DNA of 64,000 nt from Lachnospiraceae bacterium (lineage in GTDB: Bacteria > Bacillota > Clostridia > Lachnospirales > Lachnospiraceae): positions 1 to 64,000 of the forward strand of contig JAFRXH010000088.1 of the NCBI GenBank assembly GCA_017437785.1, written 5' to 3'. Numbering within the stretch: position 1 is the stretch's first letter; each line of letters starts with the position of its first letter. The translations under genes were made by a program, and so were the position numbers. A model generated the notes under the pieces. It searched no databases. It was given only the letters and a program-made list of their open reading frames with translations, and was not told where the DNA came from. Positions 1 to 64,000 of the stretch are shown in pieces.

Positions 1-8
1 CCACCCGT

Positions 9-41
9 CCCCTGTACCCATCCCCCTGTACCCCCTGTACC
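9..41. repeat. Short C-rich direct repeat (3 copies)
   Basis: The decamer CCCCTGTACC occurs at 9-18, 23-32 and 32-41 in a pyrimidine-rich stretch at the window edge. It may be the end of a longer array that lies outside the window. No function can be assigned. Confidence 0.6.
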
Positions 42-110
42 ACCCCCGAGTAAGAAACAGTTAAGAATTAATACAGAATCATTTCATGATCGCGCAAGAT
101 TCATGTCAAG

Positions 111-167
111 ACTTCCGTAAGCGTTTGCGATACATTAGTATCAGCAAAAGCGATACGGAAGTTTTTT
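111..167 (+). terminator. Long hairpin with T-tract ahead of the efflux operon
   Basis: A 9-bp outer stem (111-119 with 154-162, ACTTCCGTA/TACGGAAGT) encloses an inner stem (GCGTTTGC/GCAAAAGC with one mismatch, then GATAC/GTATC) and ends in six Ts. It has the form of an intrinsic terminator. It may end a gene left of the window. Because only 25 nt separate it from the start codon at 193, with no room for a promoter, it could instead lie in the operon leader and act as an attenuator. Confidence 0.75.
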
Positions 168-192
168 CATATATAACGAGGAGGGAAAAGAA

Positions 193-1563
193 ATGGCTTT
201 AAAGAAAAAGGTAACGATGACTATACTGGGAGTGGCAACTGCAGCGGTATTGGCAGGCGGCGGACTTAAGATGTATTCAAATGCGGCTATGTCCGTAACA
301 TCATATGTAGTTGACCGCGGCGAGATTGTAAGAACGCTTGAGATCAACGGCAATGTGGAAAGTGAAAACAGCAAAAGCTTCTATGCGGACATAGATGGAA
401 GGATCGCAACGGTATATGTTAAGGAAGGCGACAGGGTTAAGAAGGGTGATCTGCTGGTAGCTTATGATAATGCAAAGATCGACGAGCTTATCGAGCTTAC
501 GAACATGTCGGCAGCAGTAGATCAGGAAAACTACAACAGCGCAGTGCAGGCGGATTCAAGGATTGCAGGCCTTAATGCGGAGGCAAAGAGAAATCTTAAG
601 GTACTGGATACACAGATAAATGATTATCAGGCAGCCATTGCACAGCTGGAGAGCGATATAGCATATAAGAGAGCACAGATAGCCGATCACGGAGCAGCAC
701 TTCAGATATCACTGATCGAATGGGCAGACAAGCCGGATTCGGAGGAATATGAGGAGCTTCAGAAGCAGATAGCTTCCAACACGGCAGAGATGCAGTCAAA
801 TTACGAAGTGATCGAAATGCAGAAACAGCTTAATGAACTGAGCGCTCATCTGGCAGCCTGCAAGGAATACAAGGCAGAGATGACCAGCCAGAAAGCTTCT
901 ACAGTAACCGCCACCATGACCGCAGCGGATAAGGATAAGCTGGAAGCGGTCAAAGCTTTGAATGAGTTTGAGGCGCAGAAAAAGATCGCAGAGCTTGAAG
1001 AGGCTAAGAAAGGCATAAGAGCGGAGTTTGACGGTGTGGTAAGTGCAGTAAACGTAACGGAAGATTCTTATGTGGGAAAAGGCGGTCTATTACTTACGAT
1101 AGATTCAACCGAAAACATAATGGTCAAACTGAATGTCAACAAATATGATATAGTAAACCTGCACCCCGAACAGAGCGCTAACGTAAGCATCAAAGGAAAG
1201 GATTACAGCGGCAGGGTAGAGCGTATATCAAATAAGACAGCGGCAAATGATATAGGCGTAGATGTTGAGATAAAGCTGGATCAGCCCGATGACGATATCA
1301 TCTTAGGGCTTGAGGCAAAGGCAAAAGTAAATACAGCATCCGTAAACGATGCGATCCGGATTCCTATGGACGCGCTCAACTACGATGAAAAGGGCGATTA
1401 CGTATATATAGCCGGCGATAAGAAAGCAGTTAAGAAATATATCGAGACCGGAATGCAGAATGATGATATGATAGAAGTATTGAGCGGTCTTAATGCAGGC
1501 GACTGCGTGATCTGGAACGACAGCCAGGAACTGAGCGAAGGCGTGAACATCAAGGTTGACTGA
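193..1563 (+). CDS. Membrane-fusion (HlyD/MacA-type) efflux adaptor
   Basis: Predicted 456-aa adaptor of an ABC export system. An N-terminal hydrophobic anchor (about residues 8-25) is followed by a lipoyl/biotinyl-like half-motif (about 45-95), a long alpha-helical hairpin rich in Gln, Glu and Ala (about 110-275), then the second lipoyl half and beta-barrel domains (about 280-456). This order is typical of HlyD/MacA proteins, which in Gram-positives link to MacB-like permeases. The start follows GAGGAGG with good spacing. It heads a set with the ATPase at 1674 and permease at 2495, and the adjacent sensor kinase pair suggests induction by an envelope stress or antimicrobial peptide. Substrate unknown. 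Confidence 0.85.
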   Translation: MALKKKVTMTILGVATAAVLAGGGLKMYSNAAMSVTSYVVDRGEIVRTLEINGNVESENSKSFYADIDGRIATVYVKEGDRVKKGDLLVAYDNAKIDELIELTNMSAAVDQENYNSAVQADSRIAGLNAEAKRNLKVLDTQINDYQAAIAQLESDIAYKRAQIADHGAALQISLIEWADKPDSEEYEELQKQIASNTAEMQSNYEVIEMQKQLNELSAHLAACKEYKAEMTSQKASTVTATMTAADKDKLEAVKALNEFEAQKKIAELEEAKKGIRAEFDGVVSAVNVTEDSYVGKGGLLLTIDSTENIMVKLNVNKYDIVNLHPEQSANVSIKGKDYSGRVERISNKTAANDIGVDVEIKLDQPDDDIILGLEAKAKVNTASVNDAIRIPMDALNYDEKGDYVYIAGDKKAVKKYIETGMQNDDMIEVLSGLNAGDCVIWNDSQELSEGVNIKVD

Positions 1564-1574
1564 TCAAAGTGAAT

Positions 1575-1654
1575 GATCCTTCGCATGCAATGCTGATGAT
1601 GACAGAAAGCGGCAGTTAAGGCGGTGTATGTCATCCTTAGCGCAGCGAAGGATC
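1575..1654. repeat. REP-like palindromic unit
   Basis: GATCCTTCGC (1575-1584) is exactly complementary to GCGAAGGATC (1645-1654), and an inner GATGACA/TGTCATC pair lengthens the potential stem. The right half (TCATCCT...GCGAAGGATCT) resembles the widespread intergenic repeat family with a TCATCCTGAG...GAAGGATCT core. The unit fills most of the gap between adaptor and ATPase genes, so it would lie in their shared mRNA. A related unit lies inside the gene at 48457. Confidence 0.6.
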
Positions 1655-1673
1655 TTATAAGGAGAAAATGATA

Positions 1674-2492
1674 ATGGATAAGAAAACAGTAATACAGGTC
1701 AAGGATCTTTCAAAAACTTTCTCTAACGGGAGCGTGCAGCAGCATGTGTTAAAGAACCTGAACCTGTCGATATACAAAGGTGATTTCACGGTCATAATGG
1801 GAAACTCCGGATCGGGTAAGTCAACGCTTCTTTATTCGGTATCAGGCATGGACAGACCCAGCCTCGGAACGGTTACTTATTATACCGCTGACGGTGATAA
1901 GACTAAAGAGACCGAAATATCTAAATTCAACAATGACAAGCTGGCGCTGTTCCGCCGCAATCATGTGGGCTTTGTGTTCCAGCAGAACTACTTAAACGAC
2001 AGTATGAGCGCTCTGGATAATATAATGGTCTGCGGGCTCTTAAAGCACAGCAACAGAAAGGAACTGGCACAAAAGGCAAAGAAACTGCTTGAGAGGGTTG
2101 AGATCGGGGAAGCTGACTGGGATAAATTCCCGACTCAGATGAGCGGTGGACAGCAGCAGAGAGTGGCAGTGGTGCGCGGCGTTATCAACAGTCCGGAAGT
2201 GCTGTTTGCAGACGAGCCTACCGGCGCCTTAAACTCACAGAATACGGAAAACGTGCTCAATATCTTATCGGGCCTTAATGATGAAGGACAGAGCATAGTG
2301 ATGGTCACGCATACCATAAAGGCCGCTGAGCGCGGCAGCAGGATCATCTATCTTGCAGACGGCGTTATATCGGATGAGATAGAGCTGGGAGAATATGTCG
2401 GGGATTATAAAGATGAGAGCAATCCGTATATAGAGAAGGCGAAGGAGAGACACGAAAAGCTTAAAAACTTCCTTCAGGACATGGGGTGGTAA
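1674..2492 (+). CDS. ABC transporter ATP-binding protein (MacB/LolD type)
   Basis: Cytoplasmic ATPase of about 272 aa. It has Walker A GNSGSGKS near residue 45, a Q-loop FVFQQNYL, the signature MSGGQQQR, and Walker B VLFADEPTGALNS, followed by a switch His in VTHTIKAAERG. The DEPTGALNS form is typical of the MacB/FtsE/LolD branch, which works with FtsX-like permeases. AAGGAG at 1659-1664 could serve ATG 1668 or ATG 1674; 1674 gives better spacing. The stop overlaps the start region of the permease gene, indicating translational coupling. Confidence 0.9.
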   Translation: MDKKTVIQVKDLSKTFSNGSVQQHVLKNLNLSIYKGDFTVIMGNSGSGKSTLLYSVSGMDRPSLGTVTYYTADGDKTKETEISKFNNDKLALFRRNHVGFVFQQNYLNDSMSALDNIMVCGLLKHSNRKELAQKAKKLLERVEIGEADWDKFPTQMSGGQQQRVAVVRGVINSPEVLFADEPTGALNSQNTENVLNILSGLNDEGQSIVMVTHTIKAAERGSRIIYLADGVISDEIELGEYVGDYKDESNPYIEKAKERHEKLKNFLQDMGW

Positions 2493-2494
2493 GA

Positions 2495-4879
2495 ATGTTC
2501 AGATATTTGTTTATTGCGAAGAATAATATAAAAAAGCAGAAGAAGGATATGATCACCTTCCTGCTGATGACACTGATAGCATCATTCCTGATATTCATCA
2601 GCTTAAGTTTCCTCCTGGGTACGGGCAGTGTTCTGGATACAGTCTATGATCAGATAAACGGCGCGGATCTGGTGATGCTTATGACAGAGGATAAAGTCGG
2701 TGAGGCTAAGCTTGAAGAGATGCTTAGCGGAAATGAATATGTTAAAGGATTTGAAAAACACAAGCTCCTGCCTCTTTCTGCTTCTAAGTTCAGGCATAAG
2801 GGTGATAAGGCCTGGACGGATTATTCCATGTATTTTGAATCATACGAACAGGAAAGAACCATACAGAAGATAAGCATTGATACAGCTAAGATGCAGGGCA
2901 ATGAAGCGGTCCTGCCGGCAAGGATGTCGATGGAATTTGAAAAAGGCGATATCTTAGAGATCAAGATCGGCGATAATACCTATGAGCTTAAAGTTGCGGG
3001 CTTTGCCGAGGACACTTTCTTCTGCTCGCCGCTGAATGCGGGGGCATATCTTATATATGTGTCGGATAAGATGTATCAGCAGATTTTCTTTGATAATCCT
3101 GTGGCGGATCTTGAGATACAGCGGTATAACATTAAATATTCCGATATGGTTTTCAAAAACCATCTTGAAGACGCCGGGATCGATGAGGATATATATAATG
3201 AGTATATGGACTGGTATCTTAGGTATTCTGCGGAGCATCCGGAGTTTAAAGGAGTGCTGAGCAATGCTCTGCCTTATGCTATGCTCAGGGTCAGCGCAAT
3301 GTTACTGCCCATGATATTCGTAGCTATAATACTTCTTTTTGCGCTTATCATATTTGCCGTAGCGCTGGTGCTGACACATTTCAGTATCAAAAACTTTATT
3401 ATGACAAATATGAGAAATACTGCCATCATGGAAGCATCCGGGTATACGGTAAAAGAGATGGTGATCATACTCCTTATACAGCTTCTGACAGTAGTATTTG
3501 CGGGCGGTCTTCTGGGAACGGCGCTTGGCATGTTTTCACTTGATAAGCTTGGGTTTGCGATACTGGCAACACTGGGACTTAACTGGAACCAGCCGGCTGA
3601 TATCATGGTTGCGATAACAGTCCTGGTATTCATGTGCCTGACAGTTATCCTGATGACGCTGGTGATCGGCAGGGATTACCATAAGACCACCGTGCTGGAT
3701 GCGCTTCGCGGCGGTATAAATACCCATAATTTCAAGAAAAATCTTTTCCCCTTTGAAAAGACTGCGCTTCCTGTACCTTTTGTTATAGCGCTTAAAGAAA
3801 CCTTCGGTAAATTCCGCTCGCAGCTGGGTATAGTATTCATTGCCTTTGTGCTGACTGTAGCATCGATTATAGGCTTTGGCATGCGTGACAGTTTTACCGA
3901 TGAGCTGTATCTTATGGGGATGGCCGGCTATGTTGCAGCCGATGCTGACTTATATGTAGATGAAGCTACGGAGCAGTATATCAGGAGCATGGGCATGGTA
4001 GAGTATATGTGTGGGGAGTGCTGGGAAAGTGTTTCCTATACTTCAGGGAAAGTCCGTAAGGAACAGGTCATAAGCTGCAAGGGTGTGACCACGGATACGC
4101 CATCGGGACTTATGCTGGTGGAAGGAAGGATGCCCGTTCACGATAACGAGATGATATTTGCGACAAGCGCGGCGGAACGTATGAAGGTATCCGTAGGCGA
4201 CGTGGTAACGGCAAAGGTCGGCCTGAATGAAGAAAACTATATCGTGACAGGCATAGTCCAGACCCTTAATAATATGGGAATGATGAGTTATATGTCTATC
4301 GGAGGGCTGGAGAGGATGACAGGACATCTGGATGGCCACAACTGGCTGGTCAAACTTAAGGATGGATATACTCTGGATGATTTTAAGGAAGCTTTCGGTA
4401 AGATATATCCCGATATTGAGGTATATGATTTCATGGCGGAAGTATACGCGTCGATCGGTATGGTGATGACGGGTGTCAGTGTGGTAGCGTTATTGATAGG
4501 CGTACTGACAGTTATCATCGTGGCCTTTGTAGAAGCTTTGGTTGTAAGGACTCAGATAACCAAAAGCTGGCGTGACCTGGGAGTGAGCAAGGCTCTGGGT
4601 TATACTTCCGGCCAGCTGATAATACAGGTCATGCTTTCCAACATTCCGGCACTTTTGACCGGAACGGCTTTGGGGCTTTTAAGCGGCGGATTTTTCAGCA
4701 GAAAGATAGTGGCGCTTCTGCTATCCATCTGCGGCTTTAAGAAAATGGACTTTACAATATTGCCGGGATCTTATATATTAGCTACGGTCATAATAATCGG
4801 AGTGGCCATGTTGACAGCGGCTTTTGCGGGAAGAAGGATAAAGAAGCTTGAGCCCGTAAAGATGATAACGGAAGAGTAA
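2495..4879 (+). CDS. FtsX-like/MacB-type ABC permease
   Basis: Large membrane permease of about 794 aa. One hydrophobic segment lies near the N-terminus (about 15-40), followed by an extracellular domain. A cluster of membrane segments lies at about 265-395 and another helix near 440. A second extracellular domain and a final set of three helices in the last 150 residues follow. This two-block FtsX layout fits lantibiotic or peptide exporters of the BceB/MacB class. ATG 2495 (MFRYLFIAKN) has GGGGTGG upstream; a GTG at 2486 is the alternative and would overlap the ATPase gene. The response-regulator gene follows five bases after the stop. Confidence 0.88.
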   Translation: MFRYLFIAKNNIKKQKKDMITFLLMTLIASFLIFISLSFLLGTGSVLDTVYDQINGADLVMLMTEDKVGEAKLEEMLSGNEYVKGFEKHKLLPLSASKFRHKGDKAWTDYSMYFESYEQERTIQKISIDTAKMQGNEAVLPARMSMEFEKGDILEIKIGDNTYELKVAGFAEDTFFCSPLNAGAYLIYVSDKMYQQIFFDNPVADLEIQRYNIKYSDMVFKNHLEDAGIDEDIYNEYMDWYLRYSAEHPEFKGVLSNALPYAMLRVSAMLLPMIFVAIILLFALIIFAVALVLTHFSIKNFIMTNMRNTAIMEASGYTVKEMVIILLIQLLTVVFAGGLLGTALGMFSLDKLGFAILATLGLNWNQPADIMVAITVLVFMCLTVILMTLVIGRDYHKTTVLDALRGGINTHNFKKNLFPFEKTALPVPFVIALKETFGKFRSQLGIVFIAFVLTVASIIGFGMRDSFTDELYLMGMAGYVAADADLYVDEATEQYIRSMGMVEYMCGECWESVSYTSGKVRKEQVISCKGVTTDTPSGLMLVEGRMPVHDNEMIFATSAAERMKVSVGDVVTAKVGLNEENYIVTGIVQTLNNMGMMSYMSIGGLERMTGHLDGHNWLVKLKDGYTLDDFKEAFGKIYPDIEVYDFMAEVYASIGMVMTGVSVVALLIGVLTVIIVAFVEALVVRTQITKSWRDLGVSKALGYTSGQLIIQVMLSNIPALLTGTALGLLSGGFFSRKIVALLLSICGFKKMDFTILPGSYILATVIIIGVAMLTAAFAGRRIKKLEPVKMITEE

Positions 4880-4884
4880 GGGAT

Positions 4885-5592
4885 ATGCATTATAATTGTC
4901 TGATAGTTGATGATGAGACCGATCTGGCGCGCATGACGGCCGAATATTTTAAGGCCTTCGGCTTAAGCTGCGAATATGTGGACGGTAAGGAAAGCTGTTT
5001 TGCATTTTTTAAGGAGAACACAGCGGATCTGATACTTTTGGATATCAATCTGGGAGACGGTTCCGGCTTTGATGTCTGCAAAAAGATCCGCGAGGATATG
5101 CAGCTCCCGATACTGTTCATAAGCGCCAGACAGAGTGATGACGACGTGCTCATCGCCCTGACCATCGGCGGGGATGATTATGTAAAAAAGCCCTACAGCC
5201 TTTCGGTGCTGCTGGCAAAGGTAAAGATCCTGTTAAAGAGAATGGAACAACTGAAACAGTCTTCGGCAACGGCTGCTGCACCTGCATCTGACACGGATGG
5301 CGATGCTTCGGAAGATCTTAAGCTTGATCCGGCGACGATGTCTGTCGTGGCAGAAGGCAGGCGCATCGAGTTAAAAGCCAAGGAGTATGCGCTGCTTGAC
5401 TGTCTGTACAGGCACAAGAATGCTATAGTAAAGAAAGAAGATCTTTTCGATGAAGTGTGGGGAGATACCTTCTTTAGCGATTCAACCTTAAACGTGCATA
5501 TCAGAAGGTTAAGGGAAAAGATAGAAGAGGATCCCAAGAATCCGAAATATATTAAGACGGTCTGGGGAACGGGGTATTATCTTAAGCTATGA
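4885..5592 (+). CDS. OmpR/PhoB-family response regulator
   Basis: A 235-aa two-domain regulator. The receiver domain has the acidic pocket in LIVDDE, phosphoacceptor Asp53 in LLDINLGDG, the conserved Ser in FISAR and Lys in YVKKPY. An Ala/Ser-rich linker leads to a winged-helix trans_reg_C domain ending in IKTVWGTGYYLKL. It lies between the efflux permease and its kinase (4-nt overlap with the kinase), so it probably controls this operon in response to an envelope signal. Confidence 0.93.
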   Translation: MHYNCLIVDDETDLARMTAEYFKAFGLSCEYVDGKESCFAFFKENTADLILLDINLGDGSGFDVCKKIREDMQLPILFISARQSDDDVLIALTIGGDDYVKKPYSLSVLLAKVKILLKRMEQLKQSSATAAAPASDTDGDASEDLKLDPATMSVVAEGRRIELKAKEYALLDCLYRHKNAIVKKEDLFDEVWGDTFFSDSTLNVHIRRLREKIEEDPKNPKYIKTVWGTGYYLKL

Positions 5593-6896
5593 AGGCGATA
5601 AGGAATCTGGCAGTATTCTTTACCCTGTTCATGCTGGGAGCAGCGCTTATCTTCTTTAACGTGAGCAGGAAATACACATATACCAAACGTGATATCGTTT
5701 ATTACAACGATCAGCTGTATAAGGCGGAAGAGGGCTTTTTACAGGGAATGCCTGAAGAAGGACTGGAAGCCAAATACGGCTGCTATATTATTATGTCAAA
5801 GGAGCTGGATGATCCTGAACTGGCTGAACTGTACAGCGCTTATGCATTTGTGCTGGATTTTGCTCCGGGCGGCGAATACCTGGGAAAGATCGCCTGGAAG
5901 GACGAGCTCAACAGATTTGAACAGACGAAAGCGGATTTTCTGAAAGCCTCCCTGATACTCTGGGGGATAGTACTCTTAAGCGGATATTTTCTGCTGTTTC
6001 TGATCTGGCTTCTTTATGCAAGACCGCTGCATCAGCTGGAGAATTTCTCGCGTGAGATAGCAAAGGGAAATCTGGATATCAGACTGCCCAGACACAGGGT
6101 AAATATATTCGGCAGCTTTACTGAGGCTTTTGATATCATGCGCGAAGAGCTAAAGGCTGCCAGAGCGCGTGAGATAGAAGCGGAGATAGCCAGGAAGGAG
6201 CTGGTGGCATCCTTAAGCCATGATATCAAGACGCCGCTGTCCGTTATAAAAGCTACGACCGAGGTGCTGGATCTTAAGCTGGAAGGTATGAAGGAAGTAC
6301 AAACAGCGGAGGAAACAGACAAAAGGGTACAGGAGGCGCTGGGGCTTACTTCTGTTATAACGTCCAAGGCTGATACCATAGGTCTGCTAATGAGCGAGAT
6401 GATGCATGCCAATATGGAAGAACTGGAGCTTATAGAAGTTAAGGCTGAGGAAGAAAACTCAACCGAGATAGAAGAGTTTATCAGAAAGCTGGACGGTTAC
6501 GGAAAGATCACGATAGAAGACCACATACCGCCGTGTCTGGTTTTGATGGACAGGCTCAGGATGGAACAGGTCATCGATAATGTCATAGGCAACAGCCATA
6601 AGTATGCCGGCACGGAGATAAAAGTGAGCTTTGAGCAGATGGACAGTATTCTGATGGCGGATGGCAAAGAAGGAAGTTTCATCTGCATAAGGATCAGCGA
6701 CAGCGGACCGGGCGTATCCGAAGAGGATCTGCCGCTGATAGCCGAGAAGTATTACCGCGGAAAGAATGCCAAGGAAAATAACGGCTATGGCCTGGGGCTT
6801 TATCTGGTAAAATGTTATATGAACAAGATGGGCGGCGGAATGGAGTATTATAACGATAACGGTTTTGTTGTGGAACTGATGATAAGAAAGGTATAG
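5589..6896 (+). CDS. Sensor histidine kinase with HAMP domain
   Basis: A 435-aa membrane sensor kinase. Transmembrane helices at about 5-23 and 122-143 flank a small (about 95-residue) extracellular sensor domain. A HAMP segment follows, then the H-box SLSHDIKTPL with His211, the N-box NVIGNSHKYA, and ATP-lid motifs SDSGPGVS and GYGLGLYLV. It starts inside the regulator stop codon (ATGA). The extracellular domain is too small to suggest a ligand; partnership with the adjacent efflux pump is the best clue to function. Confidence 0.92.
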   Translation: MKAIRNLAVFFTLFMLGAALIFFNVSRKYTYTKRDIVYYNDQLYKAEEGFLQGMPEEGLEAKYGCYIIMSKELDDPELAELYSAYAFVLDFAPGGEYLGKIAWKDELNRFEQTKADFLKASLILWGIVLLSGYFLLFLIWLLYARPLHQLENFSREIAKGNLDIRLPRHRVNIFGSFTEAFDIMREELKAARAREIEAEIARKELVASLSHDIKTPLSVIKATTEVLDLKLEGMKEVQTAEETDKRVQEALGLTSVITSKADTIGLLMSEMMHANMEELELIEVKAEEENSTEIEEFIRKLDGYGKITIEDHIPPCLVLMDRLRMEQVIDNVIGNSHKYAGTEIKVSFEQMDSILMADGKEGSFICIRISDSGPGVSEEDLPLIAEKYYRGKNAKENNGYGLGLYLVKCYMNKMGGGMEYYNDNGFVVELMIRKV

Positions 6897-6923
6897 AAAT
6901 GACCGGCGTGTGCCGGTAATAAA

Positions 6924-6953
6924 AAATCCCCCGCGCATCTGCACGGGGGATTT
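6924..6953. terminator. Bidirectional terminator between convergent genes
   Basis: A 10-bp inverted repeat AAATCCCCCG/CGGGGGATTT with a 10-nt loop, A-rich on the left and T-rich on the right, lies between the plus-strand kinase and the minus-strand gene ending at 6966. It can terminate both. Confidence 0.8.
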
Positions 6954-6965
6954 AAGCTTCGCATG

Positions 6966-7382
6966 TTAATCTTCGTCGTTTCCGTTGTCATCGAAGAAAT
7001 CTTCACTGTCGTCGGAATCGGAAGCCTTTTCGTCGGTCTTTTCCTCTTTCTTTTCGTCGTCGCCCTTTACGACTTCGACATCATCAGAATCGTCCTTTTC
7101 CTCGTCGTCTTTTCTCAGATCTGCAACGGTCTTTGATACGGTCTCAACTGCTTCTTTCGCTACTTCCTTAGCTTTTTCTACAGCATCGCCTGCAAATTTC
7201 TTTACACTGTCAAGGTTTACGTAGCTGCGCTCGCTGCTCTTTTCTTCCATATTGTCCAGATCATCGAAATCATCGATATCTGCGAGTTCTTTTTCCCTGG
7301 TCTGGAGATAATGATATACTCCGGCAGCAGCGGCACCGGCAGCCAGACCGAATACTAATAAGCCTCCAAGTTTCTTTGCCAT
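6966..7382 (-). CDS. Small anchored acidic protein, unknown function
   Basis: A 138-aa protein with a short Gly/Ala-rich hydrophobic N-terminus (about residues 4-22) and a YtxH-like amphipathic middle (KKFAGDAVEKAKEVAKEAVE, about 63-82). The C-terminal tail consists almost entirely of Asp, Glu, Lys and Ser. It has no catalytic motif. A GAAAGGAG site precedes the ATG. The composition resembles general-stress YtxH-like proteins, but this is only suggestive. It is divergent from the TetR gene and convergent with the kinase. Confidence 0.7.
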   Translation of the reverse strand: MAKKLGGLLVFGLAAGAAAAGVYHYLQTREKELADIDDFDDLDNMEEKSSERSYVNLDSVKKFAGDAVEKAKEVAKEAVETVSKTVADLRKDDEEKDDSDDVEVVKGDDEKKEEKTDEKASDSDDSEDFFDDNGNDED

Positions 7383-7456
7383 GATCCACGTACTCCTTTC
7401 ATAAATAGATTTTCCTATATTTTAATACAAAAGCATAAAAAAGAAAAGGGATAGAG

Positions 7457-7484
7457 TTGAAAATTCACGGAAATATGATAATAT
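7457..7484 (+). promoter_or_regulatory. Putative promoter of the TetR gene
   Basis: TTGAAA (7457-7462), a 16-nt spacer and TAATAT (7479-7484) precede the start at 7521. A small GACT-N5-AGTC dyad lies just downstream and could be part of an operator. Confidence 0.5.
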
Positions 7485-7520
7485 ATCCGATAGACTAAAA
7501 CAGTCAATACAAGAGGAAGT

Positions 7521-8117
7521 ATGAACGAGAAATTTTATTCACTGAAAAAAGAAAAACAGGACAAGATGATAAACGGAGCGATGCAGATCTTTGCGCGTTA
7601 CGGTTACCGTCATGCTTCCACTGATGAGATGGTAAGGGCCTGCGGTGTGAGCAAGGGACTGTGGTTTCATTATTTTGAAAACAAGACCGGACTTTATTCA
7701 TTTGTCTCCAGTTACGGTCTTAAGTACGCAATGCTCGAGCTTTCTATGGCGCAGATAAAGAGCGGGACGGATTATTTTACCCTAAGATACGAGATCGAAG
7801 AATGCAAGATGCAGATGATGGAAAAGTATCCTTATCTGCCGCTGTTTATTTACAGTATTATCAGGGAAGAAGATCCGGATGTTGCGGAACTGATCAAAGA
7901 ACCGCGCCAGAAATATGCGGAAGCCGTCTCTAAGATAATGATGCAGGCAGACTATTCAGCCCTTACAAACCATGAGGATTACCTGCTGCTCATCGATATG
8001 CTCGATTACAGCATAGAAGCCCTCATGAACGACGGATACCGCTCCCCGGTCTTTTCCGCGGAACGTTATCTTACTGAAGTAAAAAAACATATTTCGGCAC
8101 TTCAAAAGCTGTTATAA
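7521..8117 (+). CDS. TetR/AcrR-family transcriptional regulator
   Basis: A 198-aa protein with an N-terminal helix-turn-helix (about residues 12-58: QIFARYGYRHASTDEMVRAC then GVSKGLWFHYFENKTGLY). The variable C-terminal domain would bind a ligand. The target is unknown. Both neighbours have their own promoters, so self-regulation or control of the divergent acidic protein gene is possible. Confidence 0.88.
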   Translation: MNEKFYSLKKEKQDKMINGAMQIFARYGYRHASTDEMVRACGVSKGLWFHYFENKTGLYSFVSSYGLKYAMLELSMAQIKSGTDYFTLRYEIEECKMQMMEKYPYLPLFIYSIIREEDPDVAELIKEPRQKYAEAVSKIMMQADYSALTNHEDYLLLIDMLDYSIEALMNDGYRSPVFSAERYLTEVKKHISALQKLL

Positions 8118-8125
8118 AAAAACGA

Positions 8126-8154
8126 TTGCCACAAAAAGATAATTGTGGTAGTAT
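8126..8154 (+). promoter_or_regulatory. Promoter of the hom-lysC operon
   Basis: TTGCCA (8126-8131), a 17-nt spacer and an extended minus-10 TGG-TAGTAT (8149-8154). The leader before ATG 8237 is about 75 nt and shows no T-box or other recognisable riboswitch core. Confidence 0.6.
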
Positions 8155-8236
8155 GTTTGACAGCTTTTTTTATTTGTGTCATTTTAAGCGGAGCGATCCG
8201 TAAGCATTGTGGGAATTTAATTTGGAGGAAGAGTAA

Positions 8237-9436
8237 ATGGCAGAGGTGGCAGTACTGGGCTACGGCACGGTAGGCAGCGGTGTGGTGGAAGTGATAGAAA
8301 ACAACCGCGATGTCATATCAAAGCGTTGTGAAGGCCTGCATGTAAAGTACATACTGGATCTCAGGGATTTCCCCGGGGATCCTTATGAAGACAGGGTAGT
8401 TCATGATTTCGACAGCATAATCAACGATCCCGAAGTAAAGATCGTATGCGAGACCATGGGAGGAGCCACTTTTGCATATAATTATACAAAAGCCTGCCTG
8501 GAAGCGGGGAAGAGTGTCTGCACATCCAATAAAGAGCTGGTCGAAAAGTATGGTGCGGAGCTTTCACGCATAGCTGCCGGGCATTCCTGCAGTTATCTTT
8601 TTGAGGCTTCCGTAGGAGGCGGCATACCTCTTATCAGGACCATAAACGAAGCTCTTACAGCGGAAAAGATAGAACGTATCTACGGTATCCTTAACGGGAC
8701 CACTAATTATATACTTTACCGCATGGAGACTGCCGGCCTGGACTTTAAGGCTGCACTGTGCGAAGCGCAGGAATTCGGATATGCCGAAAAGGATCCTACG
8801 GCCGATATAGAGGGACACGATCCCTGTCGTAAGATTGCGATACTGGCATCGCTTGTTACGGGAAAGAAAGTCGATTATACCAAGATCCTTATGGAAGGCA
8901 TAAAGGACCTGAGCATAAAGGACATTGAATATGCCAAAGCTGCCGGCATGTGCATCAAGCTTATAGCGATGAGTGAATTTAAGAACGGCGGATGCTACTG
9001 CATGGTAAGCCCTAGGCTTATAGCTGCATCAAATCCCTTATCGATAGTCAAGGATGTATTCAACGCTGTGCTGATACATTCCGATATGCTGGATGATTCT
9101 ATGTATTACGGAAGGGGCGCAGGAAAGCTTGCTACCGCATCGGCTGTTGTGGGCGATGCTGTGGAATGCGCTAACAATATCGGAAAGACTGTTTTCTGTG
9201 GCTGGTCTGAAGAGGAAGCACAGCTGGCGGATATCGATGATCTGGAGCAGAGCTATTTCGTAAGGGTTAAGGATGAAGCTGCCGGAGCTTTTAAGGCTGC
9301 GGTAAAAACAAAGGATTGCGTACTGGAGGGCATTGCAGAAGGGGAGAAGGGTTACTTCACCGAGTCGATGACCGAAGGCGGATTTAAGAAGGCGATCGCA
9401 GACTTAGACGGCGTGATCGGATATATAAGGATGTAA
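8237..9436 (+). CDS. hom: Homoserine dehydrogenase
   Basis: A 399-aa NAD(P)-dependent enzyme converting L-aspartate semialdehyde to homoserine, the branch point to threonine and methionine. It shows the Rossmann motif VLGYGTVGSGVVEVI (about 5-19), the substrate region SVGGGIPLIRTINEAL (about 135-150), and NGTTNYIL followed by GYAEKDPTADIEGHDPCRK, a signature of the family. The C-terminal regulatory segment is short compared with 430-aa homologues, so threonine feedback may be weak or different. It is followed 16 nt later by lysC. Confidence 0.95.
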   Translation: MAEVAVLGYGTVGSGVVEVIENNRDVISKRCEGLHVKYILDLRDFPGDPYEDRVVHDFDSIINDPEVKIVCETMGGATFAYNYTKACLEAGKSVCTSNKELVEKYGAELSRIAAGHSCSYLFEASVGGGIPLIRTINEALTAEKIERIYGILNGTTNYILYRMETAGLDFKAALCEAQEFGYAEKDPTADIEGHDPCRKIAILASLVTGKKVDYTKILMEGIKDLSIKDIEYAKAAGMCIKLIAMSEFKNGGCYCMVSPRLIAASNPLSIVKDVFNAVLIHSDMLDDSMYYGRGAGKLATASAVVGDAVECANNIGKTVFCGWSEEEAQLADIDDLEQSYFVRVKDEAAGAFKAAVKTKDCVLEGIAEGEKGYFTESMTEGGFKKAIADLDGVIGYIRM

Positions 9437-9452
9437 AAAAGGGGAGGAGATT

Positions 9453-10661
9453 ATGCTTATCGTAAAGAAATTCGGCGGTACTTCCGTAGCCAATAAGGAG
9501 AGGATCCTTAATGTGTGCAGACGCTGTGCCGACGAATACAAAAAAGGAAATGATGTGGTAGTGGTGCTTTCGGCCATGGGAAAGATGACCGATGAGCTGA
9601 TCGAGATGGCGAAGAATATCAATCCCGAGCCTTCGAGAAGAGAGATGGATATGCTGCTGACCACCGGAGAACAGACTTCGGTATCACTGGCGGCCATGGC
9701 ATTTGCGACACTGGGGATCCCTGCGATATCGCTGAATGCTTTCCAGGTGGCTATGCATACAACATCCACCTATAGCAATGCGCGTCTTAAGCGCATCGAT
9801 ACCGAGCGTATCCGCCATGAGCTGGACCAGAAGAAGATAGTGCTGGTAACCGGCTTCCAGGGGGTCAATAAGTACGGTGATTACACCACGCTGGGCCGCG
9901 GCGGCTCGGATACTACGGCAGTGGCTCTGGCAGCTGCACTCAAGGCTGACGCCTGCGAGATATATACCGATGTGGATGGCGTATATACAGCAGATCCCAG
10001 GGTGGTCAAAAAGGCACGTAAGCTTAATGAGATAACTTATGATGAGATGCTGGATCTGGCGACTCTTGGTGCAGGCGTTCTGCACAACCGTTCGGTAGAA
10101 CTGGCAAAGAAATACGGCGTTGCGCTGGTAGTCAGATCAAGCCTTACAAATGAAGAAGGCACAGTGGTGAAGGAGGAAGTAAAAGTGGAAAGAATGTTGG
10201 TAAGCGGTGTAGCATCCGATAAGAATTGCGCTAAGATATCAGTTGTAGGCCTGAGCGATAAGCCCGGTTCTGCATTCAGACTCTTTGATGCTCTGGCACA
10301 GGAAAAGATCAATGTTGATATGATCCTTCAGTCCGTAGGACGTGACGGTACCCAGGATATCGCATTTACCGTAACAGGCGATTATGCTGATGATGCGATA
10401 AAGGTGATCGAGTCTAACAAGGCAAGACTTAAATACGAGAAGCTTGAGTGTGAAAAGGGCGTTGCAAAGGTATCGGTAGTAGGTGCCGGAATGATGAGCA
10501 ACCCCGGAGTTGCAGCTAAGATGTTCGAATGCCTCTACAATTCAAACATCAACATCAAGATGATCTCTACTTCCGAGATCCGCGTTACCGTGCTGATCGA
10601 TGAGAAGGAAGTTGAGAAGGCTGTTAACGCAGCTCACGACATCTTCGGATTGGAAGAGTAA
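9453..10661 (+). CDS. lysC: Aspartate kinase
   Basis: A 402-aa monofunctional aspartokinase, the first step from aspartate to lysine, threonine and methionine. It begins with the KFGGTSV nucleotide-binding motif (about 5-11), has TTGEQTS and GRGGSDTTA (substrate/ATP site), and ends in two ACT domains (about 250-400) that usually bind lysine or threonine. It starts after GGGGAGGAG and is co-transcribed with hom. Confidence 0.95.
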   Translation: MLIVKKFGGTSVANKERILNVCRRCADEYKKGNDVVVVLSAMGKMTDELIEMAKNINPEPSRREMDMLLTTGEQTSVSLAAMAFATLGIPAISLNAFQVAMHTTSTYSNARLKRIDTERIRHELDQKKIVLVTGFQGVNKYGDYTTLGRGGSDTTAVALAAALKADACEIYTDVDGVYTADPRVVKKARKLNEITYDEMLDLATLGAGVLHNRSVELAKKYGVALVVRSSLTNEEGTVVKEEVKVERMLVSGVASDKNCAKISVVGLSDKPGSAFRLFDALAQEKINVDMILQSVGRDGTQDIAFTVTGDYADDAIKVIESNKARLKYEKLECEKGVAKVSVVGAGMMSNPGVAAKMFECLYNSNINIKMISTSEIRVTVLIDEKEVEKAVNAAHDIFGLEE

Positions 10662-10693
10662 GTAGAGCAGAGCCATAAACCAAAGGAAATCTT

Positions 10694-10725
10694 AGCGGGA
10701 AAGCCTGTCTTTCCCGCTATTTTTA
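10694..10725 (+). terminator. Terminator of hom-lysC
   Basis: AGCGGGAAAG (10694-10703) pairs with CTTTCCCGCT (10709-10718) over a 5-nt loop and is followed by a T-rich run. Confidence 0.88.
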
Positions 10726-10774
10726 TGCATTTTGAAATTGTATAAAAAAATATCAAAAAAATTTCAAAATAGTA

Positions 10775-10802
10775 TTGACAATTTAAAAATATGTGGTAAG
10801 AT
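10775..10802 (+). promoter_or_regulatory. Strong promoter driving a non-coding region
   Basis: A consensus TTGACA (10775-10780), 16-nt spacer and extended minus-10 TGG-TAAGAT (10797-10802). It sits right after the lysC terminator, and no open reading frame with a ribosome-binding site follows for nearly 600 nt. Confidence 0.75.
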
Positions 10803-10808
10803 ATACAC

Positions 10809-11290
10809 ATAACAACAAGAAAACAACTTGTTGATAACATAGAAAAGGGACTGAAGGAGCCCTTAGAAAAATCAGAAAACGAAAGGGCAGATGTCCCGCC
10901 AGTTCAGAAAGAGAGGTATGGTCCACCCGAAAAGTAAGTAATGTATCTTAGATCTGCGAAGACGCAGGATGAGTTTTCCAAAGTAACAAGTTGATCATAT
11001 CATCCGCACGAAGCAGGCAGGGTACAGGAACCGGATCAAGCGACTTATTTAAGGTTCATCAAAATGTAAAAGCAACGAGGAAAATATTACAACCGTTGCG
11101 GCATGAGTGCAAAGATGGAGGATGATAGGTAGCGTAGATCAGGGAGCAGGTCAACAGAATAAGGAACGTCCGCCGTAAAACCGGGGAACGGACAAAGGCT
11201 TCAGAATTCATCAAGGAGGTAAGGTCCATTGGACAATGAGTCAGTATGAGGGCCCTTGCAGAGAGAAACAAAGATCTGCAAGGGCCTTCA
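10809..11290 (+). ncRNA. Candidate large structured non-coding RNA
   Basis: About 480 nt without a credible ORF, between a strong promoter and a 14-bp hairpin. Helices that can be read by eye: 10813-10819 with 10827-10833 (CAACAAG/CTTGTTG); 10932-10939 with 11043-11050, enclosing 10954-10958/10963-10967 (CTGCG/CGCAG) and 10991-10996/11034-11039 (TTGATC/GATCAA); 11072-11077 with 11094-11099 (GCAACG/CGTTGC); 11168-11172 with 11189-11193 (GTCCG/CGGAC); and 11249-11262 with 11275-11288. Loops are purine-rich, as in ornate bacterial RNAs. It lacks RNase P, tmRNA, SRP and 6S hallmarks that I can recognise. Size and clade would fit a ROOL-like large RNA, but I cannot confirm the class. Confidence 0.6.
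11249..11288 (+). terminator. 3' hairpin of the candidate ncRNA
   Basis: A 14-bp stem (AGGGCCCTTGCAGA with TCTGCAAGGGCCTT, one G-T pair) and a 12-nt A-rich loop. It is not followed by a long T-tract, so it may be a structural 3' end rather than an efficient terminator. Confidence 0.6.
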
Positions 11291-11335
11291 TCATGTGGGT
11301 TGGCCGTCCGTACTCACAACAATTTGTATTCAAGC

Positions 11336-11364
11336 TTGCAAATATGACATTATCGTGTTATTAT
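11336..11364 (+). promoter_or_regulatory. Promoter of the GH3-like gene
   Basis: TTGCAA (11336-11341), 17-nt spacer, TATTAT (11359-11364), followed by the decamer GTTTACATAA at 11371-11380. The same decamer recurs upstream of nrdD and of the gene at 39844. Confidence 0.65.
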
Positions 11365-11393
11365 ACAGCTGTTTACATAACGTGGAGGTAAGT

Positions 11394-12746
11394 ATGGACA
11401 GAAATGATTCCGATAGAAGGGCTTACAGGCATAAGCGCAGGATAAGAAACCAGATAGTATGCTGGCTTGTACTGGTCATTATGATAATAATACTGGGAGT
11501 GGCGGCATATATCGCTACAGATCTTCTGGGAAAGGCTCTTGAGAAGAAAGGAACCCAGCAGCCGCCTGTTGCAGCTGCGGCATCGGAGAATACTGCGTCG
11601 GAGGACGAAGCGCAGGATACCGAAAGCACAGTGATAACTGCGCCCGAACCTATAGATGAGATAGTGGAAGAGACCGAACCTGTGGTGGACGCGGAAAGCG
11701 AAGAAGACCCGGAGGTCGCGGCACTTTTAGATGGGATGAGTCTTGAGCAGAAGATCGACGGACTGCTCCTGGTCAGCCCTGAGGCTATTACCGGGGTGGC
11801 TGTGGCTACCATGGCAGGCGACGGTACCAAGGAGGCTCTTACACAGTTTGCAGTGGGCGGTATTGTTTATACTGCAAAGAACGTAGTGAGCGGGGATCAG
11901 TTTAAAGAGCTGGTAGCGACGACCAAAGATATGTATCATGAGGTCTATAACCGCGATCTGCTGGTGCTGATAGACGAAGAAGGCAAGTATTCCGCAATAG
12001 CCGGTAAGGCTGAGGAAGCGGATCCCCAGCCCAGTGCTAAGGAACTTGCAGAGACCGGTAACAGGGATAATGTTACGGAGAGCTACGAGACTATTGCAGC
12101 TTATCTTAAGACCTATGGTGTAGATGTTGATCTGGCGCCGCAGGCGGCAGTGCTTACTGCAGAGAATTCTTATCTTGGAGAAAGGATCTTCTCCGACGAT
12201 GCTGATATTGCGGCATCCATGACTGCTGCAGCTGTTGAGGGGCTTAAAAACGGCGGCGTGATGAGCTGTCTGGCAGCATTCCCCGGGGAGGGCGGTGTAT
12301 CCGCAGATCCGGATAATGCGTCCATAACCACCGACAAGAGTGCGGAAGAACTGGAAGAGTGTGAGTATAAGCCTTTTATATCAGGCATCGAAGCCGGTGC
12401 GGATATGATCATGGTGAGCAATATAGTTGCAGCCAATGCCGGATCGGGGGATGCCTCCTGTTCGCTTTCCGAAGAGATAGTGACAAATGTGCTCAGAAAT
12501 GAACTGGGATTTGAAGGCGTGGTCGTAAGTGCGCCTCTTGACCAGGTGGCCTGCACTTCTTCGGCTACGCCCGGTGCGGCTGCACTCAAGGCTTTTATAG
12601 CCGGGGCTGACCTTATATATGTACGCAGTACGGTAGCGTTTAACGAAGCGCGTGAAGCTCTCCGTGGGGCGGTTGAGGACGGAACGATCTCTGAAGAACT
12701 TGTCGATACGGCGCTTAAACGCGTTTACACAATGAAATTAAAATAA
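11394..12746 (+). CDS. Membrane-anchored GH3/NagZ-like protein lacking catalytic motifs
   Basis: A 450-aa protein with a basic cytoplasmic N-terminus, one membrane helix (about 20-43), an acidic Pro/Glu linker and a glycoside hydrolase family 3 N-terminal barrel (about 115-450). The start at ATG 11394 has a GGAGGT site; an in-frame upstream extension has none. The NagZ sites are degenerate. KHFPGHGD is replaced by AAFPGEGG, the nucleophile region SDDL reads SAPL, and the substrate-binding DQEGGRV reads DEEGKYS. It is therefore probably a binding or regulatory pseudoenzyme at the outer face of the membrane rather than a beta-N-acetylglucosaminidase. Confidence 0.75.
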   Translation: MDRNDSDRRAYRHKRRIRNQIVCWLVLVIMIIILGVAAYIATDLLGKALEKKGTQQPPVAAAASENTASEDEAQDTESTVITAPEPIDEIVEETEPVVDAESEEDPEVAALLDGMSLEQKIDGLLLVSPEAITGVAVATMAGDGTKEALTQFAVGGIVYTAKNVVSGDQFKELVATTKDMYHEVYNRDLLVLIDEEGKYSAIAGKAEEADPQPSAKELAETGNRDNVTESYETIAAYLKTYGVDVDLAPQAAVLTAENSYLGERIFSDDADIAASMTAAAVEGLKNGGVMSCLAAFPGEGGVSADPDNASITTDKSAEELEECEYKPFISGIEAGADMIMVSNIVAANAGSGDASCSLSEEIVTNVLRNELGFEGVVVSAPLDQVACTSSATPGAAALKAFIAGADLIYVRSTVAFNEAREALRGAVEDGTISEELVDTALKRVYTMKLK

Positions 12747-12759
12747 TTAAAAAAAGTGC

Positions 12760-12788
12760 TTGACAAAACCTGACGGATGAAGTAGAAT
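12760..12788 (+). promoter_or_regulatory. tRNA-Gly promoter
   Basis: TTGACA (12760-12765), 17-nt spacer, TAGAAT (12783-12788), 23 nt before the mature tRNA 5' end. Confidence 0.8.
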
Positions 12789-12811
12789 ACTCATTGTCCG
12801 TTAGGACAGAT

Positions 12812-12884
12812 GCGATAGTGGTGCAGTTGGTAGCACACGACCTTGCCAAGGTTGAGCTCGCGGGTTCGAGTCCCGTCTATCGCT
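12812..12884 (+). tRNA. tRNA-Gly (GCC)
   Basis: A 73-nt cloverleaf with acceptor stem GCGATAG/CTATCGC, anticodon loop CTTGCCA with GCC, and T-loop GGTTCGAGTCC. CCA is not encoded. A terminator hairpin follows at once. Confidence 0.97.
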
Positions 12885-12888
12885 CTTG

Positions 12889-12916
12889 AAAAATGCTGAG
12901 CGTTCAGCATTTTTTT
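12889..12916 (+). terminator. Terminator after tRNA-Gly
   Basis: AAAAATGCTGA (12889-12899) pairs with TCAGCATTTTT (12904-12914), ending in a T-run. Confidence 0.88.
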
Positions 12917-12991
12917 ATGCCGACATACAGAGAAGGTCATCGTTCTTTTGGGGGTTGGGGGTTAACTAATCAAAAAAGGATGATAAGAAGG

Positions 12992-13234
12992 ATGATCAAA
13001 CAGACTATCAATGTCGAAAAGGAATTCGGGACTGATATCATTCCCTATCTTGTGCAGTCAGCCTGTCATTATGACTGTTCGTTGCACATCGAATCAGAGG
13101 AAAAGAACATCAACATGAAGAGCATCATGGGGATGACTATCCTGCGGTTTGTAAGAGGGACCAGCTTTGACCTGATAGCTGAAGGCGACGATGAACAGAA
13201 AGCTGTAAAAGAGATCGCAGCGTGTTTTCAGTAA
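12992..13234 (+). CDS. HPr-like protein without the phosphoacceptor histidine
   Basis: An 80-aa protein (84 aa if ATG 12980 is used) with the HPr fold signature in its second half: KSIMGMTILRF, then GTSFDLIAEGDDEQKAVKEI. In true HPr the active-site His lies in a GLHARPA motif near residue 15; here that place reads DIIPYLVQSACHY and the family's active-site motif is absent. It cannot carry out the usual PTS phosphorelay and may bind partners as Crh-type regulators do. A longer frame from 12893 overlaps the tRNA terminator and is unlikely. A terminator follows directly. Confidence 0.75.
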   Translation: MIKQTINVEKEFGTDIIPYLVQSACHYDCSLHIESEEKNINMKSIMGMTILRFVRGTSFDLIAEGDDEQKAVKEIAACFQ

Positions 13235-13250
13235 AAAAATGAGTTTTTGA

Positions 13251-13283
13251 AAAAAGCCACAAAATGTGGCTTTTTCTTTTTTT
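13251..13283 (+). terminator. Terminator after the HPr-like gene
   Basis: AAAAAGCCAC (13251-13260) pairs with GTGGCTTTTT (13266-13275), followed by more Ts. Confidence 0.9.
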
Positions 13284-13302
13284 ATTTTGCTATATCTGGC
13301 GC

Positions 13303-13331
13303 TTGACATAAATGGTTAAAAAAAGTATTAT
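13303..13331 (+). promoter_or_regulatory. Promoter of the SH3/3D protein gene
   Basis: TTGACA (13303-13308), 17-nt spacer, TATTAT (13326-13331). A second possible promoter (TTACAA, 16 nt, TACAAT) lies further downstream inside a stretch where GTTACGAAA/GTTACAAA occurs three times, which could be an operator. Confidence 0.7.
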
Positions 13332-13398
13332 TTTGTTACGAAAAAGTTACAAATATGTTACGAAATGATACAATAGTGTTAAGCTATCAGGGAGCAAA

Positions 13399-14688
13399 AT
13401 GAAAAAGAGGCTTTTAGTCCTGGCTTCGCTGCTTATGCTCACAGGTGCAGGAGCAGCTGCCACGAAATGCCAGGCAGTAGGTGATGAGCAATTCTATACG
13501 GTAACGGAAAGATCTAATCTTCGTAAGTCCCCTTCAGTAGAGGGACTCTGGATAATGACTATCCCCGAAGGTGCACAGGTACGTATGATAGGCGGAGAGA
13601 AGGACGGATATACCCTGGTCGAGTATGAAGGGACCAAGGGCTATGTTTCGGCCGGGCAGATCTATGTGCCCGGAGAGGAAGCTGCTAAAGAAGTTACCGA
13701 AAAAGTAAAGACAGGTGTCATCACTGCGGACGATGCCATGAACATGGCAAAGGAAGCTGTTGCCCGTAGGGAAGAACAGGCAAAGGCTATTGCTCTTGAG
13801 ATGGCTGCCGGAAAGCAGGCTGTTAAGATCAGGGTTGCTACCGGTGTTAATTTCCGTGAGAAAGCTACTGCTGCAAGTTCAAGACTTGCTCTGCTCACTA
13901 ACGGAGATGTTGTTGAATATCTGGACGGAGGGGAGAACGGCTTCCTCCATGTAAAATACGGTGATACCGAAGGATATGTTCTGGCTACATGCCTGGAATA
14001 TGCAGATGTTAATCCTTCGGGACGTAATATAAGCAATAAGAATTCCGTTATGCAGATGCAGCAGGTATCACTGATAGGCGGCGAGGGAATGCAGGGCGGC
14101 CAGACTGTTACGGCTACGGCTACAACGGCTATGGCTACGGAAAAGAAAGTGAAGACCAAAGCGCCTGAAGAGAAGCAGATAAGCTATCAGATAGGCGTTA
14201 AGACTTCCATGAGAGGCATGCCCGGTGAATCCGAAGGCTTACTGGCATCACTGCCTGCAGGAACCAGCGTAATGCTCCTTGGTGAGAAGGACGGATACGC
14301 TATGGTCCAGTACGATGGTATGGTAGGTTATGTACTGGGCGACAATCTGAAGAACTCTGTAGAGTATGCACGCTTAAACGGTGAAGCTACACTCTTTACG
14401 ATAACGAGCTACTGCTCATGCCGCATATGCTGTGGCGCTTATTCCCCGGAGGTTACCGGCCGCCCCGCACATACGGCTACCGGAACCGAACCCAAAGAGG
14501 GACGTACCATAGCTGTGGATCCCAAGGTAATACCTTATGGCAGCCATGTAACAATAGAGGGTATGGGTACTTATATCGCTGAAGACTGCGGAGGCGGTAT
14601 CAACGGTAACCATATTGACATGTACTTCGAAAACCATGAGGATGCGGTAAAATTCGGCAGGCGTCAGCTTTACGTAACCATAGAGTAA
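13399..14688 (+). CDS. Secreted SH3b and 3D-domain cell-wall protein
   Basis: A 429-aa exported protein with a signal peptide (about 1-30). Three SH3b modules lie at about 35-95, 145-200 and 265-320, each with an R-S/E-P/K...G.V...G..GY.LV pattern. The C-terminal 3D domain (about 335-429) contains YCSCRICCG, GRTIAVDPKVIPYGS and ED...NHIDMYF, with the Asp residues that name the family (YabE, YocH and Rpf2-type muralytic enzymes). It likely binds and cuts peptidoglycan during growth. It is probably monocistronic, given its own promoter and the promoter of the next gene. Confidence 0.88.
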   Translation: MKKRLLVLASLLMLTGAGAAATKCQAVGDEQFYTVTERSNLRKSPSVEGLWIMTIPEGAQVRMIGGEKDGYTLVEYEGTKGYVSAGQIYVPGEEAAKEVTEKVKTGVITADDAMNMAKEAVARREEQAKAIALEMAAGKQAVKIRVATGVNFREKATAASSRLALLTNGDVVEYLDGGENGFLHVKYGDTEGYVLATCLEYADVNPSGRNISNKNSVMQMQQVSLIGGEGMQGGQTVTATATTAMATEKKVKTKAPEEKQISYQIGVKTSMRGMPGESEGLLASLPAGTSVMLLGEKDGYAMVQYDGMVGYVLGDNLKNSVEYARLNGEATLFTITSYCSCRICCGAYSPEVTGRPAHTATGTEPKEGRTIAVDPKVIPYGSHVTIEGMGTYIAEDCGGGINGNHIDMYFENHEDAVKFGRRQLYVTIE

Positions 14689-14747
14689 ACTGTCTGTTTA
14701 TAAGATCAAGGATCAAGCCTTAACTATAAGAAATTCAGTCATATTTC

Positions 14748-14776
14748 TTGAATATTTTTTACCAATATAATATAAT
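14748..14776 (+). promoter_or_regulatory. Promoter of the zinc-ribbon/Sel1 gene
   Basis: TTGAAT (14748-14753), 17-nt spacer, perfect TATAAT (14771-14776). Confidence 0.75.
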
Positions 14777-14857
14777 GGTTTGGCAGGTTACTGCGCATAA
14801 TGACCACGGGGGTGGGGCAGATCTGTTTTTTGCGTGTCTGCCGGAAATGAGGTTAAC

Positions 14858-17800
14858 ATGAAGGTTTGTGCACAATGCGGAAATAAGCTGGGAATGATGG
14901 ACCGTGTATGCAAGAAATGCGGATGTGCTGAATTCACCGAGACCAAGAACACATTTTTCGGACCCAGTGTTACATCCAAAGGCAGGAGCTGTATATATTG
15001 CGGTGCCGCACTTGAGCTTAAGGCCAAGTTCTGCTGGTCTTGCGGTAAACCGTGTGATGGAAGTATATCTTTATCATTTCTTGACGAGAAAAAGGAAGAG
15101 CCTGCACCTAAGGCTCCGGAACTTGATTTCTTAAAGAGCGCCGATGATTTTTCAGCGGGGCTTGGGGCACCTGTTAAGCAGGATATCGGTCCCAAGGCTC
15201 CCAATTTTGTTTCCGAACAGAAAATAAATACACAGAAGAAACCCGAAGTGCAGTCGGCACCTAATAATCCCATGCTGGCAGCACCCAGCTCGATGCAGGG
15301 ACAGATAGTGCAGCCGGCACCCCAGCCGGCACCGGCAAGGGGAGGCGGAGCGCTTATTTCCAATGTGATGCCTGTTGCGGGCTTGCAGCAGGGTCCTGCG
15401 GAAGCTGCACCTCTTCCGCATGTGTCGAGTGCGCCGGTTAATACACCGCCGTTGAATGCAGCTGTTAACCCGGCACCGGTAAATGCACCCGTTAACGCAG
15501 CACCGGTGAATACACCCGTTAACGCAGCGCCGGTAAATGCGCCTGTTAATACTGTGCCGGTAAACGCACCCGTTAATGCAGCACCGGTCAACATGGCAAC
15601 TGTAAATACTGCGCCCGGTAATGCGCAGGTAAATATGGCTCCGGTTAATACTGCACCGGCTTCTATGCCTGTAAATGCGGCAGCGGCACCCCAGCCGGCT
15701 GTGGGAATGCCTGTAAATAACGTGGCGGTAAATACGCCTGTTAACGTAGCGGATAATAAGAAAGAAGATACGCAGCACAAGCAGCAGGAAGGTGCGGCGG
15801 TACCTATGATGTCTACGCCGGCTATGCTGCCTTTGAGCGGCGATGCAAAATCGGCAGAGAAAGAAAAGAGCCCCGCAACGCTTCCGCTTGATCATGATAC
15901 GGTTAAGAAGGATACTGCAGCCGATAAGAAGGATGATCAGCCTGCAGGCGAAAAAGGAAAGGCGGTTGCGTCACCTGCCGTAGAGGTTAAGACAGAGCTG
16001 AGCAAAGAGGAAGCGGAGCGTAAAGCTGCCGAAGAAAAGAAGCGTGCCGAAGAGCAGGTTGCGCTTTTAGTCAGCATGCAGAAAAAACATCAGGCTGAGG
16101 AGCTTAAGAAGCATCAGGAAGCCGAGGCTATCCGTAAGGCTGAAGAAGCAGCAAAGAAGGCTGCTGAAGCTGCCCAGAGAGCAGAAATAGAGAAGAAGCG
16201 CCAGGAAGAGGCGGCAAAGAGAGCGGTTGAGCAGAAGAGGCGCCAGGATGAGATGATGCGCAGGGCTGCAGAGGCTGCAAAGAAGGCAGAAGAGGAAAAG
16301 AAGAAAAAAGAAGAGGAAGAGCGCAAGGCTGCTGAAGAAGAGGCAAAGAAAGCTGCCGAAGAGAAGAAGCAGAAAGAAGAGGCAGAGCGCAAGGCTGCCG
16401 AGGAAGCAGCAAAGAAAGCTGCGGAAGAAAAGAAGCAGAAAGAAGAGGCAGAACGCAAAGCTGCCGAGGAAGCAGCAAAGAAGGCTGCCGAAGAAAAGAA
16501 GCAGAAGGAAGAGGCGGAGCGCAAGGCTGCTGAGGAGGCAGCAAAGAAAGCTGCCGAAGAAAAGAAGCAGAAGGAAGAGGCGGAGCGCAAGGCTGCTGAG
16601 GAAGCAGCAAAGAAAGCTGCAGCAGAGAAGAAACAGAAGGAAGAAGCAGAACGCAAAGTAGCTGAAGAAGCAGCAAAGAAAGCTGCTGAGGCAGCAAAGA
16701 AGGCTGCTGAAGAAAAGAAGCTGAAAGAAGAAGCAGAGCGTAAGGCTGCCGAGGAAGCTGCGAAGAAAGCTGCTGAGGAAAAGAAGCGCGCCGAAGAAGA
16801 GGCTAAGCGTAAAGCTGAGGAAGAAAGACGCAAAGCTGAAGAAGAAAGAAAGCGCAAGGAAGAAGAAGAGCGCAAGGCTGCTGAAGAAGCAGCTAAGAAG
16901 GCTGCCGAAGAGCGTGAGCGCCAGCTTAAGGAACTGCACAACGAGGCTGATGAGATGGCTGAAAAGGCTATCAAGAAGTCTGATGTGGAGATCGAGCAGG
17001 GACGTAATGAGCTGGAAGCTTCTCTTGATAAATTTAATGAATATTTCGGAAAGGCACAGGTAAAGCCTTCCATATCTGATTCTGCGGGACTGTATTATAC
17101 GGTTGTGGAGCGATTGGGTATTATGTATTATAACGAGCGTTCGTTTAAGCTGGCAGAGCCCCTTATCAAGGATGCCGCGCTGCATGGCAAGAACAGGGCT
17201 GCAGTCTATTATGTTGAATGGATGCTCAGAAAACGTAAGGATATACCTGAGGAACCGGGAAGCCTGCAGAAGATGCTGGAAGCCGCAATAGCCGATCCCA
17301 ATGTATCTGCTCATCCCAATGAGAAGATCCGTGCCATTTATAATCTGGCACGCGTATTTGAAGAGGGGATCACTGTGGAAAAGAGTCTGCCCGACGCATT
17401 TAACTGCTATATGAAATGTGCTCAGATGGGCGATATACGTTCTATGGCTATGGTAGGGCAGTTCTATATGTATGGCGATGGCGTAAAGAAGGATGCAAAG
17501 GAAGCCTTTGAATGGAGCAGCAAGGCTGCTGAAGCCGGCTATGAAAAGGGTATACGTAATGTTGCTATCTCCTATGATTTCGGTACCGGAGTCAAGAAGG
17601 ATGCGCAGAGAGCGATATTCTGGTATAAAAAGCTCTTAGAGCGTGTGGCGAACGACAGATTTGCAATGTATCGTATAGCATACTGTCTGGCAGATCCCGA
17701 CAAGGAGTTTGGTACCAAGCCCACTGAGGAGATGCTTAAGGAAGCTTGTAACTATGCCCAGAGGGCTGTAGAGGAAGGTGAGAAGAAGGCTGAGTTCATA

Positions 17801-17956
17801 CTTGGTTATTACTGCACTTTGCCGCTGGATGGCGGGCCGGATCTTAACAAAGCAGCAGGGCATTTCTCAAAGGCAGCCAACCATGGAGAAGAAAAAGCCA
17901 AGAGATGGCTGGCAAGGCTGGTCAAGGGTGCAGGCGGATCCTACAGTATGCGATAA
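14858..17956 (+). CDS. Zinc-ribbon, repeat-rich coiled-coil, Sel1/TPR protein
   Basis: A 1032-aa multidomain protein starting at ATG 14858 (GAGGT upstream). Order: two zinc ribbons (CAQCG...CKKCG near 4-24, CIYCG...CWSCG near 47-65); a Pro/Asn/Val/Ala spacer with PVNA/PVNT repeats (about 190-300); a TolA-like charged helix (about 390-690); a C-terminal Sel1-type TPR domain (about 740-1030, for example YGDGVKKDAKEAFEWSSKAAEAG). The helix holds about six near-identical 22-residue units of the KEEAERKAAEEAAKK type. It has no signal peptide or membrane segment, so it is probably a cytoplasmic scaffold. The function is unknown. Confidence 0.8.
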   Translation: MKVCAQCGNKLGMMDRVCKKCGCAEFTETKNTFFGPSVTSKGRSCIYCGAALELKAKFCWSCGKPCDGSISLSFLDEKKEEPAPKAPELDFLKSADDFSAGLGAPVKQDIGPKAPNFVSEQKINTQKKPEVQSAPNNPMLAAPSSMQGQIVQPAPQPAPARGGGALISNVMPVAGLQQGPAEAAPLPHVSSAPVNTPPLNAAVNPAPVNAPVNAAPVNTPVNAAPVNAPVNTVPVNAPVNAAPVNMATVNTAPGNAQVNMAPVNTAPASMPVNAAAAPQPAVGMPVNNVAVNTPVNVADNKKEDTQHKQQEGAAVPMMSTPAMLPLSGDAKSAEKEKSPATLPLDHDTVKKDTAADKKDDQPAGEKGKAVASPAVEVKTELSKEEAERKAAEEKKRAEEQVALLVSMQKKHQAEELKKHQEAEAIRKAEEAAKKAAEAAQRAEIEKKRQEEAAKRAVEQKRRQDEMMRRAAEAAKKAEEEKKKKEEEERKAAEEEAKKAAEEKKQKEEAERKAAEEAAKKAAEEKKQKEEAERKAAEEAAKKAAEEKKQKEEAERKAAEEAAKKAAEEKKQKEEAERKAAEEAAKKAAAEKKQKEEAERKVAEEAAKKAAEAAKKAAEEKKLKEEAERKAAEEAAKKAAEEKKRAEEEAKRKAEEERRKAEEERKRKEEEERKAAEEAAKKAAEERERQLKELHNEADEMAEKAIKKSDVEIEQGRNELEASLDKFNEYFGKAQVKPSISDSAGLYYTVVERLGIMYYNERSFKLAEPLIKDAALHGKNRAAVYYVEWMLRKRKDIPEEPGSLQKMLEAAIADPNVSAHPNEKIRAIYNLARVFEEGITVEKSLPDAFNCYMKCAQMGDIRSMAMVGQFYMYGDGVKKDAKEAFEWSSKAAEAGYEKGIRNVAISYDFGTGVKKDAQRAIFWYKKLLERVANDRFAMYRIAYCLADPDKEFGTKPTEEMLKEACNYAQRAVEEGEKKAEFILGYYCTLPLDGGPDLNKAAGHFSKAANHGEEKAKRWLARLVKGAGGSYSMR
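16370..16800 (+). repeat. 66-bp tandem repeats coding the charged helix
   Basis: About six consecutive 66-bp units (22 codons each, KEEAERKAAEEAAKKAAEEK type) differ mostly at third positions; one unit carries an extra AAKKAAE insertion. Copy number is likely to vary between strains by slippage or recombination. The repeats also cause long antisense reading frames. Confidence 0.85.
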
Positions 17957-17964
17957 ATTTTTGC

Positions 17965-17993
17965 TTGACATTTGCGGCAGAGTTTGAGATAAT
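17965..17993 (+). promoter_or_regulatory. Promoter of the tRNA-Arg/tRNA-His operon
   Basis: TTGACA (17965-17970), 17-nt spacer, GATAAT (17988-17993), starting only 9 nt after the preceding stop codon. Confidence 0.75.
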
Positions 17994-18034
17994 ACACGAG
18001 TTGTGGGTTTTCAAGCCCCGATAAGTTTTGGAAT

Positions 18035-18108
<74 letters not shown>

Positions 18109-18134
18109 TTTACCGGGGAAGGCCGGTGCAATAT

Positions 18135-18209
18135 GGTGGATATAGCGTAGTTGGTTAACGCGCCAGATTGTGGTTCTGGAGATCGAGGGTTCGAGTCCCT
18201 CTATCCACC
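18135..18209 (+). tRNA. tRNA-His (GTG)
   Basis: Acceptor GTGGATA/TATCCAC with an encoded extra 5' G (18135) opposite C (18209), the hallmark of tRNA-His; anticodon GTG in ATTGTGG. It lies 26 nt after tRNA-Arg and is cotranscribed. Confidence 0.97.
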
Positions 18210-18238
18210 CGCTGAAACATAATTTTTTATCCGTAAGG

Positions 18239-18264
18239 CGGCATTCGTAAAGATGCCGTTTTTT
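18239..18264 (+). terminator. Terminator of tRNA-Arg/tRNA-His
   Basis: CGGCAT (18239-18244) pairs with ATGCCG (18253-18258), followed by six Ts. Confidence 0.85.
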
Positions 18265-18340
18265 GGTTGTCAAAAATGATATAAACAGCTTCCTGTATTT
18301 AGGATCGCCGGATCGGAGCCGGGCGCGGAATAAGCAGGTC

Positions 18341-18369
18341 TTTACTTTTGGGCATGAATATGGTAGTAT
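18341..18369 (+). promoter_or_regulatory. Putative tRNA-Gln promoter
   Basis: TTTACT (18341-18346), 17-nt spacer, extended minus-10 TGG-TAGTAT (18364-18369). Confidence 0.6.
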
Positions 18370-18421
18370 CTCATTCGGACTGTTTTTTGGCCTGCTGCTT
18401 AAAGGCGGCAGGCGTGTCCGG

Positions 18422-18494
18422 TGGGCCATCGCCAAGCGGTAAGGCACAGGGTTTTGATCCCTGCATTTCGCTGGTTCGAATCCAGCTGGCCCAG
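18422..18494 (+). tRNA. tRNA-Gln (TTG)
   Basis: A 73-nt cloverleaf with acceptor TGGGCCA/TGGCCCA, anticodon TTG in GTTTTGATC and T-arm GGTTCGAATCC. The last 12 nt of this gene begin an 83-bp sequence that recurs at 22618, so this is the intact copy at a possible integration site. Confidence 0.97.
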
Positions 18495-18565
18495 CTTAAA
18501 TTTATCAATTTTCATCAAGTGCCGTGATATGGGCTGTTTGCCGGGTATCGCGGCATTTTACGTAC
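18483..18565 (+). repeat. Direct repeat copy 1 (tRNA-Gln 3' end plus terminator)
   Basis: This 83-nt segment matches 22618-22700 with two differences. It contains the last 12 nt of tRNA-Gln and a hairpin (18520-18529 TGCCGTGATA with 18546-18555 TATCGCGGCA, then TTTTA) that probably terminates the tRNA. It is att-like: the tRNA is left intact on one side and only its 3' end is copied on the other. Confidence 0.85.
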
Positions 18566-18763
18566 CTGCACATCTTTTATCGTAGCTGTCTGAGTTTATC
18601 TAAATGGCCTTAATTTTCACAGAAGGATAAATTATTTGCAAATTACCCCCATTTGGCGGTAGTGGGGAAGGAGAGAGAATGTTATATTAACACAAAGCCA
18701 AAAGCTTTTTAGATATCTTGAAAAGGCTTGGCAGATATGATCAGGGAGAACAGGAGGATACAA

Positions 18764-21700
18764 ATGAAAAGAACAAAAAGATTTTTAGCAATGCTGATGC
18801 TGCTGATACTCTGTGTGGGTGAGATAAGCTCCACAGGACTTAGGGTATTTGCAGCCGGGGAAGAGGAACTGACAGAGGCGGAAGGGGAAAAGGAACCGGT
18901 GACCCAAGCCGGAGAAGACTATGGGGATCAGGATCAATTTGAAAAGAATACGGAAAATACAATGCTGGGCACCTCGGGAATGGCGGCTCCGGTGAATCCT
19001 GTCCCTGATCAAAATGCTTATTGGCAGGGAAGCTACGTTTATTATGGAAAATATAATAATAAGCCGGTGAAATACTGCGTGCTTGACCGTTCTACTACAG
19101 TTTATAACGGAAGTGGAAGTCAGGGGTCCAGCATGCTCTTGTTTTCCGGTTCTAATCTGTATACATCCAAGTTTGATGATGCATCATATATATGGAAAGG
19201 CAGTTATGTCCAAAAGGGACTTGAGACATTTTTGAGTGAATCCTTTACGGAAACAGAGGAAAATGCGATCCAGTCCAGCTATAAAGCCGGAAAAAGTCAA
19301 ACTGATGGAGAGGGGACAAAGGATTTCGTTCCCCTGACGGGTGAAAAATTATTTTTTCTTGATGCAGTTGAGGCTATGAACACTTCATACGGGTTCAGTA
19401 ATGATAATATGAATGGCTATGGTAGAAAGTGGATTAGAACAGAAACTGCTGAACGCTATTGGCTCCGTACGGGTTATCTGAAGGATAGTTACAACAATGC
19501 GCTTACGGTTAATCATGTAGGGCAGATCACGAATGTTCTGGTTAATGCGACTACTTATATCCCGTATGTAAGACCTTCATTTAATGTAAAACTTTCCAAT
19601 GTGATCTTTGCTACGGCAGTTGAGGGAAAAAAGGGAGAGGTCAATACGGAATATAAACTTACCCTTGCTTCAAACGGCCTTATAGCAGGTGTTAAATCAG
19701 GGGAAAAAACCGTAGTTGACAGACAGAAAGTAGATGTTCCGTATTGGATCGGAGGTAATGATGCTCCCGGGATAAACCGAATTTCAGTGCTTATACTTGA
19801 TAAAGCATATACGTCAGGAAACAGCAATGGAGCTAAAATCCTTTATTATGACAAGCTTGCTGTTTCCGGTAATCTCGATTCCGCCGGAAAAGGAAGTTTT
19901 ACCCTGCCCTCAACTCTTGATCCGGATAAATGGGGAAGTGATTACAGAGTCTACATCCTTGCAGAAAAGCAGAGCAGCCTTAATGAGACGGATTATGCAA
20001 GCGCTCCGGTAGAGATCACTAAATCTAATACAGAGATAATAAAAAAAGAGGTTTATAACGTCTGGGTTGGGGATACTCAGGTTGACGAAGATAATATGAA
20101 CAACATCTCCTGTGAAGACGGTTATGCAAGCTTCAATCCCGGCACCAATACACTGACCTTTCATGATGCAAGGCTGCTTAGCGTATATAAGGCAGAGAAC
20201 AATAAGACCATGGGTATAGTTGCGAAGGATATTTCCCTGACCATAAAAGGAACGGTAACTATTGATGTTACCGGTGCTGATATTGGAATCGATGCTTTTT
20301 CGAAGAATACCGGGGATGTTCTTACTCTTGACGGAGATATCACTATAAACGGCACCAAGACAGGTATTCTGGCTGAAAAAATGGACATGGTTTTCGCCGG
20401 AGGGAGAGTAGAGATAAATAATACCAAGGAGAGTGCTGTAAAAGCTTCTTTTGACGGGAAGATCAAATTTGGCGAAGGCATGGATATATTGACACCCGCT
20501 GATGCGGCTTTGGTGACAACAAATGATAAAATTACCGAGATCCATGAAAGTACTAATTCGGGATCACCTGTTGTAACAACAGCAGTTATAGGACAGACTT
20601 CAGGCTATAATCTGTGGGTGAACGGGATCGAGGTTACTGCATCAAATAAATCCTCTATCACGTGTGGTTCCGGTACTGCAAGCTATGAACCGTCTACACA
20701 AACACTTACTTTTAATAATGCAACGATAAGTGACGGATATGAATATAACACAACATCACATTATAAGGCGGGTATCTATTCACGGAATAATGCGCTCATC
20801 ATTAAAGGGGATGTGATCATTGATAATACGGAGTTTTACACAGGAATAAACTGTTATGATCTGGGAGCATCAGACAGAGTTCTTACACTTGACGGTGATA
20901 TCAAGATAAACGTTAAACAGTATGGTGTGAATACAACAAATAAGGACGTTAAGATCGCCGGCAGTAAGCTGGATATCGAATCGGGCAGATCCGCCCTTAA
21001 TGTGAACGGTGATGTAAGCCTGGGGGCCGGTATAAAGGTTTTATCTCCGGAAGGAGGAGTGATCAAAGAGAATGCCGATTACAGCCGTGTTTATGAATCA
21101 GAGTCAGGCACGACGGTTGCTAAGAATGCTGTTATAGGCACTGAAGTAAACATAGTTACCTATACCGTTACTTTTGACCTGAACGGTAAGAGCGGTACAG
21201 CACCTGCAGCACAGACTGTTGAAAAGGGAAAGACGGTTTCAAAGCCTTCAGATCCTTCTGCAGAGGGCTTCGTATTTGTAGACTGGTGCACAGATAAGGA
21301 AGGAAAAAATGTATATGATTTTGCTACCCCGGTAACAGCGGATATTACCCTTTATGCAAAGTGGGCAGAAGCAAGCGTGGATACTTTTACTGTTACCTTT
21401 GATCTGAATGGCAAGAGCGGTACCGCACCTGCAGCACAGACTGTTGAAAAAGGAAAGACAGTTTCAAAACCTTCGGCTCCATCAGCAGAGGGCTTTAAGT
21501 TCGTAGCATGGTGTACCGATAAAGAGGGTAAGAATGAATATGACTTCTCTACACCCGTAACAGCTGACATCACACTATATGCTAAGTGGGAGAAAGCTGA
21601 GGAGCCTGTACCCGGACCGGATCCTATAGATGGCGGTAAGTCTGCGCTGGATCCCGTACCGGAGCTTGTAGCAGGCGTTACCAAAGAGCTGTATCTTGTA

Positions 21701-22585
21701 AAGGGACAGAAGTTCGATATAGGCCAGGGCTGGTATGTTGATAAGGCTGATAAGGATAGTAAGAAGAGAGTAAGCATAAGCAAGAAGGGAGCATTTAAGG
21801 CTAAGGCTGAAGGCGAGGCGGTCATCAAGTGTGGATCAGGAGTTGAAGCATGGGAAGTAAAGCTGCATATCAGCAAGCCTAAGATGGATAAGAAATCTCT
21901 TAAGATCCAGCTTGAGACGGAAACTGAAGTAAAGACAGAAAAGATCGGCTTTACCTATGACAAGGACAATCTGGATGTGTTATGGTACAGCGCCAACCCT
22001 GATGTAGTTACCGTAGATGACAGTGGAAATGTGACCACGGTAGGCAAGGGAAGTTCAAAGGTTACCGCATACATTAACGGCAGCGCTTATACCTGCACCG
22101 TGACTGTTAAGGAGAAAGCGGCACTGTTGGAGCATACCCTTCATGTAGCCAAGGGCGCATCCAAGAGCATAAGCATCAAGGGGCTTAAGAAGCCGCAGTG
22201 GGAAGATTCCGTAAAGGATATCGTGTCGGTAAAGAAGAATAAGGTTACCGGCGTTAGCGCAGGAACGACAGTACTCAGCTTTACTCAGGATGAAAAGGTA
22301 TACAAAGTTACAGTCATCGTTGAGGATCTTACCATGAGCGGCACGGGGCTTAAGGCTCAGGGTAAGCCCGGAAGCAATAAGTATATCATCGATGAACTTA
22401 AGGCCAAGGAGGAAACGATCCTGTCATTTGCGGGAGTGACCCGGGCTGTAGTCTTTAAGAGCAGCAAGCCCGATATTGCATTCATTGATGAAGACTTAAA
22501 TGTAGTTATCAGAAATAAGGGTAAGGCTAAGTTCACTGCAAAGATAAACGGAAAGCCTGTAACGATAAGCGTAAACATTAAATAA
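18764..22585 (+). CDS. Large secreted repeat protein with InlB-type and Ig-like domains
   Basis: A 1273-aa exported protein; the start at ATG 18764 follows AGGAGG. A signal peptide (about 1-32, ending VFAA) precedes an acidic linker. A DUF6273-like N-terminal domain follows (YVYYGKYNNKPVKYCVLD ... LETFLSESFTETEENAI). Two related modules begin YNVWVG or YNLWVNGIEV (about 435-610 and 615-800) and look like beta-helix or carbohydrate-binding units. Two InlB B-type repeats (VTFDLNGKSGTAP ... ADITLYAKW, about 800-945) lead to several Ig-like (Big_2) modules. I see no LPXTG or membrane anchor. It is likely an adhesin or matrix protein. The gene lies alone between the 83-bp direct repeats, which suggests acquisition or duplication as a cassette. 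Confidence 0.8.
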   Translation: MKRTKRFLAMLMLLILCVGEISSTGLRVFAAGEEELTEAEGEKEPVTQAGEDYGDQDQFEKNTENTMLGTSGMAAPVNPVPDQNAYWQGSYVYYGKYNNKPVKYCVLDRSTTVYNGSGSQGSSMLLFSGSNLYTSKFDDASYIWKGSYVQKGLETFLSESFTETEENAIQSSYKAGKSQTDGEGTKDFVPLTGEKLFFLDAVEAMNTSYGFSNDNMNGYGRKWIRTETAERYWLRTGYLKDSYNNALTVNHVGQITNVLVNATTYIPYVRPSFNVKLSNVIFATAVEGKKGEVNTEYKLTLASNGLIAGVKSGEKTVVDRQKVDVPYWIGGNDAPGINRISVLILDKAYTSGNSNGAKILYYDKLAVSGNLDSAGKGSFTLPSTLDPDKWGSDYRVYILAEKQSSLNETDYASAPVEITKSNTEIIKKEVYNVWVGDTQVDEDNMNNISCEDGYASFNPGTNTLTFHDARLLSVYKAENNKTMGIVAKDISLTIKGTVTIDVTGADIGIDAFSKNTGDVLTLDGDITINGTKTGILAEKMDMVFAGGRVEINNTKESAVKASFDGKIKFGEGMDILTPADAALVTTNDKITEIHESTNSGSPVVTTAVIGQTSGYNLWVNGIEVTASNKSSITCGSGTASYEPSTQTLTFNNATISDGYEYNTTSHYKAGIYSRNNALIIKGDVIIDNTEFYTGINCYDLGASDRVLTLDGDIKINVKQYGVNTTNKDVKIAGSKLDIESGRSALNVNGDVSLGAGIKVLSPEGGVIKENADYSRVYESESGTTVAKNAVIGTEVNIVTYTVTFDLNGKSGTAPAAQTVEKGKTVSKPSDPSAEGFVFVDWCTDKEGKNVYDFATPVTADITLYAKWAEASVDTFTVTFDLNGKSGTAPAAQTVEKGKTVSKPSAPSAEGFKFVAWCTDKEGKNEYDFSTPVTADITLYAKWEKAEEPVPGPDPIDGGKSALDPVPELVAGVTKELYLVKGQKFDIGQGWYVDKADKDSKKRVSISKKGAFKAKAEGEAVIKCGSGVEAWEVKLHISKPKMDKKSLKIQLETETEVKTEKIGFTYDKDNLDVLWYSANPDVVTVDDSGNVTTVGKGSSKVTAYINGSAYTCTVTVKEKAALLEHTLHVAKGASKSISIKGLKKPQWEDSVKDIVSVKKNKVTGVSAGTTVLSFTQDEKVYKVTVIVEDLTMSGTGLKAQGKPGSNKYIIDELKAKEETILSFAGVTRAVVFKSSKPDIAFIDEDLNVVIRNKGKAKFTAKINGKPVTISVNIK
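21163..21590 (+). repeat. Tandem InlB-repeat coding units
   Basis: Two units of about 205 bp (from 21163 and from about 21388) encode nearly identical InlB B repeats and share long identical DNA runs, implying a recent internal duplication. Confidence 0.8.
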
Positions 22586-22617
22586 GACATAATCAAGGTT
22601 TGGGCCGTCCGCGAAAG

Positions 22618-22700
22618 CAGCTGGCCCAGCTTAAACTTATCAATTTTCATCAAGTGCCGTGATATGGGCTGTTTGCCGGGTATCACGGCATTTTACGTAC
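22618..22700 (+). repeat. Direct repeat copy 2 (partial tRNA-Gln 3' end)
   Basis: 81 of 83 bases match 18483-18565. Only 12 nt of tRNA-Gln are present in register, preceded by TGGGCCGTCCGCGAAAGCAG, which faintly resembles a shortened tRNA-Gln 5' part. The hairpin 22655-22664/22681-22690 (TGCCGTGATA/TATCACGGCA) is perfect here and probably terminates the large surface-protein gene. Confidence 0.85.
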
Positions 22701-22710
22701 AGTGCGGGGA

Positions 22711-22739
22711 TTGACAATATCTGTATCACATGGTAACAT
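22711..22739 (+). promoter_or_regulatory. Promoter of the methyltransferase-transglutaminase gene
   Basis: TTGACA (22711-22716), 17-nt spacer, extended TGG-TAACAT (22734-22739), directly after repeat copy 2. Confidence 0.7.
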
Positions 22740-22780
22740 ATGAACACATGAACATATATAAAGAATGCGGAGGCGCGATT

Positions 22781-24136
22781 ATGGCAGATAAAAAGCAGAG
22801 TTTAAACATGTATCGGATAATATCTTCGACGTATGATCTTATGGATAAAGTGTTTTTTGGGGAGGGTGATAGTAATCCGCGAAATGTTCTGAGCGATATG
22901 ATAGCTGATGAAAAATGCAGGGTGCTGGATCTGTGCTGCGGGACAGCGGCCAATGGGCTGAGTGTGGCAGTCAACAGACCACAAGCGGCCGTGATTGGGG
23001 TGGACAGATCTAAACCCATGCTTAGGAAGGCAAGACAGAAGGCAGCTGATCTGCATCTTGATAATATAAAGCTGCTCTGCAGGGATGCGTCGGCAACCGG
23101 ACTGCCTGATGGATCATTTGATTACATAACCATAGGACTGGTTTTACATGAATGTGATCCGGCTGTATGTGAAGCTATACTGACGGAAGCTTACCGTTTG
23201 TTAAAGAAGAATGGCAGGCTGATAGTTCTTGACTGGGACAGGCCGTTATCGCTTGGTGAAAAACTGATATTCTCACCTCTGTATGTGACAGAGAGTATCG
23301 GAACACCCAAATATTTCAAGGATTATTATGATAGTGATAAGGAAGCTTTCTTTGCGGAATACGGTTTTGAAGCAGAGGAAAATATTTCCTGTAAATATAC
23401 TTTTGTGATGAAATTGAAGAAAGGTCCGGTAAAGAAAGCAAAGGATCCCTATCTGGCAAGAACGCATATGCTGGATTACGATCATTACATGATACGTAAG
23501 CTGATAAATGAACGCGGATGGAGCAGGCTGCCAGAATTTGAACGGATAAAGGCGATATATGATTATGTCAGGGATGAGATACTCTTCGGTTATAATGTGG
23601 ATGACAACATTCAGGCTTCGGAAGTATTGAAGGACGGATACGGACAGTGCAATACCAAAGGGACGCTTTTTATGGCGCTGCTCAGAGCGGTAGGGATCCC
23701 CTGCAGGATTCATGGGTTTACGATACGCAAAGAACTCCAGGAAGGAGCTATGACGGGATTTGTTTACCGGCATGCGCCGGAGAATATTTTTCATAGCTGG
23801 GTAGAGGTCTTATGTGAGGGACACTGGTATGAGCTGGAGGCTTTTATCATAGACAGTAAGTATCTTAAGAATCTTCAGCGCAAATACAGGGAATGCAAGG
23901 GGGACTTTTGCGGATTCGGTGTCTGTGTGACTGATCTTCAGCATCCTGTGACAGAATTTAACAGGAATAATACTTATATTCAGAGCGAAGGCATCAACCG
24001 GGATTTTGGCATTTATGAATCTCCGGATCAGCTCCTTGCAGAACATCATCAGGAGATGGGGGCGATACAAAAGACCGCCTTCCGCTGCCTGGGACGCCAC
24101 CTGATGAACCTGAATGTAAGTAAGCTCAGGGGATAG
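22781..24136 (+). CDS. SAM methyltransferase fused to a transglutaminase-like domain
   Basis: A 451-aa fusion; start ATG 22781 after GGAGGCG (an upstream in-frame ATG at 22730 overlaps the promoter). Residues about 1-205 form a class I methyltransferase with motif I VLDLCCGTAANGLS, acidic IGVDRSKPML and motif IV region GLVLHECDP. Residues about 225-451 form a transglutaminase-like domain with the Cys in GYGQCNTKGTLFMALL, the His in FHSWVEV and an Asp in FIIDSKYL, the usual triad. The pairing is unusual: such domains act on peptides or proteins, so modification of a peptide substrate is possible, but the target is unknown. Confidence 0.83.
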   Translation: MADKKQSLNMYRIISSTYDLMDKVFFGEGDSNPRNVLSDMIADEKCRVLDLCCGTAANGLSVAVNRPQAAVIGVDRSKPMLRKARQKAADLHLDNIKLLCRDASATGLPDGSFDYITIGLVLHECDPAVCEAILTEAYRLLKKNGRLIVLDWDRPLSLGEKLIFSPLYVTESIGTPKYFKDYYDSDKEAFFAEYGFEAEENISCKYTFVMKLKKGPVKKAKDPYLARTHMLDYDHYMIRKLINERGWSRLPEFERIKAIYDYVRDEILFGYNVDDNIQASEVLKDGYGQCNTKGTLFMALLRAVGIPCRIHGFTIRKELQEGAMTGFVYRHAPENIFHSWVEVLCEGHWYELEAFIIDSKYLKNLQRKYRECKGDFCGFGVCVTDLQHPVTEFNRNNTYIQSEGINRDFGIYESPDQLLAEHHQEMGAIQKTAFRCLGRHLMNLNVSKLRG

Positions 24137-24199
24137 AGTAAACCACGGGGATACAATGAACAAAAAGACCATGGGGACTCGAACTGTCGATGGCATTTA

Positions 24200-24228
24200 T
24201 TGTATATAAAAGACGGAAATGCTATAAT
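24200..24228 (+). promoter_or_regulatory. Promoter of the leucine-rich lipoprotein gene
   Basis: TTGTAT (24200-24205), 17-nt spacer, TATAAT (24223-24228). Confidence 0.65.
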
Positions 24229-24263
24229 GCACGTTATTGTTGTAGATAAAACGAGGTGGCAAC

Positions 24264-25664
24264 GTGGTTAAATCTAAGTTTAGGGTCTGTTTGATGCCCA
24301 TATTGGGCTTTATGCTGCTTGCGTGCGGCTGTACATCTACGCAGCAGCCGCTGCCTGTATATGAGGAACAGGCAGAAACAGAGTCGGAAAACGATGCCGA
24401 AGCCGTAGCTGAAACTGTAAGTGAGAATGCAGAGCCGGAGCCAACTGCAGAACCGGAGCCTGTTCCCGCAACGGTACTCATACATGGAACCGAATATGAC
24501 AGAAATATATCATATCTTGATCTGTCGGACTGCGATCCGGAAGAGATATCCGGGATAGCAGAGATCATCCGTGATATGCCGGCGCTTGAAACGATCAGGC
24601 TTATGACAGATGAGGGTGGATCGAAGCTGGCGCTGGAGGATGTCGCATTGCTTACGGATGCGGCGCCGGACGCAGAGTTCATCTATAGTTTTGATCTTTA
24701 TGAAAAGAGGATATCGCTTTCTGATAATGAGGTGAGATTTAAAGATACTGATATCGGCAATGAAGGCGAGGAAAATATCCGCCGGGCGCTGTCGGTGCTT
24801 AACAGGTGCGATCGATTTGTTCTGGATGGCTGCGGGATTGATGATGAGGTGGTGGCACAGATCGATGAGGACTTTCCTGATACCAGAGTGGTCTGGAGGA
24901 TATATGTGGGAAATAAGTCGGCGCTTACGGATGATCCTATCATACGCATGACCCACGGTATAACGGATGCCATGACCGGGCCTCTTAAATACTGCAGGGA
25001 TGTGGTGTATATGGATCTTGGGCATGACGAGGGGATAAGCGATATCTCTTTTACGGCAAATATGCCCAAGCTTGAATGCCTGATACTTTCATCGGCGGGA
25101 GTGACAGATCTTTCGCCACTTAAAAACTGCAGCGCGCTCACCTGGCTTGAATTGGTAAACTGCGTAATGCTTAAAGATATTTCGCCTGTTGCCGGGATGG
25201 ATTCGATCAAGTATCTTAACATCAGTGATTCGGGAGTGCGCGATATAAGCCCGGTCATGGATATGAAGCTCGACAGGTTCAGCTGCATAGGCAACGGCAT
25301 AAGTAAGGAAGTTTCGGAAGAATTTATAGAAAAGCATCCGGACTGCATGGTCGCATTTAAAGGAAATCCCTGGGGCTATGCATGGCGCTATGATGATTAC
25401 GGATATCATTTCTTTTCATATTATGCCAGAATGCGCGAAGTGTTCAGATATGAGGAGAGGAGCCCCGGCGGTTATGTATTCCCTGAGGACGAAGAGCCGG
25501 TGGAAGAGCCCGAGGATGAAGAAGCACAGGGTGAGGATACCGAAGCTGAGGCACCGGTAGATGAGGCGCCAGAAGCTGAGACACCGGATGAAGCGCCTGA
25601 TGCAGCGACGCAGGATGAAGCGCCTGATGCTGCGCCACCGGAGGAAGCTGTGGATGGAAATTAA
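24264..25664 (+). CDS. Leucine-rich-repeat lipoprotein
   Basis: A 466-aa predicted surface lipoprotein starting at GTG 24264 after GAGGT. The signal peptide ends in a lipobox (LLAC, Cys near residue 21). A Glu/Pro-rich spacer (about 30-70) follows. The repeat domain has irregular leucine-rich repeats, clearest at about 245-345 (MPKLECLILSSAGVTDLSPL, then SALTWLELVNC), each with the L..L.L..sgv.disPl form. The C-terminus is an acidic tail of EAPDE repeats. It probably mediates protein-protein or host contact; no catalytic motif is seen. Confidence 0.8.
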   Translation: MVKSKFRVCLMPILGFMLLACGCTSTQQPLPVYEEQAETESENDAEAVAETVSENAEPEPTAEPEPVPATVLIHGTEYDRNISYLDLSDCDPEEISGIAEIIRDMPALETIRLMTDEGGSKLALEDVALLTDAAPDAEFIYSFDLYEKRISLSDNEVRFKDTDIGNEGEENIRRALSVLNRCDRFVLDGCGIDDEVVAQIDEDFPDTRVVWRIYVGNKSALTDDPIIRMTHGITDAMTGPLKYCRDVVYMDLGHDEGISDISFTANMPKLECLILSSAGVTDLSPLKNCSALTWLELVNCVMLKDISPVAGMDSIKYLNISDSGVRDISPVMDMKLDRFSCIGNGISKEVSEEFIEKHPDCMVAFKGNPWGYAWRYDDYGYHFFSYYARMREVFRYEERSPGGYVFPEDEEPVEEPEDEEAQGEDTEAEAPVDEAPEAETPDEAPDAATQDEAPDAAPPEEAVDGN

Positions 25665-25731
25665 GTCCCGGAGCAATGAAAAGCGTAAAACCCCGGAAAT
25701 CATTGCTGCCCCCCATTGCTGCCGGGCGGAT

Positions 25732-26508
25732 TCAGAACTCGGAAAGGATACTGTTATACTTATGCAGTGAGTTTTCACGCAGTTTATAGTCGGGAAGGAT
25801 CCTGCCAAGGTCTTCGTAGAAGCGGCTGCTGTGGTCCATGTGGAGTATATGGGTCAGCTCATGAACGATAACATAGTCTATCTCATAAAAAGACAGGCAT
25901 ATAAGCTGGTGGCTGAAGATTATATCTTTTTTTGAACTGCAGGAACCCCATTTGCGTCTGGCTGAGGTGATCTTGATACTGTGGCTTTTTAAGCCGGTAG
26001 CGGCTTCATAGATCGCGGCCCTGTCCTTTAATATACCGGCGGCCACACTTTTATACCAATGCTGTACCATCAGCATATTCTGCTTTATCTCGGCGTCGTG
26101 ATCCACGTCATAGTTTAATCTGAATGCATGCACTCTCAGGCGCAGATCGGGGATGTTAAGCTGTATATCATCATTGATGCAAAAAGAAGCGGGATGATCG
26201 CAGACCTTTGGCAGGCCGGTCAGACCCGTAAGGCTTATGTTGTTTCTGTTATGATAACAAAGCTTTATCCTCATCCCCAGAAATGGTATGAGGCTTCCGT
26301 CTTCCCAGCTTGGATGGGGAGTATCCGCCGAGCGCTTTTTTGCGTTTGCCTGCTTTTGTGCTATCCAGCTCTGTTTGGAGGTCACAAAAGCATCGATCTC
26401 GGATAAGGATGCGCTGAAAGGGGCGCGTATGATCAGCCTGCCCCCGTCGTTTATCTCAAGCGCTATGCTGCGCCGCCTGCTTCTGATTATCTGGTCTTCG
26501 TGTATCAT
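25732..26508 (-). CDS. YgjP-type (SprT/M48-like) metallopeptidase
   Basis: A 258-aa predicted zinc hydrolase of the YgjP (DUF45) family. It shows RRRSIALEI...GRLIIRAP near the N-terminus, RRKWGSCSSKKDI, and the zinc motif VHELTHILHMDHSSRFY near residues 205-220, where the HExxH-type site reads HELTH followed by a downstream His. The frame stays open upstream to 26640, but MIHEDQIIRS at 26508 matches the usual family start. No ribosome site precedes it; a TATAAT six bases upstream suggests a leaderless mRNA. It is transcribed against its neighbours. The cellular role of this family is poorly known. Confidence 0.85.
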   Translation of the reverse strand: MIHEDQIIRSRRRSIALEINDGGRLIIRAPFSASLSEIDAFVTSKQSWIAQKQANAKKRSADTPHPSWEDGSLIPFLGMRIKLCYHNRNNISLTGLTGLPKVCDHPASFCINDDIQLNIPDLRLRVHAFRLNYDVDHDAEIKQNMLMVQHWYKSVAAGILKDRAAIYEAATGLKSHSIKITSARRKWGSCSSKKDIIFSHQLICLSFYEIDYVIVHELTHILHMDHSSRFYEDLGRILPDYKLRENSLHKYNSILSEF

Positions 26509-26514
26509 AACAGT

Positions 26515-26563
26515 ATTATAGCAGAAATTGCGCATAGCGTTAAGGGGGCGATTGTGGTATAAT
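26515..26563. promoter_or_regulatory. Divergent promoter pair
   Basis: On the minus strand TATAAT (complement of 26515-26520) with TTAACG 17 nt upstream would start transcription at the A of the YgjP-type start codon. On the plus strand an extended minus-10 TGG-TATAAT (26558-26563) would drive the TPR lipoprotein gene. Confidence 0.5.
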
Positions 26564-26611
26564 ACTTGAGGCGTGTTATTCTGTGACAGCGATAGTTCTG
26601 TCAGGATCCCC

Positions 26612-26660
26612 AAGCAGGAAAGTTCAGCTTCGGAAATCATAGATTTCCTGCTTCACTTTT
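26612..26660 (+). terminator. Leader hairpin before the TPR lipoprotein gene
   Basis: AAGCAGGAAA (26612-26621) is fully complementary to TTTCCTGCTT (26644-26653), and a run of five Ts follows at 26656-26660. It lies in the roughly 145-nt leader, next to a smaller TGACAG/CTGTCA dyad (26584/26598) and a GGGGGC...GCCCGAAGGAGCTT stretch reminiscent of the REP family. It may be an attenuator. Confidence 0.5.
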
Positions 26661-26712
26661 TCGCTGCGCAACCCGGGGGCTTTGGCCCGAAGGAGCTTTA
26701 GGAGGATTTGTG

Positions 26713-27762
26713 ATGATCCGTAAGGATTTAAAATATATATTGTTGACAGTGGTCGTGGCAGCGGCTCTCACCGGCTGTGGCAAGAGCGGCTCTTCCCTGT
26801 TTGAAGAGGGCATGGAGGCAGTGGCAAGGCAGGAATACAGGACAGCGCTTGATGATTTTTCCGGAGCGCTAAGGATCGATGCCGATAAAGAACAGATCTA
26901 CAGGGGCATGGGGCTGGCCTATATGGGCCGGGAAGAGTATGCCAGGGCGCTGGGAGCGTTTTCGAAGGCGCTGTCGGAAGCGGGGATGTATCCGGGTGAG
27001 CTGGAATTCGATATCAATTATTATATGGCTATCTGTTACTATAAGCTGGGTGAGTACGACAATGCCATCGCCTGCTACGATGCAATAACCGATCTGCGCA
27101 AAAAGGAGACCAGGGCGTATTTCCTGCGCGGCAATATGCGCCTGTGTCTTAATGATGTGGAAGGCGCAAAGGCTGATTTTGACAGCGCGGCCTCAATAAA
27201 GAAGAATGATTATTCACTTTATCTTGATATTTATGACAGCTGCATGCAGCACGGCTTTACTGCAGAAGCGCAGCAGTACCTTGACTTTGTAAAAGGCGGA
27301 GACCAGAAGGAGATGAGCGATTACGACAAGGGGCGTCTCTGTTATTTTACGGGAGAGTATACCCAGGCCTGTAATTATCTAGAGCGCGCCAGGGGAGGAG
27401 AAGCGGATGCGCAGCTGATCAGCCTGCTCTGCGAATGCTACAAAGAGCAGGGTATGTACGAATATGCCACTATAGCCTACAGCGGATATGTAGAGGATAA
27501 TAATGATGCGCTGATCTGTAACAGGCTGGGGCTCTGCTATGTGGACCAGGGGGATTACGAAAAGGCGCTGGAGGCTTTTGAACGGGGCAAGGAGATAAAG
27601 GAAAAGAATACCTGTATGCAGGAACTGTGCTTAAACGAGATAGCCTGCTACGAATATATGGGGCAGTACGAAACGGCGGCGTCACTGCTTTCGGAGTATA
27701 TGCAGACATACGGCAGCAATGACGAGCTGGATAAGGAATATGCCTTTTTATCGACCCGCTAA
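26713..27762 (+). CDS. TPR-repeat lipoprotein
   Basis: A 349-aa lipoprotein; ATG 26713 has AGGAGG seven bases upstream. The signal peptide ends LTGC (Cys near residue 20). The rest is tetratricopeptide repeats, for example YRTALDDFSGALRIDADKE, YDNAIACYDAITD and YEKALEAFERGKEIKEK, spanning about residues 30-340. It is likely a scaffold on the outer face of the membrane. Partners are not evident from context. Confidence 0.83.
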   Translation: MIRKDLKYILLTVVVAAALTGCGKSGSSLFEEGMEAVARQEYRTALDDFSGALRIDADKEQIYRGMGLAYMGREEYARALGAFSKALSEAGMYPGELEFDINYYMAICYYKLGEYDNAIACYDAITDLRKKETRAYFLRGNMRLCLNDVEGAKADFDSAASIKKNDYSLYLDIYDSCMQHGFTAEAQQYLDFVKGGDQKEMSDYDKGRLCYFTGEYTQACNYLERARGGEADAQLISLLCECYKEQGMYEYATIAYSGYVEDNNDALICNRLGLCYVDQGDYEKALEAFERGKEIKEKNTCMQELCLNEIACYEYMGQYETAASLLSEYMQTYGSNDELDKEYAFLSTR

Positions 27763-28094
27763 AAAGCCAACAAAAATTAACATAAAAATTCTTCAATCTT
27801 CAACAAAAGGTCAACAAGATGTGGTGGTTTGGGCGGCGGGTCTACATAATATCTTGTGTTTTGCGGCTTGACTTTTTATCTACCCTTTGTTATTATAAGC
27901 GTGCACGGTCGGAATAAGACTTATGTAAACATCATTCTGAAGCATTCTATGTAAACGGATTTACACTTTAAAGCTTGAAAATGTTGATTGATACGATGAT
28001 CTTGTTTTCAGCTACGCCTCAAAAGTGGTTTACATAACTTGGAAGGCCGGTAACTATGAGGGAAGAATAGTAGAGAGAGAGGATAATGTAAGCT
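27763..28094 (+). promoter_or_regulatory. nrdD control region (332 nt without a gene)
   Basis: It contains a good promoter (TTGACT 27868-27873, 17-nt spacer, TATTAT 27891-27896), a candidate NrdR box just upstream, and a leader of about 190 nt. The leader carries TTATGTAAAC (27921-27930), TATGTAAAC (27948-27956) and the inverse GTTTACATAA (28028-28037). The exact inverse pair 98 bp apart could form a loop or bind a regulator. No ORF with a ribosome site is seen. Confidence 0.6.
27844..27859. promoter_or_regulatory. Candidate NrdR box
   Basis: ACATAATATCTTGTGT fits the NrdR pattern ACAcwATATaTwGTGT at about 14 of 16 positions and sits 8 nt upstream of the nrdD minus-35 element. NrdR sites normally come in pairs about 31 bp apart; only a weak partner is seen upstream near 27814. 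It would repress ribonucleotide reductase when dATP is high. Confidence 0.45.
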
Positions 28095-30488
28095 ATGTTC
28101 AGCGTGATCAAAAGAGACGGAGAGAGGACGGATTTTATCTTAAGCAGGATCAGTGATGCGATCATGAAGGCTTTTGATGCCTGCGAGATGCAGTACAACA
28201 ACGATATCATCGATATGCTCGCACTTCGCGTAACGGCTGATTTCCAGCCCAAGATCAAAAACGGTGAAGTTCAGGTGGAGGAGATCCAGGACAGCGTGGA
28301 AAAGGTTCTGGAGACCGCCGGATACACCGAGGTTGCAAAGGCATACATACTCTATCGTAAACAGCGCGAGAAGATGCGTACCATGAAATCCACTGTACTT
28401 GATTACAAGGAAGTGGTGAACAGCTACGTTAAGGTTGAAGACTGGCGTGTTAAGGAAAACTCTACCGTAACTTATTCTGTCGGCGGACTCATCCTCTCCA
28501 ATTCGGGAGCAGTGACTGCCAACTACTGGCTTTCCGAGATATATGATAACGAGATAGCCGAGGCACACAGAAATGCGGATATACATATCCATGATCTGTC
28601 GATGCTTACCGGCTACTGTGCAGGATGGTCGCTCAAGCAGCTGATCACCGAGGGCCTTGGAGGTATCACCGGAAAGATCACCTCCGCACCCGCGTCACAC
28701 CTTTCGGTATTATGCAACCAGATGGTCAACTTCCTGGGCATTATGCAGAATGAGTGGGCAGGAGCACAGGCATTCTCCTCCTTTGATACATATCTGGCAC
28801 CTTTTGTTAAGGTGGACAACTTAAGCTACAGCGAAGTTAAGAAATGCATAGAGACGTTCATCTACGGTGTAAACACACCTTCCCGCTGGGGAACACAGGC
28901 TCCGTTCTCTAATATAACGCTTGACTGGACGGTTCCCAACGATCTGGCAGAACTTCCCGCTATCGTAGGCGGCAAAGAGATGGACTTCAAGTATAAAGAC
29001 TGCAAGAAGGAAATGGATATGGTGAACAAGGCCTTCATCGAGGTCATGATCGAAGGCGATGCCAACGGCAGAGGATTCCAATATCCCATACCCACATATT
29101 CCATCACCAGGGATTTTGACTGGTCCGATACAGAGAATAACCGTCTGCTCTTTGAGATGACATCAAAGTACGGTACGCCTTATTTCTCAAACTATATCAA
29201 TTCCGATATGGAGCCCAGCGACGTGCGCAGCATGTGCTGCCGTCTGCGTCTGGATCTGAGAGAGCTGCGCAAGAAGACCGGCGGTTTCTTCGGATCGGGT
29301 GAGAGCACCGGTTCCGTGGGTGTGGTAACCATCAATATGCCCAGGATAGCATATCTTTCCGCAAACAAAGACGAGTTCTATAAGAGACTCAACCGCATGA
29401 TGGATATAGCAGCAAGAAGCCTGCGTGTAAAGCGCGGTGTCATCACCAAGCTTATGGATGAGGGACTCTATCCTTACACCAAACGCTACCTTGGAAGTTT
29501 TGAGAATCACTTCTCGACCATCGGACTTGTGGGAATGAACGAAGTGGGACTTAATGCAAACTGGCTGCGCGCCGATATGACCAGCCCCAAGACCCAGGCA
29601 TTCACAAAGGAAGTATTAAACCATATGCGTGAACGTCTGTCGGATTATCAGGAGATGTACGGGGATCTGTACAACCTGGAGGCTACACCTGCAGAGTCTA
29701 CTTCTTACAGACTGGCAAAGCATGACAAAGCTAAGTGGCCCGGGATCAAGACGGCAGGTCATGAAGGGGATGTACCTTATTATACCAATTCATCCCATCT
29801 GCCTGTTGATTATACATCCGATATATTTGATGCTCTGGATATCCAGGACGATCTGCAGACACTCTATACTTCGGGTACGGTATTCCATGCATTCCTTGGA
29901 GAGAAGCTGCCCGACTGGAAAGCAGCTGCCAAGCTGGTACGTACTATCGCAGAGAATTACAAGCTGCCTTATTACACCCTGTCACCCACATATTCCATCT
30001 GCAAGGATCACGGATATATCGCCGGTGAAGTGCCCACATGTCCTCACTGCGGACGCAAGACCGAGGTGTATTCAAGGATCACCGGCTACTATCGTCCGGT
30101 ACAGAACTGGAACGACGGCAAGCTTCAGGAATACGAGAACAGGGTTGAGTATGATATAGCCAATTCGTCACTTAAGAGACCTACCTCCGCGGTAGTGACC
30201 ATGAGCGACATAGACAGCGACGAGCCTGTGGTTGAATTCTCGCAGCCCGAGGAAGTACGTTACCTTTTCACGACCAAGAGCTGCCCCAACTGCAAGCTGG
30301 CTAAGGAAGCATTAAACGGTATCCCCTATATCCTCATGGATGCAGAGGAGAACCCCGAGCTTGCGTACAAGTATAAGGTACGCCAGGCTCCTACGCTGGT
30401 GATCGTAAACAAGGATCAGGTAAAGAAGTATGCCAATCTTTCGAATATCACCAAATATGTTGAGGAATCTGCCCTTGTGGGAGTATAA
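28095..30488 (+). CDS. nrdD: Anaerobic (class III) ribonucleotide reductase with C-terminal glutaredoxin domain
   Basis: A 797-aa oxygen-sensitive enzyme reducing NTPs to dNTPs. It has an N-terminal ATP-cone (about 1-90) and a catalytic barrel with the conserved SMCCR region. A zinc site is formed by CKDH (636-639) and CPHC (649-652), and the glycyl-radical motif RITGY has Gly664. Unlike most NrdD proteins, which end about 25 residues after this motif, it continues with a glutaredoxin-like domain (about 722-797) with CPNC at 730-733 and QAPTLVI. This suggests thiol-based rather than formate-based reduction (NrdD2-like), with the reductant built in. The activase gene nrdG, usually adjacent, is not in this window. 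Confidence 0.94.
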   Translation: MFSVIKRDGERTDFILSRISDAIMKAFDACEMQYNNDIIDMLALRVTADFQPKIKNGEVQVEEIQDSVEKVLETAGYTEVAKAYILYRKQREKMRTMKSTVLDYKEVVNSYVKVEDWRVKENSTVTYSVGGLILSNSGAVTANYWLSEIYDNEIAEAHRNADIHIHDLSMLTGYCAGWSLKQLITEGLGGITGKITSAPASHLSVLCNQMVNFLGIMQNEWAGAQAFSSFDTYLAPFVKVDNLSYSEVKKCIETFIYGVNTPSRWGTQAPFSNITLDWTVPNDLAELPAIVGGKEMDFKYKDCKKEMDMVNKAFIEVMIEGDANGRGFQYPIPTYSITRDFDWSDTENNRLLFEMTSKYGTPYFSNYINSDMEPSDVRSMCCRLRLDLRELRKKTGGFFGSGESTGSVGVVTINMPRIAYLSANKDEFYKRLNRMMDIAARSLRVKRGVITKLMDEGLYPYTKRYLGSFENHFSTIGLVGMNEVGLNANWLRADMTSPKTQAFTKEVLNHMRERLSDYQEMYGDLYNLEATPAESTSYRLAKHDKAKWPGIKTAGHEGDVPYYTNSSHLPVDYTSDIFDALDIQDDLQTLYTSGTVFHAFLGEKLPDWKAAAKLVRTIAENYKLPYYTLSPTYSICKDHGYIAGEVPTCPHCGRKTEVYSRITGYYRPVQNWNDGKLQEYENRVEYDIANSSLKRPTSAVVTMSDIDSDEPVVEFSQPEEVRYLFTTKSCPNCKLAKEALNGIPYILMDAEENPELAYKYKVRQAPTLVIVNKDQVKKYANLSNITKYVEESALVGV

Positions 30489-30513
30489 GTTAAAAACAGC
30501 AGAATTAAAAATG

Positions 30514-30542
30514 AAAAAAGCGGTCCGGCGGCCGCTTTTTTT
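30514..30542 (+). terminator. Terminator of nrdD
   Basis: AAAAAAGCGG...CCGCTTTTTTT hairpin with a GC-rich loop, followed by a T-run. Confidence 0.9.
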
Positions 30543-30566
30543 GTGGCAAGAGCGCCGCATATGTAG

Positions 30567-30572
30567 TATAAT
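30567..30572 (+). promoter_or_regulatory. Minus-10 box upstream of pyrF
   Basis: TATAAT at 30567-30572, overlapping a TAGTAT (30564-30569) that is 17 nt from TTGTGG. One of these is probably the start of the pyrFE operon; the minus-35 is weak. Confidence 0.45.
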
Positions 30573-30630
30573 AGCTTGCGTGTAAAAAGTTAGAACACGT
30601 ACAGCTGAATCTTGCAAAGGAGAGAGACGT

Positions 30631-31554
30631 ATGATCGACAAACTTATCGAGAAGATCAAAAAGACCGGAGCACCTATAGTGGTAGGACTGGACCCTACAT
30701 TAAAGCTGATACCGCCGCATATACTCAAGGCAGCATTTGACAAGACAGGGGAGACACCCGACGGGGTATCCGAGGCGATCTTTGAGTATAACAAGGGAAT
30801 AGTTGATGCTATATGCGATATCGTACCTGCGGTCAAGCCCCAGATAGCTATGTATGAGACTTTCGGCATTGCCGGACTTATCGCATTTGACAAAACCGTC
30901 AAGTACTGCAAGGAAAAAGATCTGGTGGTAATAGGCGATATAAAGCGCGGTGATATCGGATCCACTTCCGAAGCGTATGCGCAGGGACATCTGGGTAAGG
31001 TGATCCTGGGCGGAAAGGAATACAGGGGCTTTGACGAGGACTTTGCTACAGTCAATCCTTATCTTGGAAGCGACGGTGTCAAGCCTTTCATGAAGGTGTG
31101 CGCGGAAGAAAAGAAAGGCATATTTGTGCTGGTAAAGACGTCAAATCCTTCAAGCGGGGAGTTTCAGGATAAAGAGATAGACGGAGTGGCATTATACAAA
31201 AAAGTAGGCGAGAAGGTAGCTGAATGGGGCGAAGAACTCATGGGAAAGAACGGCTACAGCTACGTAGGTGCTGTGGCGAGCGCTACCTATCCCGAGCAGG
31301 GCAAGCTTCTTCGAAAGATAATGCCCAATACCTATATACTGGTACCCGGCTACGGTGCTCAGGGAGGCAAAGGAGCCGATCTGGTACACTTCTTCAATAA
31401 AGACGGACTGGGCGCCATCATCAATTCTTCAAGGGGCATCATAGGTGCATGGCAGCAGGAAAAATATGCGCAGTACGGTGAAGCGGCATATGCGGATGCA
31501 GCCAGAGCAGCCGTTCTGGATATGAAGGAAGATATAAGCAGCGCGCTTTCATAA
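30631..31554 (+). CDS. pyrF: Orotidine 5'-phosphate decarboxylase, type II
   Basis: A 307-aa decarboxylase making UMP from OMP, the last step of pyrimidine synthesis. It shows VVGLDPTLKLIPPH near the N-terminus and the catalytic VVIGDIKRGDIGSTSEAYA, where the Lys-Arg-Asp pattern marks the longer type II (mycobacterial/clostridial) form. C-terminal VPGYGAQGGKG and NSSRGIIGAW complete the phosphate site. It starts after GGAGAGAG and is followed by pyrE 47 nt later. Confidence 0.95.
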   Translation: MIDKLIEKIKKTGAPIVVGLDPTLKLIPPHILKAAFDKTGETPDGVSEAIFEYNKGIVDAICDIVPAVKPQIAMYETFGIAGLIAFDKTVKYCKEKDLVVIGDIKRGDIGSTSEAYAQGHLGKVILGGKEYRGFDEDFATVNPYLGSDGVKPFMKVCAEEKKGIFVLVKTSNPSSGEFQDKEIDGVALYKKVGEKVAEWGEELMGKNGYSYVGAVASATYPEQGKLLRKIMPNTYILVPGYGAQGGKGADLVHFFNKDGLGAIINSSRGIIGAWQQEKYAQYGEAAYADAARAAVLDMKEDISSALS

Positions 31555-31601
31555 GGCGCACGGCGGGAGCATAGAGAAACAGCTGTCAAAGGAGGAAGAG
31601 A

Positions 31602-32279
31602 ATGGAACAGTACAAACAGGAATTCATAGAGTTTATGGTGGACTCACAGGTACTTAAATTCGGTGATTTCACCTTAAAGAGCGGACGCAAGTCACCCTTT
31701 TTCATGAACGCGGGAGCATATGTTACCGGAACCCAGCTTAAGAGACTGGGTGAGTATTACGCGAAGGCGATACATGACAATTACGGCCTTGATTTTGATA
31801 TACTTTTCGGGCCCGCATATAAGGGCATACCTTTAAGCGTTGCTACGGCCATAGCGATCAGCGAGCTTTACGGAGTGGATGTGCGTTATGCGTCAAACCG
31901 CAAGGAGATAAAGGATCACGGGGATACAGGGATCATGCTTGGCAGTTCCTTAAAAGACGGGGACAGAGTGGTGATGATAGAAGATGTGACCACTTCGGGA
32001 AAGTCGATAGAGGAGACCTATCCCATACTCAGATCCCAGGCAGATGTCAAGGTCGTGGGACTTATCGTATCCTTAAACAGGATGGAGCGCGGCAAAGGTG
32101 AAAAGAGCGCACTGTCTGAGATAAGCGATCTTTACGGCTTCCCTACGGCAGCGATCGTTAATATGGCCGAGGTTACGGAGTACCTGTACGGAAAGAATAT
32201 AGGCGGCAGCGTACTTATCGATGATGAGAGAAAAGCAGCTATAGACGCATATTATGCAGAATACGGCGCAAAGGAGTAA
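31602..32279 (+). CDS. pyrE: Orotate phosphoribosyltransferase
   Basis: A 225-aa enzyme joining orotate and PRPP to give OMP. It has LKSGRKSPFFMNAG at the N-terminus, LFGPAYKGIPLSVA, the flexible-loop region YASNRKEIKDHGDTGIMLGS and the PRPP motif VVMIEDVTTSGKSIEE. The length fits the class. It is in an operon with pyrF, and a tiny membrane-protein gene follows three bases after the stop. Confidence 0.96.
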   Translation: MEQYKQEFIEFMVDSQVLKFGDFTLKSGRKSPFFMNAGAYVTGTQLKRLGEYYAKAIHDNYGLDFDILFGPAYKGIPLSVATAIAISELYGVDVRYASNRKEIKDHGDTGIMLGSSLKDGDRVVMIEDVTTSGKSIEETYPILRSQADVKVVGLIVSLNRMERGKGEKSALSEISDLYGFPTAAIVNMAEVTEYLYGKNIGGSVLIDDERKAAIDAYYAEYGAKE

Positions 32280-32282
32280 GAC

Positions 32283-32435
32283 ATGGAAGAAAGAACCTAC
32301 AACATAATGAGCCGCACGGGCGGCTGGAATATAGCTATAGGCATTGCTACCATGGTGGTGGGCATCACGGCCGGAGTACTGCTGATAATCAGCGGCGGCA
32401 AACTGCTGCGCGGCAGATCCAAGATAATGTTCTGA
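32283..32435 (+). CDS. 50-aa small membrane protein
   Basis: A short ORF with AAGGAG six bases before ATG 32283, starting three bases after pyrE. The product begins MEERTYNIMSRTGGWNIAIG, continues with one hydrophobic helix (about 17-39) and ends in basic residues (KLLRGRSKIMF). Tight coupling to pyrE upstream and the membrane-protein gene at 32442 downstream supports a real gene. The function is unknown. Confidence 0.7.
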   Translation: MEERTYNIMSRTGGWNIAIGIATMVVGITAGVLLIISGGKLLRGRSKIMF

Positions 32436-32441
32436 TAAGGA

Positions 32442-32759
32442 ATGGGCATTTTCGTTAAGTACAAATTCACTAACAAGCGCACTCCCATGAAATCGCTCAT
32501 GGCTGTCGTGCTGGCACTTATAGGTATAGTGACCATAGTGCTTAGTATAATACTGGCATACAAAAACGGCGGCGAGGCGCGTCTCTCATACGGGGCGGCC
32601 ACGCTGCTTTCGATGGTCATGGCCCTGGCCGGGCTCATACTGGCTATAATATCGCGTATGGAGCCTGACAGGTATTATTTTTTCCCTGATCTGGGAATAG
32701 CATTAAATGTCCTGGTGCTGGCTGCCTGCGGCGGCATACTCGCACTGGGGCTGGGCTGA
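32442..32759 (+). CDS. Small membrane protein (DUF6142-like)
   Basis: A 105-aa protein with three hydrophobic segments (about 18-40, 50-69, 82-103) and a basic N-terminus. It starts six bases after the 50-aa gene, with AAGGA overlapping that gene's end, so re-initiation is likely. It resembles uncharacterised membrane proteins next to pyrE in Lachnospiraceae. No catalytic motif is visible. Confidence 0.7.
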   Translation: MGIFVKYKFTNKRTPMKSLMAVVLALIGIVTIVLSIILAYKNGGEARLSYGAATLLSMVMALAGLILAIISRMEPDRYYFFPDLGIALNVLVLAACGGILALGLG

Positions 32760-32779
32760 AGCTTATTACGGAGGGACTG

Positions 32780-34816
32780 ATGGAGGAAAGACTGACACTG
32801 GCGCGGGAGCGCCTTCTGGAACTTGCTGAGGAATGCAAACAGACTCTGCCGGGGGACTGGCAGGATTTTTTTCAAAAGGGCATTGATTTCGCCAATCTGC
32901 TGATAAAAGTCTATGATAATGACGACACGGCTTTCTATAAAGAAGTAAATAAAGAGCTTTATGCGGATATCCTTCCCGGAAACTATGATAACAGCTGGTG
33001 CGATCCCGCTTATGCGGTCTCAAAAATGGGTGAGGATTACGGAAGGCTCTTATGCTTTACGGCAGCGGAACTGCGCGGCGGTATATCCGCAGCTTTCGAA
33101 AAGGATACACAAGCACTGCTGATACGCCTTGAGCTTTTGCTGCAGCTTTATCATATGACAGAGAGGGGCTTCTCGGAAGATAATGCAGCGCCTGAATATG
33201 CATTGTATAAGGATGTGCTGTATTCTTTTGTCAGCGATTATTTTGAGACCGAATGCGAACGCAGGATCAGACACATGGTGGATCCCTCATACCGTTTCGC
33301 GCTGGATATCATAGATGAAGCAGATATAAAAGACTGCTCGTATCTGTACAGGTACGGTGAGTATATCACTGATAATGAGCTTGAGCTTGCGCAGTACATC
33401 AATTCTCTGGGTGAGGATAAGATAGAGCTGATGGCTGATACCTGGACAGAGGGTTACCGTAAGGGATTTATTTCAACCGGTAAGGATCTGAGCATCAAGC
33501 GAAGCGTAAATGTCCGTTATCCGATAGGCTTTGAGCGCGTTATGAAAAGAGCGGTGGAGAACTTTGCGAAGATGGGGCTTAAGCCTACGATCTACAGGGC
33601 TTCGGATACGGTATTTACGGGAAGAAGCGTGTATAAAAACGGTTTCTTCGGTGCTAATCCCAATCCGCAGTTTGATTACGATCACAGGGAAGACCTTGCG
33701 CTTATTCTGGACGGACAGCTTATCACAAGGCGGCTTGAATGCCTTGAGCAGGCATTTATAGCATATAAACAGCAGGCTAAAGAACATGCCGGCCCTGCAG
33801 TGATGGAGGTGTTCGGTAAAAAGCCGTTCGTTCCTGTCGATAAGAATGAGGTGCTCAAATTCAGCGAGGAACAGCGCGCGCTGGATGTACGCTTCAGGAC
33901 AGAGAATATACGTATCACCAACGAATATATCCCGGGAGAGGAAAGGAGCTTTACGATAATATCCTTCCCTGTACCGGCCATAGGTCCCCGGTTTAAGGAG
34001 ATATTTGATGCCGTGGTACGTATCAATACCCTGGATTATGAAAAATACCAGAAGATACAAAGCTGCATCATAGATGCGCTAAATGAAGCCAAATACGTGC
34101 ATATAAAGGGCATGGGAGTAAACAGGACCGAGCTTAGGGTAAAGCTTAAAGAGCTTGATGATCCCAAAAAGCAGGCTATCTACGAAAACTGTGTGGCAGA
34201 TGTGAACATACCTGTAGGTGAAGTGTTCACGACGCCTGTGCTAAAGGGGACTGACGGTGTACTTCATGTAAGCCGCGTGTTTTTAAACGAGCTGGAGTAT
34301 AAGGATTTTTCACTCACTTTTAAGGACGGCTTCGTAACGGATTATTCCTGCGGCAATTTTGAGGATGAGGCTGCCAACAGGCGTTATATCGAGGATAACG
34401 TGCTTTTCCATCACAAGAGCCTGCCTATGGGTGAAGCTGCGATAGGAACAAATACAACGGCGTATGTGATGGGACGCAGATATGGCATAGAAGGAATGCT
34501 GCCCATACTCATAGCCGAGAAGACCGGACCGCACTTTGCGGTGGGTGATACCTGCTATTCACATGCGGAAGATATCAGGGTATTTAATCCGGACGGAAAA
34601 GAGATAGTAGCAAAGGATAATGAGGTGTCAGCGCTCAGGAATACGCAGCCCGATAAAGCATATTACGGCTGCCACACCGATGTGACCATACCTTATGATG
34701 AACTGGGGCTTTTAGAAGGCGTCAGGGCCGACGGCAGCAGCATAGAGATAATCGTTAACGGCCGTTTCGTATTACCCGGAACGGAAGAATTAAATAAAGC
34801 ATTTACGGAGGGATAA
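32780..34816 (+). CDS. M29-family aminopeptidase with long N-terminal extension
   Basis: A 678-aa protein. Its last 400 residues match thermophilic aminopeptidases (AmpS/AmpT): NIPVGEVFTTPV (metal Glu), FKDGFVTDY, MGEAAIGTNT (second Glu), IAEKTGPHFAVGDTCY (His) and CHTDVTIP (His-x-Asp). All expected metal ligands are present, so it should be active. About 270 residues precede the usual M29 start; this helical N-terminus has no motif I recognise and makes the protein far longer than the 370-415 aa norm. It is cytoplasmic, in line with the pyr genes and four bases before purE. Confidence 0.85.
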   Translation: MEERLTLARERLLELAEECKQTLPGDWQDFFQKGIDFANLLIKVYDNDDTAFYKEVNKELYADILPGNYDNSWCDPAYAVSKMGEDYGRLLCFTAAELRGGISAAFEKDTQALLIRLELLLQLYHMTERGFSEDNAAPEYALYKDVLYSFVSDYFETECERRIRHMVDPSYRFALDIIDEADIKDCSYLYRYGEYITDNELELAQYINSLGEDKIELMADTWTEGYRKGFISTGKDLSIKRSVNVRYPIGFERVMKRAVENFAKMGLKPTIYRASDTVFTGRSVYKNGFFGANPNPQFDYDHREDLALILDGQLITRRLECLEQAFIAYKQQAKEHAGPAVMEVFGKKPFVPVDKNEVLKFSEEQRALDVRFRTENIRITNEYIPGEERSFTIISFPVPAIGPRFKEIFDAVVRINTLDYEKYQKIQSCIIDALNEAKYVHIKGMGVNRTELRVKLKELDDPKKQAIYENCVADVNIPVGEVFTTPVLKGTDGVLHVSRVFLNELEYKDFSLTFKDGFVTDYSCGNFEDEAANRRYIEDNVLFHHKSLPMGEAAIGTNTTAYVMGRRYGIEGMLPILIAEKTGPHFAVGDTCYSHAEDIRVFNPDGKEIVAKDNEVSALRNTQPDKAYYGCHTDVTIPYDELGLLEGVRADGSSIEIIVNGRFVLPGTEELNKAFTEG

Positions 34817-34820
34817 AAAA

Positions 34821-35321
34821 ATGGCACTTGTATCAATAGTGATGGGCAGTGATTCGGATATGCCCGTAATGAAGAAGGCGGCAGAGATACTTGACGAATT
34901 CGGTATCAGTTTTGAGATGCGCATAATATCAGCGCACAGGGAGCCCGATGTATTCTTTGAGTATGCAAAGACTGCAGAAGAGCGCGGCGTTAAGGTGGTG
35001 ATAGCCGGAGCCGGTATGGCAGCACATCTGCCCGGCATGTGTGCGGCTATATTTCCCATGCCTGTTATAGGCATTCCCATGCACACAACTTCCCTTGGCG
35101 GAAAGGATTCACTCTATTCTATTGTACAGATGCCTTCGGGCATACCCGTGGCAACGGTGGCTATAAACGGCGGTACCAACGCGGGACTGCTGGCGGTTAA
35201 GATACTGGCAACATCGGATGCTGCGCTTCTTGATAAGCTTAAGGCTTATAGCGAAAAGATGAAGAGTGCGGTTGAAAAGAAGGATGCTCATCTTGCAGAG
35301 GTGGGATATAAGGAGTATTGA
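34821..35321 (+). CDS. purE: N5-carboxyaminoimidazole ribonucleotide mutase
   Basis: A 166-aa purine-pathway enzyme interconverting carboxylated AIR species. It has the GSDSD phosphate loop (10-14), ISAHREPD, AGAGMAAHLPGM and GKDSLYSIVQMPSGIPVATV. purK is not adjacent, so whether it acts as class I mutase or with another carboxylase cannot be settled here. The last stop base overlaps the next start (TGATG). Confidence 0.95.
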   Translation: MALVSIVMGSDSDMPVMKKAAEILDEFGISFEMRIISAHREPDVFFEYAKTAEERGVKVVIAGAGMAAHLPGMCAAIFPMPVIGIPMHTTSLGGKDSLYSIVQMPSGIPVATVAINGGTNAGLLAVKILATSDAALLDKLKAYSEKMKSAVEKKDAHLAEVGYKEY

Positions 35322-36145
35322 TGGATAACAGAGCGGATTATGGTATAATCGGCGGCGTTATGGTGCCCCATCCGCCGCTTATAGTCCCCGAGGTGGGCAG
35401 AGGCGGTGAAAAGATCATCGAAGAGACCACAAAGGCTTATGAAAAGGCTGCGGATCTTATAGCAGCTCTTAAGCCTGATACCATAGTGATATCGTCGCCT
35501 CACAGCATACTTTACAGGGATTATTTCCATATATCTCCCGGCAGCAGGGCTTATGGTGACCTGGCACGTTTTGGTGCGGCGGAGGTCAGTGCGGAAGTAG
35601 AGTATGACACTGAGATGGTCGCTGCCATAGAGAGGGCGGCGCAGATAGCCTCACTGCACGCGGGGACGCAGGGAGAGAGGGATCCGCAGCTGGATCACGG
35701 GACCATGGTGCCGCTGTATTTTATCCTTAAGAAGTATGCTTCTTTTAAACTGGTAAGGATAGGGCTTTCGGGCTTTGACCTGCAGACCCATTTTAACATG
35801 GGAAAGGCGATAGCAGAGGCTGCCTTCAGAAGCGTCCGCCGCACGGTATTTGTAGCCAGCGGGGATCTGTCTCATAAACTGCAGCCTGACGGACCCTACG
35901 GCTTCGATCCCATGGGGCCTGTTTATGACGCAAGGATAATGGACGTTATGAGCAGGGCTGCCTTTGATGAACTGCTCGATTTTAATGAAGACTTCCTTGA
36001 ACAGGCGGCCGAATGCGGTCACCGCTCGTTTGTCATGATGGCCGGAGCGCTTGAAGGAAAAAGCCTTGAGACTGAGTGTCTTTCGCATCAGGATGTTACC
36101 GGAGTAGGATACGGGATATGTACCTATAAAGTAGTAGAAGAATGA
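35321..36145 (+). CDS. LigB/Memo-like domain protein (AmmeMemoRadiSam-associated)
   Basis: A 274-aa protein of the class III extradiol dioxygenase (LigB) fold, with metal-type His residues in MVPHPPLIVP, SSPHSIL, LDHGTMVPLYFI and ASGDLSHKL. In many Firmicutes this domain is fused N-terminally to an AMMECR1 domain; here the two are separate genes (the AMMECR1 gene starts 12 nt later). The start is ATG 35321, with AAGGAG upstream. The radical-SAM third component of the AmmeMemoRadiSam system is not in this window. The role of the system is unknown. Confidence 0.82.
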   Translation: MDNRADYGIIGGVMVPHPPLIVPEVGRGGEKIIEETTKAYEKAADLIAALKPDTIVISSPHSILYRDYFHISPGSRAYGDLARFGAAEVSAEVEYDTEMVAAIERAAQIASLHAGTQGERDPQLDHGTMVPLYFILKKYASFKLVRIGLSGFDLQTHFNMGKAIAEAAFRSVRRTVFVASGDLSHKLQPDGPYGFDPMGPVYDARIMDVMSRAAFDELLDFNEDFLEQAAECGHRSFVMMAGALEGKSLETECLSHQDVTGVGYGICTYKVVEE

Positions 36146-36157
36146 AGGAGGGATTCT

Positions 36158-36730
36158 ATGGATCCATCGGCTGTGCATAATGATATCTATGTCCGCCTTG
36201 CGCGCAGATCGCTTGAGAGCTTTATACTTGAAGGCAGAAAGATCAGCTGGGAAGAAGTAAGGGATGAGCTGCTTGCGCAAGAGACTGATAAGAAAGCGGC
36301 AGAAGAAGGGCTGTGCGGCAGGCGCGCAGGAGCGTTTGTTTCCATACATGAGTACGGGATGCTGCGCGGTTGCATAGGCACTATCGGCCCGGTGTGCGAC
36401 AGCCTTGCCAAAGAGATAATCGAAAATGCGATCAGTGCATCCACGCGGGATCCCCGTTTTGATCCCATAGAGGCTCCGGAGCTTGATAAGCTTAAAATAA
36501 GCGTGGATGTTTTAGGAGATACAGAGGATATAGATTCGGAAGAACAGCTGGATGTTAAGCGCTACGGCGTGATCGTCACCAAAGGGTACAGAAGGGGGCT
36601 TTTGCTGCCTAATCTGGACGGGGTGGACACGATAGCGCAGCAGGTGTCGATCGCGAAGCAGAAAGCGGGCTTAAGAGCCGATGAAGAGGGCTGCATGCTC
36701 CAGCGTTTTGAGGTGGTGCGGCACTATTAA
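36158..36730 (+). CDS. AMMECR1-domain protein
   Basis: A 190-aa AMMECR1 protein with the diagnostic LRGCIGTIGP (about residues 68-77), followed by STRDPRFDPIEAPELDKLKI and RGLLLPNLDGVDT. It follows the LigB-like gene by 12 nt with an AAGGAGGG site. The pair is probably one functional unit, sitting between purE and purM. Confidence 0.88.
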   Translation: MDPSAVHNDIYVRLARRSLESFILEGRKISWEEVRDELLAQETDKKAAEEGLCGRRAGAFVSIHEYGMLRGCIGTIGPVCDSLAKEIIENAISASTRDPRFDPIEAPELDKLKISVDVLGDTEDIDSEEQLDVKRYGVIVTKGYRRGLLLPNLDGVDTIAQQVSIAKQKAGLRADEEGCMLQRFEVVRHY

Positions 36731-36738
36731 AAAAGCAC

Positions 36739-36797
36739 TTGCATAATAAGTGGATAATTTGTAAAATAAGGAACTGTGTGGGCAACTCCACACAGTT
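36739..36797 (+). promoter_or_regulatory. purMND promoter and 5' hairpin
   Basis: TTGCAT (36739-36744), 17-nt spacer, TAAAAT (36762-36767). A perfect 10-bp hairpin begins about where transcription should start: AACTGTGTGG (36772-36781) with CCACACAGTT (36788-36797). No long T-tract follows, so it is more like a 5' stabilising or protein-binding hairpin than a terminator. No purine riboswitch core is seen. Confidence 0.55.
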
Positions 36798-36842
36798 GTT
36801 TATTTAACATCACCAAGTATAAAAGGTCAGGAGGCCCGTAAT

Positions 36843-37868
36843 ATGGATTATAAGAAAGCAGGAGTAGACATTGAAGCCGGCTATCGTTCGGTGGAACTGA
36901 TGAAGCAGTATGTGGCAAAGACTATGCGGCCCGAAGTGCTTGGGGGCATCGGAGGATTCTCCGGGGCATTTTCTTTAAATGCCATAAAGAGCATGGATGA
37001 GCCTACACTGGTATCCGGTACGGACGGCGTGGGAACAAAGATCAAGCTTGCTTTTCTTCTGGATAAGCATGACAGCGTGGGTATCGACTGCGTTGCGATG
37101 TGTGTTAACGATATAGCCTGTGCGGGTGCCGAGCCTTTGTTCTTCCTGGATTATATTGCCTGTGGAAAGAACATACCGGAAAAGATCGCCATGATAGTAA
37201 AGGGCGTGGCAGAAGGCTGCGAACAGGCGGGCTGTGCTCTTATCGGCGGCGAGACCGCAGAGCATCCGGATCTTATGCCGGAGGAGGAATATGATCTGGC
37301 AGGATTTGCAGTCGGACTGGTAGATAAGAAGGATCTTATCGACGGCAGCAGTATCAAGCCCGGCGATACTCTTATAGGTATAGCATCCAGCGGTGTTCAT
37401 TCAAACGGATTTTCACTTGTTAGAAAGGTATTCCCCATGAACAGTGATGCACTCATCCGTTACAATAATGAGCTGGGCAAGTCACTGGGCGATGCGCTGC
37501 TCACACCTACACGCATCTATGTAAAGGCACTTAAAGCCGTAAAAGATGCAGGCGTAAAGATCAAAGGCTGCAGCCATATCACAGGCGGCGGTTTTTATGA
37601 GAACATCCCCAGGATGTTCCCGGATGGTATAGGAGCAAAGATAGAAAAGAACAGCTATGAGCTGCCCGTTATATTTAAGCTCCTTCAGAAGACCGGCGAT
37701 ATCGACTGGCATGTAATGTACAATACCTACAATATGGGTGTGGGTATGGTTCTGGCGGTTGATAAGAATGATGTGGACAAATGTATCGCAGCCCTGAAGG
37801 CAGCCGGAGAGGAAGCCTTTGTGATAGGCGAGACTGTAGCAGGAGAAAAGGAAGCAGTATTATGCTAA
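36843..37868 (+). CDS. purM: Phosphoribosylformylglycinamidine cyclo-ligase (AIR synthetase)
   Basis: A 341-aa ATP-dependent enzyme closing the imidazole ring. It shows DYKKAGVDIEAG at the N-terminus, GTDGVGTKIKLA, DCVAMCVNDIACAGAEPL, ALIGGETAEHPDLM and SSGVHSNGFSLVRKV, all characteristic. AGGAGG precedes the start. Its 3' end overlaps purN by 7 nt. Confidence 0.97.
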   Translation: MDYKKAGVDIEAGYRSVELMKQYVAKTMRPEVLGGIGGFSGAFSLNAIKSMDEPTLVSGTDGVGTKIKLAFLLDKHDSVGIDCVAMCVNDIACAGAEPLFFLDYIACGKNIPEKIAMIVKGVAEGCEQAGCALIGGETAEHPDLMPEEEYDLAGFAVGLVDKKDLIDGSSIKPGDTLIGIASSGVHSNGFSLVRKVFPMNSDALIRYNNELGKSLGDALLTPTRIYVKALKAVKDAGVKIKGCSHITGGGFYENIPRMFPDGIGAKIEKNSYELPVIFKLLQKTGDIDWHVMYNTYNMGVGMVLAVDKNDVDKCIAALKAAGEEAFVIGETVAGEKEAVLC

Positions 37869-38464
37869 GGATAGCGGTATTGGTAAGTGGCGGCGGTACT
37901 AACCTGCAGGCCATTATAGACAGCATTGCGGATGGCAGGATAAAAGATACACAGATCGTAAAGGTGATATCCAATAAGGCTGATGCATATGCGCTCAAGA
38001 GGGCTGAAGAGAATGGGATAGCTTCGGAGGCTGTGGTCAGAAAGGATTTCCTTGATAAGGAAGCTTTTCATGAGGCACTGATCCGTGCAGTGGATGAAGC
38101 ACAGCCTGATCTTGTTGTGCTGGCAGGCTTTTTGGTGGTATTACCGCTTAAGATGATCGAAAAGTACAGGGGAAGGATCATTAATATACATCCTTCGCTT
38201 ATCCCTTCATTCTGCGGCAATGGTTTCTATGGCCTTAAGGTTCATGAAGCTGCCCTGGCCAGGGGAGTAAAGGTGACGGGAGCCACCGTACATTTTGTGG
38301 ATGAGGGAACGGACACGGGCCCTATCATCGCGCAGAAAGCTGTTGAAGTGCAGGAAGGCGATACTGCCGAAATCCTGCAGAAACGTGTCATGGAGCAGGC
38401 AGAGTGGATAATCCTTCCGGGGGTCATCAATGATATAGCCTGCGGGAAGATCCAGTTAAAGTAG
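37862..38464 (+). CDS. purN: Phosphoribosylglycinamide formyltransferase
   Basis: A 200-aa 10-formyl-THF-dependent enzyme. The start is ATG 37862 (MLRIAVLVSGGGTNLQAI), overlapping the purM stop. The catalytic region NIHPSLIPSFCGNGFYG holds the His, and VDEGTDTGPII the Asp. The length is normal for the family. It is coupled to purM and followed by purD 19 nt later. Confidence 0.96.
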   Translation: MLRIAVLVSGGGTNLQAIIDSIADGRIKDTQIVKVISNKADAYALKRAEENGIASEAVVRKDFLDKEAFHEALIRAVDEAQPDLVVLAGFLVVLPLKMIEKYRGRIINIHPSLIPSFCGNGFYGLKVHEAALARGVKVTGATVHFVDEGTDTGPIIAQKAVEVQEGDTAEILQKRVMEQAEWIILPGVINDIACGKIQLK

Positions 38465-38483
38465 TATTTTTCGGAGGAGAAAG

Positions 38484-39758
38484 ATGAGAGTACTTATAGT
38501 AGGCGGAGGCGGCAGGGAGCATGCCATAGCGGCATCCGTTGTAAAGAGCAAAAAGTGCGATAAGCTTTTCTGTGCGCCGGGAAATGCGGGCATAGCAGCA
38601 TTGGCTGAATGTGTTCCCATCGGTGTGATGGAGTTTGATAAGCTTAAGGAATTTGCTGTAAAAGAAAACATCGATTTTGTTATAGTGGCACCGGACGATC
38701 CGCTGGCAGCGGGACTGGTGGACGTGTTTGAGGAAGCGGGTATAAAGGCTTTCGGACCCCGTAAGAATGCGGCTATCCTTGAAGGCAGCAAAGCTTTTTC
38801 CAAGGATCTGATGAAAAAGTATGATATACCCACTGCTGAATATGAGAATTTTGATGATGCGGCTGCAGCGCTTGAATATCTTAAGAATGTGCAGTATCCC
38901 ATTGTTTTAAAGGCGGACGGACTGGCACTTGGAAAAGGCGTGCTGATCTGCATGAATGCCGATGAAGCGGTGGCCGGCGTTAAGGAGATAATGGAAGACA
39001 AGAAGTTCGGCAACGCCGGAAACCGTATGGTCATAGAGCAGTTTATGACCGGGCGCGAAGTATCCGTGCTGACCTTCACCGACGGCAGGACCATAAGGGT
39101 TATGGCCAGTGCACAGGATCACAAGAGGGCTAAGGATAATGATGAAGGTCTCAATACCGGCGGTATGGGAACTTTTTCACCCAGTCCTTTTTATACCGAT
39201 GAAGTGCATGATTTCTGCATGAAGAATATATACCAGCCCACCGTGGACGCGATGGCGAAGGAAGGGCGTACCTTTAAGGGAGTCATCTTCTTCGGGCTGA
39301 TGCTTACACCTCAGGGACCTAAGGTGCTTGAGTACAATGCACGTTTCGGCGATCCCGAGGCACAGGTTGTACTGCCCCGTATGGAAAACGATCTGCTCGA
39401 AGTGATGGAAGCCTGCGTGGACGGTACGCTTGATAAGATAGAGCTTTCTTTTAAGAAAGATGCGGCAGTATGTGTGGTACTGGCTTCTGACGGTTATCCT
39501 TTGAGCTATGAAAAGGGCAAGGTTATCAGCGGACTTGATAAGTTTGACGGTAAGGAGGACTATTTCTGCTTCCATGCCGGGACCAAATTTTCCGATGACA
39601 AAAAGGTACTTACCAACGGCGGAAGGGTACTGGGTATTACCGCACTGGGCAGTGACCTTAAGGAAGCACGCAGGAAGGCTTATGAGGCAACCGAATGGGT
39701 CGTATTTGATAACAAATACTTGCGCCATGACATCGGTAAAGCTATAGATGATGTATAA
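38484..39758 (+). CDS. purD: Phosphoribosylamine-glycine ligase (GAR synthetase)
   Basis: A 424-aa ATP-grasp ligase joining phosphoribosylamine and glycine. It has VGGGGREHAIA (5-15), the ATP-grasp core PIVLKADGLALGKGV, RVMASAQDHKRA, NTGGMGTFSPSPF and EYNARFGDPEAQVVLPR. GGAGGAG precedes the start. It is the last gene of the purM-N-D unit; purF, purL, purC and purH are elsewhere. Confidence 0.97.
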   Translation: MRVLIVGGGGREHAIAASVVKSKKCDKLFCAPGNAGIAALAECVPIGVMEFDKLKEFAVKENIDFVIVAPDDPLAAGLVDVFEEAGIKAFGPRKNAAILEGSKAFSKDLMKKYDIPTAEYENFDDAAAALEYLKNVQYPIVLKADGLALGKGVLICMNADEAVAGVKEIMEDKKFGNAGNRMVIEQFMTGREVSVLTFTDGRTIRVMASAQDHKRAKDNDEGLNTGGMGTFSPSPFYTDEVHDFCMKNIYQPTVDAMAKEGRTFKGVIFFGLMLTPQGPKVLEYNARFGDPEAQVVLPRMENDLLEVMEACVDGTLDKIELSFKKDAAVCVVLASDGYPLSYEKGKVISGLDKFDGKEDYFCFHAGTKFSDDKKVLTNGGRVLGITALGSDLKEARRKAYEATEWVVFDNKYLRHDIGKAIDDV

Positions 39759-39766
39759 AAAGGGAC

Positions 39767-39795
39767 TTGAAGTTTACATAATGATATTATATAAT
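39767..39795 (+). promoter_or_regulatory. Promoter of the SH3 membrane protein gene
   Basis: TTGAAG (39767-39772), 17-nt spacer, TATAAT (39790-39795); the spacer contains most of a GTTTACATAA decamer (39772-39781). Confidence 0.65.
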
Positions 39796-39843
39796 TATCT
39801 GCTGAAGGGCGGATGAGCCAATATTTAGGAAAGGGATGGAAAG

Positions 39844-41043
39844 ATGGAGAAGAGGAAGACTAGTTATTTTGGCAGGTATGGCCTTGCATTCATCATGGTT
39901 GCAGTATTGTTTTTCTGCATGCAGCTTATGGTACATGCAACGGACGAGGAAGGACAAGGAACGGCAACCGTAAAGGCCGGAAAGCAGAATGTAAATGTTC
40001 GTGCTACCGCAGTTGACGGCGGAAGCGTAGCTCATGTTACCGGAGGCGACAGCTTTACTGTTCTGGGCTCGGTTGAAGGAAGTGACGGATATAAATGGTA
40101 CGAGATCAGCGGTACCGCAGGTGGTACCAATATCCACGGATATATCCGTGAGGATATGGTTGATGTGACTGAAGCGGCACCCGCGGATGACGGAGAAGCT
40201 GAGGCAGATAACGGCGGTGATGCGCCCACACCATCCGATGGCGGCGGAGACCAGACACCGGAGACACCAAGCACCATGGGAAGCATACTGGCTATGGATC
40301 CTCCTGTAGGAGAGGACGGTTCGGTTCAGGCTCCCACATTACCCGCAGGATTTGCAGAGACAAGGATCAAAGTCGGCGATCGCGAAGTACAGGCATGGGA
40401 GAAGGATGATACCTTCTATATCTTTTATGCAAATTCACCTTCCGGAAATGTAGGATGGTTTTTATACGACCAGGCTGAAGGCAGATGGATACGTTACACA
40501 GACTTCCTGGTAGATAACGGCGGCGCAGCTGCAGAACCCAAGGCTGCAGGCGGAGCAAGCAAAGGCGTAGTGATAGCTCTTATAATTGTTGTTGTGGTAC
40601 TGGCACTTGTTTGTGCATTCATGGCTTACAAGCTTTTTGCAGGCAAGGATTACGATGATGACGATGATGAGGATTATCGTCCCCGCAGACAGGTAAATAC
40701 CCGTCCTGCAGCACCCCAGGCAGGCTCGCAGTCCGGACGCCCCGTGCAGTCCAGACCTCAGGGACAGAGACAGCCCGGTGCAGGTAATGTACAGAGACCT
40801 GCCGGAACCAGACCCGCCGGAACCAGACCCGCAGGAGCACCTGCCGGAAGCAGACCTGCAGGAGCAAGACCCGCTGGAGCACCCGGTGCAAGACCCGCAG
40901 GAGCAAGACCTGCAGGTGCGCAGCAGCCGGTGAGACGTCAGAGCCAGCCGGGAGCACCGGTACGCCGTGCACCCCAGGGCAGCGGCGCCGTGAGACCTCA
41001 GGCAAGACAGAGCAGACCAGTTGATGACGACGATGATGAATAA
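39844..41043 (+). CDS. SH3b membrane protein with Arg-Pro-Ala-Gly-rich tail
   Basis: A 399-aa protein. N-terminal hydrophobic signal or anchor (about 13-32); SH3b domain (about 40-105); Asp/Gly/Pro spacer; a second small domain (about 170-225, IKVGDREVQAWEKDDTFYIF); a membrane helix (about 240-265). The cytoplasmic tail of about 130 residues opens with Asp/Glu, then has many RPAG/TRPAGA repeats with a high positive charge, and ends DDDDDE. The outer part likely senses or binds wall material, and the basic tail could bind nucleic acid or acidic partners; both roles are inferred. Confidence 0.75.
   Translation: MEKRKTSYFGRYGLAFIMVAVLFFCMQLMVHATDEEGQGTATVKAGKQNVNVRATAVDGGSVAHVTGGDSFTVLGSVEGSDGYKWYEISGTAGGTNIHGYIREDMVDVTEAAPADDGEAEADNGGDAPTPSDGGGDQTPETPSTMGSILAMDPPVGEDGSVQAPTLPAGFAETRIKVGDREVQAWEKDDTFYIFYANSPSGNVGWFLYDQAEGRWIRYTDFLVDNGGAAAEPKAAGGASKGVVIALIIVVVVLALVCAFMAYKLFAGKDYDDDDDEDYRPRRQVNTRPAAPQAGSQSGRPVQSRPQGQRQPGAGNVQRPAGTRPAGTRPAGAPAGSRPAGARPAGAPGARPAGARPAGAQQPVRRQSQPGAPVRRAPQGSGAVRPQARQSRPVDDDDDE
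40800..40925 (+). repeat. RPAG-coding short tandem repeats
   Basis: Repeated 12-15 bp units of the kind AGACCCGCAGGAGCA encode RPAGA/RPAGT. Imperfect copies point to slippage-driven expansion in the tail of the SH3 membrane protein. Confidence 0.75.
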
Positions 41044-41052
41044 AAAATCAGC

Positions 41053-41106
41053 TTGACAGATAACTCTCCCGGTGTTATACTATGATTATAACACCGGGCT
41101 TTTTTT
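41053..41106 (+). promoter_or_regulatory. Promoter embedded in a perfect palindrome/terminator
   Basis: TTGACA (41053-41058), 17-nt spacer and TATACT (41076-41081) form the gntR promoter. The minus-10 lies inside a perfect 12-bp inverted repeat, CCCGGTGTTATA (41068-41079) with TATAACACCGGG (41087-41098), followed by seven Ts. The element can terminate the upstream SH3 gene and, as a dyad over the promoter, serve as the GntR operator. Confidence 0.75.
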
Positions 41107-41128
41107 AAGCTTGTTTCGGAGGAAGGTA

Positions 41129-41515
41129 ATGACAACGGAAGGTTTTAAGATCGCTATAGATTTTGACAGTGAAGAAGCATTATATATGCAGGTTAAAAAC
41201 CAGATAATCACCCAGATCGCCATGGGCAGATTAAAGAAGGGGGATTCGCTCCCTTCGGTAAGGCAGCTGGCAGGCGATATCGGTATAAATATGCATACGG
41301 TAAACAAGGCATATTCCCTGTTACGCCAGGAGGGATATCTTAAGATAGACCGACGCAGCGGCGCCAGGGTGGAGGTGGAATACAGACAGGGCAGTGACGA
41401 TAAAGAGATAAGTGAGGATCTTGGACTTCTGGTTGCCAGGGCACGCTGCAAAGGGATCTCTGCAGAGACGCTGCACAGACTGATAGATGAGCAGTACAAT
41501 AAAGGTGAAGCATAA
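41129..41515 (+). CDS. GntR-family (YtrA-type) transcriptional regulator
   Basis: A 128-aa regulator starting at ATG 41129 after GGAGGAAGG. The winged helix-turn-helix is clear: LYMQVKNQIITQIAMGRLKK, then SLPSVRQLAGDIGINMHTVN and LLRQEGYLKIDRRSGARV. The C-terminal part is only about 45 residues, as in the small YtrA subgroup that often autoregulates. It precedes clpC by 2 nt, taking the place held by ctsR in Bacillus-type clpC operons, so it probably controls itself and clpC through the palindrome at 41068-41098. Confidence 0.88.
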   Translation: MTTEGFKIAIDFDSEEALYMQVKNQIITQIAMGRLKKGDSLPSVRQLAGDIGINMHTVNKAYSLLRQEGYLKIDRRSGARVEVEYRQGSDDKEISEDLGLLVARARCKGISAETLHRLIDEQYNKGEA

Positions 41516-41517
41516 AA

Positions 41518-43989
41518 ATGCCTGAAGGATTTACAGCAAAAGCTAACAGTGCGCTGGAACATGCGGATATGGTATCAAAAGAGATGCGCTCCGCATATGT
41601 AGGTACGGAACACATTCTGGTCGGTATAATGCGTGAAGGCACGGGTGTGGGAGCGGCTATACTCAAAGAAAGCAGGATATATGAGAGCCGCATTATGGAC
41701 CTGATGCGTGAGATAATATCACCTGCAGGTGGCAGCACCACTCTTCTTAAAGAGCGGCACGAGTATTCGGCCAAGGCGCTGGAAGTACTGCGCAGGGCAC
41801 CGCAGATAGCAAAAGAAACGGGAGCGGAAGAAGCTGGGACAGAGCATCTGTTACTGGCGTTTTTTGCTGTTTCGGATTGTGTGGCATTAAGGCTTTTGAG
41901 CGCATGCAGTCTTGACATCAACCGGTTTTACAAAGATGTTATCCGTTATATGGGTAATGACTGCGCGGCATATGTAAAGAAAGCCTTAAAGGCGGGAAGC
42001 CGCAGGGGAGCGAAGGCAGAAAATACCGAAATGCTTTCGCAGTTTGGCAAGGACTTAACGGCTCTTGCGGCTGAAGGAAAGCTTGATCCGGTGATCGGGC
42101 GTGCCGAAGAAATACAGCGTGTTATTCAGATCTTAAGCCGCAGGACAAAGAACAATCCCTGCCTGGTAGGTGAGCCCGGAGTGGGAAAGACTGCCATAGT
42201 AGAGGGTATAGCCAATGCGATAGCTGCAGGTGAAGTACCGGATACTGTTAAGAATAAACGCCTTATAACCATGGATCTTTCGGGCATGGTGGCAGGCAAC
42301 CGGTACAGAGGTGAGTTTGAGGAAAGACTCAAACGCCTTATGAATGAGGTTATCGAGAGCGGAGATGTTATTCTCTTTCTCGATGAGATACATACTGTTA
42401 TAGGAGCGGGCGGTGCGGAAGGTTCGATCGACGCATCAAATATATTAAAGCCGGCTCTGGCGCGTGGGGAGATACATCTTATCGGTGCTACCACGGTAGC
42501 CGAATACCGTAAGTATTTTTCGAAGGATGCTGCGCTTGAGAGACGTTTCCAGCCGGTAAATGTAGAAGAACCGGGTATAGAGGAAGCCATAGAGATCTTA
42601 AAAGGCGTCGCCCCCAAATATGAGGAACATCACGGGATCACGATATTACCTGAGGCGATCGAAGCTGCGGTACGTTTATCCGAGCGTTATATCAACGACC
42701 GCTTCCTTCCCGATAAGGCGATAGATCTGATCGATGAAGCTGCATCCGCAAAGAAGATACGCGGTATGACGGTACCTGAGAAGGTATTACAGCTTCAGGA
42801 AGAAATAGAAAAAAAAGAAGACCAGATAGAGCGGTCCATAAAGATAGAGGCCTTTCTGCAGGCAGGCGAACTGAGAGCCGTTCAGAAACAGCTTAAGAAA
42901 AAGCTTGAAAAGGCTATGGCAGATGCGCAGCGCAGGAATAAAGGCAGGACCGATACCGTTGATGAAAATGATATAGCGGAGGCTGTAAGCCTCTGGACCA
43001 AGATACCGCTTAAGAAGCTTGCGGAGAAAGAGAGTGTCAGACTTCTTAAGCTGGAGGAACAGCTGCATAAGCGTGTGGTGGGACAGGATGAAGCGGTTAC
43101 TGCCGTATCACGTGCCATACGCCGTGGAAGGGTGGGGCTTCAGGATCCCAAGCGCCCGATAGGTTCCTTCCTTTTCCTTGGCCCTACGGGTGTGGGTAAG
43201 ACAGAGCTGTCAAAGGCACTGGCCGAGCTTGTATTCGGATCGGAGAGCGCTCTTATAAGAGTAGACATGTCCGAATACATGGAACAGCATTCGGTTTCGA
43301 AGATGATAGGTTCGCCTCCGGGCTATGTGGGCTACGAAGAAGGCGGCCAGCTGTCGGAGAAGGTGAGACGCAATCCATATTCGGTCGTACTGTTTGACGA
43401 GATAGAAAAGGCACACCCGGATGTGTTCAACATCCTGCTGCAGGTTCTTGACGACGGGCATATAACCGATGCCCAGGGCAGGAAGGTATCGTTTAAAAAT
43501 ACGATACTGATAATGACCAGCAATGCCGGAGCCCAGCGCATAATATCTCCGAAGAATCTGGGATTTACGGCGCGCAGCGATGAAAAGAAAGATTATGAAC
43601 ACATGCGCGAGGGCGTAATGGATGAGGTGAGGCGCATATTTAAGCCGGAGTTCATCAACCGTATCGATGAGATACAGGTATTCCATCCTCTGGGAAAGGC
43701 AGATCTTAAGCGTGTGATCGGCATACTTTCAAAAGATCTGGCCAGACGGTGCAAGGATCAGATGGACATAAAGCTGAATATCAGCCAGAGCCTTAAGGAT
43801 TACCTTGTAGAGGAACATACGGATCTTAAAATGGGAGCGAGACCCCTTAAGAGAGCGATACAGACCCAGCTGGAGGATCCGCTGGCGGAAGAGCTCTTAG
43901 CCGGAAAGGTGCATCCGGGAGACGAGATCAACGCCGTAAGGAAAGACGGCAGCACCGTGTTTATCAGAAAGAACAAAGACACAAAGTAA
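41518..43989 (+). CDS. clpC: ATP-dependent Clp protease ATP-binding subunit ClpC
   Basis: An 823-aa AAA+ unfoldase working with ClpP. The N-terminal double Clp_N repeat (about 5-145) has YVGTEHILVGIM and GTEHLLLAFF. The first AAA module carries GEPGVGKT (218-225) and VILFLDEIHTVIGAGGAEG. A middle coiled-coil stretch (about 415-480) is followed by the second module with GPTGVGKT (near 555) and VVLFDEIEKAHPDVFN, and a C-terminal sensor-2 region KMGARPLKRAIQ. mcsA and mcsB are absent, unlike in Bacillus. Confidence 0.96.
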   Translation: MPEGFTAKANSALEHADMVSKEMRSAYVGTEHILVGIMREGTGVGAAILKESRIYESRIMDLMREIISPAGGSTTLLKERHEYSAKALEVLRRAPQIAKETGAEEAGTEHLLLAFFAVSDCVALRLLSACSLDINRFYKDVIRYMGNDCAAYVKKALKAGSRRGAKAENTEMLSQFGKDLTALAAEGKLDPVIGRAEEIQRVIQILSRRTKNNPCLVGEPGVGKTAIVEGIANAIAAGEVPDTVKNKRLITMDLSGMVAGNRYRGEFEERLKRLMNEVIESGDVILFLDEIHTVIGAGGAEGSIDASNILKPALARGEIHLIGATTVAEYRKYFSKDAALERRFQPVNVEEPGIEEAIEILKGVAPKYEEHHGITILPEAIEAAVRLSERYINDRFLPDKAIDLIDEAASAKKIRGMTVPEKVLQLQEEIEKKEDQIERSIKIEAFLQAGELRAVQKQLKKKLEKAMADAQRRNKGRTDTVDENDIAEAVSLWTKIPLKKLAEKESVRLLKLEEQLHKRVVGQDEAVTAVSRAIRRGRVGLQDPKRPIGSFLFLGPTGVGKTELSKALAELVFGSESALIRVDMSEYMEQHSVSKMIGSPPGYVGYEEGGQLSEKVRRNPYSVVLFDEIEKAHPDVFNILLQVLDDGHITDAQGRKVSFKNTILIMTSNAGAQRIISPKNLGFTARSDEKKDYEHMREGVMDEVRRIFKPEFINRIDEIQVFHPLGKADLKRVIGILSKDLARRCKDQMDIKLNISQSLKDYLVEEHTDLKMGARPLKRAIQTQLEDPLAEELLAGKVHPGDEINAVRKDGSTVFIRKNKDTK

Positions 43990-44012
43990 AAATATAAACG
44001 GAGGATAGTGAC

Positions 44013-44426
44013 ATGTCTGTAGTAAAGGAATTACTGCGTTCGGAAAAAGACGGCAGCATAAGCTTCGGCGATTACAGTTTAAGTGAAAAATCAAAGCTTG
44101 AAGACTTTAAGCATGCAGGAGATCTTTTAAAAGTCAAGACTTTTAAGGAGATCACCAGACTTGAGAAGAACGGAAGCTTCTTGTATGAGTCTGTTCCCGG
44201 TACATCTGTAGAGAATTTTGTAGAGACCGCTGACGGTATCAGCTTTACCGTAGAAGGTCCCGAAGATGCAATGATCACCGTGGGTCTGGCTGAGGATTCC
44301 GAATATGACGTGAAGGTAGGCGGAGCCGACAGTGGCCGCATGAAGACCAATCTGGGCGGAAAGCTGGCTATGAGCGTTGAGCTTGCCGGGGCAGGTGCCG
44401 TTAAGGTAGAGATAAAGAAGAGCTGA
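44013..44426 (+). CDS. Conserved-looking 137-aa protein of unknown function
   Basis: A 137-aa soluble protein with GGAGG upstream, between clpC and radA, overlapping the radA start by one base. The N-terminal half is charged (LLRSEKDGSISFGDYSLSEK); the C-terminal half has short beta-type segments (GISFTVEGPEDAMITVGLAE). It has no signal peptide, membrane helix or catalytic motif. The regular beta pattern and the clpC-radA position suggest a small accessory or stress protein. I do not recognise a family with confidence. Confidence 0.7.
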   Translation: MSVVKELLRSEKDGSISFGDYSLSEKSKLEDFKHAGDLLKVKTFKEITRLEKNGSFLYESVPGTSVENFVETADGISFTVEGPEDAMITVGLAEDSEYDVKVGGADSGRMKTNLGGKLAMSVELAGAGAVKVEIKKS

Positions 44427-45799
44427 TGGCAGTATCTAAGAAAAAGACAGTCTTTTTCTGCAAAGAATGCGGCAATGAATCCGCCAAGTGGATGGGGCAG
44501 TGCCCCGCCTGCCACGCATGGAACAGCTTTGTCGAGCAGGAGCTTAAGTCAGCGCCGGCGGGATCGCCGCGAATGAAGCAGCCCGGTCAGGTGCCAAAAC
44601 CCACGTCCATTTCCGAGCTATCCCTGAGTGAAGAGGACAGGGTGAGCAGCGGCATAGCGGAATTGGACCGTGTTCTCGGAGGCGGTGTGGTGCCCGGCAG
44701 TATGATACTGGTGGGTGGTGATCCCGGCATAGGAAAATCCACGCTGCTGCTTCAGGCATGCAGGGAGATGGCGGCAAAAGGGCAGAAGCTCATATATATA
44801 TCCGGAGAGGAATCCTTAAAGCAGATACGTATGCGGGCCGACAGGCTGGGGACCTTTACCGGGGATCTTAAGCTTTTGTGCGAGACCGATCTTAACGTCA
44901 TAGGCGATATATTACGCAGTGAAAGACCGGATATCGTTATCATAGATTCGATACAGACGATGTATAACGAGGAAGTGAGCGGTACACCCGGAAGCGTATC
45001 ACAGGTCAGGGAATCAACGGCTGTGCTTTTGCAGCTTTCAAAATCTCTGGGCATATCGATCTTCATCGTCGGACATGTTACCAAGGAAGGAACGGTCGCA
45101 GGTCCCAGGATACTTGAACATATGGTTGATACGGTGCTGTATTTTGAAGGTGACAGACATGCATCCTACCGTGTGCTCAGAGGCGTTAAGAACCGCTTTG
45201 GTTCCACCAATGAGATAGGTGTCTTCGAGATGTTTGAAGGCGGGCTTAGGGAAGTTTCCAATCCGTCCGAATATCTCTTATCCGGCCGGCCCGAAAATGC
45301 CAGCGGTACGGTTACAGCCTGTTCCATAGAGGGTACCAGACCCATACTTCTGGAGATACAGGCACTTGTGTGCCAGACGGGCTTCGGTATACCGCGCAGG
45401 CAGTCGTCAGGTGCGGATCTTAACAGGATAAACCTGCTTATCGCTGTACTTGAAAAGCGGCTTGGACTTAAACTGGGAATGTGCGATGCCTATGTGAATA
45501 TTGCAGGCGGTATGCGTATCGTTGAACCGGCGCTGGATCTGGCAATAGCTATGGCTGTTGTATCGAGCTTTATGAATATAGCGGTAAATGACCGGCTGCT
45601 TGCTTTCGGAGAGGTGGGACTCTCAGGGGAAGTAAGAGGTGTAAGTCAGAGCGAGCAGCGCATCAGGGAAGCTGCCAAACTGGGATATAAAGAATGTGTG
45701 CTGCCTCGTGTGAGTGCGGCAAGGATAGGCGAAATAAAGGGTATAAGGCTTTATCCCGTGGATAGTGTACGGGATGCCATAGCCCTTATAAAAAAATAA
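44426..45799 (+). CDS. radA: DNA repair protein RadA
   Basis: A 457-aa RecA-like helicase acting in branch migration during recombination. The N-terminal zinc finger has C12, C15, C26 and C29 (CKECG...CPACH), Walker [11 protein letters not shown] (about 97-106), the RadA motif [10 protein letters not shown] and a C-terminal Lon-protease-like domain ([20 protein letters not shown], then [15 protein letters not shown]). ATG overlaps the preceding TGA. disA, often next in Firmicutes, is not here. Confidence 0.97.
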
Positions 45800-45827
45800 A
45801 TCATTTAAAGAAAGAAGGAGTAAAGAA

Positions 45828-46340
45828 ATGGCACTGTTGGATAAATGGCGAGCTATGGCCTATGACACAAAGAATAACGACAAGGCAAAGATACAGAGGC
45901 TTTGGGACGATTATTTTAAACAGGAGAAGAGGGTATATCAGGAACTGCTTAAGAATCCCGATGAAGAAGTGACGGGAACCGTTGCACAGCTGGCTGAGAA
46001 ATATGATCTTTCGATCATGTATATGACGGCTTTCCTTGACGGTATAGATGAGAGCCTTAAAGTGAAGAACCCCATCGAAGAGATGGAAGAGGATACGAAT
46101 GTAAGCCTTGCTTTTGATAAGGAAAAGCTCTACATGAACATGGTAGATGCAAAGGCGGACTGGCTCTATAACTTAAGCGAGTGGGATGCTATATTCAGCC
46201 CCGAAAAGAGAGATGAGCTTTATAAAGCAGGAAAGAATTTAAATACCGTTAAGCACGAGACTCCCAAGATCTATCCTAACGATCCCTGTCCCTGCGGCAG
46301 TGGAAAGAAGTATAAAAAGTGCTGCGGAAAGAACGCATAA
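45828..46340 (+). CDS. SEC-C motif protein
   Basis: A 170-aa soluble protein ending in a SEC-C zinc-binding motif ([18 protein letters not shown], about 151-168) like that at the SecA C-terminus. The N-terminal 140 residues are charged and helical with no known motif ([20 protein letters not shown] near 6-25). AAGGAG precedes the start. It may bind nucleic acid, ribosomes or zinc; the role is unclear. The region to the next gene has a GGATCC-N7-GGATCC dyad without a T-tract, so read-through into the CobW gene is likely. Confidence 0.82.
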
Positions 46341-46394
46341 AAAGATTGGCGGATCCGTTTCGTGGATCCATATATGAAAGAAGGTTGAGCGAAA

Positions 46395-47528
46395 ATGACT
46401 AAGATCGAAGTTATATCAGGTTTTTTAGGTGCAGGAAAGACGACTCTTATACAGAAGCTTTTAAAAGAAGCCTGGGCAGGAGAGCAGGTAGTGCTCATTG
46501 AAAACGAGTTCGGCGAGATAGGTATAGACGGCGGATTCTTAAAAGAAGCAGGTGTGGAGATAACCGAGATGAATTCGGGCTGTATCTGCTGTTCGCTTGT
46601 GGGAGATTTCGGTACGGCGCTTAAGGATGTTATGAAGAGATTTACTCCCGACCGTATCGTGATCGAGCCTTCGGGTGTGGGCAAGCTCTCGGATGTGGTA
46701 CGTGCCATTCAGACTGCGGGACTGGGCGATGATGTCGTGCTTAATTCCGCGATAGTGGTAGTTGACGCCACTAAGTGCAAACTGTATATCAAGAATTTCG
46801 GTGAGTTCTTCATCAATCAGGTTGAGCATGCCGGAACCATTATATTAAGCCGTACAGGCAATATCAGTGATGACAAGCTCAAGACTGCGCTTGAACTTTT
46901 AAGACAGCATAATGATAAAGCTACCATAATCACCACGCCTTGGGAGCAGATAAGCGGACAGTCCATCAAGGAGACTATGGAGGGCGTTGATCTGCTTGAT
47001 GAGCTCCTTAAGGAAGTAATGGAGCATCATCACGATGACGAAGAGTGTGATGATCCCGAGTGTGAATGCCACCACCATCATCACCACGACGATGATGAAG
47101 ATGAGCATGAGCATGAACATCATCACCATCATCATGACGATGATGACGAAGATGAGCATGAACATCATCACCACCATCACGATGACGACGATGATGAGCA
47201 TGAGCAACATCATCATGATCACGAGCACGGACATCACCATCATCATCATGCAGATGAAGTATTTGGAAGCTGGGGAATGGAGACAGCATCCAAGTATACA
47301 AAGGATGAGATCGAAGGCTTCTTAAGCAAACTGGGCGATGCGCTCACATACGGAATGGTTCTGCGCGCAAAGGGTATGGTGCCCGCATCTGACGGCAGCT
47401 GGATATATTTTGATTATGTGCCCGGCGAGTCAAATGTACGTGCAGGTTCACCCCAGCCTACAGGCAAGTTTTGTGTGATAGGTTCCAAGCTTAACGAGGA
47501 AGAATTAGAGGAGCTGTTTAAGAAATGA
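46395..47528 (+). CDS. CobW/COG0523-type GTPase with His-rich metal-binding loop
   Basis: A 377-aa metallochaperone GTPase. Walker A GFLGAGKT (9-16), ENEFGEIGIDGG switch, metal site CICC (63-66), EPSGVGKLSDV and a C-terminal CobW_C domain (about 300-377: YGMVLRAKGMVPASDGSWIYFDYV). A long insertion of His, Asp and Glu (about 210-290, with runs such as HHHHHHDDD) should bind zinc or nickel. Proteins of this kind deliver zinc under limitation or load metalloenzymes. Its stop overlaps the start of the second CobW-like gene. No Zur-type palindrome was recognised upstream. Confidence 0.92.
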   Translation: MTKIEVISGFLGAGKTTLIQKLLKEAWAGEQVVLIENEFGEIGIDGGFLKEAGVEITEMNSGCICCSLVGDFGTALKDVMKRFTPDRIVIEPSGVGKLSDVVRAIQTAGLGDDVVLNSAIVVVDATKCKLYIKNFGEFFINQVEHAGTIILSRTGNISDDKLKTALELLRQHNDKATIITTPWEQISGQSIKETMEGVDLLDELLKEVMEHHHDDEECDDPECECHHHHHHDDDEDEHEHEHHHHHHDDDDEDEHEHHHHHHDDDDDEHEQHHHDHEHGHHHHHHADEVFGSWGMETASKYTKDEIEGFLSKLGDALTYGMVLRAKGMVPASDGSWIYFDYVPGESNVRAGSPQPTGKFCVIGSKLNEEELEELFKK

Positions 47529-48457
47529 AACCGGTATATATGATCAATGGCTTTCTTGAGAGCGGAAAGACCAGCTTTATCAACTTCACGATCCAGCAGC
47601 CTTATTTCCAGATCAAGGGGCTTACGCTTCTGATACTGTGCGAGGAAGGCGAAGAGGAATATGATGAAAAGATCCTTAAGGCTGCAAAGACCGAAGTAAG
47701 GGTGATAGAGGATGAAGCAGACTTTAATGCAGCTAATCTTATAGCGATTGAAAAGGAGCTTAATCCCGAGCGTATAATCATCGAGTATAACGGCGTGTGG
47801 AATGTAAAGAATATGAAACTGCCTTTCCACTGGAATGTGGAACAGCAGATCACACTTATCGATGCATCTACCTTCCCTACATACTACAGCAACATGAAAT
47901 CCATGGTTGCGGAGATGATAAGGAAATCCGAGCTCATTATCTTTAACCGCTGCGACAATGTTATGGATAATCTGGGAAGCTACAGGAGAAATGTTAAAGC
48001 TGTCAATGCTTCGGCGGATGTCATATTCGAGAACAAAGACGGAGAGATAAACGAGATATTCGAGGAGGATCTTCCTTATGATCTTAAGTCGGATAAGATA
48101 GTCCTTGACGATCAGTCCTACGGCATCTGGTACATGGATGTAATGGACCATATCGAGCGATACAGCGGAAAGACTATAGAGTTTGTTGCTATGGTCATGA
48201 AGCCGAAGGGATTTGAAGCAGATGCCTTTGTACCCGGACGTATGGCAATGACATGCTGTGCCGAGGACATGGCTTTCCTTGGATACGTCTGCAAATATGC
48301 GGGAGCCGATAAGCTTAAGGACCGTGACTGGGTAAAGGTCAGCGGTAAGTTAAAAAAGGAATTCCGAAAGGATTACAAGGGAGAAGGGCCGGTTATCTAT
48401 GCGGAAAAGGTTGAGAGTACGCAGCGTCCGGCTAATGAAGTGATAGGATTTAATTGA
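47525..48457 (+). CDS. CobW-like P-loop protein with C-terminal YcgQ/DUF1980-like domain
   Basis: A 310-aa protein. Residues 1-200 resemble CobW GTPases (GFLESGKT at 9-16) but lack the CxCC metal site, and EPSG is replaced by EYNG. Residues about 215-310 look like the OB-type C-terminal domain of the YcgQ/TIGR03943 family (GRMAMTCCAEDMAFLG, RDWVKVSGKLKKEF, VIYAEKVE), which elsewhere belongs to a zinc-linked membrane complex. This fusion and the 4-nt overlap with the His-rich partner suggest a two-protein metal-handling unit. Confidence 0.75.
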   Translation: MKPVYMINGFLESGKTSFINFTIQQPYFQIKGLTLLILCEEGEEEYDEKILKAAKTEVRVIEDEADFNAANLIAIEKELNPERIIIEYNGVWNVKNMKLPFHWNVEQQITLIDASTFPTYYSNMKSMVAEMIRKSELIIFNRCDNVMDNLGSYRRNVKAVNASADVIFENKDGEINEIFEEDLPYDLKSDKIVLDDQSYGIWYMDVMDHIERYSGKTIEFVAMVMKPKGFEADAFVPGRMAMTCCAEDMAFLGYVCKYAGADKLKDRDWVKVSGKLKKEFRKDYKGEGPVIYAEKVESTQRPANEVIGFN

Positions 48458-50787
48458 TGTCGGAAAGTAAGGGTAATAAATACAGCAGGTCATTGGTATT
48501 TGCGGCCACGGGTTTTTTATTCATTCTTTTTCTGATACTCTGGTACAAACAGTATACCTGTTTTAATTACGGCGAAGGCGGTCTTTATATGGACCGCCTT
48601 AAGCTTGCTGTGATAACGGGCGCTGCTGCGTTAGCATTTTTATCGCTTGCCGGAGCTATAGTATCGCTGGGCGCTTTTGCAAAAGCCGGAAAGACTTTCG
48701 GTGCATGCTTCTTCGGATTGGCATGCGTATGTTCTGTGGATGCGGTGGTAATGGGGATGATAGAGGAAGTCTCCTATATGTGCCCTGTGTTTACTGTAGC
48801 AGGGGTCTTTACGGCATTGGCAGCAACATTCCTCTATATGGACGATAAAGCACAGAGGCAGGGGAATACTGCAGCGGGGGCGATAGCGGCCGCTGCAGTG
48901 CTTGGCATGGCACTTTTTTTCCTTATGCTGTCGATACCGGATGGTACGCTTTTGGCTTATGTTTGCGGAGGCAAGTATTCGCTCACACGTATCGCGGGCT
49001 TTTGCAGCTGCTTTGGTCTTTTTATCCTTCTGTTCCTGCTTTTTGCGCTGAAGCGCTTAATGCCTTCTGTTACGGCGTTTCTTAAAGACTTTGCGGACAG
49101 TCTTTTTTTCCTGCCGTCTATGATACTGATACTTATCTGCCTTATGAGAGGGCAGTTTTCATATTTCTTTGAGAACGCACCGGTTTTTGTTAAGCTGATA
49201 TCTGCAGCTGCCGTGGCGGCTCTGCTTTTCTTTGGGAGGAAGCTTTTTAACAAAGATCTCAGGCTGCCCCGCTTTGTTTTTGTATTATACTACGGCCTTA
49301 TCTTAAGTCTGGTCTTTGCGCAGCACTGCATAATCAACTTCTGGGGCGGGGAAGTGGGTGACTTAAGGCACACGGGCATATTCTACAGGCCTTTGTATAT
49401 AGTTGATAAGTTCCTTCCTTTCGGGGGGAAGAATATGGATATCTACGGTCATTACGCTTTGTTCTATAAGCCGTTTTTAATGATCTTCGGTAATAACATG
49501 CGTACGGTGGGAACAGTGACCGCAGTTGTGGCAGCTCTTTCGATGTTGTTTATCCTGTTGATAATGCATGCTTTGATCCGCAGCGATATCCTGAAAATAT
49601 TTGGCGGCTTTATTCTGGTCAACGCCATAACCATCCCATGGCTTTATCTGCAGAATTTTCCCTGCCGTTTTTTATTCCCGGCTATGATACTGTATTTCAT
49701 ATTGCGTATGGATACGGCTGCATACGGAAATCACGAAGGCAGCAAAGTCAGTCATCCTGAGGGCAGCGGCAAAGTCAGTCATCCTGAGGGCGTCAGCAAA
49801 GTCAGTCATCCTGAGGGCGTCAGCCCGAAGGATCTTCCCCGGCGTGTCGCAGGCTGCATTCTCTGCATGCTTGCCACACTGTGGAATACCGAAACAGGAG
49901 CCGTATGCGCACTCAGCTTTTCCGTCTATATCGCATTAAAAAAATGTGAAGGCAAAAAGCTCAAGGAACTGATTGCAGCCTTATTAAAAGAAGTCCCGTT
50001 TATGGGACTCGAAATTCTGGCGGCTTTTGGCATCACAGCTTTATATAACCTGGCGGCAAAGAGCTTTGGAACAGCCGCATGGGGGATATTTTCAAGATCA
50101 TCCGAGATTTTCGTTGTTGATCATGTGACTACCGGAAGTAACGGTATCTTAAGGTGGAGCAATGCTCCCTGGCTGTATATAATGATACTCTTTATGATAC
50201 TGACGGGTGTGCTGCTTTACAGGCTGGGCCTGGCGGATACAGGTAAAGAAGGTATCATCACAGCGCATAAGTATGACAGGGTATATATCTGCGCACTCCT
50301 GATGAGCCTGGGATACTTTGTATACTGGATGACAAGACCGGAGGAATACGCGATAATCGCTGCGCCGCTTGCGATGATACTGCTTGTGCTTTATGAAAAA
50401 TTGTCCGGCCGTAAAGACAAACCTTCAATAACGGCACTTATCATATTATCGCTGGCTCTTACGGCGTATGTGGGAAGCAGTGGTGTGACCATAGGCGCGC
50501 TTAGCGATAAGCTGGGTACTGATAAAGTGATGAGTGCATCTGCGATCGAAGATGATATAAAGAACTTTGAACTTAACGTACCTAAAGATTGTTACGGATA
50601 TACCTATGGCCTGCCTATGATATATATGCAGCTGGGCTGGGACATACGCTTTGACCGCTATGTCAGCATAGATGCAGAGGATTCGATGATAAGCGACGAT
50701 CCCGGGCTTGAGATAGAGGGGATGAGCGTATCTAAGACTGTAAGTGTAGGAAAGACCGATTATTATTTGTATGAGAGAGTCAGATAA
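48457..50787 (+). CDS. Polytopic membrane protein, possible glycan-pathway transferase
   Basis: A 776-aa protein with about 16-18 hydrophobic segments and a soluble C-terminal part of about 90 residues. ATG 48457 overlaps the previous stop (TGATG). The layout (many helices plus a small extracytoplasmic tail, followed by flippase and GtrB-like genes) fits a GT-C-type glycosyltransferase or polymerase of surface glycan, but I see no diagnostic motif. A hydrophilic stretch at about residues 428-458 (repeated KVSHPEG) is coded by tandem REP-like DNA and interrupts the membrane region. The stop overlaps the next start (TAATG). Confidence 0.65.
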   Translation: MSESKGNKYSRSLVFAATGFLFILFLILWYKQYTCFNYGEGGLYMDRLKLAVITGAAALAFLSLAGAIVSLGAFAKAGKTFGACFFGLACVCSVDAVVMGMIEEVSYMCPVFTVAGVFTALAATFLYMDDKAQRQGNTAAGAIAAAAVLGMALFFLMLSIPDGTLLAYVCGGKYSLTRIAGFCSCFGLFILLFLLFALKRLMPSVTAFLKDFADSLFFLPSMILILICLMRGQFSYFFENAPVFVKLISAAAVAALLFFGRKLFNKDLRLPRFVFVLYYGLILSLVFAQHCIINFWGGEVGDLRHTGIFYRPLYIVDKFLPFGGKNMDIYGHYALFYKPFLMIFGNNMRTVGTVTAVVAALSMLFILLIMHALIRSDILKIFGGFILVNAITIPWLYLQNFPCRFLFPAMILYFILRMDTAAYGNHEGSKVSHPEGSGKVSHPEGVSKVSHPEGVSPKDLPRRVAGCILCMLATLWNTETGAVCALSFSVYIALKKCEGKKLKELIAALLKEVPFMGLEILAAFGITALYNLAAKSFGTAAWGIFSRSSEIFVVDHVTTGSNGILRWSNAPWLYIMILFMILTGVLLYRLGLADTGKEGIITAHKYDRVYICALLMSLGYFVYWMTRPEEYAIIAAPLAMILLVLYEKLSGRKDKPSITALIILSLALTAYVGSSGVTIGALSDKLGTDKVMSASAIEDDIKNFELNVPKDCYGYTYGLPMIYMQLGWDIRFDRYVSIDAEDSMISDDPGLEIEGMSVSKTVSVGKTDYYLYERVR
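49744..49838 (+). repeat. REP-like tandem repeats inside a coding sequence
   Basis: AAAGTCAGTCATCCTGAGGG occurs at 49744-49763, 49771-49790 and 49798-49817 (27-bp period, nine codons). The last copy completes the REP palindrome: ATCC-TGA-GGGC (49809-49819) with GCCC-GAA-GGAT (49823-49833). The phase keeps the reading frame and codes for KVSHPEG units. Confidence 0.88.
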
Positions 50788-52238
50788 TGCCCGATAAAGC
50801 AAGCAAACAGGAACTGAATAAAAAGGCAGCCAGGGCGGGATTCTTTTTCGTCTTTATGCAGATGCTGGTAAGGGGTGTCACCTTTCTTCTGACACCTGTT
50901 TATACGCGTCTGGTTTCCAAGGCGCAGTACGGTGAGCTGAGAGTCTATGAATCATGGCTTCTGATAATAGTGCCCGTAATGTCTTTATCTTTATACAGGA
51001 GCATAGAGAGGGCCAAATACGACCATGAAGATGATTTTGATCATTATGTTTCTTCGGTGGTCATGTGCTCGTATATAAGCATCATCATCTGCGTATCCGT
51101 GATCAGCCTGTTTTTCTTTAAGCTGTTTACCGATAGGACGGATATGGATCTTCTGATGTATATCTATATGATATTCTATACCTTTGCCTATACGGCTACA
51201 CTTTCCTTCCAGCGCCGGGAAAAGCAGATGATGAGATATAAAGCAAACACCGCTGCATCGGCGCTTATGATGATCCCTGCAGTGCTGCTTTCGATAGCGC
51301 TCTTATATTGGGGCAATATAAATAACATGAAAGATTCGCTGGTCGATCTGCGTATAATAGGCTATTTCAGCCCGCAGATAATTGGAGGACTGATACTGGC
51401 AGTTATCATGTTTAAGCAGGGCGGTGCGAAGCCTGATATCTCCTATTGGAAATATGCCGTTGCCTACAGTCTGCCGCTCATCCCGGAAACCTTATCCATT
51501 CAGATAATGAACCAGGCAGATAAGATCATGGTAAAGAATATGACCGGAGCGGAAAATGCCGGGGCATTCTCATTGGCGACTACCGTATCTTTCATCATAT
51601 GGATAGTGGAGGATGCAGTGTGGGGAGCCTGGCAGCCATGGCTTTACGAAAAGATAAACAGAGGAGAGGATAAGGATATCAAAAAGCCCTGGTATACCAT
51701 AGTCGGTGTATTTGCCTTTTTTTCCTGGGCGCTGGTCGTATTCGGCCCCGAACTTATCATCATCCTGGGAGGAAAGAAATATGCAGATGCGGTCTATCTG
51801 GTCGCACCGATGGTGACGGGTACGCTTTTCAGGTTCTTCAGCAATATCTTTTCCGCCATAGAGAATTACGAAAAGAAGACGGTTTTCTGCGGCATAGGGA
51901 CTGTGTGTGCCATGATACTAAATATTGTGTTGAACTATTACTTCATAGGGCACTTCGGATATCAGGCGGCGGCTTTTACCACAGCTGCAAGCTATCTGTG
52001 CCTCCTGATCATTCAGGGCATACTGGAATCGCTGGTTTGCGGCAGGCGCATAGTATCGCTGGGACTTATGAGCCTTATATGTGCGGTGCTGTTTGGCGTT
52101 AATCTGCTAAGTATATATTTATATGACTTAAATTGGTATATACGGTGGATTTTTTTCGCTTTTGTTAGTATAATACTATATGTTGTGTTCCGTAAGAGAT
52201 TAAACGGGCTTATAAGTCTGTTGTTGAAAAGGCGTTGA
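50787..52238 (+). CDS. Polysaccharide flippase (Wzx/MATE-like)
   Basis: A 483-aa membrane protein with about 14 hydrophobic segments spread over its length. The N-terminus (GVTFLLTPVYTRLVSKAQYG) is the usual PST/Wzx signature, and the middle has SYWKYAVAYSLPLIPETLS, then NQADKIMVKNMTGAENAGAF, as in O-antigen flippases. It probably moves lipid-linked oligosaccharide across the membrane. It begins within the previous stop codon and ends one base before the glycosyltransferase gene. Confidence 0.85.
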   Translation: MPDKASKQELNKKAARAGFFFVFMQMLVRGVTFLLTPVYTRLVSKAQYGELRVYESWLLIIVPVMSLSLYRSIERAKYDHEDDFDHYVSSVVMCSYISIIICVSVISLFFFKLFTDRTDMDLLMYIYMIFYTFAYTATLSFQRREKQMMRYKANTAASALMMIPAVLLSIALLYWGNINNMKDSLVDLRIIGYFSPQIIGGLILAVIMFKQGGAKPDISYWKYAVAYSLPLIPETLSIQIMNQADKIMVKNMTGAENAGAFSLATTVSFIIWIVEDAVWGAWQPWLYEKINRGEDKDIKKPWYTIVGVFAFFSWALVVFGPELIIILGGKKYADAVYLVAPMVTGTLFRFFSNIFSAIENYEKKTVFCGIGTVCAMILNIVLNYYFIGHFGYQAAAFTTAASYLCLLIIQGILESLVCGRRIVSLGLMSLICAVLFGVNLLSIYLYDLNWYIRWIFFAFVSIILYVVFRKRLNGLISLLLKRR

Positions 52239-52239
52239 T

Positions 52240-53187
52240 ATGTTGGTATCTGTTTGTATACCCTGTTACAGATCGGCCAAAACACTTCCTGTAGTGGTAC
52301 AGAACATAAAGGAGGTGTTTGAGACCATGGAGGAGGATTACCAGATAGTCCTGGTAAACGACGGCTCCCCGGATAATACCTTTGGTGAGATACTTAAGCT
52401 GTGCAGGGAAGATGATAAAATAACCGGAGTTAACCTGACAAGGAATTACGGGCAGGCTTCGGCAAAGCTGGCTGCATTAAGACAGGCAAAAGGTGACTAT
52501 GTCGTATTTATGGATGACGACGGACAGCATCCTGCAGAAGGCATACCTCTGCTCATTGGCAGGCTGAAGGAAGGGTATGATGTAGTCTATGCCGATTTCA
52601 AAAAGAAAAAGCACAGCCTGTTTAAGCGCATGACCAGCAGCATGCATAATGCGATAGCGGAATTTATGGGGAACAAACCCAAAGGGATAAAACGTTCCTC
52701 TTTTACGGCGTGGACCAGACCTGTGGTGGACGCGATGATCACATATAAGAGTCCCTTTGTATCCATAGGTTCATTCCTTATGTCGGTGACCACAAAGTAC
52801 GCAAATGTAGAGGTTGAACATAAGGAACGTATAGAAGGCAAATCCGGATACACGCTTAAGAAGCTTTTTAAACTGTGGCTGAACATATTTATCAGTTTTT
52901 CGATGATGCCTCTGCGTATGGCTACATATCTGGGCTTTTTGTTCTCGGGAGTCGGTTTTATCGGGATCATATATTTATTTGTCAGAAAGCTGGTACACCC
53001 CACTAAGGTTGCAGGTTATACCAGTACCATGATCACGGTGCTGTTCATGAGCGGCGTCATAATGCTGATACTGGGAGTTATGGGTGAATATCTGGGAAGG
53101 ATATATATGACGGTGAGCGGCATGCCGCAGTTTTACGTCAGAGAGGTGATCAATGGAAAAGACGATAACGAAAAGCTTCCTGGATGA
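52240..53187 (+). CDS. Family 2 glycosyltransferase, GtrB/ArnC-like
   Basis: A 315-aa enzyme. The GT-A domain has VSVCIPCYRSAKTLP, VNDGSPDNT and the metal-binding FMDDDGQHP (near 88-97). Two C-terminal membrane helices (about 225-255 and 265-290) are typical of GtrB/ArnC/DPM1 proteins that transfer a sugar from UDP to undecaprenyl phosphate. It would supply a lipid-linked sugar for the flippase and the membrane protein upstream. Its last 35 nt overlap the MmgE/PrpD gene. Confidence 0.9.
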   Translation: MLVSVCIPCYRSAKTLPVVVQNIKEVFETMEEDYQIVLVNDGSPDNTFGEILKLCREDDKITGVNLTRNYGQASAKLAALRQAKGDYVVFMDDDGQHPAEGIPLLIGRLKEGYDVVYADFKKKKHSLFKRMTSSMHNAIAEFMGNKPKGIKRSSFTAWTRPVVDAMITYKSPFVSIGSFLMSVTTKYANVEVEHKERIEGKSGYTLKKLFKLWLNIFISFSMMPLRMATYLGFLFSGVGFIGIIYLFVRKLVHPTKVAGYTSTMITVLFMSGVIMLILGVMGEYLGRIYMTVSGMPQFYVREVINGKDDNEKLPG

Positions 53188-54481
53188 AATGCGTAAATTT
53201 GCCGCTCAGCTGCCGGATCAGGAAGTACGCAGACAGGCTAAGCTATGTCTGGCCGATCATCTGGGCTGCGCATTCCTGGGGGCAAAGCTTACGGAAGGGA
53301 TGTTTGATACCGAAGACGGGGATGTCCCTTTGATCGGAAGAAATAAAAAGAGCAGCATGCATACGGCGGCTCTTATAAACGGTATTTCAGCACATTATAT
53401 CGAACTGGATGACGGACAGCGTTTTGCCATGCTGCATCCGGGTGCGCCGGTGATAAGTGCACTGATATCGGCAGCCTCTCATTACGCTATGGATGGAGAG
53501 AGCTTTTTAAGAGGCATCATCACCGGTTATGAGGCAACTATAAGACTGGGAGCAGCGATACAGCCCGGACATAAACTGAAGGGTTTTCATGCCACAGGAA
53601 GCTGCGGAACGATGGGAGCAGCGCTTGGGATAGCAGCCGCTCTTGGGCTTAAAGAAGAGGAATGGGACGCTGTTTTCTGTGCAGCGGCATCTGATGCGTG
53701 CGGACTGCTTCAGCTTATCGACGACGGTTCGGAGCTTAAGCCGTATAATATAGGGCGTGCCGCTGCAGCGGCTGTAAACGCCGTAATAACAGGCAGATCC
53801 GGTCTTAAGGGACCTTCGGATGTGCTGGGCGGTAAGAGAGGTTTCTTTGCAGCAATGTGTGCCGATGTCGATGAGAACAGACTGCTTAACGGTTTTGACG
53901 GCGGCTATGCCATAAAGACGATCTACCGTAAGCCCTATGCGGCCTGCCGGCATACACACGCGGCTATAGAAGGCGTGCTTAAACTGCGTGAGCAGTATTC
54001 ACTTATACCGGATGATACCGAGAGCATAGAGATAAGGACCTATGGTCTGGCTATAAAGGGGCATGAGCATACAGAGATAAAGGGTGCCGGATCGGCTAAG
54101 ATGAGCATGCCTTATTCGGTCGCAGCAGCCCTTAAATACGGCTGTGTGAATTATACGCAATATGATAAGGAATGCCTTGAAGACGAAGAGATCGCCGCTT
54201 TGATGAAACGTGTAGTGATCAAAGAAGATCCTGAACTTTCGGCTTTAGTACCTGATAAGAGGGCAGCCATAGTAAGTATCTTAAGCGGCGGGGATACCTT
54301 AAGCTGCAGGGTGGACTATCCCAGGGGTGAACCGGAAAACCCGGTGAGCGCTTTGGAGATCAAAGATAAATATCTTTCATTGATGGATGCTGCGGGAACG
54401 GAGCGTGAGAGAAGTGAAGAGATATACGGATCGGCAATGAATGTAGAGAGCAGCTTAAGCGGGCTGCTGGCATTGTTATAA
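53153..54481 (+). CDS. MmgE/PrpD-family dehydratase
   Basis: A 442-aa member of the 2-methylcitrate dehydratase / cis-aconitate decarboxylase superfamily. It shows LADHLGCAFLGAK, SAHYIELDDGQRFAMLHPGAPV, GYEATIRLGAAIQPGHKLKG and FHATGSCGTMGAALG, then KPYAACRHTHAAIEG, all typical of the all-helical domain. Known members act on tricarboxylic or hydroxy acids, usually by dehydration. It starts 35 nt inside the glycosyltransferase gene with AGAGAGGTG upstream, tying organic-acid enzymes to glycan genes. No prpB or prpC partner is present. Confidence 0.9.
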   Translation: MEKTITKSFLDEMRKFAAQLPDQEVRRQAKLCLADHLGCAFLGAKLTEGMFDTEDGDVPLIGRNKKSSMHTAALINGISAHYIELDDGQRFAMLHPGAPVISALISAASHYAMDGESFLRGIITGYEATIRLGAAIQPGHKLKGFHATGSCGTMGAALGIAAALGLKEEEWDAVFCAAASDACGLLQLIDDGSELKPYNIGRAAAAAVNAVITGRSGLKGPSDVLGGKRGFFAAMCADVDENRLLNGFDGGYAIKTIYRKPYAACRHTHAAIEGVLKLREQYSLIPDDTESIEIRTYGLAIKGHEHTEIKGAGSAKMSMPYSVAAALKYGCVNYTQYDKECLEDEEIAALMKRVVIKEDPELSALVPDKRAAIVSILSGGDTLSCRVDYPRGEPENPVSALEIKDKYLSLMDAAGTERERSEEIYGSAMNVESSLSGLLALL

Positions 54482-54491
54482 AGGAGATATG

Positions 54492-55385
54492 ATGGAAAAG
54501 ACAAGAGCTTTCTTAAAGAGCATAGGACTTCCGGAGGGAGACGATTATTCGCTTAAGACCTCCGATAAGCGTTTTGCGGACGGAGGGCAGTTCCGTTTTG
54601 AGGTGCCGGGCATACAGGGACCAAAGGTCATGCAGGCTCTTCTTGAGGCACTTGAAGGCTATAAGATACCTATTCACCGGGTTACGCAGACAAAGGGCAT
54701 ATGGACTCTGCTGGATGAAGAGATCAGTGAGATGGTAAGGCTGGCTTCGGAATATCATCTCCAGCTGATACTGGCTATAGGACCCAGGGCCACTACCGAT
54801 ACCAGTGCATCCGTACATACCCCGGAGGGACAGCGTATGGGATACCGCCTGCGCGGACAGGAGCAGATAGTACGTGCCATCGAGGATGTCAAACGTGCTG
54901 CAGGCCTGGGATGCAGGGGCTTTCTGGTATACGATGAAGGCTGCTTATGGATATTAAATGAGATGCGTAAGGCCGGGGAACTTCCGGCTGACTGCCACTT
55001 TAAAGTATCGGCGCATACAGGACACGGAAATCCCTGCTCTGCTAAGCTTTTGGAAAGCATAGGTGCCAATTCGATCAATCCCGTAAGGGATATACAGCTG
55101 CAGATGCTTGCGGCGATGAGACAGGCTATAGATATCCCGATAGACATACATACTGAGAATCCTGAATCATCGGGAGGGTTCATCCGCCATTATGAGGTAC
55201 CGGAGATGATAAGAGTGGCTGCACCGCTTTATCTTAAGACAGGCGGTTCCGTGGCCAAGACCCACAGCTGGGATTCCAGCGTAGATGATGCAAAGAAGAG
55301 GGCCAAGCAGATAGTGCTGGTCAAGAGAGTTATAGATGAGTATTATCCGGATGCGGTGGTATCGGCATCGGAATGGAAGAGATGA
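54492..55385 (+). CDS. TIM-barrel protein, U32-peptidase/aldolase-like
   Basis: A 297-aa protein predicted as a beta/alpha barrel. Conserved-looking loops: FRFEVPGIQGPKVM, QLILAIGPRATTDTSASVH, FLVYDEGCLWIL, FKVSAHTGHGNPCSAKLLES, IDIHTENPESSGGF and YLKTGGSVAKTHSW. The pattern recalls U32-peptidase-like and aldolase barrels, but I cannot place it firmly. ATG 54492 is five bases after AAGGAG; ATG 54489 is too close. It is embedded in the acid-pathway operon, so a lyase, isomerase or aldolase role is more likely than proteolysis. Confidence 0.65.
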   Translation: MEKTRAFLKSIGLPEGDDYSLKTSDKRFADGGQFRFEVPGIQGPKVMQALLEALEGYKIPIHRVTQTKGIWTLLDEEISEMVRLASEYHLQLILAIGPRATTDTSASVHTPEGQRMGYRLRGQEQIVRAIEDVKRAAGLGCRGFLVYDEGCLWILNEMRKAGELPADCHFKVSAHTGHGNPCSAKLLESIGANSINPVRDIQLQMLAAMRQAIDIPIDIHTENPESSGGFIRHYEVPEMIRVAAPLYLKTGGSVAKTHSWDSSVDDAKKRAKQIVLVKRVIDEYYPDAVVSASEWKR

Positions 55386-55389
55386 TAAG

Positions 55390-56631
55390 ATGGTAGCGAT
55401 CATACTTGGCGGGGTTGTTCCCCACATTGAGTTGATAGAGGACCTTAAGAAGCGGGGGTATACCACACTTCTTCTGGATTATCTTGAAAATCCGCCGGCT
55501 AAGGCATATGCGGATGAATTTTTGCGTGTCAGTACTCTTGACAGAGAGGCGGTACTTGAGATAGCCATGCAAAGGAAGGCGGATCTCATAATAACCATTT
55601 GTGTAGATCATGCGAATGTAACGATGTGTTATGTTGCTGAAAAGCTTGGACTGCCGCTTCCTTACAGTTATGATACAGCAATAAAGACTACCGATAAGGG
55701 TATAATGAAACAGTGCATGTTCGACGGAGGGATACCGACATCGGAATTTAAGCTTTTGTACGAAAACGATCCGCTTCCGGAAGATCTTGAGTTTCCTGTT
55801 GTGGTAAAACCGGTAGATAATAACGGATCAAAGGGTGTCAAGCGTGCGAATGACCGCACCGAACTTGAAAAATATGTGAAAGCGGCTTTTGCTTTTTCGC
55901 GTAAAGGCCAGGTTATCGTAGAGGAGTTCAGCGACGGTATAGAGATCCAGGTTGACTGCTTTGCCAATGAAGGAAAAGCGCATGTGATCATGACTAGAAA
56001 AAAACTCGAGATGCCCCGAAAAGAAGGGCTTGCACTGCAATCGATAGGATCCGTGATACCCGCACCGCTTAAGAAAGAACATATAGATGAGTTCAGATCC
56101 ATAGCCGATAAGATGGTCAGTGTTTACGACTTTGAGCATACACCTTTCTTCTTTCAGGCCAAGCTGAAGGGCGATAAGATAAAGGTTCTGGAGGTAAGTC
56201 CGAGGATAGGCGGAGGGCTTAGTTATAAGATGCTCAAGAGCCAGATGGATTTTGATGTGGTAGACACGATCATAGATTCCTATTTCGGAAATGTGGATTC
56301 CATAAATATCAGACCTAAAGAGCAGTATATGCTTACGGATATCGTGTATGCGGGGGGCGGGGTTTTTGATCATGTCGAAGGTGCCGCGCAGATGATCGAA
56401 GAAGGCGTGATAGACAGTTTTGATCTGATGATAGATAAGGGCAAGGATATGGGAAGCGATATGGACAGCCGTAACAGGGTTGGTGCTTATCTGATAACAG
56501 CGGCAACAAAGAATGATATCCTTAAGAAAGCCCAAACAGCATTTGAGAATATCGCTGTGATCGATAATGAAGGACATGTGATGAGCAGAGGAGATATCTG
56601 CTATAAGGGAGAAGAAAATGAGGCATCATAA
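55390..56631 (+). CDS. ATP-grasp domain ligase
   Basis: A 413-aa enzyme; ATG 55390 lies four bases after the preceding stop. The N-terminal preATP-grasp domain (VAIILGG near 2-8) and the ATP-grasp core (FPVVVKPVDNNGSKGVKRAN, VIVEEFSDGIEIQVDC, VLEVSPRIGGGLSYKMLKS) match carboxylate-amine/thiol ligases. It should activate a carboxylate as acyl-phosphate and join it to an amine or similar nucleophile, possibly amidating the acid made by its neighbours. The substrate is unknown. Its 3' end overlaps the next gene by 14 nt. Confidence 0.87.
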   Translation: MVAIILGGVVPHIELIEDLKKRGYTTLLLDYLENPPAKAYADEFLRVSTLDREAVLEIAMQRKADLIITICVDHANVTMCYVAEKLGLPLPYSYDTAIKTTDKGIMKQCMFDGGIPTSEFKLLYENDPLPEDLEFPVVVKPVDNNGSKGVKRANDRTELEKYVKAAFAFSRKGQVIVEEFSDGIEIQVDCFANEGKAHVIMTRKKLEMPRKEGLALQSIGSVIPAPLKKEHIDEFRSIADKMVSVYDFEHTPFFFQAKLKGDKIKVLEVSPRIGGGLSYKMLKSQMDFDVVDTIIDSYFGNVDSINIRPKEQYMLTDIVYAGGGVFDHVEGAAQMIEEGVIDSFDLMIDKGKDMGSDMDSRNRVGAYLITAATKNDILKKAQTAFENIAVIDNEGHVMSRGDICYKGEENEAS

Positions 56632-57751
56632 TTATCAGCCTGATTCAAAGTTTGTCGGCCTGCCGATCGATTTTGACAAACATACGGATATGAGTATCCT
56701 GCGGTATTGTCTGGGAGCGACTATGTATATGCCCGGGACAAAAGATTTTCTGGATGCTATTCTTACAAAAAAATATCCGGGACTCACTTCATTGGTACTG
56801 TGTTTTGAGGATGCATGCAGGGAAGAGGATGTGCCTGCGGCAGAGAATAATGTGCTGCATATACTTGATGAGTTAAATGCAGCCATAGATAAAGGAACTA
56901 TCGATGCAGGAGATATCCCGCTTCTGGTGGTACGGGTACGTAATATCGAACAGTTTAAAGCATTTTCGGCAAGGCTGTCATTATCACAGCTTGGATTGCT
57001 CAGTGCATTTAATTTCCCTAAGTTTAACAAGGAGAATGGTGAAGCTTACTACGCGCATTTAAGGGAACTTAACGATAAAAGCGGAGAGAAAGTCTACGGT
57101 ATGCCTATCCTTGAAAGCAGGGAGATGGCATATATAGAAACGCGTATTGACGAGCTGATGGGAGTGAGACAGATCCTGGACAGATACAGGGATCTGGTTC
57201 TTAATGTGCGCGTGGGAGGAACAGACTGGTCATCGGTTTTTGGCGTACGCCGCGGTATCAATTACACTATATACGATATACTGCCGGTGGCGGATTGCCT
57301 TAAGGATGTACTCAATGTGTTTTCGAGGAATAATGATTACAGTGTATCCGGTCCGGTTTGGGAATACTTCAGAGTCAATAAGACAATGAAGTTTTCGGAA
57401 ATGCCGCAGAGTATCAACGCATCCATATTCAAGCATGAGACCATGATCAACGATGCTGTGGACGGATTGCTGCGCGAGCTGCTTTTAGACCGTGCAAACG
57501 GCTTTATCGGGAAGACGATAATTCATCCCTCACATATACCGTTTGTAAACGGGATGCTGGCAGTAACGAAAGAAGTGTATGATGATGCGATGCAGATACT
57601 TAATGCCGACGGTGGAGTTGTAAAAAGCTCGTCTGCCAATAAAATGAATGAGATAGGGCCGCACAGGAGCTGGGCGGAAAAGATAAAAGCCAGAGCACAG
57701 GTATACGGGATCATAAAGGATGAATCCTGCTATACATCTCTGTTCGTATAG
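56618..57751 (+). CDS. HpcH/HpaI aldolase / CitE-like C-C bond lyase
   Basis: A 377-aa TIM-barrel lyase related to the citrate-lyase beta family. It shows YMPGTKDFLDAI, LVLCFEDACREEDVPAAE (acidic metal site), LLVVRVRN, GMPILESREM and the C-terminal GFIGKTIIHPSHIPFVNGM, which corresponds to the GKxxIHPxQ motif of CitE and malyl-CoA lyases. The length (normally 290-320) and the broad pattern fit the C-C bond lyase subgroup seen next to ATP-grasp genes in tellurium-resistance-type clusters. It likely forms or cleaves a hydroxy-acid skeleton. The gene overlaps the ATP-grasp gene by 14 nt. Confidence 0.82.
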   Translation: MRHHNYQPDSKFVGLPIDFDKHTDMSILRYCLGATMYMPGTKDFLDAILTKKYPGLTSLVLCFEDACREEDVPAAENNVLHILDELNAAIDKGTIDAGDIPLLVVRVRNIEQFKAFSARLSLSQLGLLSAFNFPKFNKENGEAYYAHLRELNDKSGEKVYGMPILESREMAYIETRIDELMGVRQILDRYRDLVLNVRVGGTDWSSVFGVRRGINYTIYDILPVADCLKDVLNVFSRNNDYSVSGPVWEYFRVNKTMKFSEMPQSINASIFKHETMINDAVDGLLRELLLDRANGFIGKTIIHPSHIPFVNGMLAVTKEVYDDAMQILNADGGVVKSSSANKMNEIGPHRSWAEKIKARAQVYGIIKDESCYTSLFV

Positions 57752-57759
57752 GAGATAGT

Positions 57760-58728
57760 ATGAAAACCCTACTCCTTACAAACCATTATGAAGGTGCGGC
57801 TCTGGATATACTTAAGAATGCCGTAAACGGGGACTTTAACCTGTGTGTACTGGATACAGCCGACAGGGAATGTCTGTTAAAGGCCGTGCCCGGAGCGGAT
57901 TATCTTCTGGTGAGCGGAAGGCTTCAGATAGATGATGAAGTACTCACAAAAGCGTCAAAACTTAAGATGATACAGCGCACCGGAGTCGGGCTTGATAATA
58001 TGGATCTTGATGCCGTTAAGAGGCATGGTATCCCCTTATATGTAAATGCCGGAGTAAATGCAGGAAGTGTCGCGGAATATGCCGTGATGCTCATGCTTTC
58101 GTGCCTGCGTCGCAGCTATTTTGTTAATACGCAGATGCGCAAGGGTATATGGAAAAAGCAGGCTACGGGACTTACAACATATGAACTCAGCGGGAAGACC
58201 GTAGGCCTTGTGGGAGCCGGAAAGATAGGGCGTTATGTTGCGGGATTATTAAAAGCATTTGGCGTAAAGCTTTTATATACCGATAAGATAAGGCTTGACG
58301 AAGCTGTCGAAAAAGAATCGGGTCTGGAATATGTTATGTTTGAAGAACTGCTCAGGCGTTCTGATATAGTGAGCCTGCACTGCAGTTTTGATAAAAGTGC
58401 CGGGGCTCTCATGGGTGAAAAAGAATTTGCACTTATGAAAGATGGAGCGGTATTCATAAACACCGCAAGGGGAGGGCTTGTAGATGAACAGGCACTGATA
58501 AAGGCGCTGGATGATGGTAAACTTTCCTGTTGCGGACTTGATGTGTTCTGTGAGGAGCCGCTTTCACCTGAACATCCTTTGCTTAAAAGAGAGGATGTGC
58601 TGCTCTCGCCCCATATAGCAGGCGTCAGCTTTGATGCTTTCAGCAGGATGATGCAGGCAGGTGTTGATAATATCCGTAAATTCAATGCCGGACGTATTGA
58701 AGAGATAGAGAAAGACCGTGTGGTATAG
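57760..58728 (+). CDS. D-2-hydroxyacid dehydrogenase (SerA-like)
   Basis: A 322-aa NAD-dependent enzyme. Rossmann motif VGLVGAGKIGRYVA (near 147-160), catalytic Arg in NTARGGLVDEQAL, Glu in LDVFCEEPLS and His in LLSPHIAG. It would interconvert a 2-oxo acid and a 2-hydroxy acid. Length and absence of an ACT domain distinguish it from regulated SerA. It starts eight bases after the lyase gene and ends two bases before the dehydratase beta gene, so its substrate is presumably an intermediate of this pathway. Confidence 0.92.
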   Translation: MKTLLLTNHYEGAALDILKNAVNGDFNLCVLDTADRECLLKAVPGADYLLVSGRLQIDDEVLTKASKLKMIQRTGVGLDNMDLDAVKRHGIPLYVNAGVNAGSVAEYAVMLMLSCLRRSYFVNTQMRKGIWKKQATGLTTYELSGKTVGLVGAGKIGRYVAGLLKAFGVKLLYTDKIRLDEAVEKESGLEYVMFEELLRRSDIVSLHCSFDKSAGALMGEKEFALMKDGAVFINTARGGLVDEQALIKALDDGKLSCCGLDVFCEEPLSPEHPLLKREDVLLSPHIAGVSFDAFSRMMQAGVDNIRKFNAGRIEEIEKDRVV

Positions 58729-58730
58729 AG

Positions 58731-59240
58731 ATGGAAAAGAAACTGGTATTTCCCATAGATATAAAAACAGCCGATGAACTGCGCATAAGGGACCGCATTC
58801 TTATAAGCGGGAGGATCTTTTGTGGCAGGGATGCCGTGCTGCCTAAGATCGCTGCGATGATAAATGACGGCAGCATAAAGGACAGCGGGATCGATCTGGA
58901 AGGCGGACTGATCTTTCATACGGCGGTAAGCCCTGCAGGAGTCGGACCTACTTCAAGCAATAAGGTTGAGATAGAAGGGACGATGGAGATACTTTCCCAT
59001 GCGGGCATACGCATGCATCTTGGAAAGGGTGCACTCAGGAAAGAGACTGCGGAGATATTAAAAAGGGAACATGCTGTATATGCGGTGCTTCCGCCGGTTA
59101 CGGCGCTTCTTACTTCAAGAGTGATCAGTAAAAGGACTGTAGCATTCGCAGAGCTGGGTATGGAAGCTTTATATGAACTTGAAGTACATGATTATCCCGC
59201 AGTAGTTGCGATCGCGGGCGGAGAATCGATCTATGAATAA
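58731..59240 (+). CDS. Class I fumarase/tartrate dehydratase beta-type subunit
   Basis: A 169-aa protein matching the C-terminal (beta) domain of class I fumarases and L-tartrate dehydratase. It shows DRILISGRIFCGRDAVLPKI, then VSPAGVGPTSSNKVE, HLGKGALRKET and FAELGMEALYELEVHDYPAV. The family motif GRDAAH reads GRDAVL, losing a His. It is paired with the alpha gene that overlaps its end; the order beta-then-alpha is the reverse of the usual arrangement. Confidence 0.88.
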   Translation: MEKKLVFPIDIKTADELRIRDRILISGRIFCGRDAVLPKIAAMINDGSIKDSGIDLEGGLIFHTAVSPAGVGPTSSNKVEIEGTMEILSHAGIRMHLGKGALRKETAEILKREHAVYAVLPPVTALLTSRVISKRTVAFAELGMEALYELEVHDYPAVVAIAGGESIYE

Positions 59241-60093
59241 AGATGAGTTTGATCTGGTTGCGGATAAAACTGCCGGGGCCCTTATTAGGGCATCGTCGTG
59301 TTTCCGTACAGATAAGTATGATGCTTATAAAGCAGCTATAGAAACAGATGACGGCTTATCCTGTTGGGCGATGGAGCAGATCGTTGAGAATGCACATATC
59401 GCGGAGAAGGATTCTTCGCCTTTATGTGATGATACAGGTATACCCCATGTGATACTCGAGGTGGGAAAAAACAGACAGATAAGCGGCATGACTCTGGAGG
59501 CTGTACAGGAAGGTATAAGACGCGGGCTTCGCAGGCTGCCCGGCAGACCGATGGCTGTTAAGGGCGATGATAAGCAGCGCATCGACCAGTCGCTTGGTTT
59601 ATTTGAAGACTCAGAGGAAGTGCTTCCCGCACCTTTTACTATACGGTATTCGGATGATGAGGAACGGTTAAGGCTGCATATATTGATGCTTGGCGGAGGT
59701 CCCGAGATCAGAGCCAGGACTTACCGTGTATTTCACAGGCACAGTATCGATATAGTGTTATCCGAGATAACAGGCTGGGCTGTGGAGTCTGTATCACAGC
59801 TTGGCTGCAGTCCCTGTACGCTGGCTGTGGGCATAGGCAGATCGCATTATGAGGCTTCCAACCTTATGCTTCAGGCTATGGCTGAGGGCAGATATGACAG
59901 GCAGTCTGAATATGAGAAGTTTATCACCGGCGAGGTGAATAAAAGCAATACCGGAGCATTGGGATTGGGAGGAAAGACGTCTGTACTGGCTACATTTATG
60001 AAGATCGGGCCGCAGCGTGCCAGCGGCGTCCGTATAGTATGCATGCGCCCCTGCTGCTGTTTTGAACCCCGTGTATACAGTGTAGATCTATAG
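59233..60093 (+). CDS. Class I fumarase/tartrate dehydratase alpha-type subunit
   Basis: A 286-aa iron-sulfur subunit. Start ATG 59233 lies within the last eight bases of the beta gene. It shows SPLCDDTGIPHVILEVG (cluster Cys), LGGGPEIRARTYRVF (where KGGGSEN is usual), LGCSPCTLAVGIG (cluster Cys), LGLGGKTSVLATFM and RPCCCFEPR (third Cys). Three Cys for a 4Fe-4S cluster are kept, but the substrate loops differ from fumarase, so it probably hydrates or dehydrates a different, perhaps larger acid. Confidence 0.87.
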   Translation: MNKDEFDLVADKTAGALIRASSCFRTDKYDAYKAAIETDDGLSCWAMEQIVENAHIAEKDSSPLCDDTGIPHVILEVGKNRQISGMTLEAVQEGIRRGLRRLPGRPMAVKGDDKQRIDQSLGLFEDSEEVLPAPFTIRYSDDEERLRLHILMLGGGPEIRARTYRVFHRHSIDIVLSEITGWAVESVSQLGCSPCTLAVGIGRSHYEASNLMLQAMAEGRYDRQSEYEKFITGEVNKSNTGALGLGGKTSVLATFMKIGPQRASGVRIVCMRPCCCFEPRVYSVDL

Positions 60094-60097
60094 TAAT

Positions 60098-61474
60098 ATG
60101 GATACTTTGAAAAAGATATTAAAATACATAGCCGTACCGGTTCTGGTGCTTGTACTGTTTATGACAGGAGAGATATATCTTGGCAGGCTGGTGACACCCG
60201 TTACCGATGCGGACTATTTCAATATGGATGTGGCTGCGATAGAGGCGGCGGGGCAGGATGTGGATCTTATGTTTCTTGGTTCATCCAGGATCTACAGGAG
60301 TTTTGTACCCGAAGAATTTGAAAAGAATCCGGCTTTTGATCTGTGCCTGGTATGCGGTTCGTCTTCCCAGAAGATGGATGCTTCATATTATATGCTTAAG
60401 GATATGTACTCACGGGTCCATCCCCAAACCGTGGTACTGGGGGTACAGTGGAATTCCTTTGATACGGAGGGGGCAAACTCCGTTAAGATGGAAAATATAC
60501 TTAAGGTATACGACAGGATAAGTGCCGCCGGTAAGGCCGGATATATATTCAGAAGTGTGGGGACGGATGTATTTCCCGAACTGTTTTATCTGTACCGTTA
60601 CAGGTCGCGTTTTTCAAATGAACGTATAGAAGAAAACAACAGGGACAAAGAAGAATTAAGAACACATGGGTATACTCCGGATACGAGTCAGGATTATTAC
60701 TATCTTTCAAAAGGGTTTAATTATTCCAATGTAAATGTTGAGAACGGTAATATGGTCATTGAGACCAAAGGAGTAAACAGGTACGAACCTGAGCGCTTTG
60801 ACAGTGATCTGGTAAAGTATCTTGACAGGATAACTGCGTTCTGTAAAGAGAAGGGGATCAGACTGATACTGGTATCTCCGCCAAACGCTATGATGACGCT
60901 GTATTATGTTGAGAATATACAGGGCGCCATGGACTATTTTGCTGATTACGCTTTACGTAACGGATTGACTTATCATAATCTCAATCTGTTAAAGGGAAGA
61001 GAATCCCTGCTTAAAGATGAAATATACTATGACGGCTGGCATTTTTCGGGAGAAGGAGCATATATTATCAGTGATCTGTATGCTCAGATACTTGAAAAGG
61101 AACTGGCAGGAGAAGATATAAGTGATATGTTTTATCAGGATCTGGAAGCTTTAAAGCAGGAAGTCGATCGTGTAGTAGCTGTTTCTGCCGTGGCGGAAGT
61201 GTCGGATGATGAGATCCATATCAGTATTCACAGCCTTCATAATGATGGTGATGTTCCGTTGTATAAGCTTGAGATATCGGAAGATGGCGGAAAGAGTTAT
61301 GAGTGTGTGTATGACTGGAGCGAAGATGAGCTGCTTAAGATCAAGATCCCCGCGAAAGAGGCTGTAATGTATAAGATAAGTGCCGCACTTTCCGAAGATG
61401 ATGAGTATCCGGCGTGGCAGGTATATGATATCGGCAGCTGGTTAGATCCGGAAAAAGGAGAGGAAATATATTGA
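60098..61474 (+). CDS. Membrane-anchored SGNH-type protein (DltD/AlgX-like)
   Basis: A 458-aa protein with one N-terminal membrane anchor (about 8-27). The extracytoplasmic SGNH hydrolase fold has its nucleophile motif FLGSSRIYR (Ser 62/63) and a DGWHFS block (Asp312, His315) giving a Ser-Asp-His triad. A small C-terminal beta domain (about 365-458) follows. DltD and AlgX/PatB-type proteins with this layout act with MBOAT partners in surface O-acylation or its editing. It starts four bases after the alpha subunit gene and overlaps the ligase gene by 4 nt. Confidence 0.8.
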   Translation: MDTLKKILKYIAVPVLVLVLFMTGEIYLGRLVTPVTDADYFNMDVAAIEAAGQDVDLMFLGSSRIYRSFVPEEFEKNPAFDLCLVCGSSSQKMDASYYMLKDMYSRVHPQTVVLGVQWNSFDTEGANSVKMENILKVYDRISAAGKAGYIFRSVGTDVFPELFYLYRYRSRFSNERIEENNRDKEELRTHGYTPDTSQDYYYLSKGFNYSNVNVENGNMVIETKGVNRYEPERFDSDLVKYLDRITAFCKEKGIRLILVSPPNAMMTLYYVENIQGAMDYFADYALRNGLTYHNLNLLKGRESLLKDEIYYDGWHFSGEGAYIISDLYAQILEKELAGEDISDMFYQDLEALKQEVDRVVAVSAVAEVSDDEIHISIHSLHNDGDVPLYKLEISEDGGKSYECVYDWSEDELLKIKIPAKEAVMYKISAALSEDDEYPAWQVYDIGSWLDPEKGEEIY

Positions 61475-62877
61475 TCTGGGATCTTCAGAAATTTGCTGAA
61501 AAAACAGCGCTTATTGAAGGCGATGATAATATTTCTTACGCTGAGCTGTATGAGCGCACTCAGGTTCTGATAAAGGGGCTTCGCAAGCGCTCACTGGCTT
61601 TCATCCTTTGCAGCAATACCGCTGAATGTGTCATTGGATATACGGCTTTCTTGAATTACGGGATAGTTCCTCTGATGCTTGATGCTGCGCTTAATACGCA
61701 GACAGTAGGATCTATGGTCGCATGTTATGCTCCGGCTTATATCTGGGTGCCTCAGGAACTCAAAGAAGGATTTGAAGCTTATTTACCTATAAGGTCAATG
61801 GGCGGCTACGTTCTTCTGGAAGCCGATGCTTGTGATGATGTTGAGCTTAATGATGAACTGGCGCTTTTAATATCAACATCAGGTTCCACCGGAAGTCCCA
61901 AGCTGATACGTTTAAGCTATGACAACATCATATCAAATACAAAGGCAATCATCGAATATCTTAAGATAGACGGCAATGAACGCGCGATCGCGTCGCTGCC
62001 GCTCAATTATGTATACGGACTTTCTGTCCTTAACACACATCTCTATGCTGGCGGCAGCCTGGTGCTGACAAAGGATAACTGCTATTCAAAGAAGTTCTGG
62101 GACTGTTTTGAACAAAACAGCTGCACATCCTTTGCAGGCATTCCTTTTATGTATGAGATGATGGATAAGCTGGGGTTTACAAAAAAGACAGTTGCCACGT
62201 TAAGGACCATGACCCAGGCGGGAGGCAAGCTTTCTCCTTTGCTGCATGAAAGATTTGCGGAGTATGCGGCTGCAAAGGGGATCAGCTTTGTGGTGATGTA
62301 CGGCGCATCCGAGGCTACGGCCCGTATGGGATATCTTCCCGCAGATATGGCTGTTGCCAAGAAGGGCAGCATGGGTATCGCAATACCCGGAGGACGTTTT
62401 GAGATACTGGGTGAAAATGATGAAGTACTGACAGGGGCTGATGAAAAAGGCGAGCTGATATACTATGGCGACAATGTAAGCCTTGGATATGCACAGTGCA
62501 GAGAAGACTTAAAGCTTGGCAACGTGAATCACGGCAGGCTTCAGACCGGAGATATGGCATACAGGGATCAGGACGGATTCTATTATATTTACGGACGTAA
62601 AAAGCGTTTTATAAAGATCACCGGTAAACGTACCAATCTGGCCGAAGTGGAGATGATGATAAAGGAACACTTTGATATAGTTGATGCTGCCTGTGCCGGT
62701 GAGGATGATTCACTGGATATATATATCACGGATGAAAAGCTTAAAGAGGATATCTGTTCGTTTGTATATGAAAAGTTTAAGATAAACCGTCATCTTTTCC
62801 ATGTGTATGTAATAGATGATATACCCAAGAATGCGGCGGGAAAGGTGCAGTATGCGGCGCTAAAGCCAAAGGAGTGA
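61471..62877 (+). CDS. AMP-dependent acyl ligase (DltA/acyl-ACP synthetase-like)
   Basis: A 468-aa adenylating enzyme. P-loop ISTSGSTGSPK (near 133-143), YGASEATARMG (A5), QTGDMAYRDQDGFYYIYGR (A7/A8), then KRFIKITGKRTN, and the C-terminal catalytic Lys in PKNAAGKVQ (near 460). It should activate a carboxylic acid and load it on the carrier protein at 63593. It is not clearly DltA: no D-Ala-specific feature can be confirmed, and the neighbours suggest an organic acid. It is slightly shorter than standard 500-aa enzymes. Confidence 0.9.
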   Translation: MIWDLQKFAEKTALIEGDDNISYAELYERTQVLIKGLRKRSLAFILCSNTAECVIGYTAFLNYGIVPLMLDAALNTQTVGSMVACYAPAYIWVPQELKEGFEAYLPIRSMGGYVLLEADACDDVELNDELALLISTSGSTGSPKLIRLSYDNIISNTKAIIEYLKIDGNERAIASLPLNYVYGLSVLNTHLYAGGSLVLTKDNCYSKKFWDCFEQNSCTSFAGIPFMYEMMDKLGFTKKTVATLRTMTQAGGKLSPLLHERFAEYAAAKGISFVVMYGASEATARMGYLPADMAVAKKGSMGIAIPGGRFEILGENDEVLTGADEKGELIYYGDNVSLGYAQCREDLKLGNVNHGRLQTGDMAYRDQDGFYYIYGRKKRFIKITGKRTNLAEVEMMIKEHFDIVDAACAGEDDSLDIYITDEKLKEDICSFVYEKFKINRHLFHVYVIDDIPKNAAGKVQYAALKPKE

Positions 62878-62880
62878 GTA

Positions 62881-63537
62881 ATGGAAGAGAAGAATTACAA
62901 ACAGCATCCTGATGCAACTGTAAAGCAGAGCCGTATAGGTGAAAAGTCCAGTATCGATAAAGACAGTGTTATCTTATGCAGCGAGCTGGGAGCTTTTGTC
63001 GATATAGAAAAAAGAAACCTTATAAGGGATTCGGTGATAGGTGATATGAGTTATACCGGTGCCGATACCAGTATACTATGGGCAGAGATAGGCAAGTACT
63101 GCTGTATATCAAGATTGGTGGATATAGGCGGGAATGAGCATGCCTACAAGCACGTGACGATGATGCCCGAATACCGCATGAAGAACAAGCTGGAGGGTAA
63201 ACTGTTAAAACATCCGGATGAGAATAAGATTAAGATTGGAAATGACGTATGGATAGGGGCGGGAGCCATGATACTCAGAAAGCCCGGCCTTTCCATAGGA
63301 GACGGTGCGGTGATAGGTGCAGGCTCAGTGGTTACCAGATCGGTGCCACCCTATGCGATAGTAGCAGGAACACCGGCAAGGATCATTTCCTACAGGTTTT
63401 TAAACGAAGTGATAAACTTTATGCTCAAACTTAAATGGTGGGACTGGAGTTTTGAGAAGGTTAAAGAGAACATGGACCTGCTCATGAACGAGCCGGATAT
63501 CGAAGAGCTTAAGAAATTAATGCTGGATAAAATGTGA
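62881..63537 (+). CDS. Left-handed beta-helix acyltransferase (CatB/Vat-like)
   Basis: A 218-aa hexapeptide-repeat O-acyltransferase. LbH turns include DTSILWAEIGKYCCISRLVD, then KIGNDVWIGAGAMIL and IGDGAVIGAGSVVTRSVPPY, ending in the usual IVAGTPARIISYRF. The likely catalytic His is in GNEHAYKH. Such enzymes move acetyl from CoA, though some use acyl carriers. It lies three bases after the ligase and before the carrier protein, so it could modify a sugar or the acid itself. Confidence 0.9.
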   Translation: MEEKNYKQHPDATVKQSRIGEKSSIDKDSVILCSELGAFVDIEKRNLIRDSVIGDMSYTGADTSILWAEIGKYCCISRLVDIGGNEHAYKHVTMMPEYRMKNKLEGKLLKHPDENKIKIGNDVWIGAGAMILRKPGLSIGDGAVIGAGSVVTRSVPPYAIVAGTPARIISYRFLNEVINFMLKLKWWDWSFEKVKENMDLLMNEPDIEELKKLMLDKM

Positions 63538-63592
63538 TTGAAGTTTAAAATCTATTATGTTAACATAACAAGGTTAAAAGGAGGAAAAAATA

Positions 63593-63817
63593 ATGGAAGA
63601 ACTTTTACGTATCATGTCAGGAATAAGAGATGACATCGATTTTACAAAGGAAAAAAAGCTCATTGATGATGAACTGTTGGATTCATTCGACATTATTTCC
63701 ATCGTGAGCGAAGTAAACGAGCATTTTGGCATAGAGATCAATGTTGATGATCTGCTTCCGGAGAATTTCAACAGTGCCGAAGCGCTTTATGAGCTAATAA
63801 AGAAGATGCAGGGATAA
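63593..63817 (+). CDS. Acyl carrier protein (DltC-like)
   Basis: A 74-aa carrier protein with AGGAGG before ATG 63593. The 4'-phosphopantetheine site is Ser31 in LLDSFDIISIV; the rest is the acidic four-helix ACP pattern (NEHFGIEINVDDLLPENFNS). The DSFD form resembles dedicated carriers such as DltC more than fatty-acid ACP (usually DSLD). It should receive the acyl group from the ligase and present it to the MBOAT protein that follows. Confidence 0.92.
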   Translation: MEELLRIMSGIRDDIDFTKEKKLIDDELLDSFDIISIVSEVNEHFGIEINVDDLLPENFNSAEALYELIKKMQG

Positions 63818-63823
63818 TATGAA

Positions 63824-64000
63824 ATGAATCTTGTATCTCTTAGTTGCCTTTGCTTTGCAACTATTACGGTATTATTATACTTTGTTATGCCACAGAAGAT
63901 CAGATGGCTGGTACTGTTGGCGGCAAACGTTTTCTTCTACATTACATACGGGCCGGCATATATCGTATTTCTTATACTGTGTGCGGCAATAAGCTGGATC
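63824..64000 (+). CDS. MBOAT O-acyltransferase, N-terminal part (cut by window edge)
   Basis: An open frame of 59 codons from ATG 63824, running off the window. It shows two hydrophobic segments separated by YFVMPQKIRWLVLLAANVFF, the common N-terminal pattern of DltB/AlgI-type membrane-bound O-acyltransferases (short first helix, Pro-basic turn, then LLxxNxxFY). Directly after an ACP gene, with ligase and SGNH genes upstream, MBOAT is the most likely identity, but the catalytic His lies beyond the edge. Confidence 0.7.
   Translation, partial: MNLVSLSCLCFATITVLLYFVMPQKIRWLVLLAANVFFYITYGPAYIVFLILCAAISWI

What the first reader, a model, noticed from the sequence alone, without database searches (positions are those of the whole stretch)
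60098..64000. A dlt-like acyl-activation and transfer module not obviously for D-alanine
SGNH protein (DltD-like), AMP ligase (DltA-like), carrier protein (DltC-like) and the start of an MBOAT protein (DltB-like) are consecutive, with an extra LbH acyltransferase between ligase and carrier. Established: DltA-D activate and transfer D-Ala to teichoic acids by this logic. Seen: the order is D-A-LbH-C-B rather than dltABCD, and the genes are coupled to organic-acid enzymes upstream. Inference: the system attaches a different acyl group to a surface glycan.
Basis: partly seen in the sequence, partly recalled or inferred. Interest (0 to 1): 0.9.

Follow-up and report, generated by a model that had tools for sequence, protein, structure and literature searches.

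The report
Carrier-fed acyl export with built-in shuttle
A bacterium carries a set of genes, five of them found together again in four related genomes, that resembles the machine that puts D-alanine on cell walls but whose activating enzyme lacks that machine's amino-acid-binding aspartate, so it likely attaches a different acid to a cell-surface polymer, predicted to travel on a tyrosine built into the membrane enzyme itself.

Summary
In detail: SGNH protein, AMP ligase, LbH acyltransferase, carrier and MBOAT lie in that order; the MBOAT gene runs past the window edge to 65404, and the run goes on to 68216 with a second SGNH gene (anchor-like start in another frame) and a second ligase. It is not Dlt: no DltA over cut-off in this genome and no strong DltA match in 35 genus genomes; neither ligase has DltA's amino-group aspartate or its cysteine. 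The MBOAT ends in FMYADF, the acyl-shuttle motif that true Dlt systems put on separate DltX. So it joins two known designs: carrier-fed like Dlt, shuttle fused like PatA/AlgI; 31 of 33 related MBOATs with a carrier nearby share this. Ligase, LbH, carrier, MBOAT and SGNH recur together in four other genomes of the genus, in the same order in two and rearranged in two. The latter two show no organic-acid genes, and two further genomes have an aspartate-bearing ligase instead, so the organic-acid coupling is not obligatory. Acid and acceptor are unknown. I read it as a new variant of the Dlt/MBOAT-SGNH kind: an acyl-export unit with exchangeable ligase and tailoring genes.

The parts
60098..61474 (+). 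SGNH1, DltD-like; predicted N-terminal helix, SGNH domain, C-terminal beta domain (about 361-444)
   Evidence: Ser63/Asp312/His315
61471..62877 (+). AMP ligase 1; Val at the DltA Asp197 column, Ala at the Cys268 column; C-terminal GK lysine present
62881..63537 (+). LbH hexapeptide acyltransferase, nearest NCBIfam TIGR03308 and Vat/CatB (below cut-offs)
   Evidence: beside ligase 1 in L252, L253, L256, L257 too
63593..63817 (+). 74-aa carrier protein, DSF with Ser31
63824..64000 (+). start of MBOAT; gene continues to contig position 65404 (526 aa), His362, C-terminal FMYADF with Tyr523
53153..60093 (+). organic-acid genes of the same run (MmgE/PrpD, unnamed TIM-barrel protein, ATP-grasp, CitE-like lyase, hydroxyacid dehydrogenase, fumarase beta and alpha); linked here but not part of the conserved core
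46395..48457 (+). cobW pair just upstream of the run; the same pair precedes the unit in L255-L258

Best explanation
The locus encodes a carrier protein, an acyl-AMP ligase without the amino-acid-binding aspartate of DltA, a hexapeptide acyltransferase, an MBOAT that ends in the FxYxxF motif and an SGNH protein, which together would load a likely non-amino carboxylic acid onto the carrier and likely move it, by way of the MBOAT's own tyrosine and the SGNH serine, onto a cell-envelope polymer. Shown: gene content and order, motifs, the missing Asp/Cys, recurrence of the five-gene core in the genus, clustering of carrier-linked MBOATs on a tree. Inferred: (1) ligase 1 forms the acyl-AMP and charges Ser31 of the holo-carrier; (2) the LbH enzyme acylates or otherwise finishes the carrier-bound group; (3) His362 passes the acyl group to Tyr523; (4) Tyr523 hands it to Ser63 of SGNH1; (5) SGNH1 places it on a polymer outside. 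Ligase 2 is likely a second acyl source. The organic-acid genes more likely serve the polysaccharide locus in which the unit sits than the ligase.
For: MBOAT/DltB match. C-terminal FxYxx[FY] in 31 of 33 MBOATs with a carrier gene within 5 kb on the same strand, of 87 loci examined; the other two are one cut by a contig end and one variant. Control: a true dlt operon (L194) has a motif-less DltB and a 53-aa DltX ending FVYTQF. Only the MBOAT ends in the motif among ORFs of 25 aa or more at 60001-69000; the ending occurs in 5 of 10961 short ORFs of 80 other loci. The acyl-Tyr relay is shown for PatA and described for Dlt in PMC12148441 (passages). Pocket residues: with their roles from PMC8972799 (one passage). 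Core present in the window's genome and G659, G661, G666, G671. Another ligase, with the Asp, beside related carrier, MBOAT and SGNH in G657 and G654. Carrier label clustered on the MBOAT tree: 6 changes against a shuffled mean of 30.
Against: No substrate, acceptor or activity is known. Loss of one Asp does not prove a non-amino substrate, and ligase 1 is only about 20% identical to the Asp-type ligases it was aligned with. Most ligase-1 relatives (26 of 27 loci) have no MBOAT in the stretch read. One carrier beside two ligases is unexplained. SGNH2 seems broken. The fused motif is as common in MBOATs without a carrier (51 of 54), so it does not itself point to a carrier. The tree is a quick one, with support 88 for the main carrier clade.
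Confidence: 0.6

Rival explanations
1. The upstream organic-acid enzymes make the very acid (a C4-type hydroxy or dicarboxylic acid) that ligase 1 activates, so the whole run is one pathway.
For: Both sets are in one run with gaps of -50 to 60 bases and occur together in L252 and L253 and, with another ligase type, in L100. Genome G081 has both a ligase-1/carrier/MBOAT locus and an organic-acid cluster, but on different contigs.
Against: L256 and L257 keep the core without those genes in the stretch read; 0 of 27 ligase-1 relatives' loci have prpD, tim, citE, dh or fumarase; four organic-acid loci of about 20 kb (L096, L098, L099, L224) have no MBOAT or stand-alone carrier; the L100 ligase has the amino-acid Asp.
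Confidence: 0.15
2. Ligase, LbH and carrier make an acylated sugar precursor in the cytoplasm, while the MBOAT and SGNH separately O-acetylate from acetyl-CoA as in PatAB.
For: The nearest LbH models are acetyltransferases of small molecules and sugars by name; MBOATs with a fused motif are acyl-CoA users in PMC12148441; ligase-1 relatives occur in loci without an MBOAT.
Against: Carrier, MBOAT and SGNH stay together where the ligase is of another type (L254, L255) and where glycan genes are absent (L256); carrier-linked MBOATs cluster on the tree.
Confidence: 0.15
3. It is a rearranged ordinary D-alanylation system.
For: Same protein families; DltB match 1.2e-21.
Against: No ligase over the DltA cut-off in the genome, no DltA match at 1e-100 in 35 of 35 genus genomes; Asp and Cys columns differ in both ligases; no separate DltX found.
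Confidence: 0.04

Closest known systems
Dlt pathway (DltA-B-C-D-X)
   Same: Ligase, carrier, MBOAT and SGNH protein; MBOAT matches DltB, SGNH1 model matches DltD
   Different: Ligases lack the Asp197/Cys268 equivalents; shuttle motif fused to the MBOAT, no DltX found; LbH gene; different order
MBOAT-SGNH O-acetylation pairs (PatAB, AlgIJFX, WssHIFG)
   Same: MBOAT with fused C-terminal FxYxxF and a separate SGNH protein
   Different: These lack a carrier and use acyl-CoA (PMC12148441, passages); here a carrier and a ligase adjoin the MBOAT
Ligase-1 relatives in loci with LuxE/LuxC and carrier genes (same bacterial family)
   Same: Same ligase subfamily (30-50% identity), beside a carrier in those printed that show one
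   Different: No MBOAT in 26 of 27 loci; LuxE/LuxC checked by Pfam in L031 only

Membership tests
Dlt D-alanylation system | DltA (TIGR01734) ligase | tested here: not met
   0 over cut-off in own genome; module ligases score 129.8 and 73.9 against 559.85 bits; 0 of 35 genus genomes at E 1e-100
Dlt D-alanylation system | Asp197 and Cys268 (B. cereus DltA) in the D-Ala pocket | tested here: not met
   Ligase 1 Val/Ala, ligase 2 Ser/Gly; residue roles
Dlt D-alanylation system | Carrier protein with phosphopantetheine Ser | tested here: met
   PP-binding 6e-06, DSF Ser31; but the DltC model gives only 26.2 of 68 bits
Dlt D-alanylation system | Separate DltX microprotein with FxYxxF | tested here: not met
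   Only the MBOAT ends in the motif among ORFs of 25 aa or more at 60001-69000; control L194 has DltX
Dlt D-alanylation system | D-Ala on teichoic acid | not testable with these tools
   Needs chemistry
MBOAT-SGNH acylation pairs (PatAB/AlgI type) | MBOAT with catalytic His and fused FxYxxF | tested here: met
   His362, Tyr523
MBOAT-SGNH acylation pairs (PatAB/AlgI type) | Partner SGNH protein with Ser-Asp-His | tested here: met
   Ser63, Asp312, His315; fold
MBOAT-SGNH acylation pairs (PatAB/AlgI type) | No carrier protein in the pathway | tested here: not met
   Carrier gene 6 bases upstream of the MBOAT gene
MBOAT-SGNH acylation pairs (PatAB/AlgI type) | Acyl-CoA as donor | not testable with these tools
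   Needs enzymology

The most novel reading that the evidence does not exclude
These modules are a plug-in acyl assembly-and-export platform of Clostridia: a fixed carrier, an MBOAT with its own shuttle tyrosine and an SGNH protein, to which exchangeable ligases and carrier-stage tailoring enzymes (LbH acyltransferase, formyltransferase, GNAT, Asp/Glu racemase, PLP decarboxylase) are attached, so that each strain writes a different acyl or aminoacyl ester on its surface, as a one-module NRPS for the cell wall would.
Probability: 0.45. Interest if true: 0.75.

Novelty: new variant of a known kind. Interest (0 to 1): 0.6.

Why it matters
PMC12148441 (passages) sets carrier-fed Dlt (separate DltX) against carrier-less MBOAT-SGNH pairs (fused shuttle). 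A carrier-fed MBOAT with a fused shuttle would join the two and would show that cell-surface acylation in Clostridia is not limited to acetyl and D-Ala. Related units with different ligase types within one genus give ready pairs for asking what a strain's surface ester is and what it does.

Tried and rejected
Rejected: ordinary Dlt. Rejected as obligatory: organic-acid coupling. The unnamed 298-aa protein at 54489 gave no Pfam, NCBIfam or PDB sequence hit; its model (pLDDT 84.1) matched only assorted TIM barrels at TM about 0.5, so its reaction stays open. Of its 13 relatives' loci at 49-57% identity, 7 show fumarase genes, and some of those printed show Ldh2-type dehydrogenase and malic enzyme by eye. 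I did not derive the acid from ligase 1: the best PDB rows (oxalate-CoA ligase 2.9e-29, MenE, malonyl-CoA synthetase) only place it among carboxylic-acid ligases. Own-genome teichoic check: no Glyphos_transf, two Sulfatase-family proteins; this does not settle the acceptor. Paper searches for a carrier-fed MBOAT with a fused shuttle listed none that I could recognise from titles and abstract starts in the held library, which lacks most subscription papers; one search had 0 hits. I saw passages of PMC12148441, PMC9558356 and PMC8972799 only, the others as listings. The extra-enzyme tally used reference proteins picked from carrier loci, so its zero in carrier-less loci is biased.

Full report
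What is there. The window is the first 64,000 bases of a 100,002-base contig of a 3.2 Mb genome. On the + strand an operon-like run goes from 48454 to 68216, with gaps of -50 to 60 bases. It holds a 777-aa protein that looks like a membrane protein (no Pfam), a flippase (PF01943) and a GT2; MmgE/PrpD, an unnamed 298-aa protein, ATP-grasp, CitE-like lyase, hydroxyacid dehydrogenase and fumarase beta and alpha; then SGNH1, ligase 1, LbH, carrier and MBOAT, and beyond the window SGNH2 and ligase 2.

Ligase pocket. In B. cereus DltA, Asp197, Thr297 and Val301 bind the D-alanyl amino group and Cys268 selects the enantiomer (PMC8972799, one passage). In an alignment with a DltA found in a relative (L194, D204 and the C of FCGE), ligase 1 has Val and Ala, and ligase 2 has Ser and Gly (one search printed the position before the Cys, so I read one column on). 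Of 32 ligases near MBOATs (ORFs over 350 aa, the window's two included), 16 have the Asp and 16 do not; of the 26 other ligase-1 relatives none has it.

Not Dlt. The genome has no DltA over the family cut-off, 0 of 35 genus genomes (own included) has a match at 1e-100 (23 of the 35 are at least 90% complete and at most 5% contaminated), and 1 of 40 family genomes has one. That relative's operon serves as control: dltA, dltB of 385 aa without the motif, dltC, dltD, and a 53-aa DltX ending FVYTQF.

The shuttle motif. PMC12148441 (passages) says that Dlt uses a carrier plus separate DltX with FxYxxF, that PatA acetylates the Tyr of its own C-terminal FxYxxF, and that other MBOAT-SGNH pathways lack a carrier. 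The window's MBOAT ends in FMYADF and is the only ORF of 25 aa or more ending so at 60001-69000; in 80 other loci 5 of 10,961 ORFs of 25-80 aa do. Of these, 33 have a carrier gene within 5 kb on the same strand. Of the 33, 31 carry the terminal motif, one is cut by the contig end (L132) and one has a variant (L139). Of the 54 without a carrier, 51 have the motif in the last 40 residues. So the fused motif is general in these MBOATs, and the carrier is what is added. On a tree of 94 MBOATs (quick method, midpoint root, DltB on a long branch) the carrier label needs 6 changes against a shuffled mean of 30, with 38 of 39 carrier rows in one 46-row group of support 88.

Conservation in the genus. 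SGNH1 relatives at 1e-20 occur in 8 of 35 genomes, own included; stretches of all seven others were read. L252 has the window's order SGNH1, ligase 1 (80%), LbH (92%), carrier (93%), MBOAT (83%), then ligase 2 (81%), with prpD, tim, ATP-grasp, citE and fumarase upstream. L253 has the same order of the five (ligase 1 70, LbH 73, carrier 93, MBOAT 74%) without ligase 2, and with fumarase alpha downstream. L256 and L257 have another order, carrier, MBOAT, SGNH1, ligase 1, LbH (ligase 59/66%, LbH 68/74%), directly after the same cobW pair, and no organic-acid or glycan genes in the stretch read; L256 is flanked by nitroreductase/pyrB/pyrI, while L257 ends with the contig 1.4 kb past LbH. L258 is cut after SGNH1. 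L254 and L255 keep MBOAT, SGNH1 and carrier (58/52, 43/43, 73/72%) but have a ligase with the Asp; in L254 a formyltransferase (PF00551) lies between SGNH1 and ligase. Five genomes thus hold the full five-gene core, three with and two without organic-acid genes. The run or unit follows the cobW pair in the window and in L255-L258; the pyrB/pyrI/nitroreductase side is seen in the window, L252 and L256; L254 showed neither flank.

Extra enzymes. Besides LbH (5 loci; a 32% LbH-like gene 3.8 kb off in L254 is not counted), carrier-linked modules have, within 5.5 kb of the MBOAT, an Asp/Glu racemase (4 loci), an Orn/DAP-type decarboxylase (5), GNAT (2) or a formyltransferase (1). Families were checked by Pfam in 9 of these 12 and by blastp for L109, L118 and L123. 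That is 17 of the 40 carrier loci (33 and the 7 genus loci) and 0 of the 54 without a carrier, with the bias that the reference proteins came from carrier loci. In five genomes LbH travels with ligase 1, in two of them without sugar genes in the stretch read. This is why I place LbH at the carrier-bound group rather than on a sugar; that step is inference.

Organic-acid genes. The 298-aa protein is in 7 of 250 family genomes, own included, the other six at 77-81%. Counting the 73% one and the two genus loci gives ten loci: four have MBOAT and carrier (window, L100, L252, L253), four of about 20 kb have no MBOAT and no stand-alone carrier (L096, L098, L099, L224; the carrier label in L099 lies on an 855-aa protein), and two are on short contigs (L095, L097). 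The L100 ligase has the Asp. Genome G081 has the organic-acid cluster (L096) and a ligase-1/carrier/MBOAT locus (L037) on different contigs. So both cassettes share surface-polymer loci without depending on each other.

Ligase-1 family. 25 of 250 family genomes have a match at 1e-40. Of the 27 loci read, only L037 has ligase-carrier-MBOAT (some stretches are as short as 4 kb). Of six that I printed, the other five hold LuxE/LuxC-like genes by eye, confirmed by Pfam in L031. L159 is a second ligase-1, carrier, MBOAT, SGNH locus, from a named record. On the ligase tree the five genus sequences form one clade (100/99), and L037 and L159 fall apart from them.

Verdict. A real module, a new variant of the Dlt/MBOAT-SGNH kind; mechanism likely by homology, acid and acceptor unknown.

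Noticed in passing
54489-55385: Unnamed 298-aa predicted TIM-barrel protein with 5114 database relatives, the 120 listed all 80% or more identical; source name 'peptidase', no Pfam; more distant relatives often sit with fumarase genes.
   Followed up: partly
53153-60093: Organic-acid cluster (PrpD, TIM protein, CitE-like, dehydrogenase, fumarase alpha/beta, ATP-grasp) recurring beside polysaccharide-type genes in other genomes; product unknown.
   Followed up: partly
L002 5404-5470 (contig 65404-65470): Second SGNH gene: the anchor-like N-terminal stretch lies in a different frame from the rest.
   Followed up: partly
L109, L111, L114: SGNH partners of these modules have Cys (GDC) where the block I Ser is expected, next to Asp-type ligases, with an Asp/Glu racemase in L109 and L114.
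   Followed up: no
L031, L032, L033, L035, L039: Ligase-1 relatives sit with LuxE- and LuxC-like genes, several also with a carrier gene, in what look like polysaccharide loci; an undescribed acyl-reduction cassette?
   Followed up: partly
48454-50787: 777-aa membrane-like protein without Pfam contains tandem SHPEG-type repeats in its middle.
   Followed up: no
46395-48457: The cobW pair is followed by different inserts in related genomes, a variable surface-modification site.
   Followed up: partly
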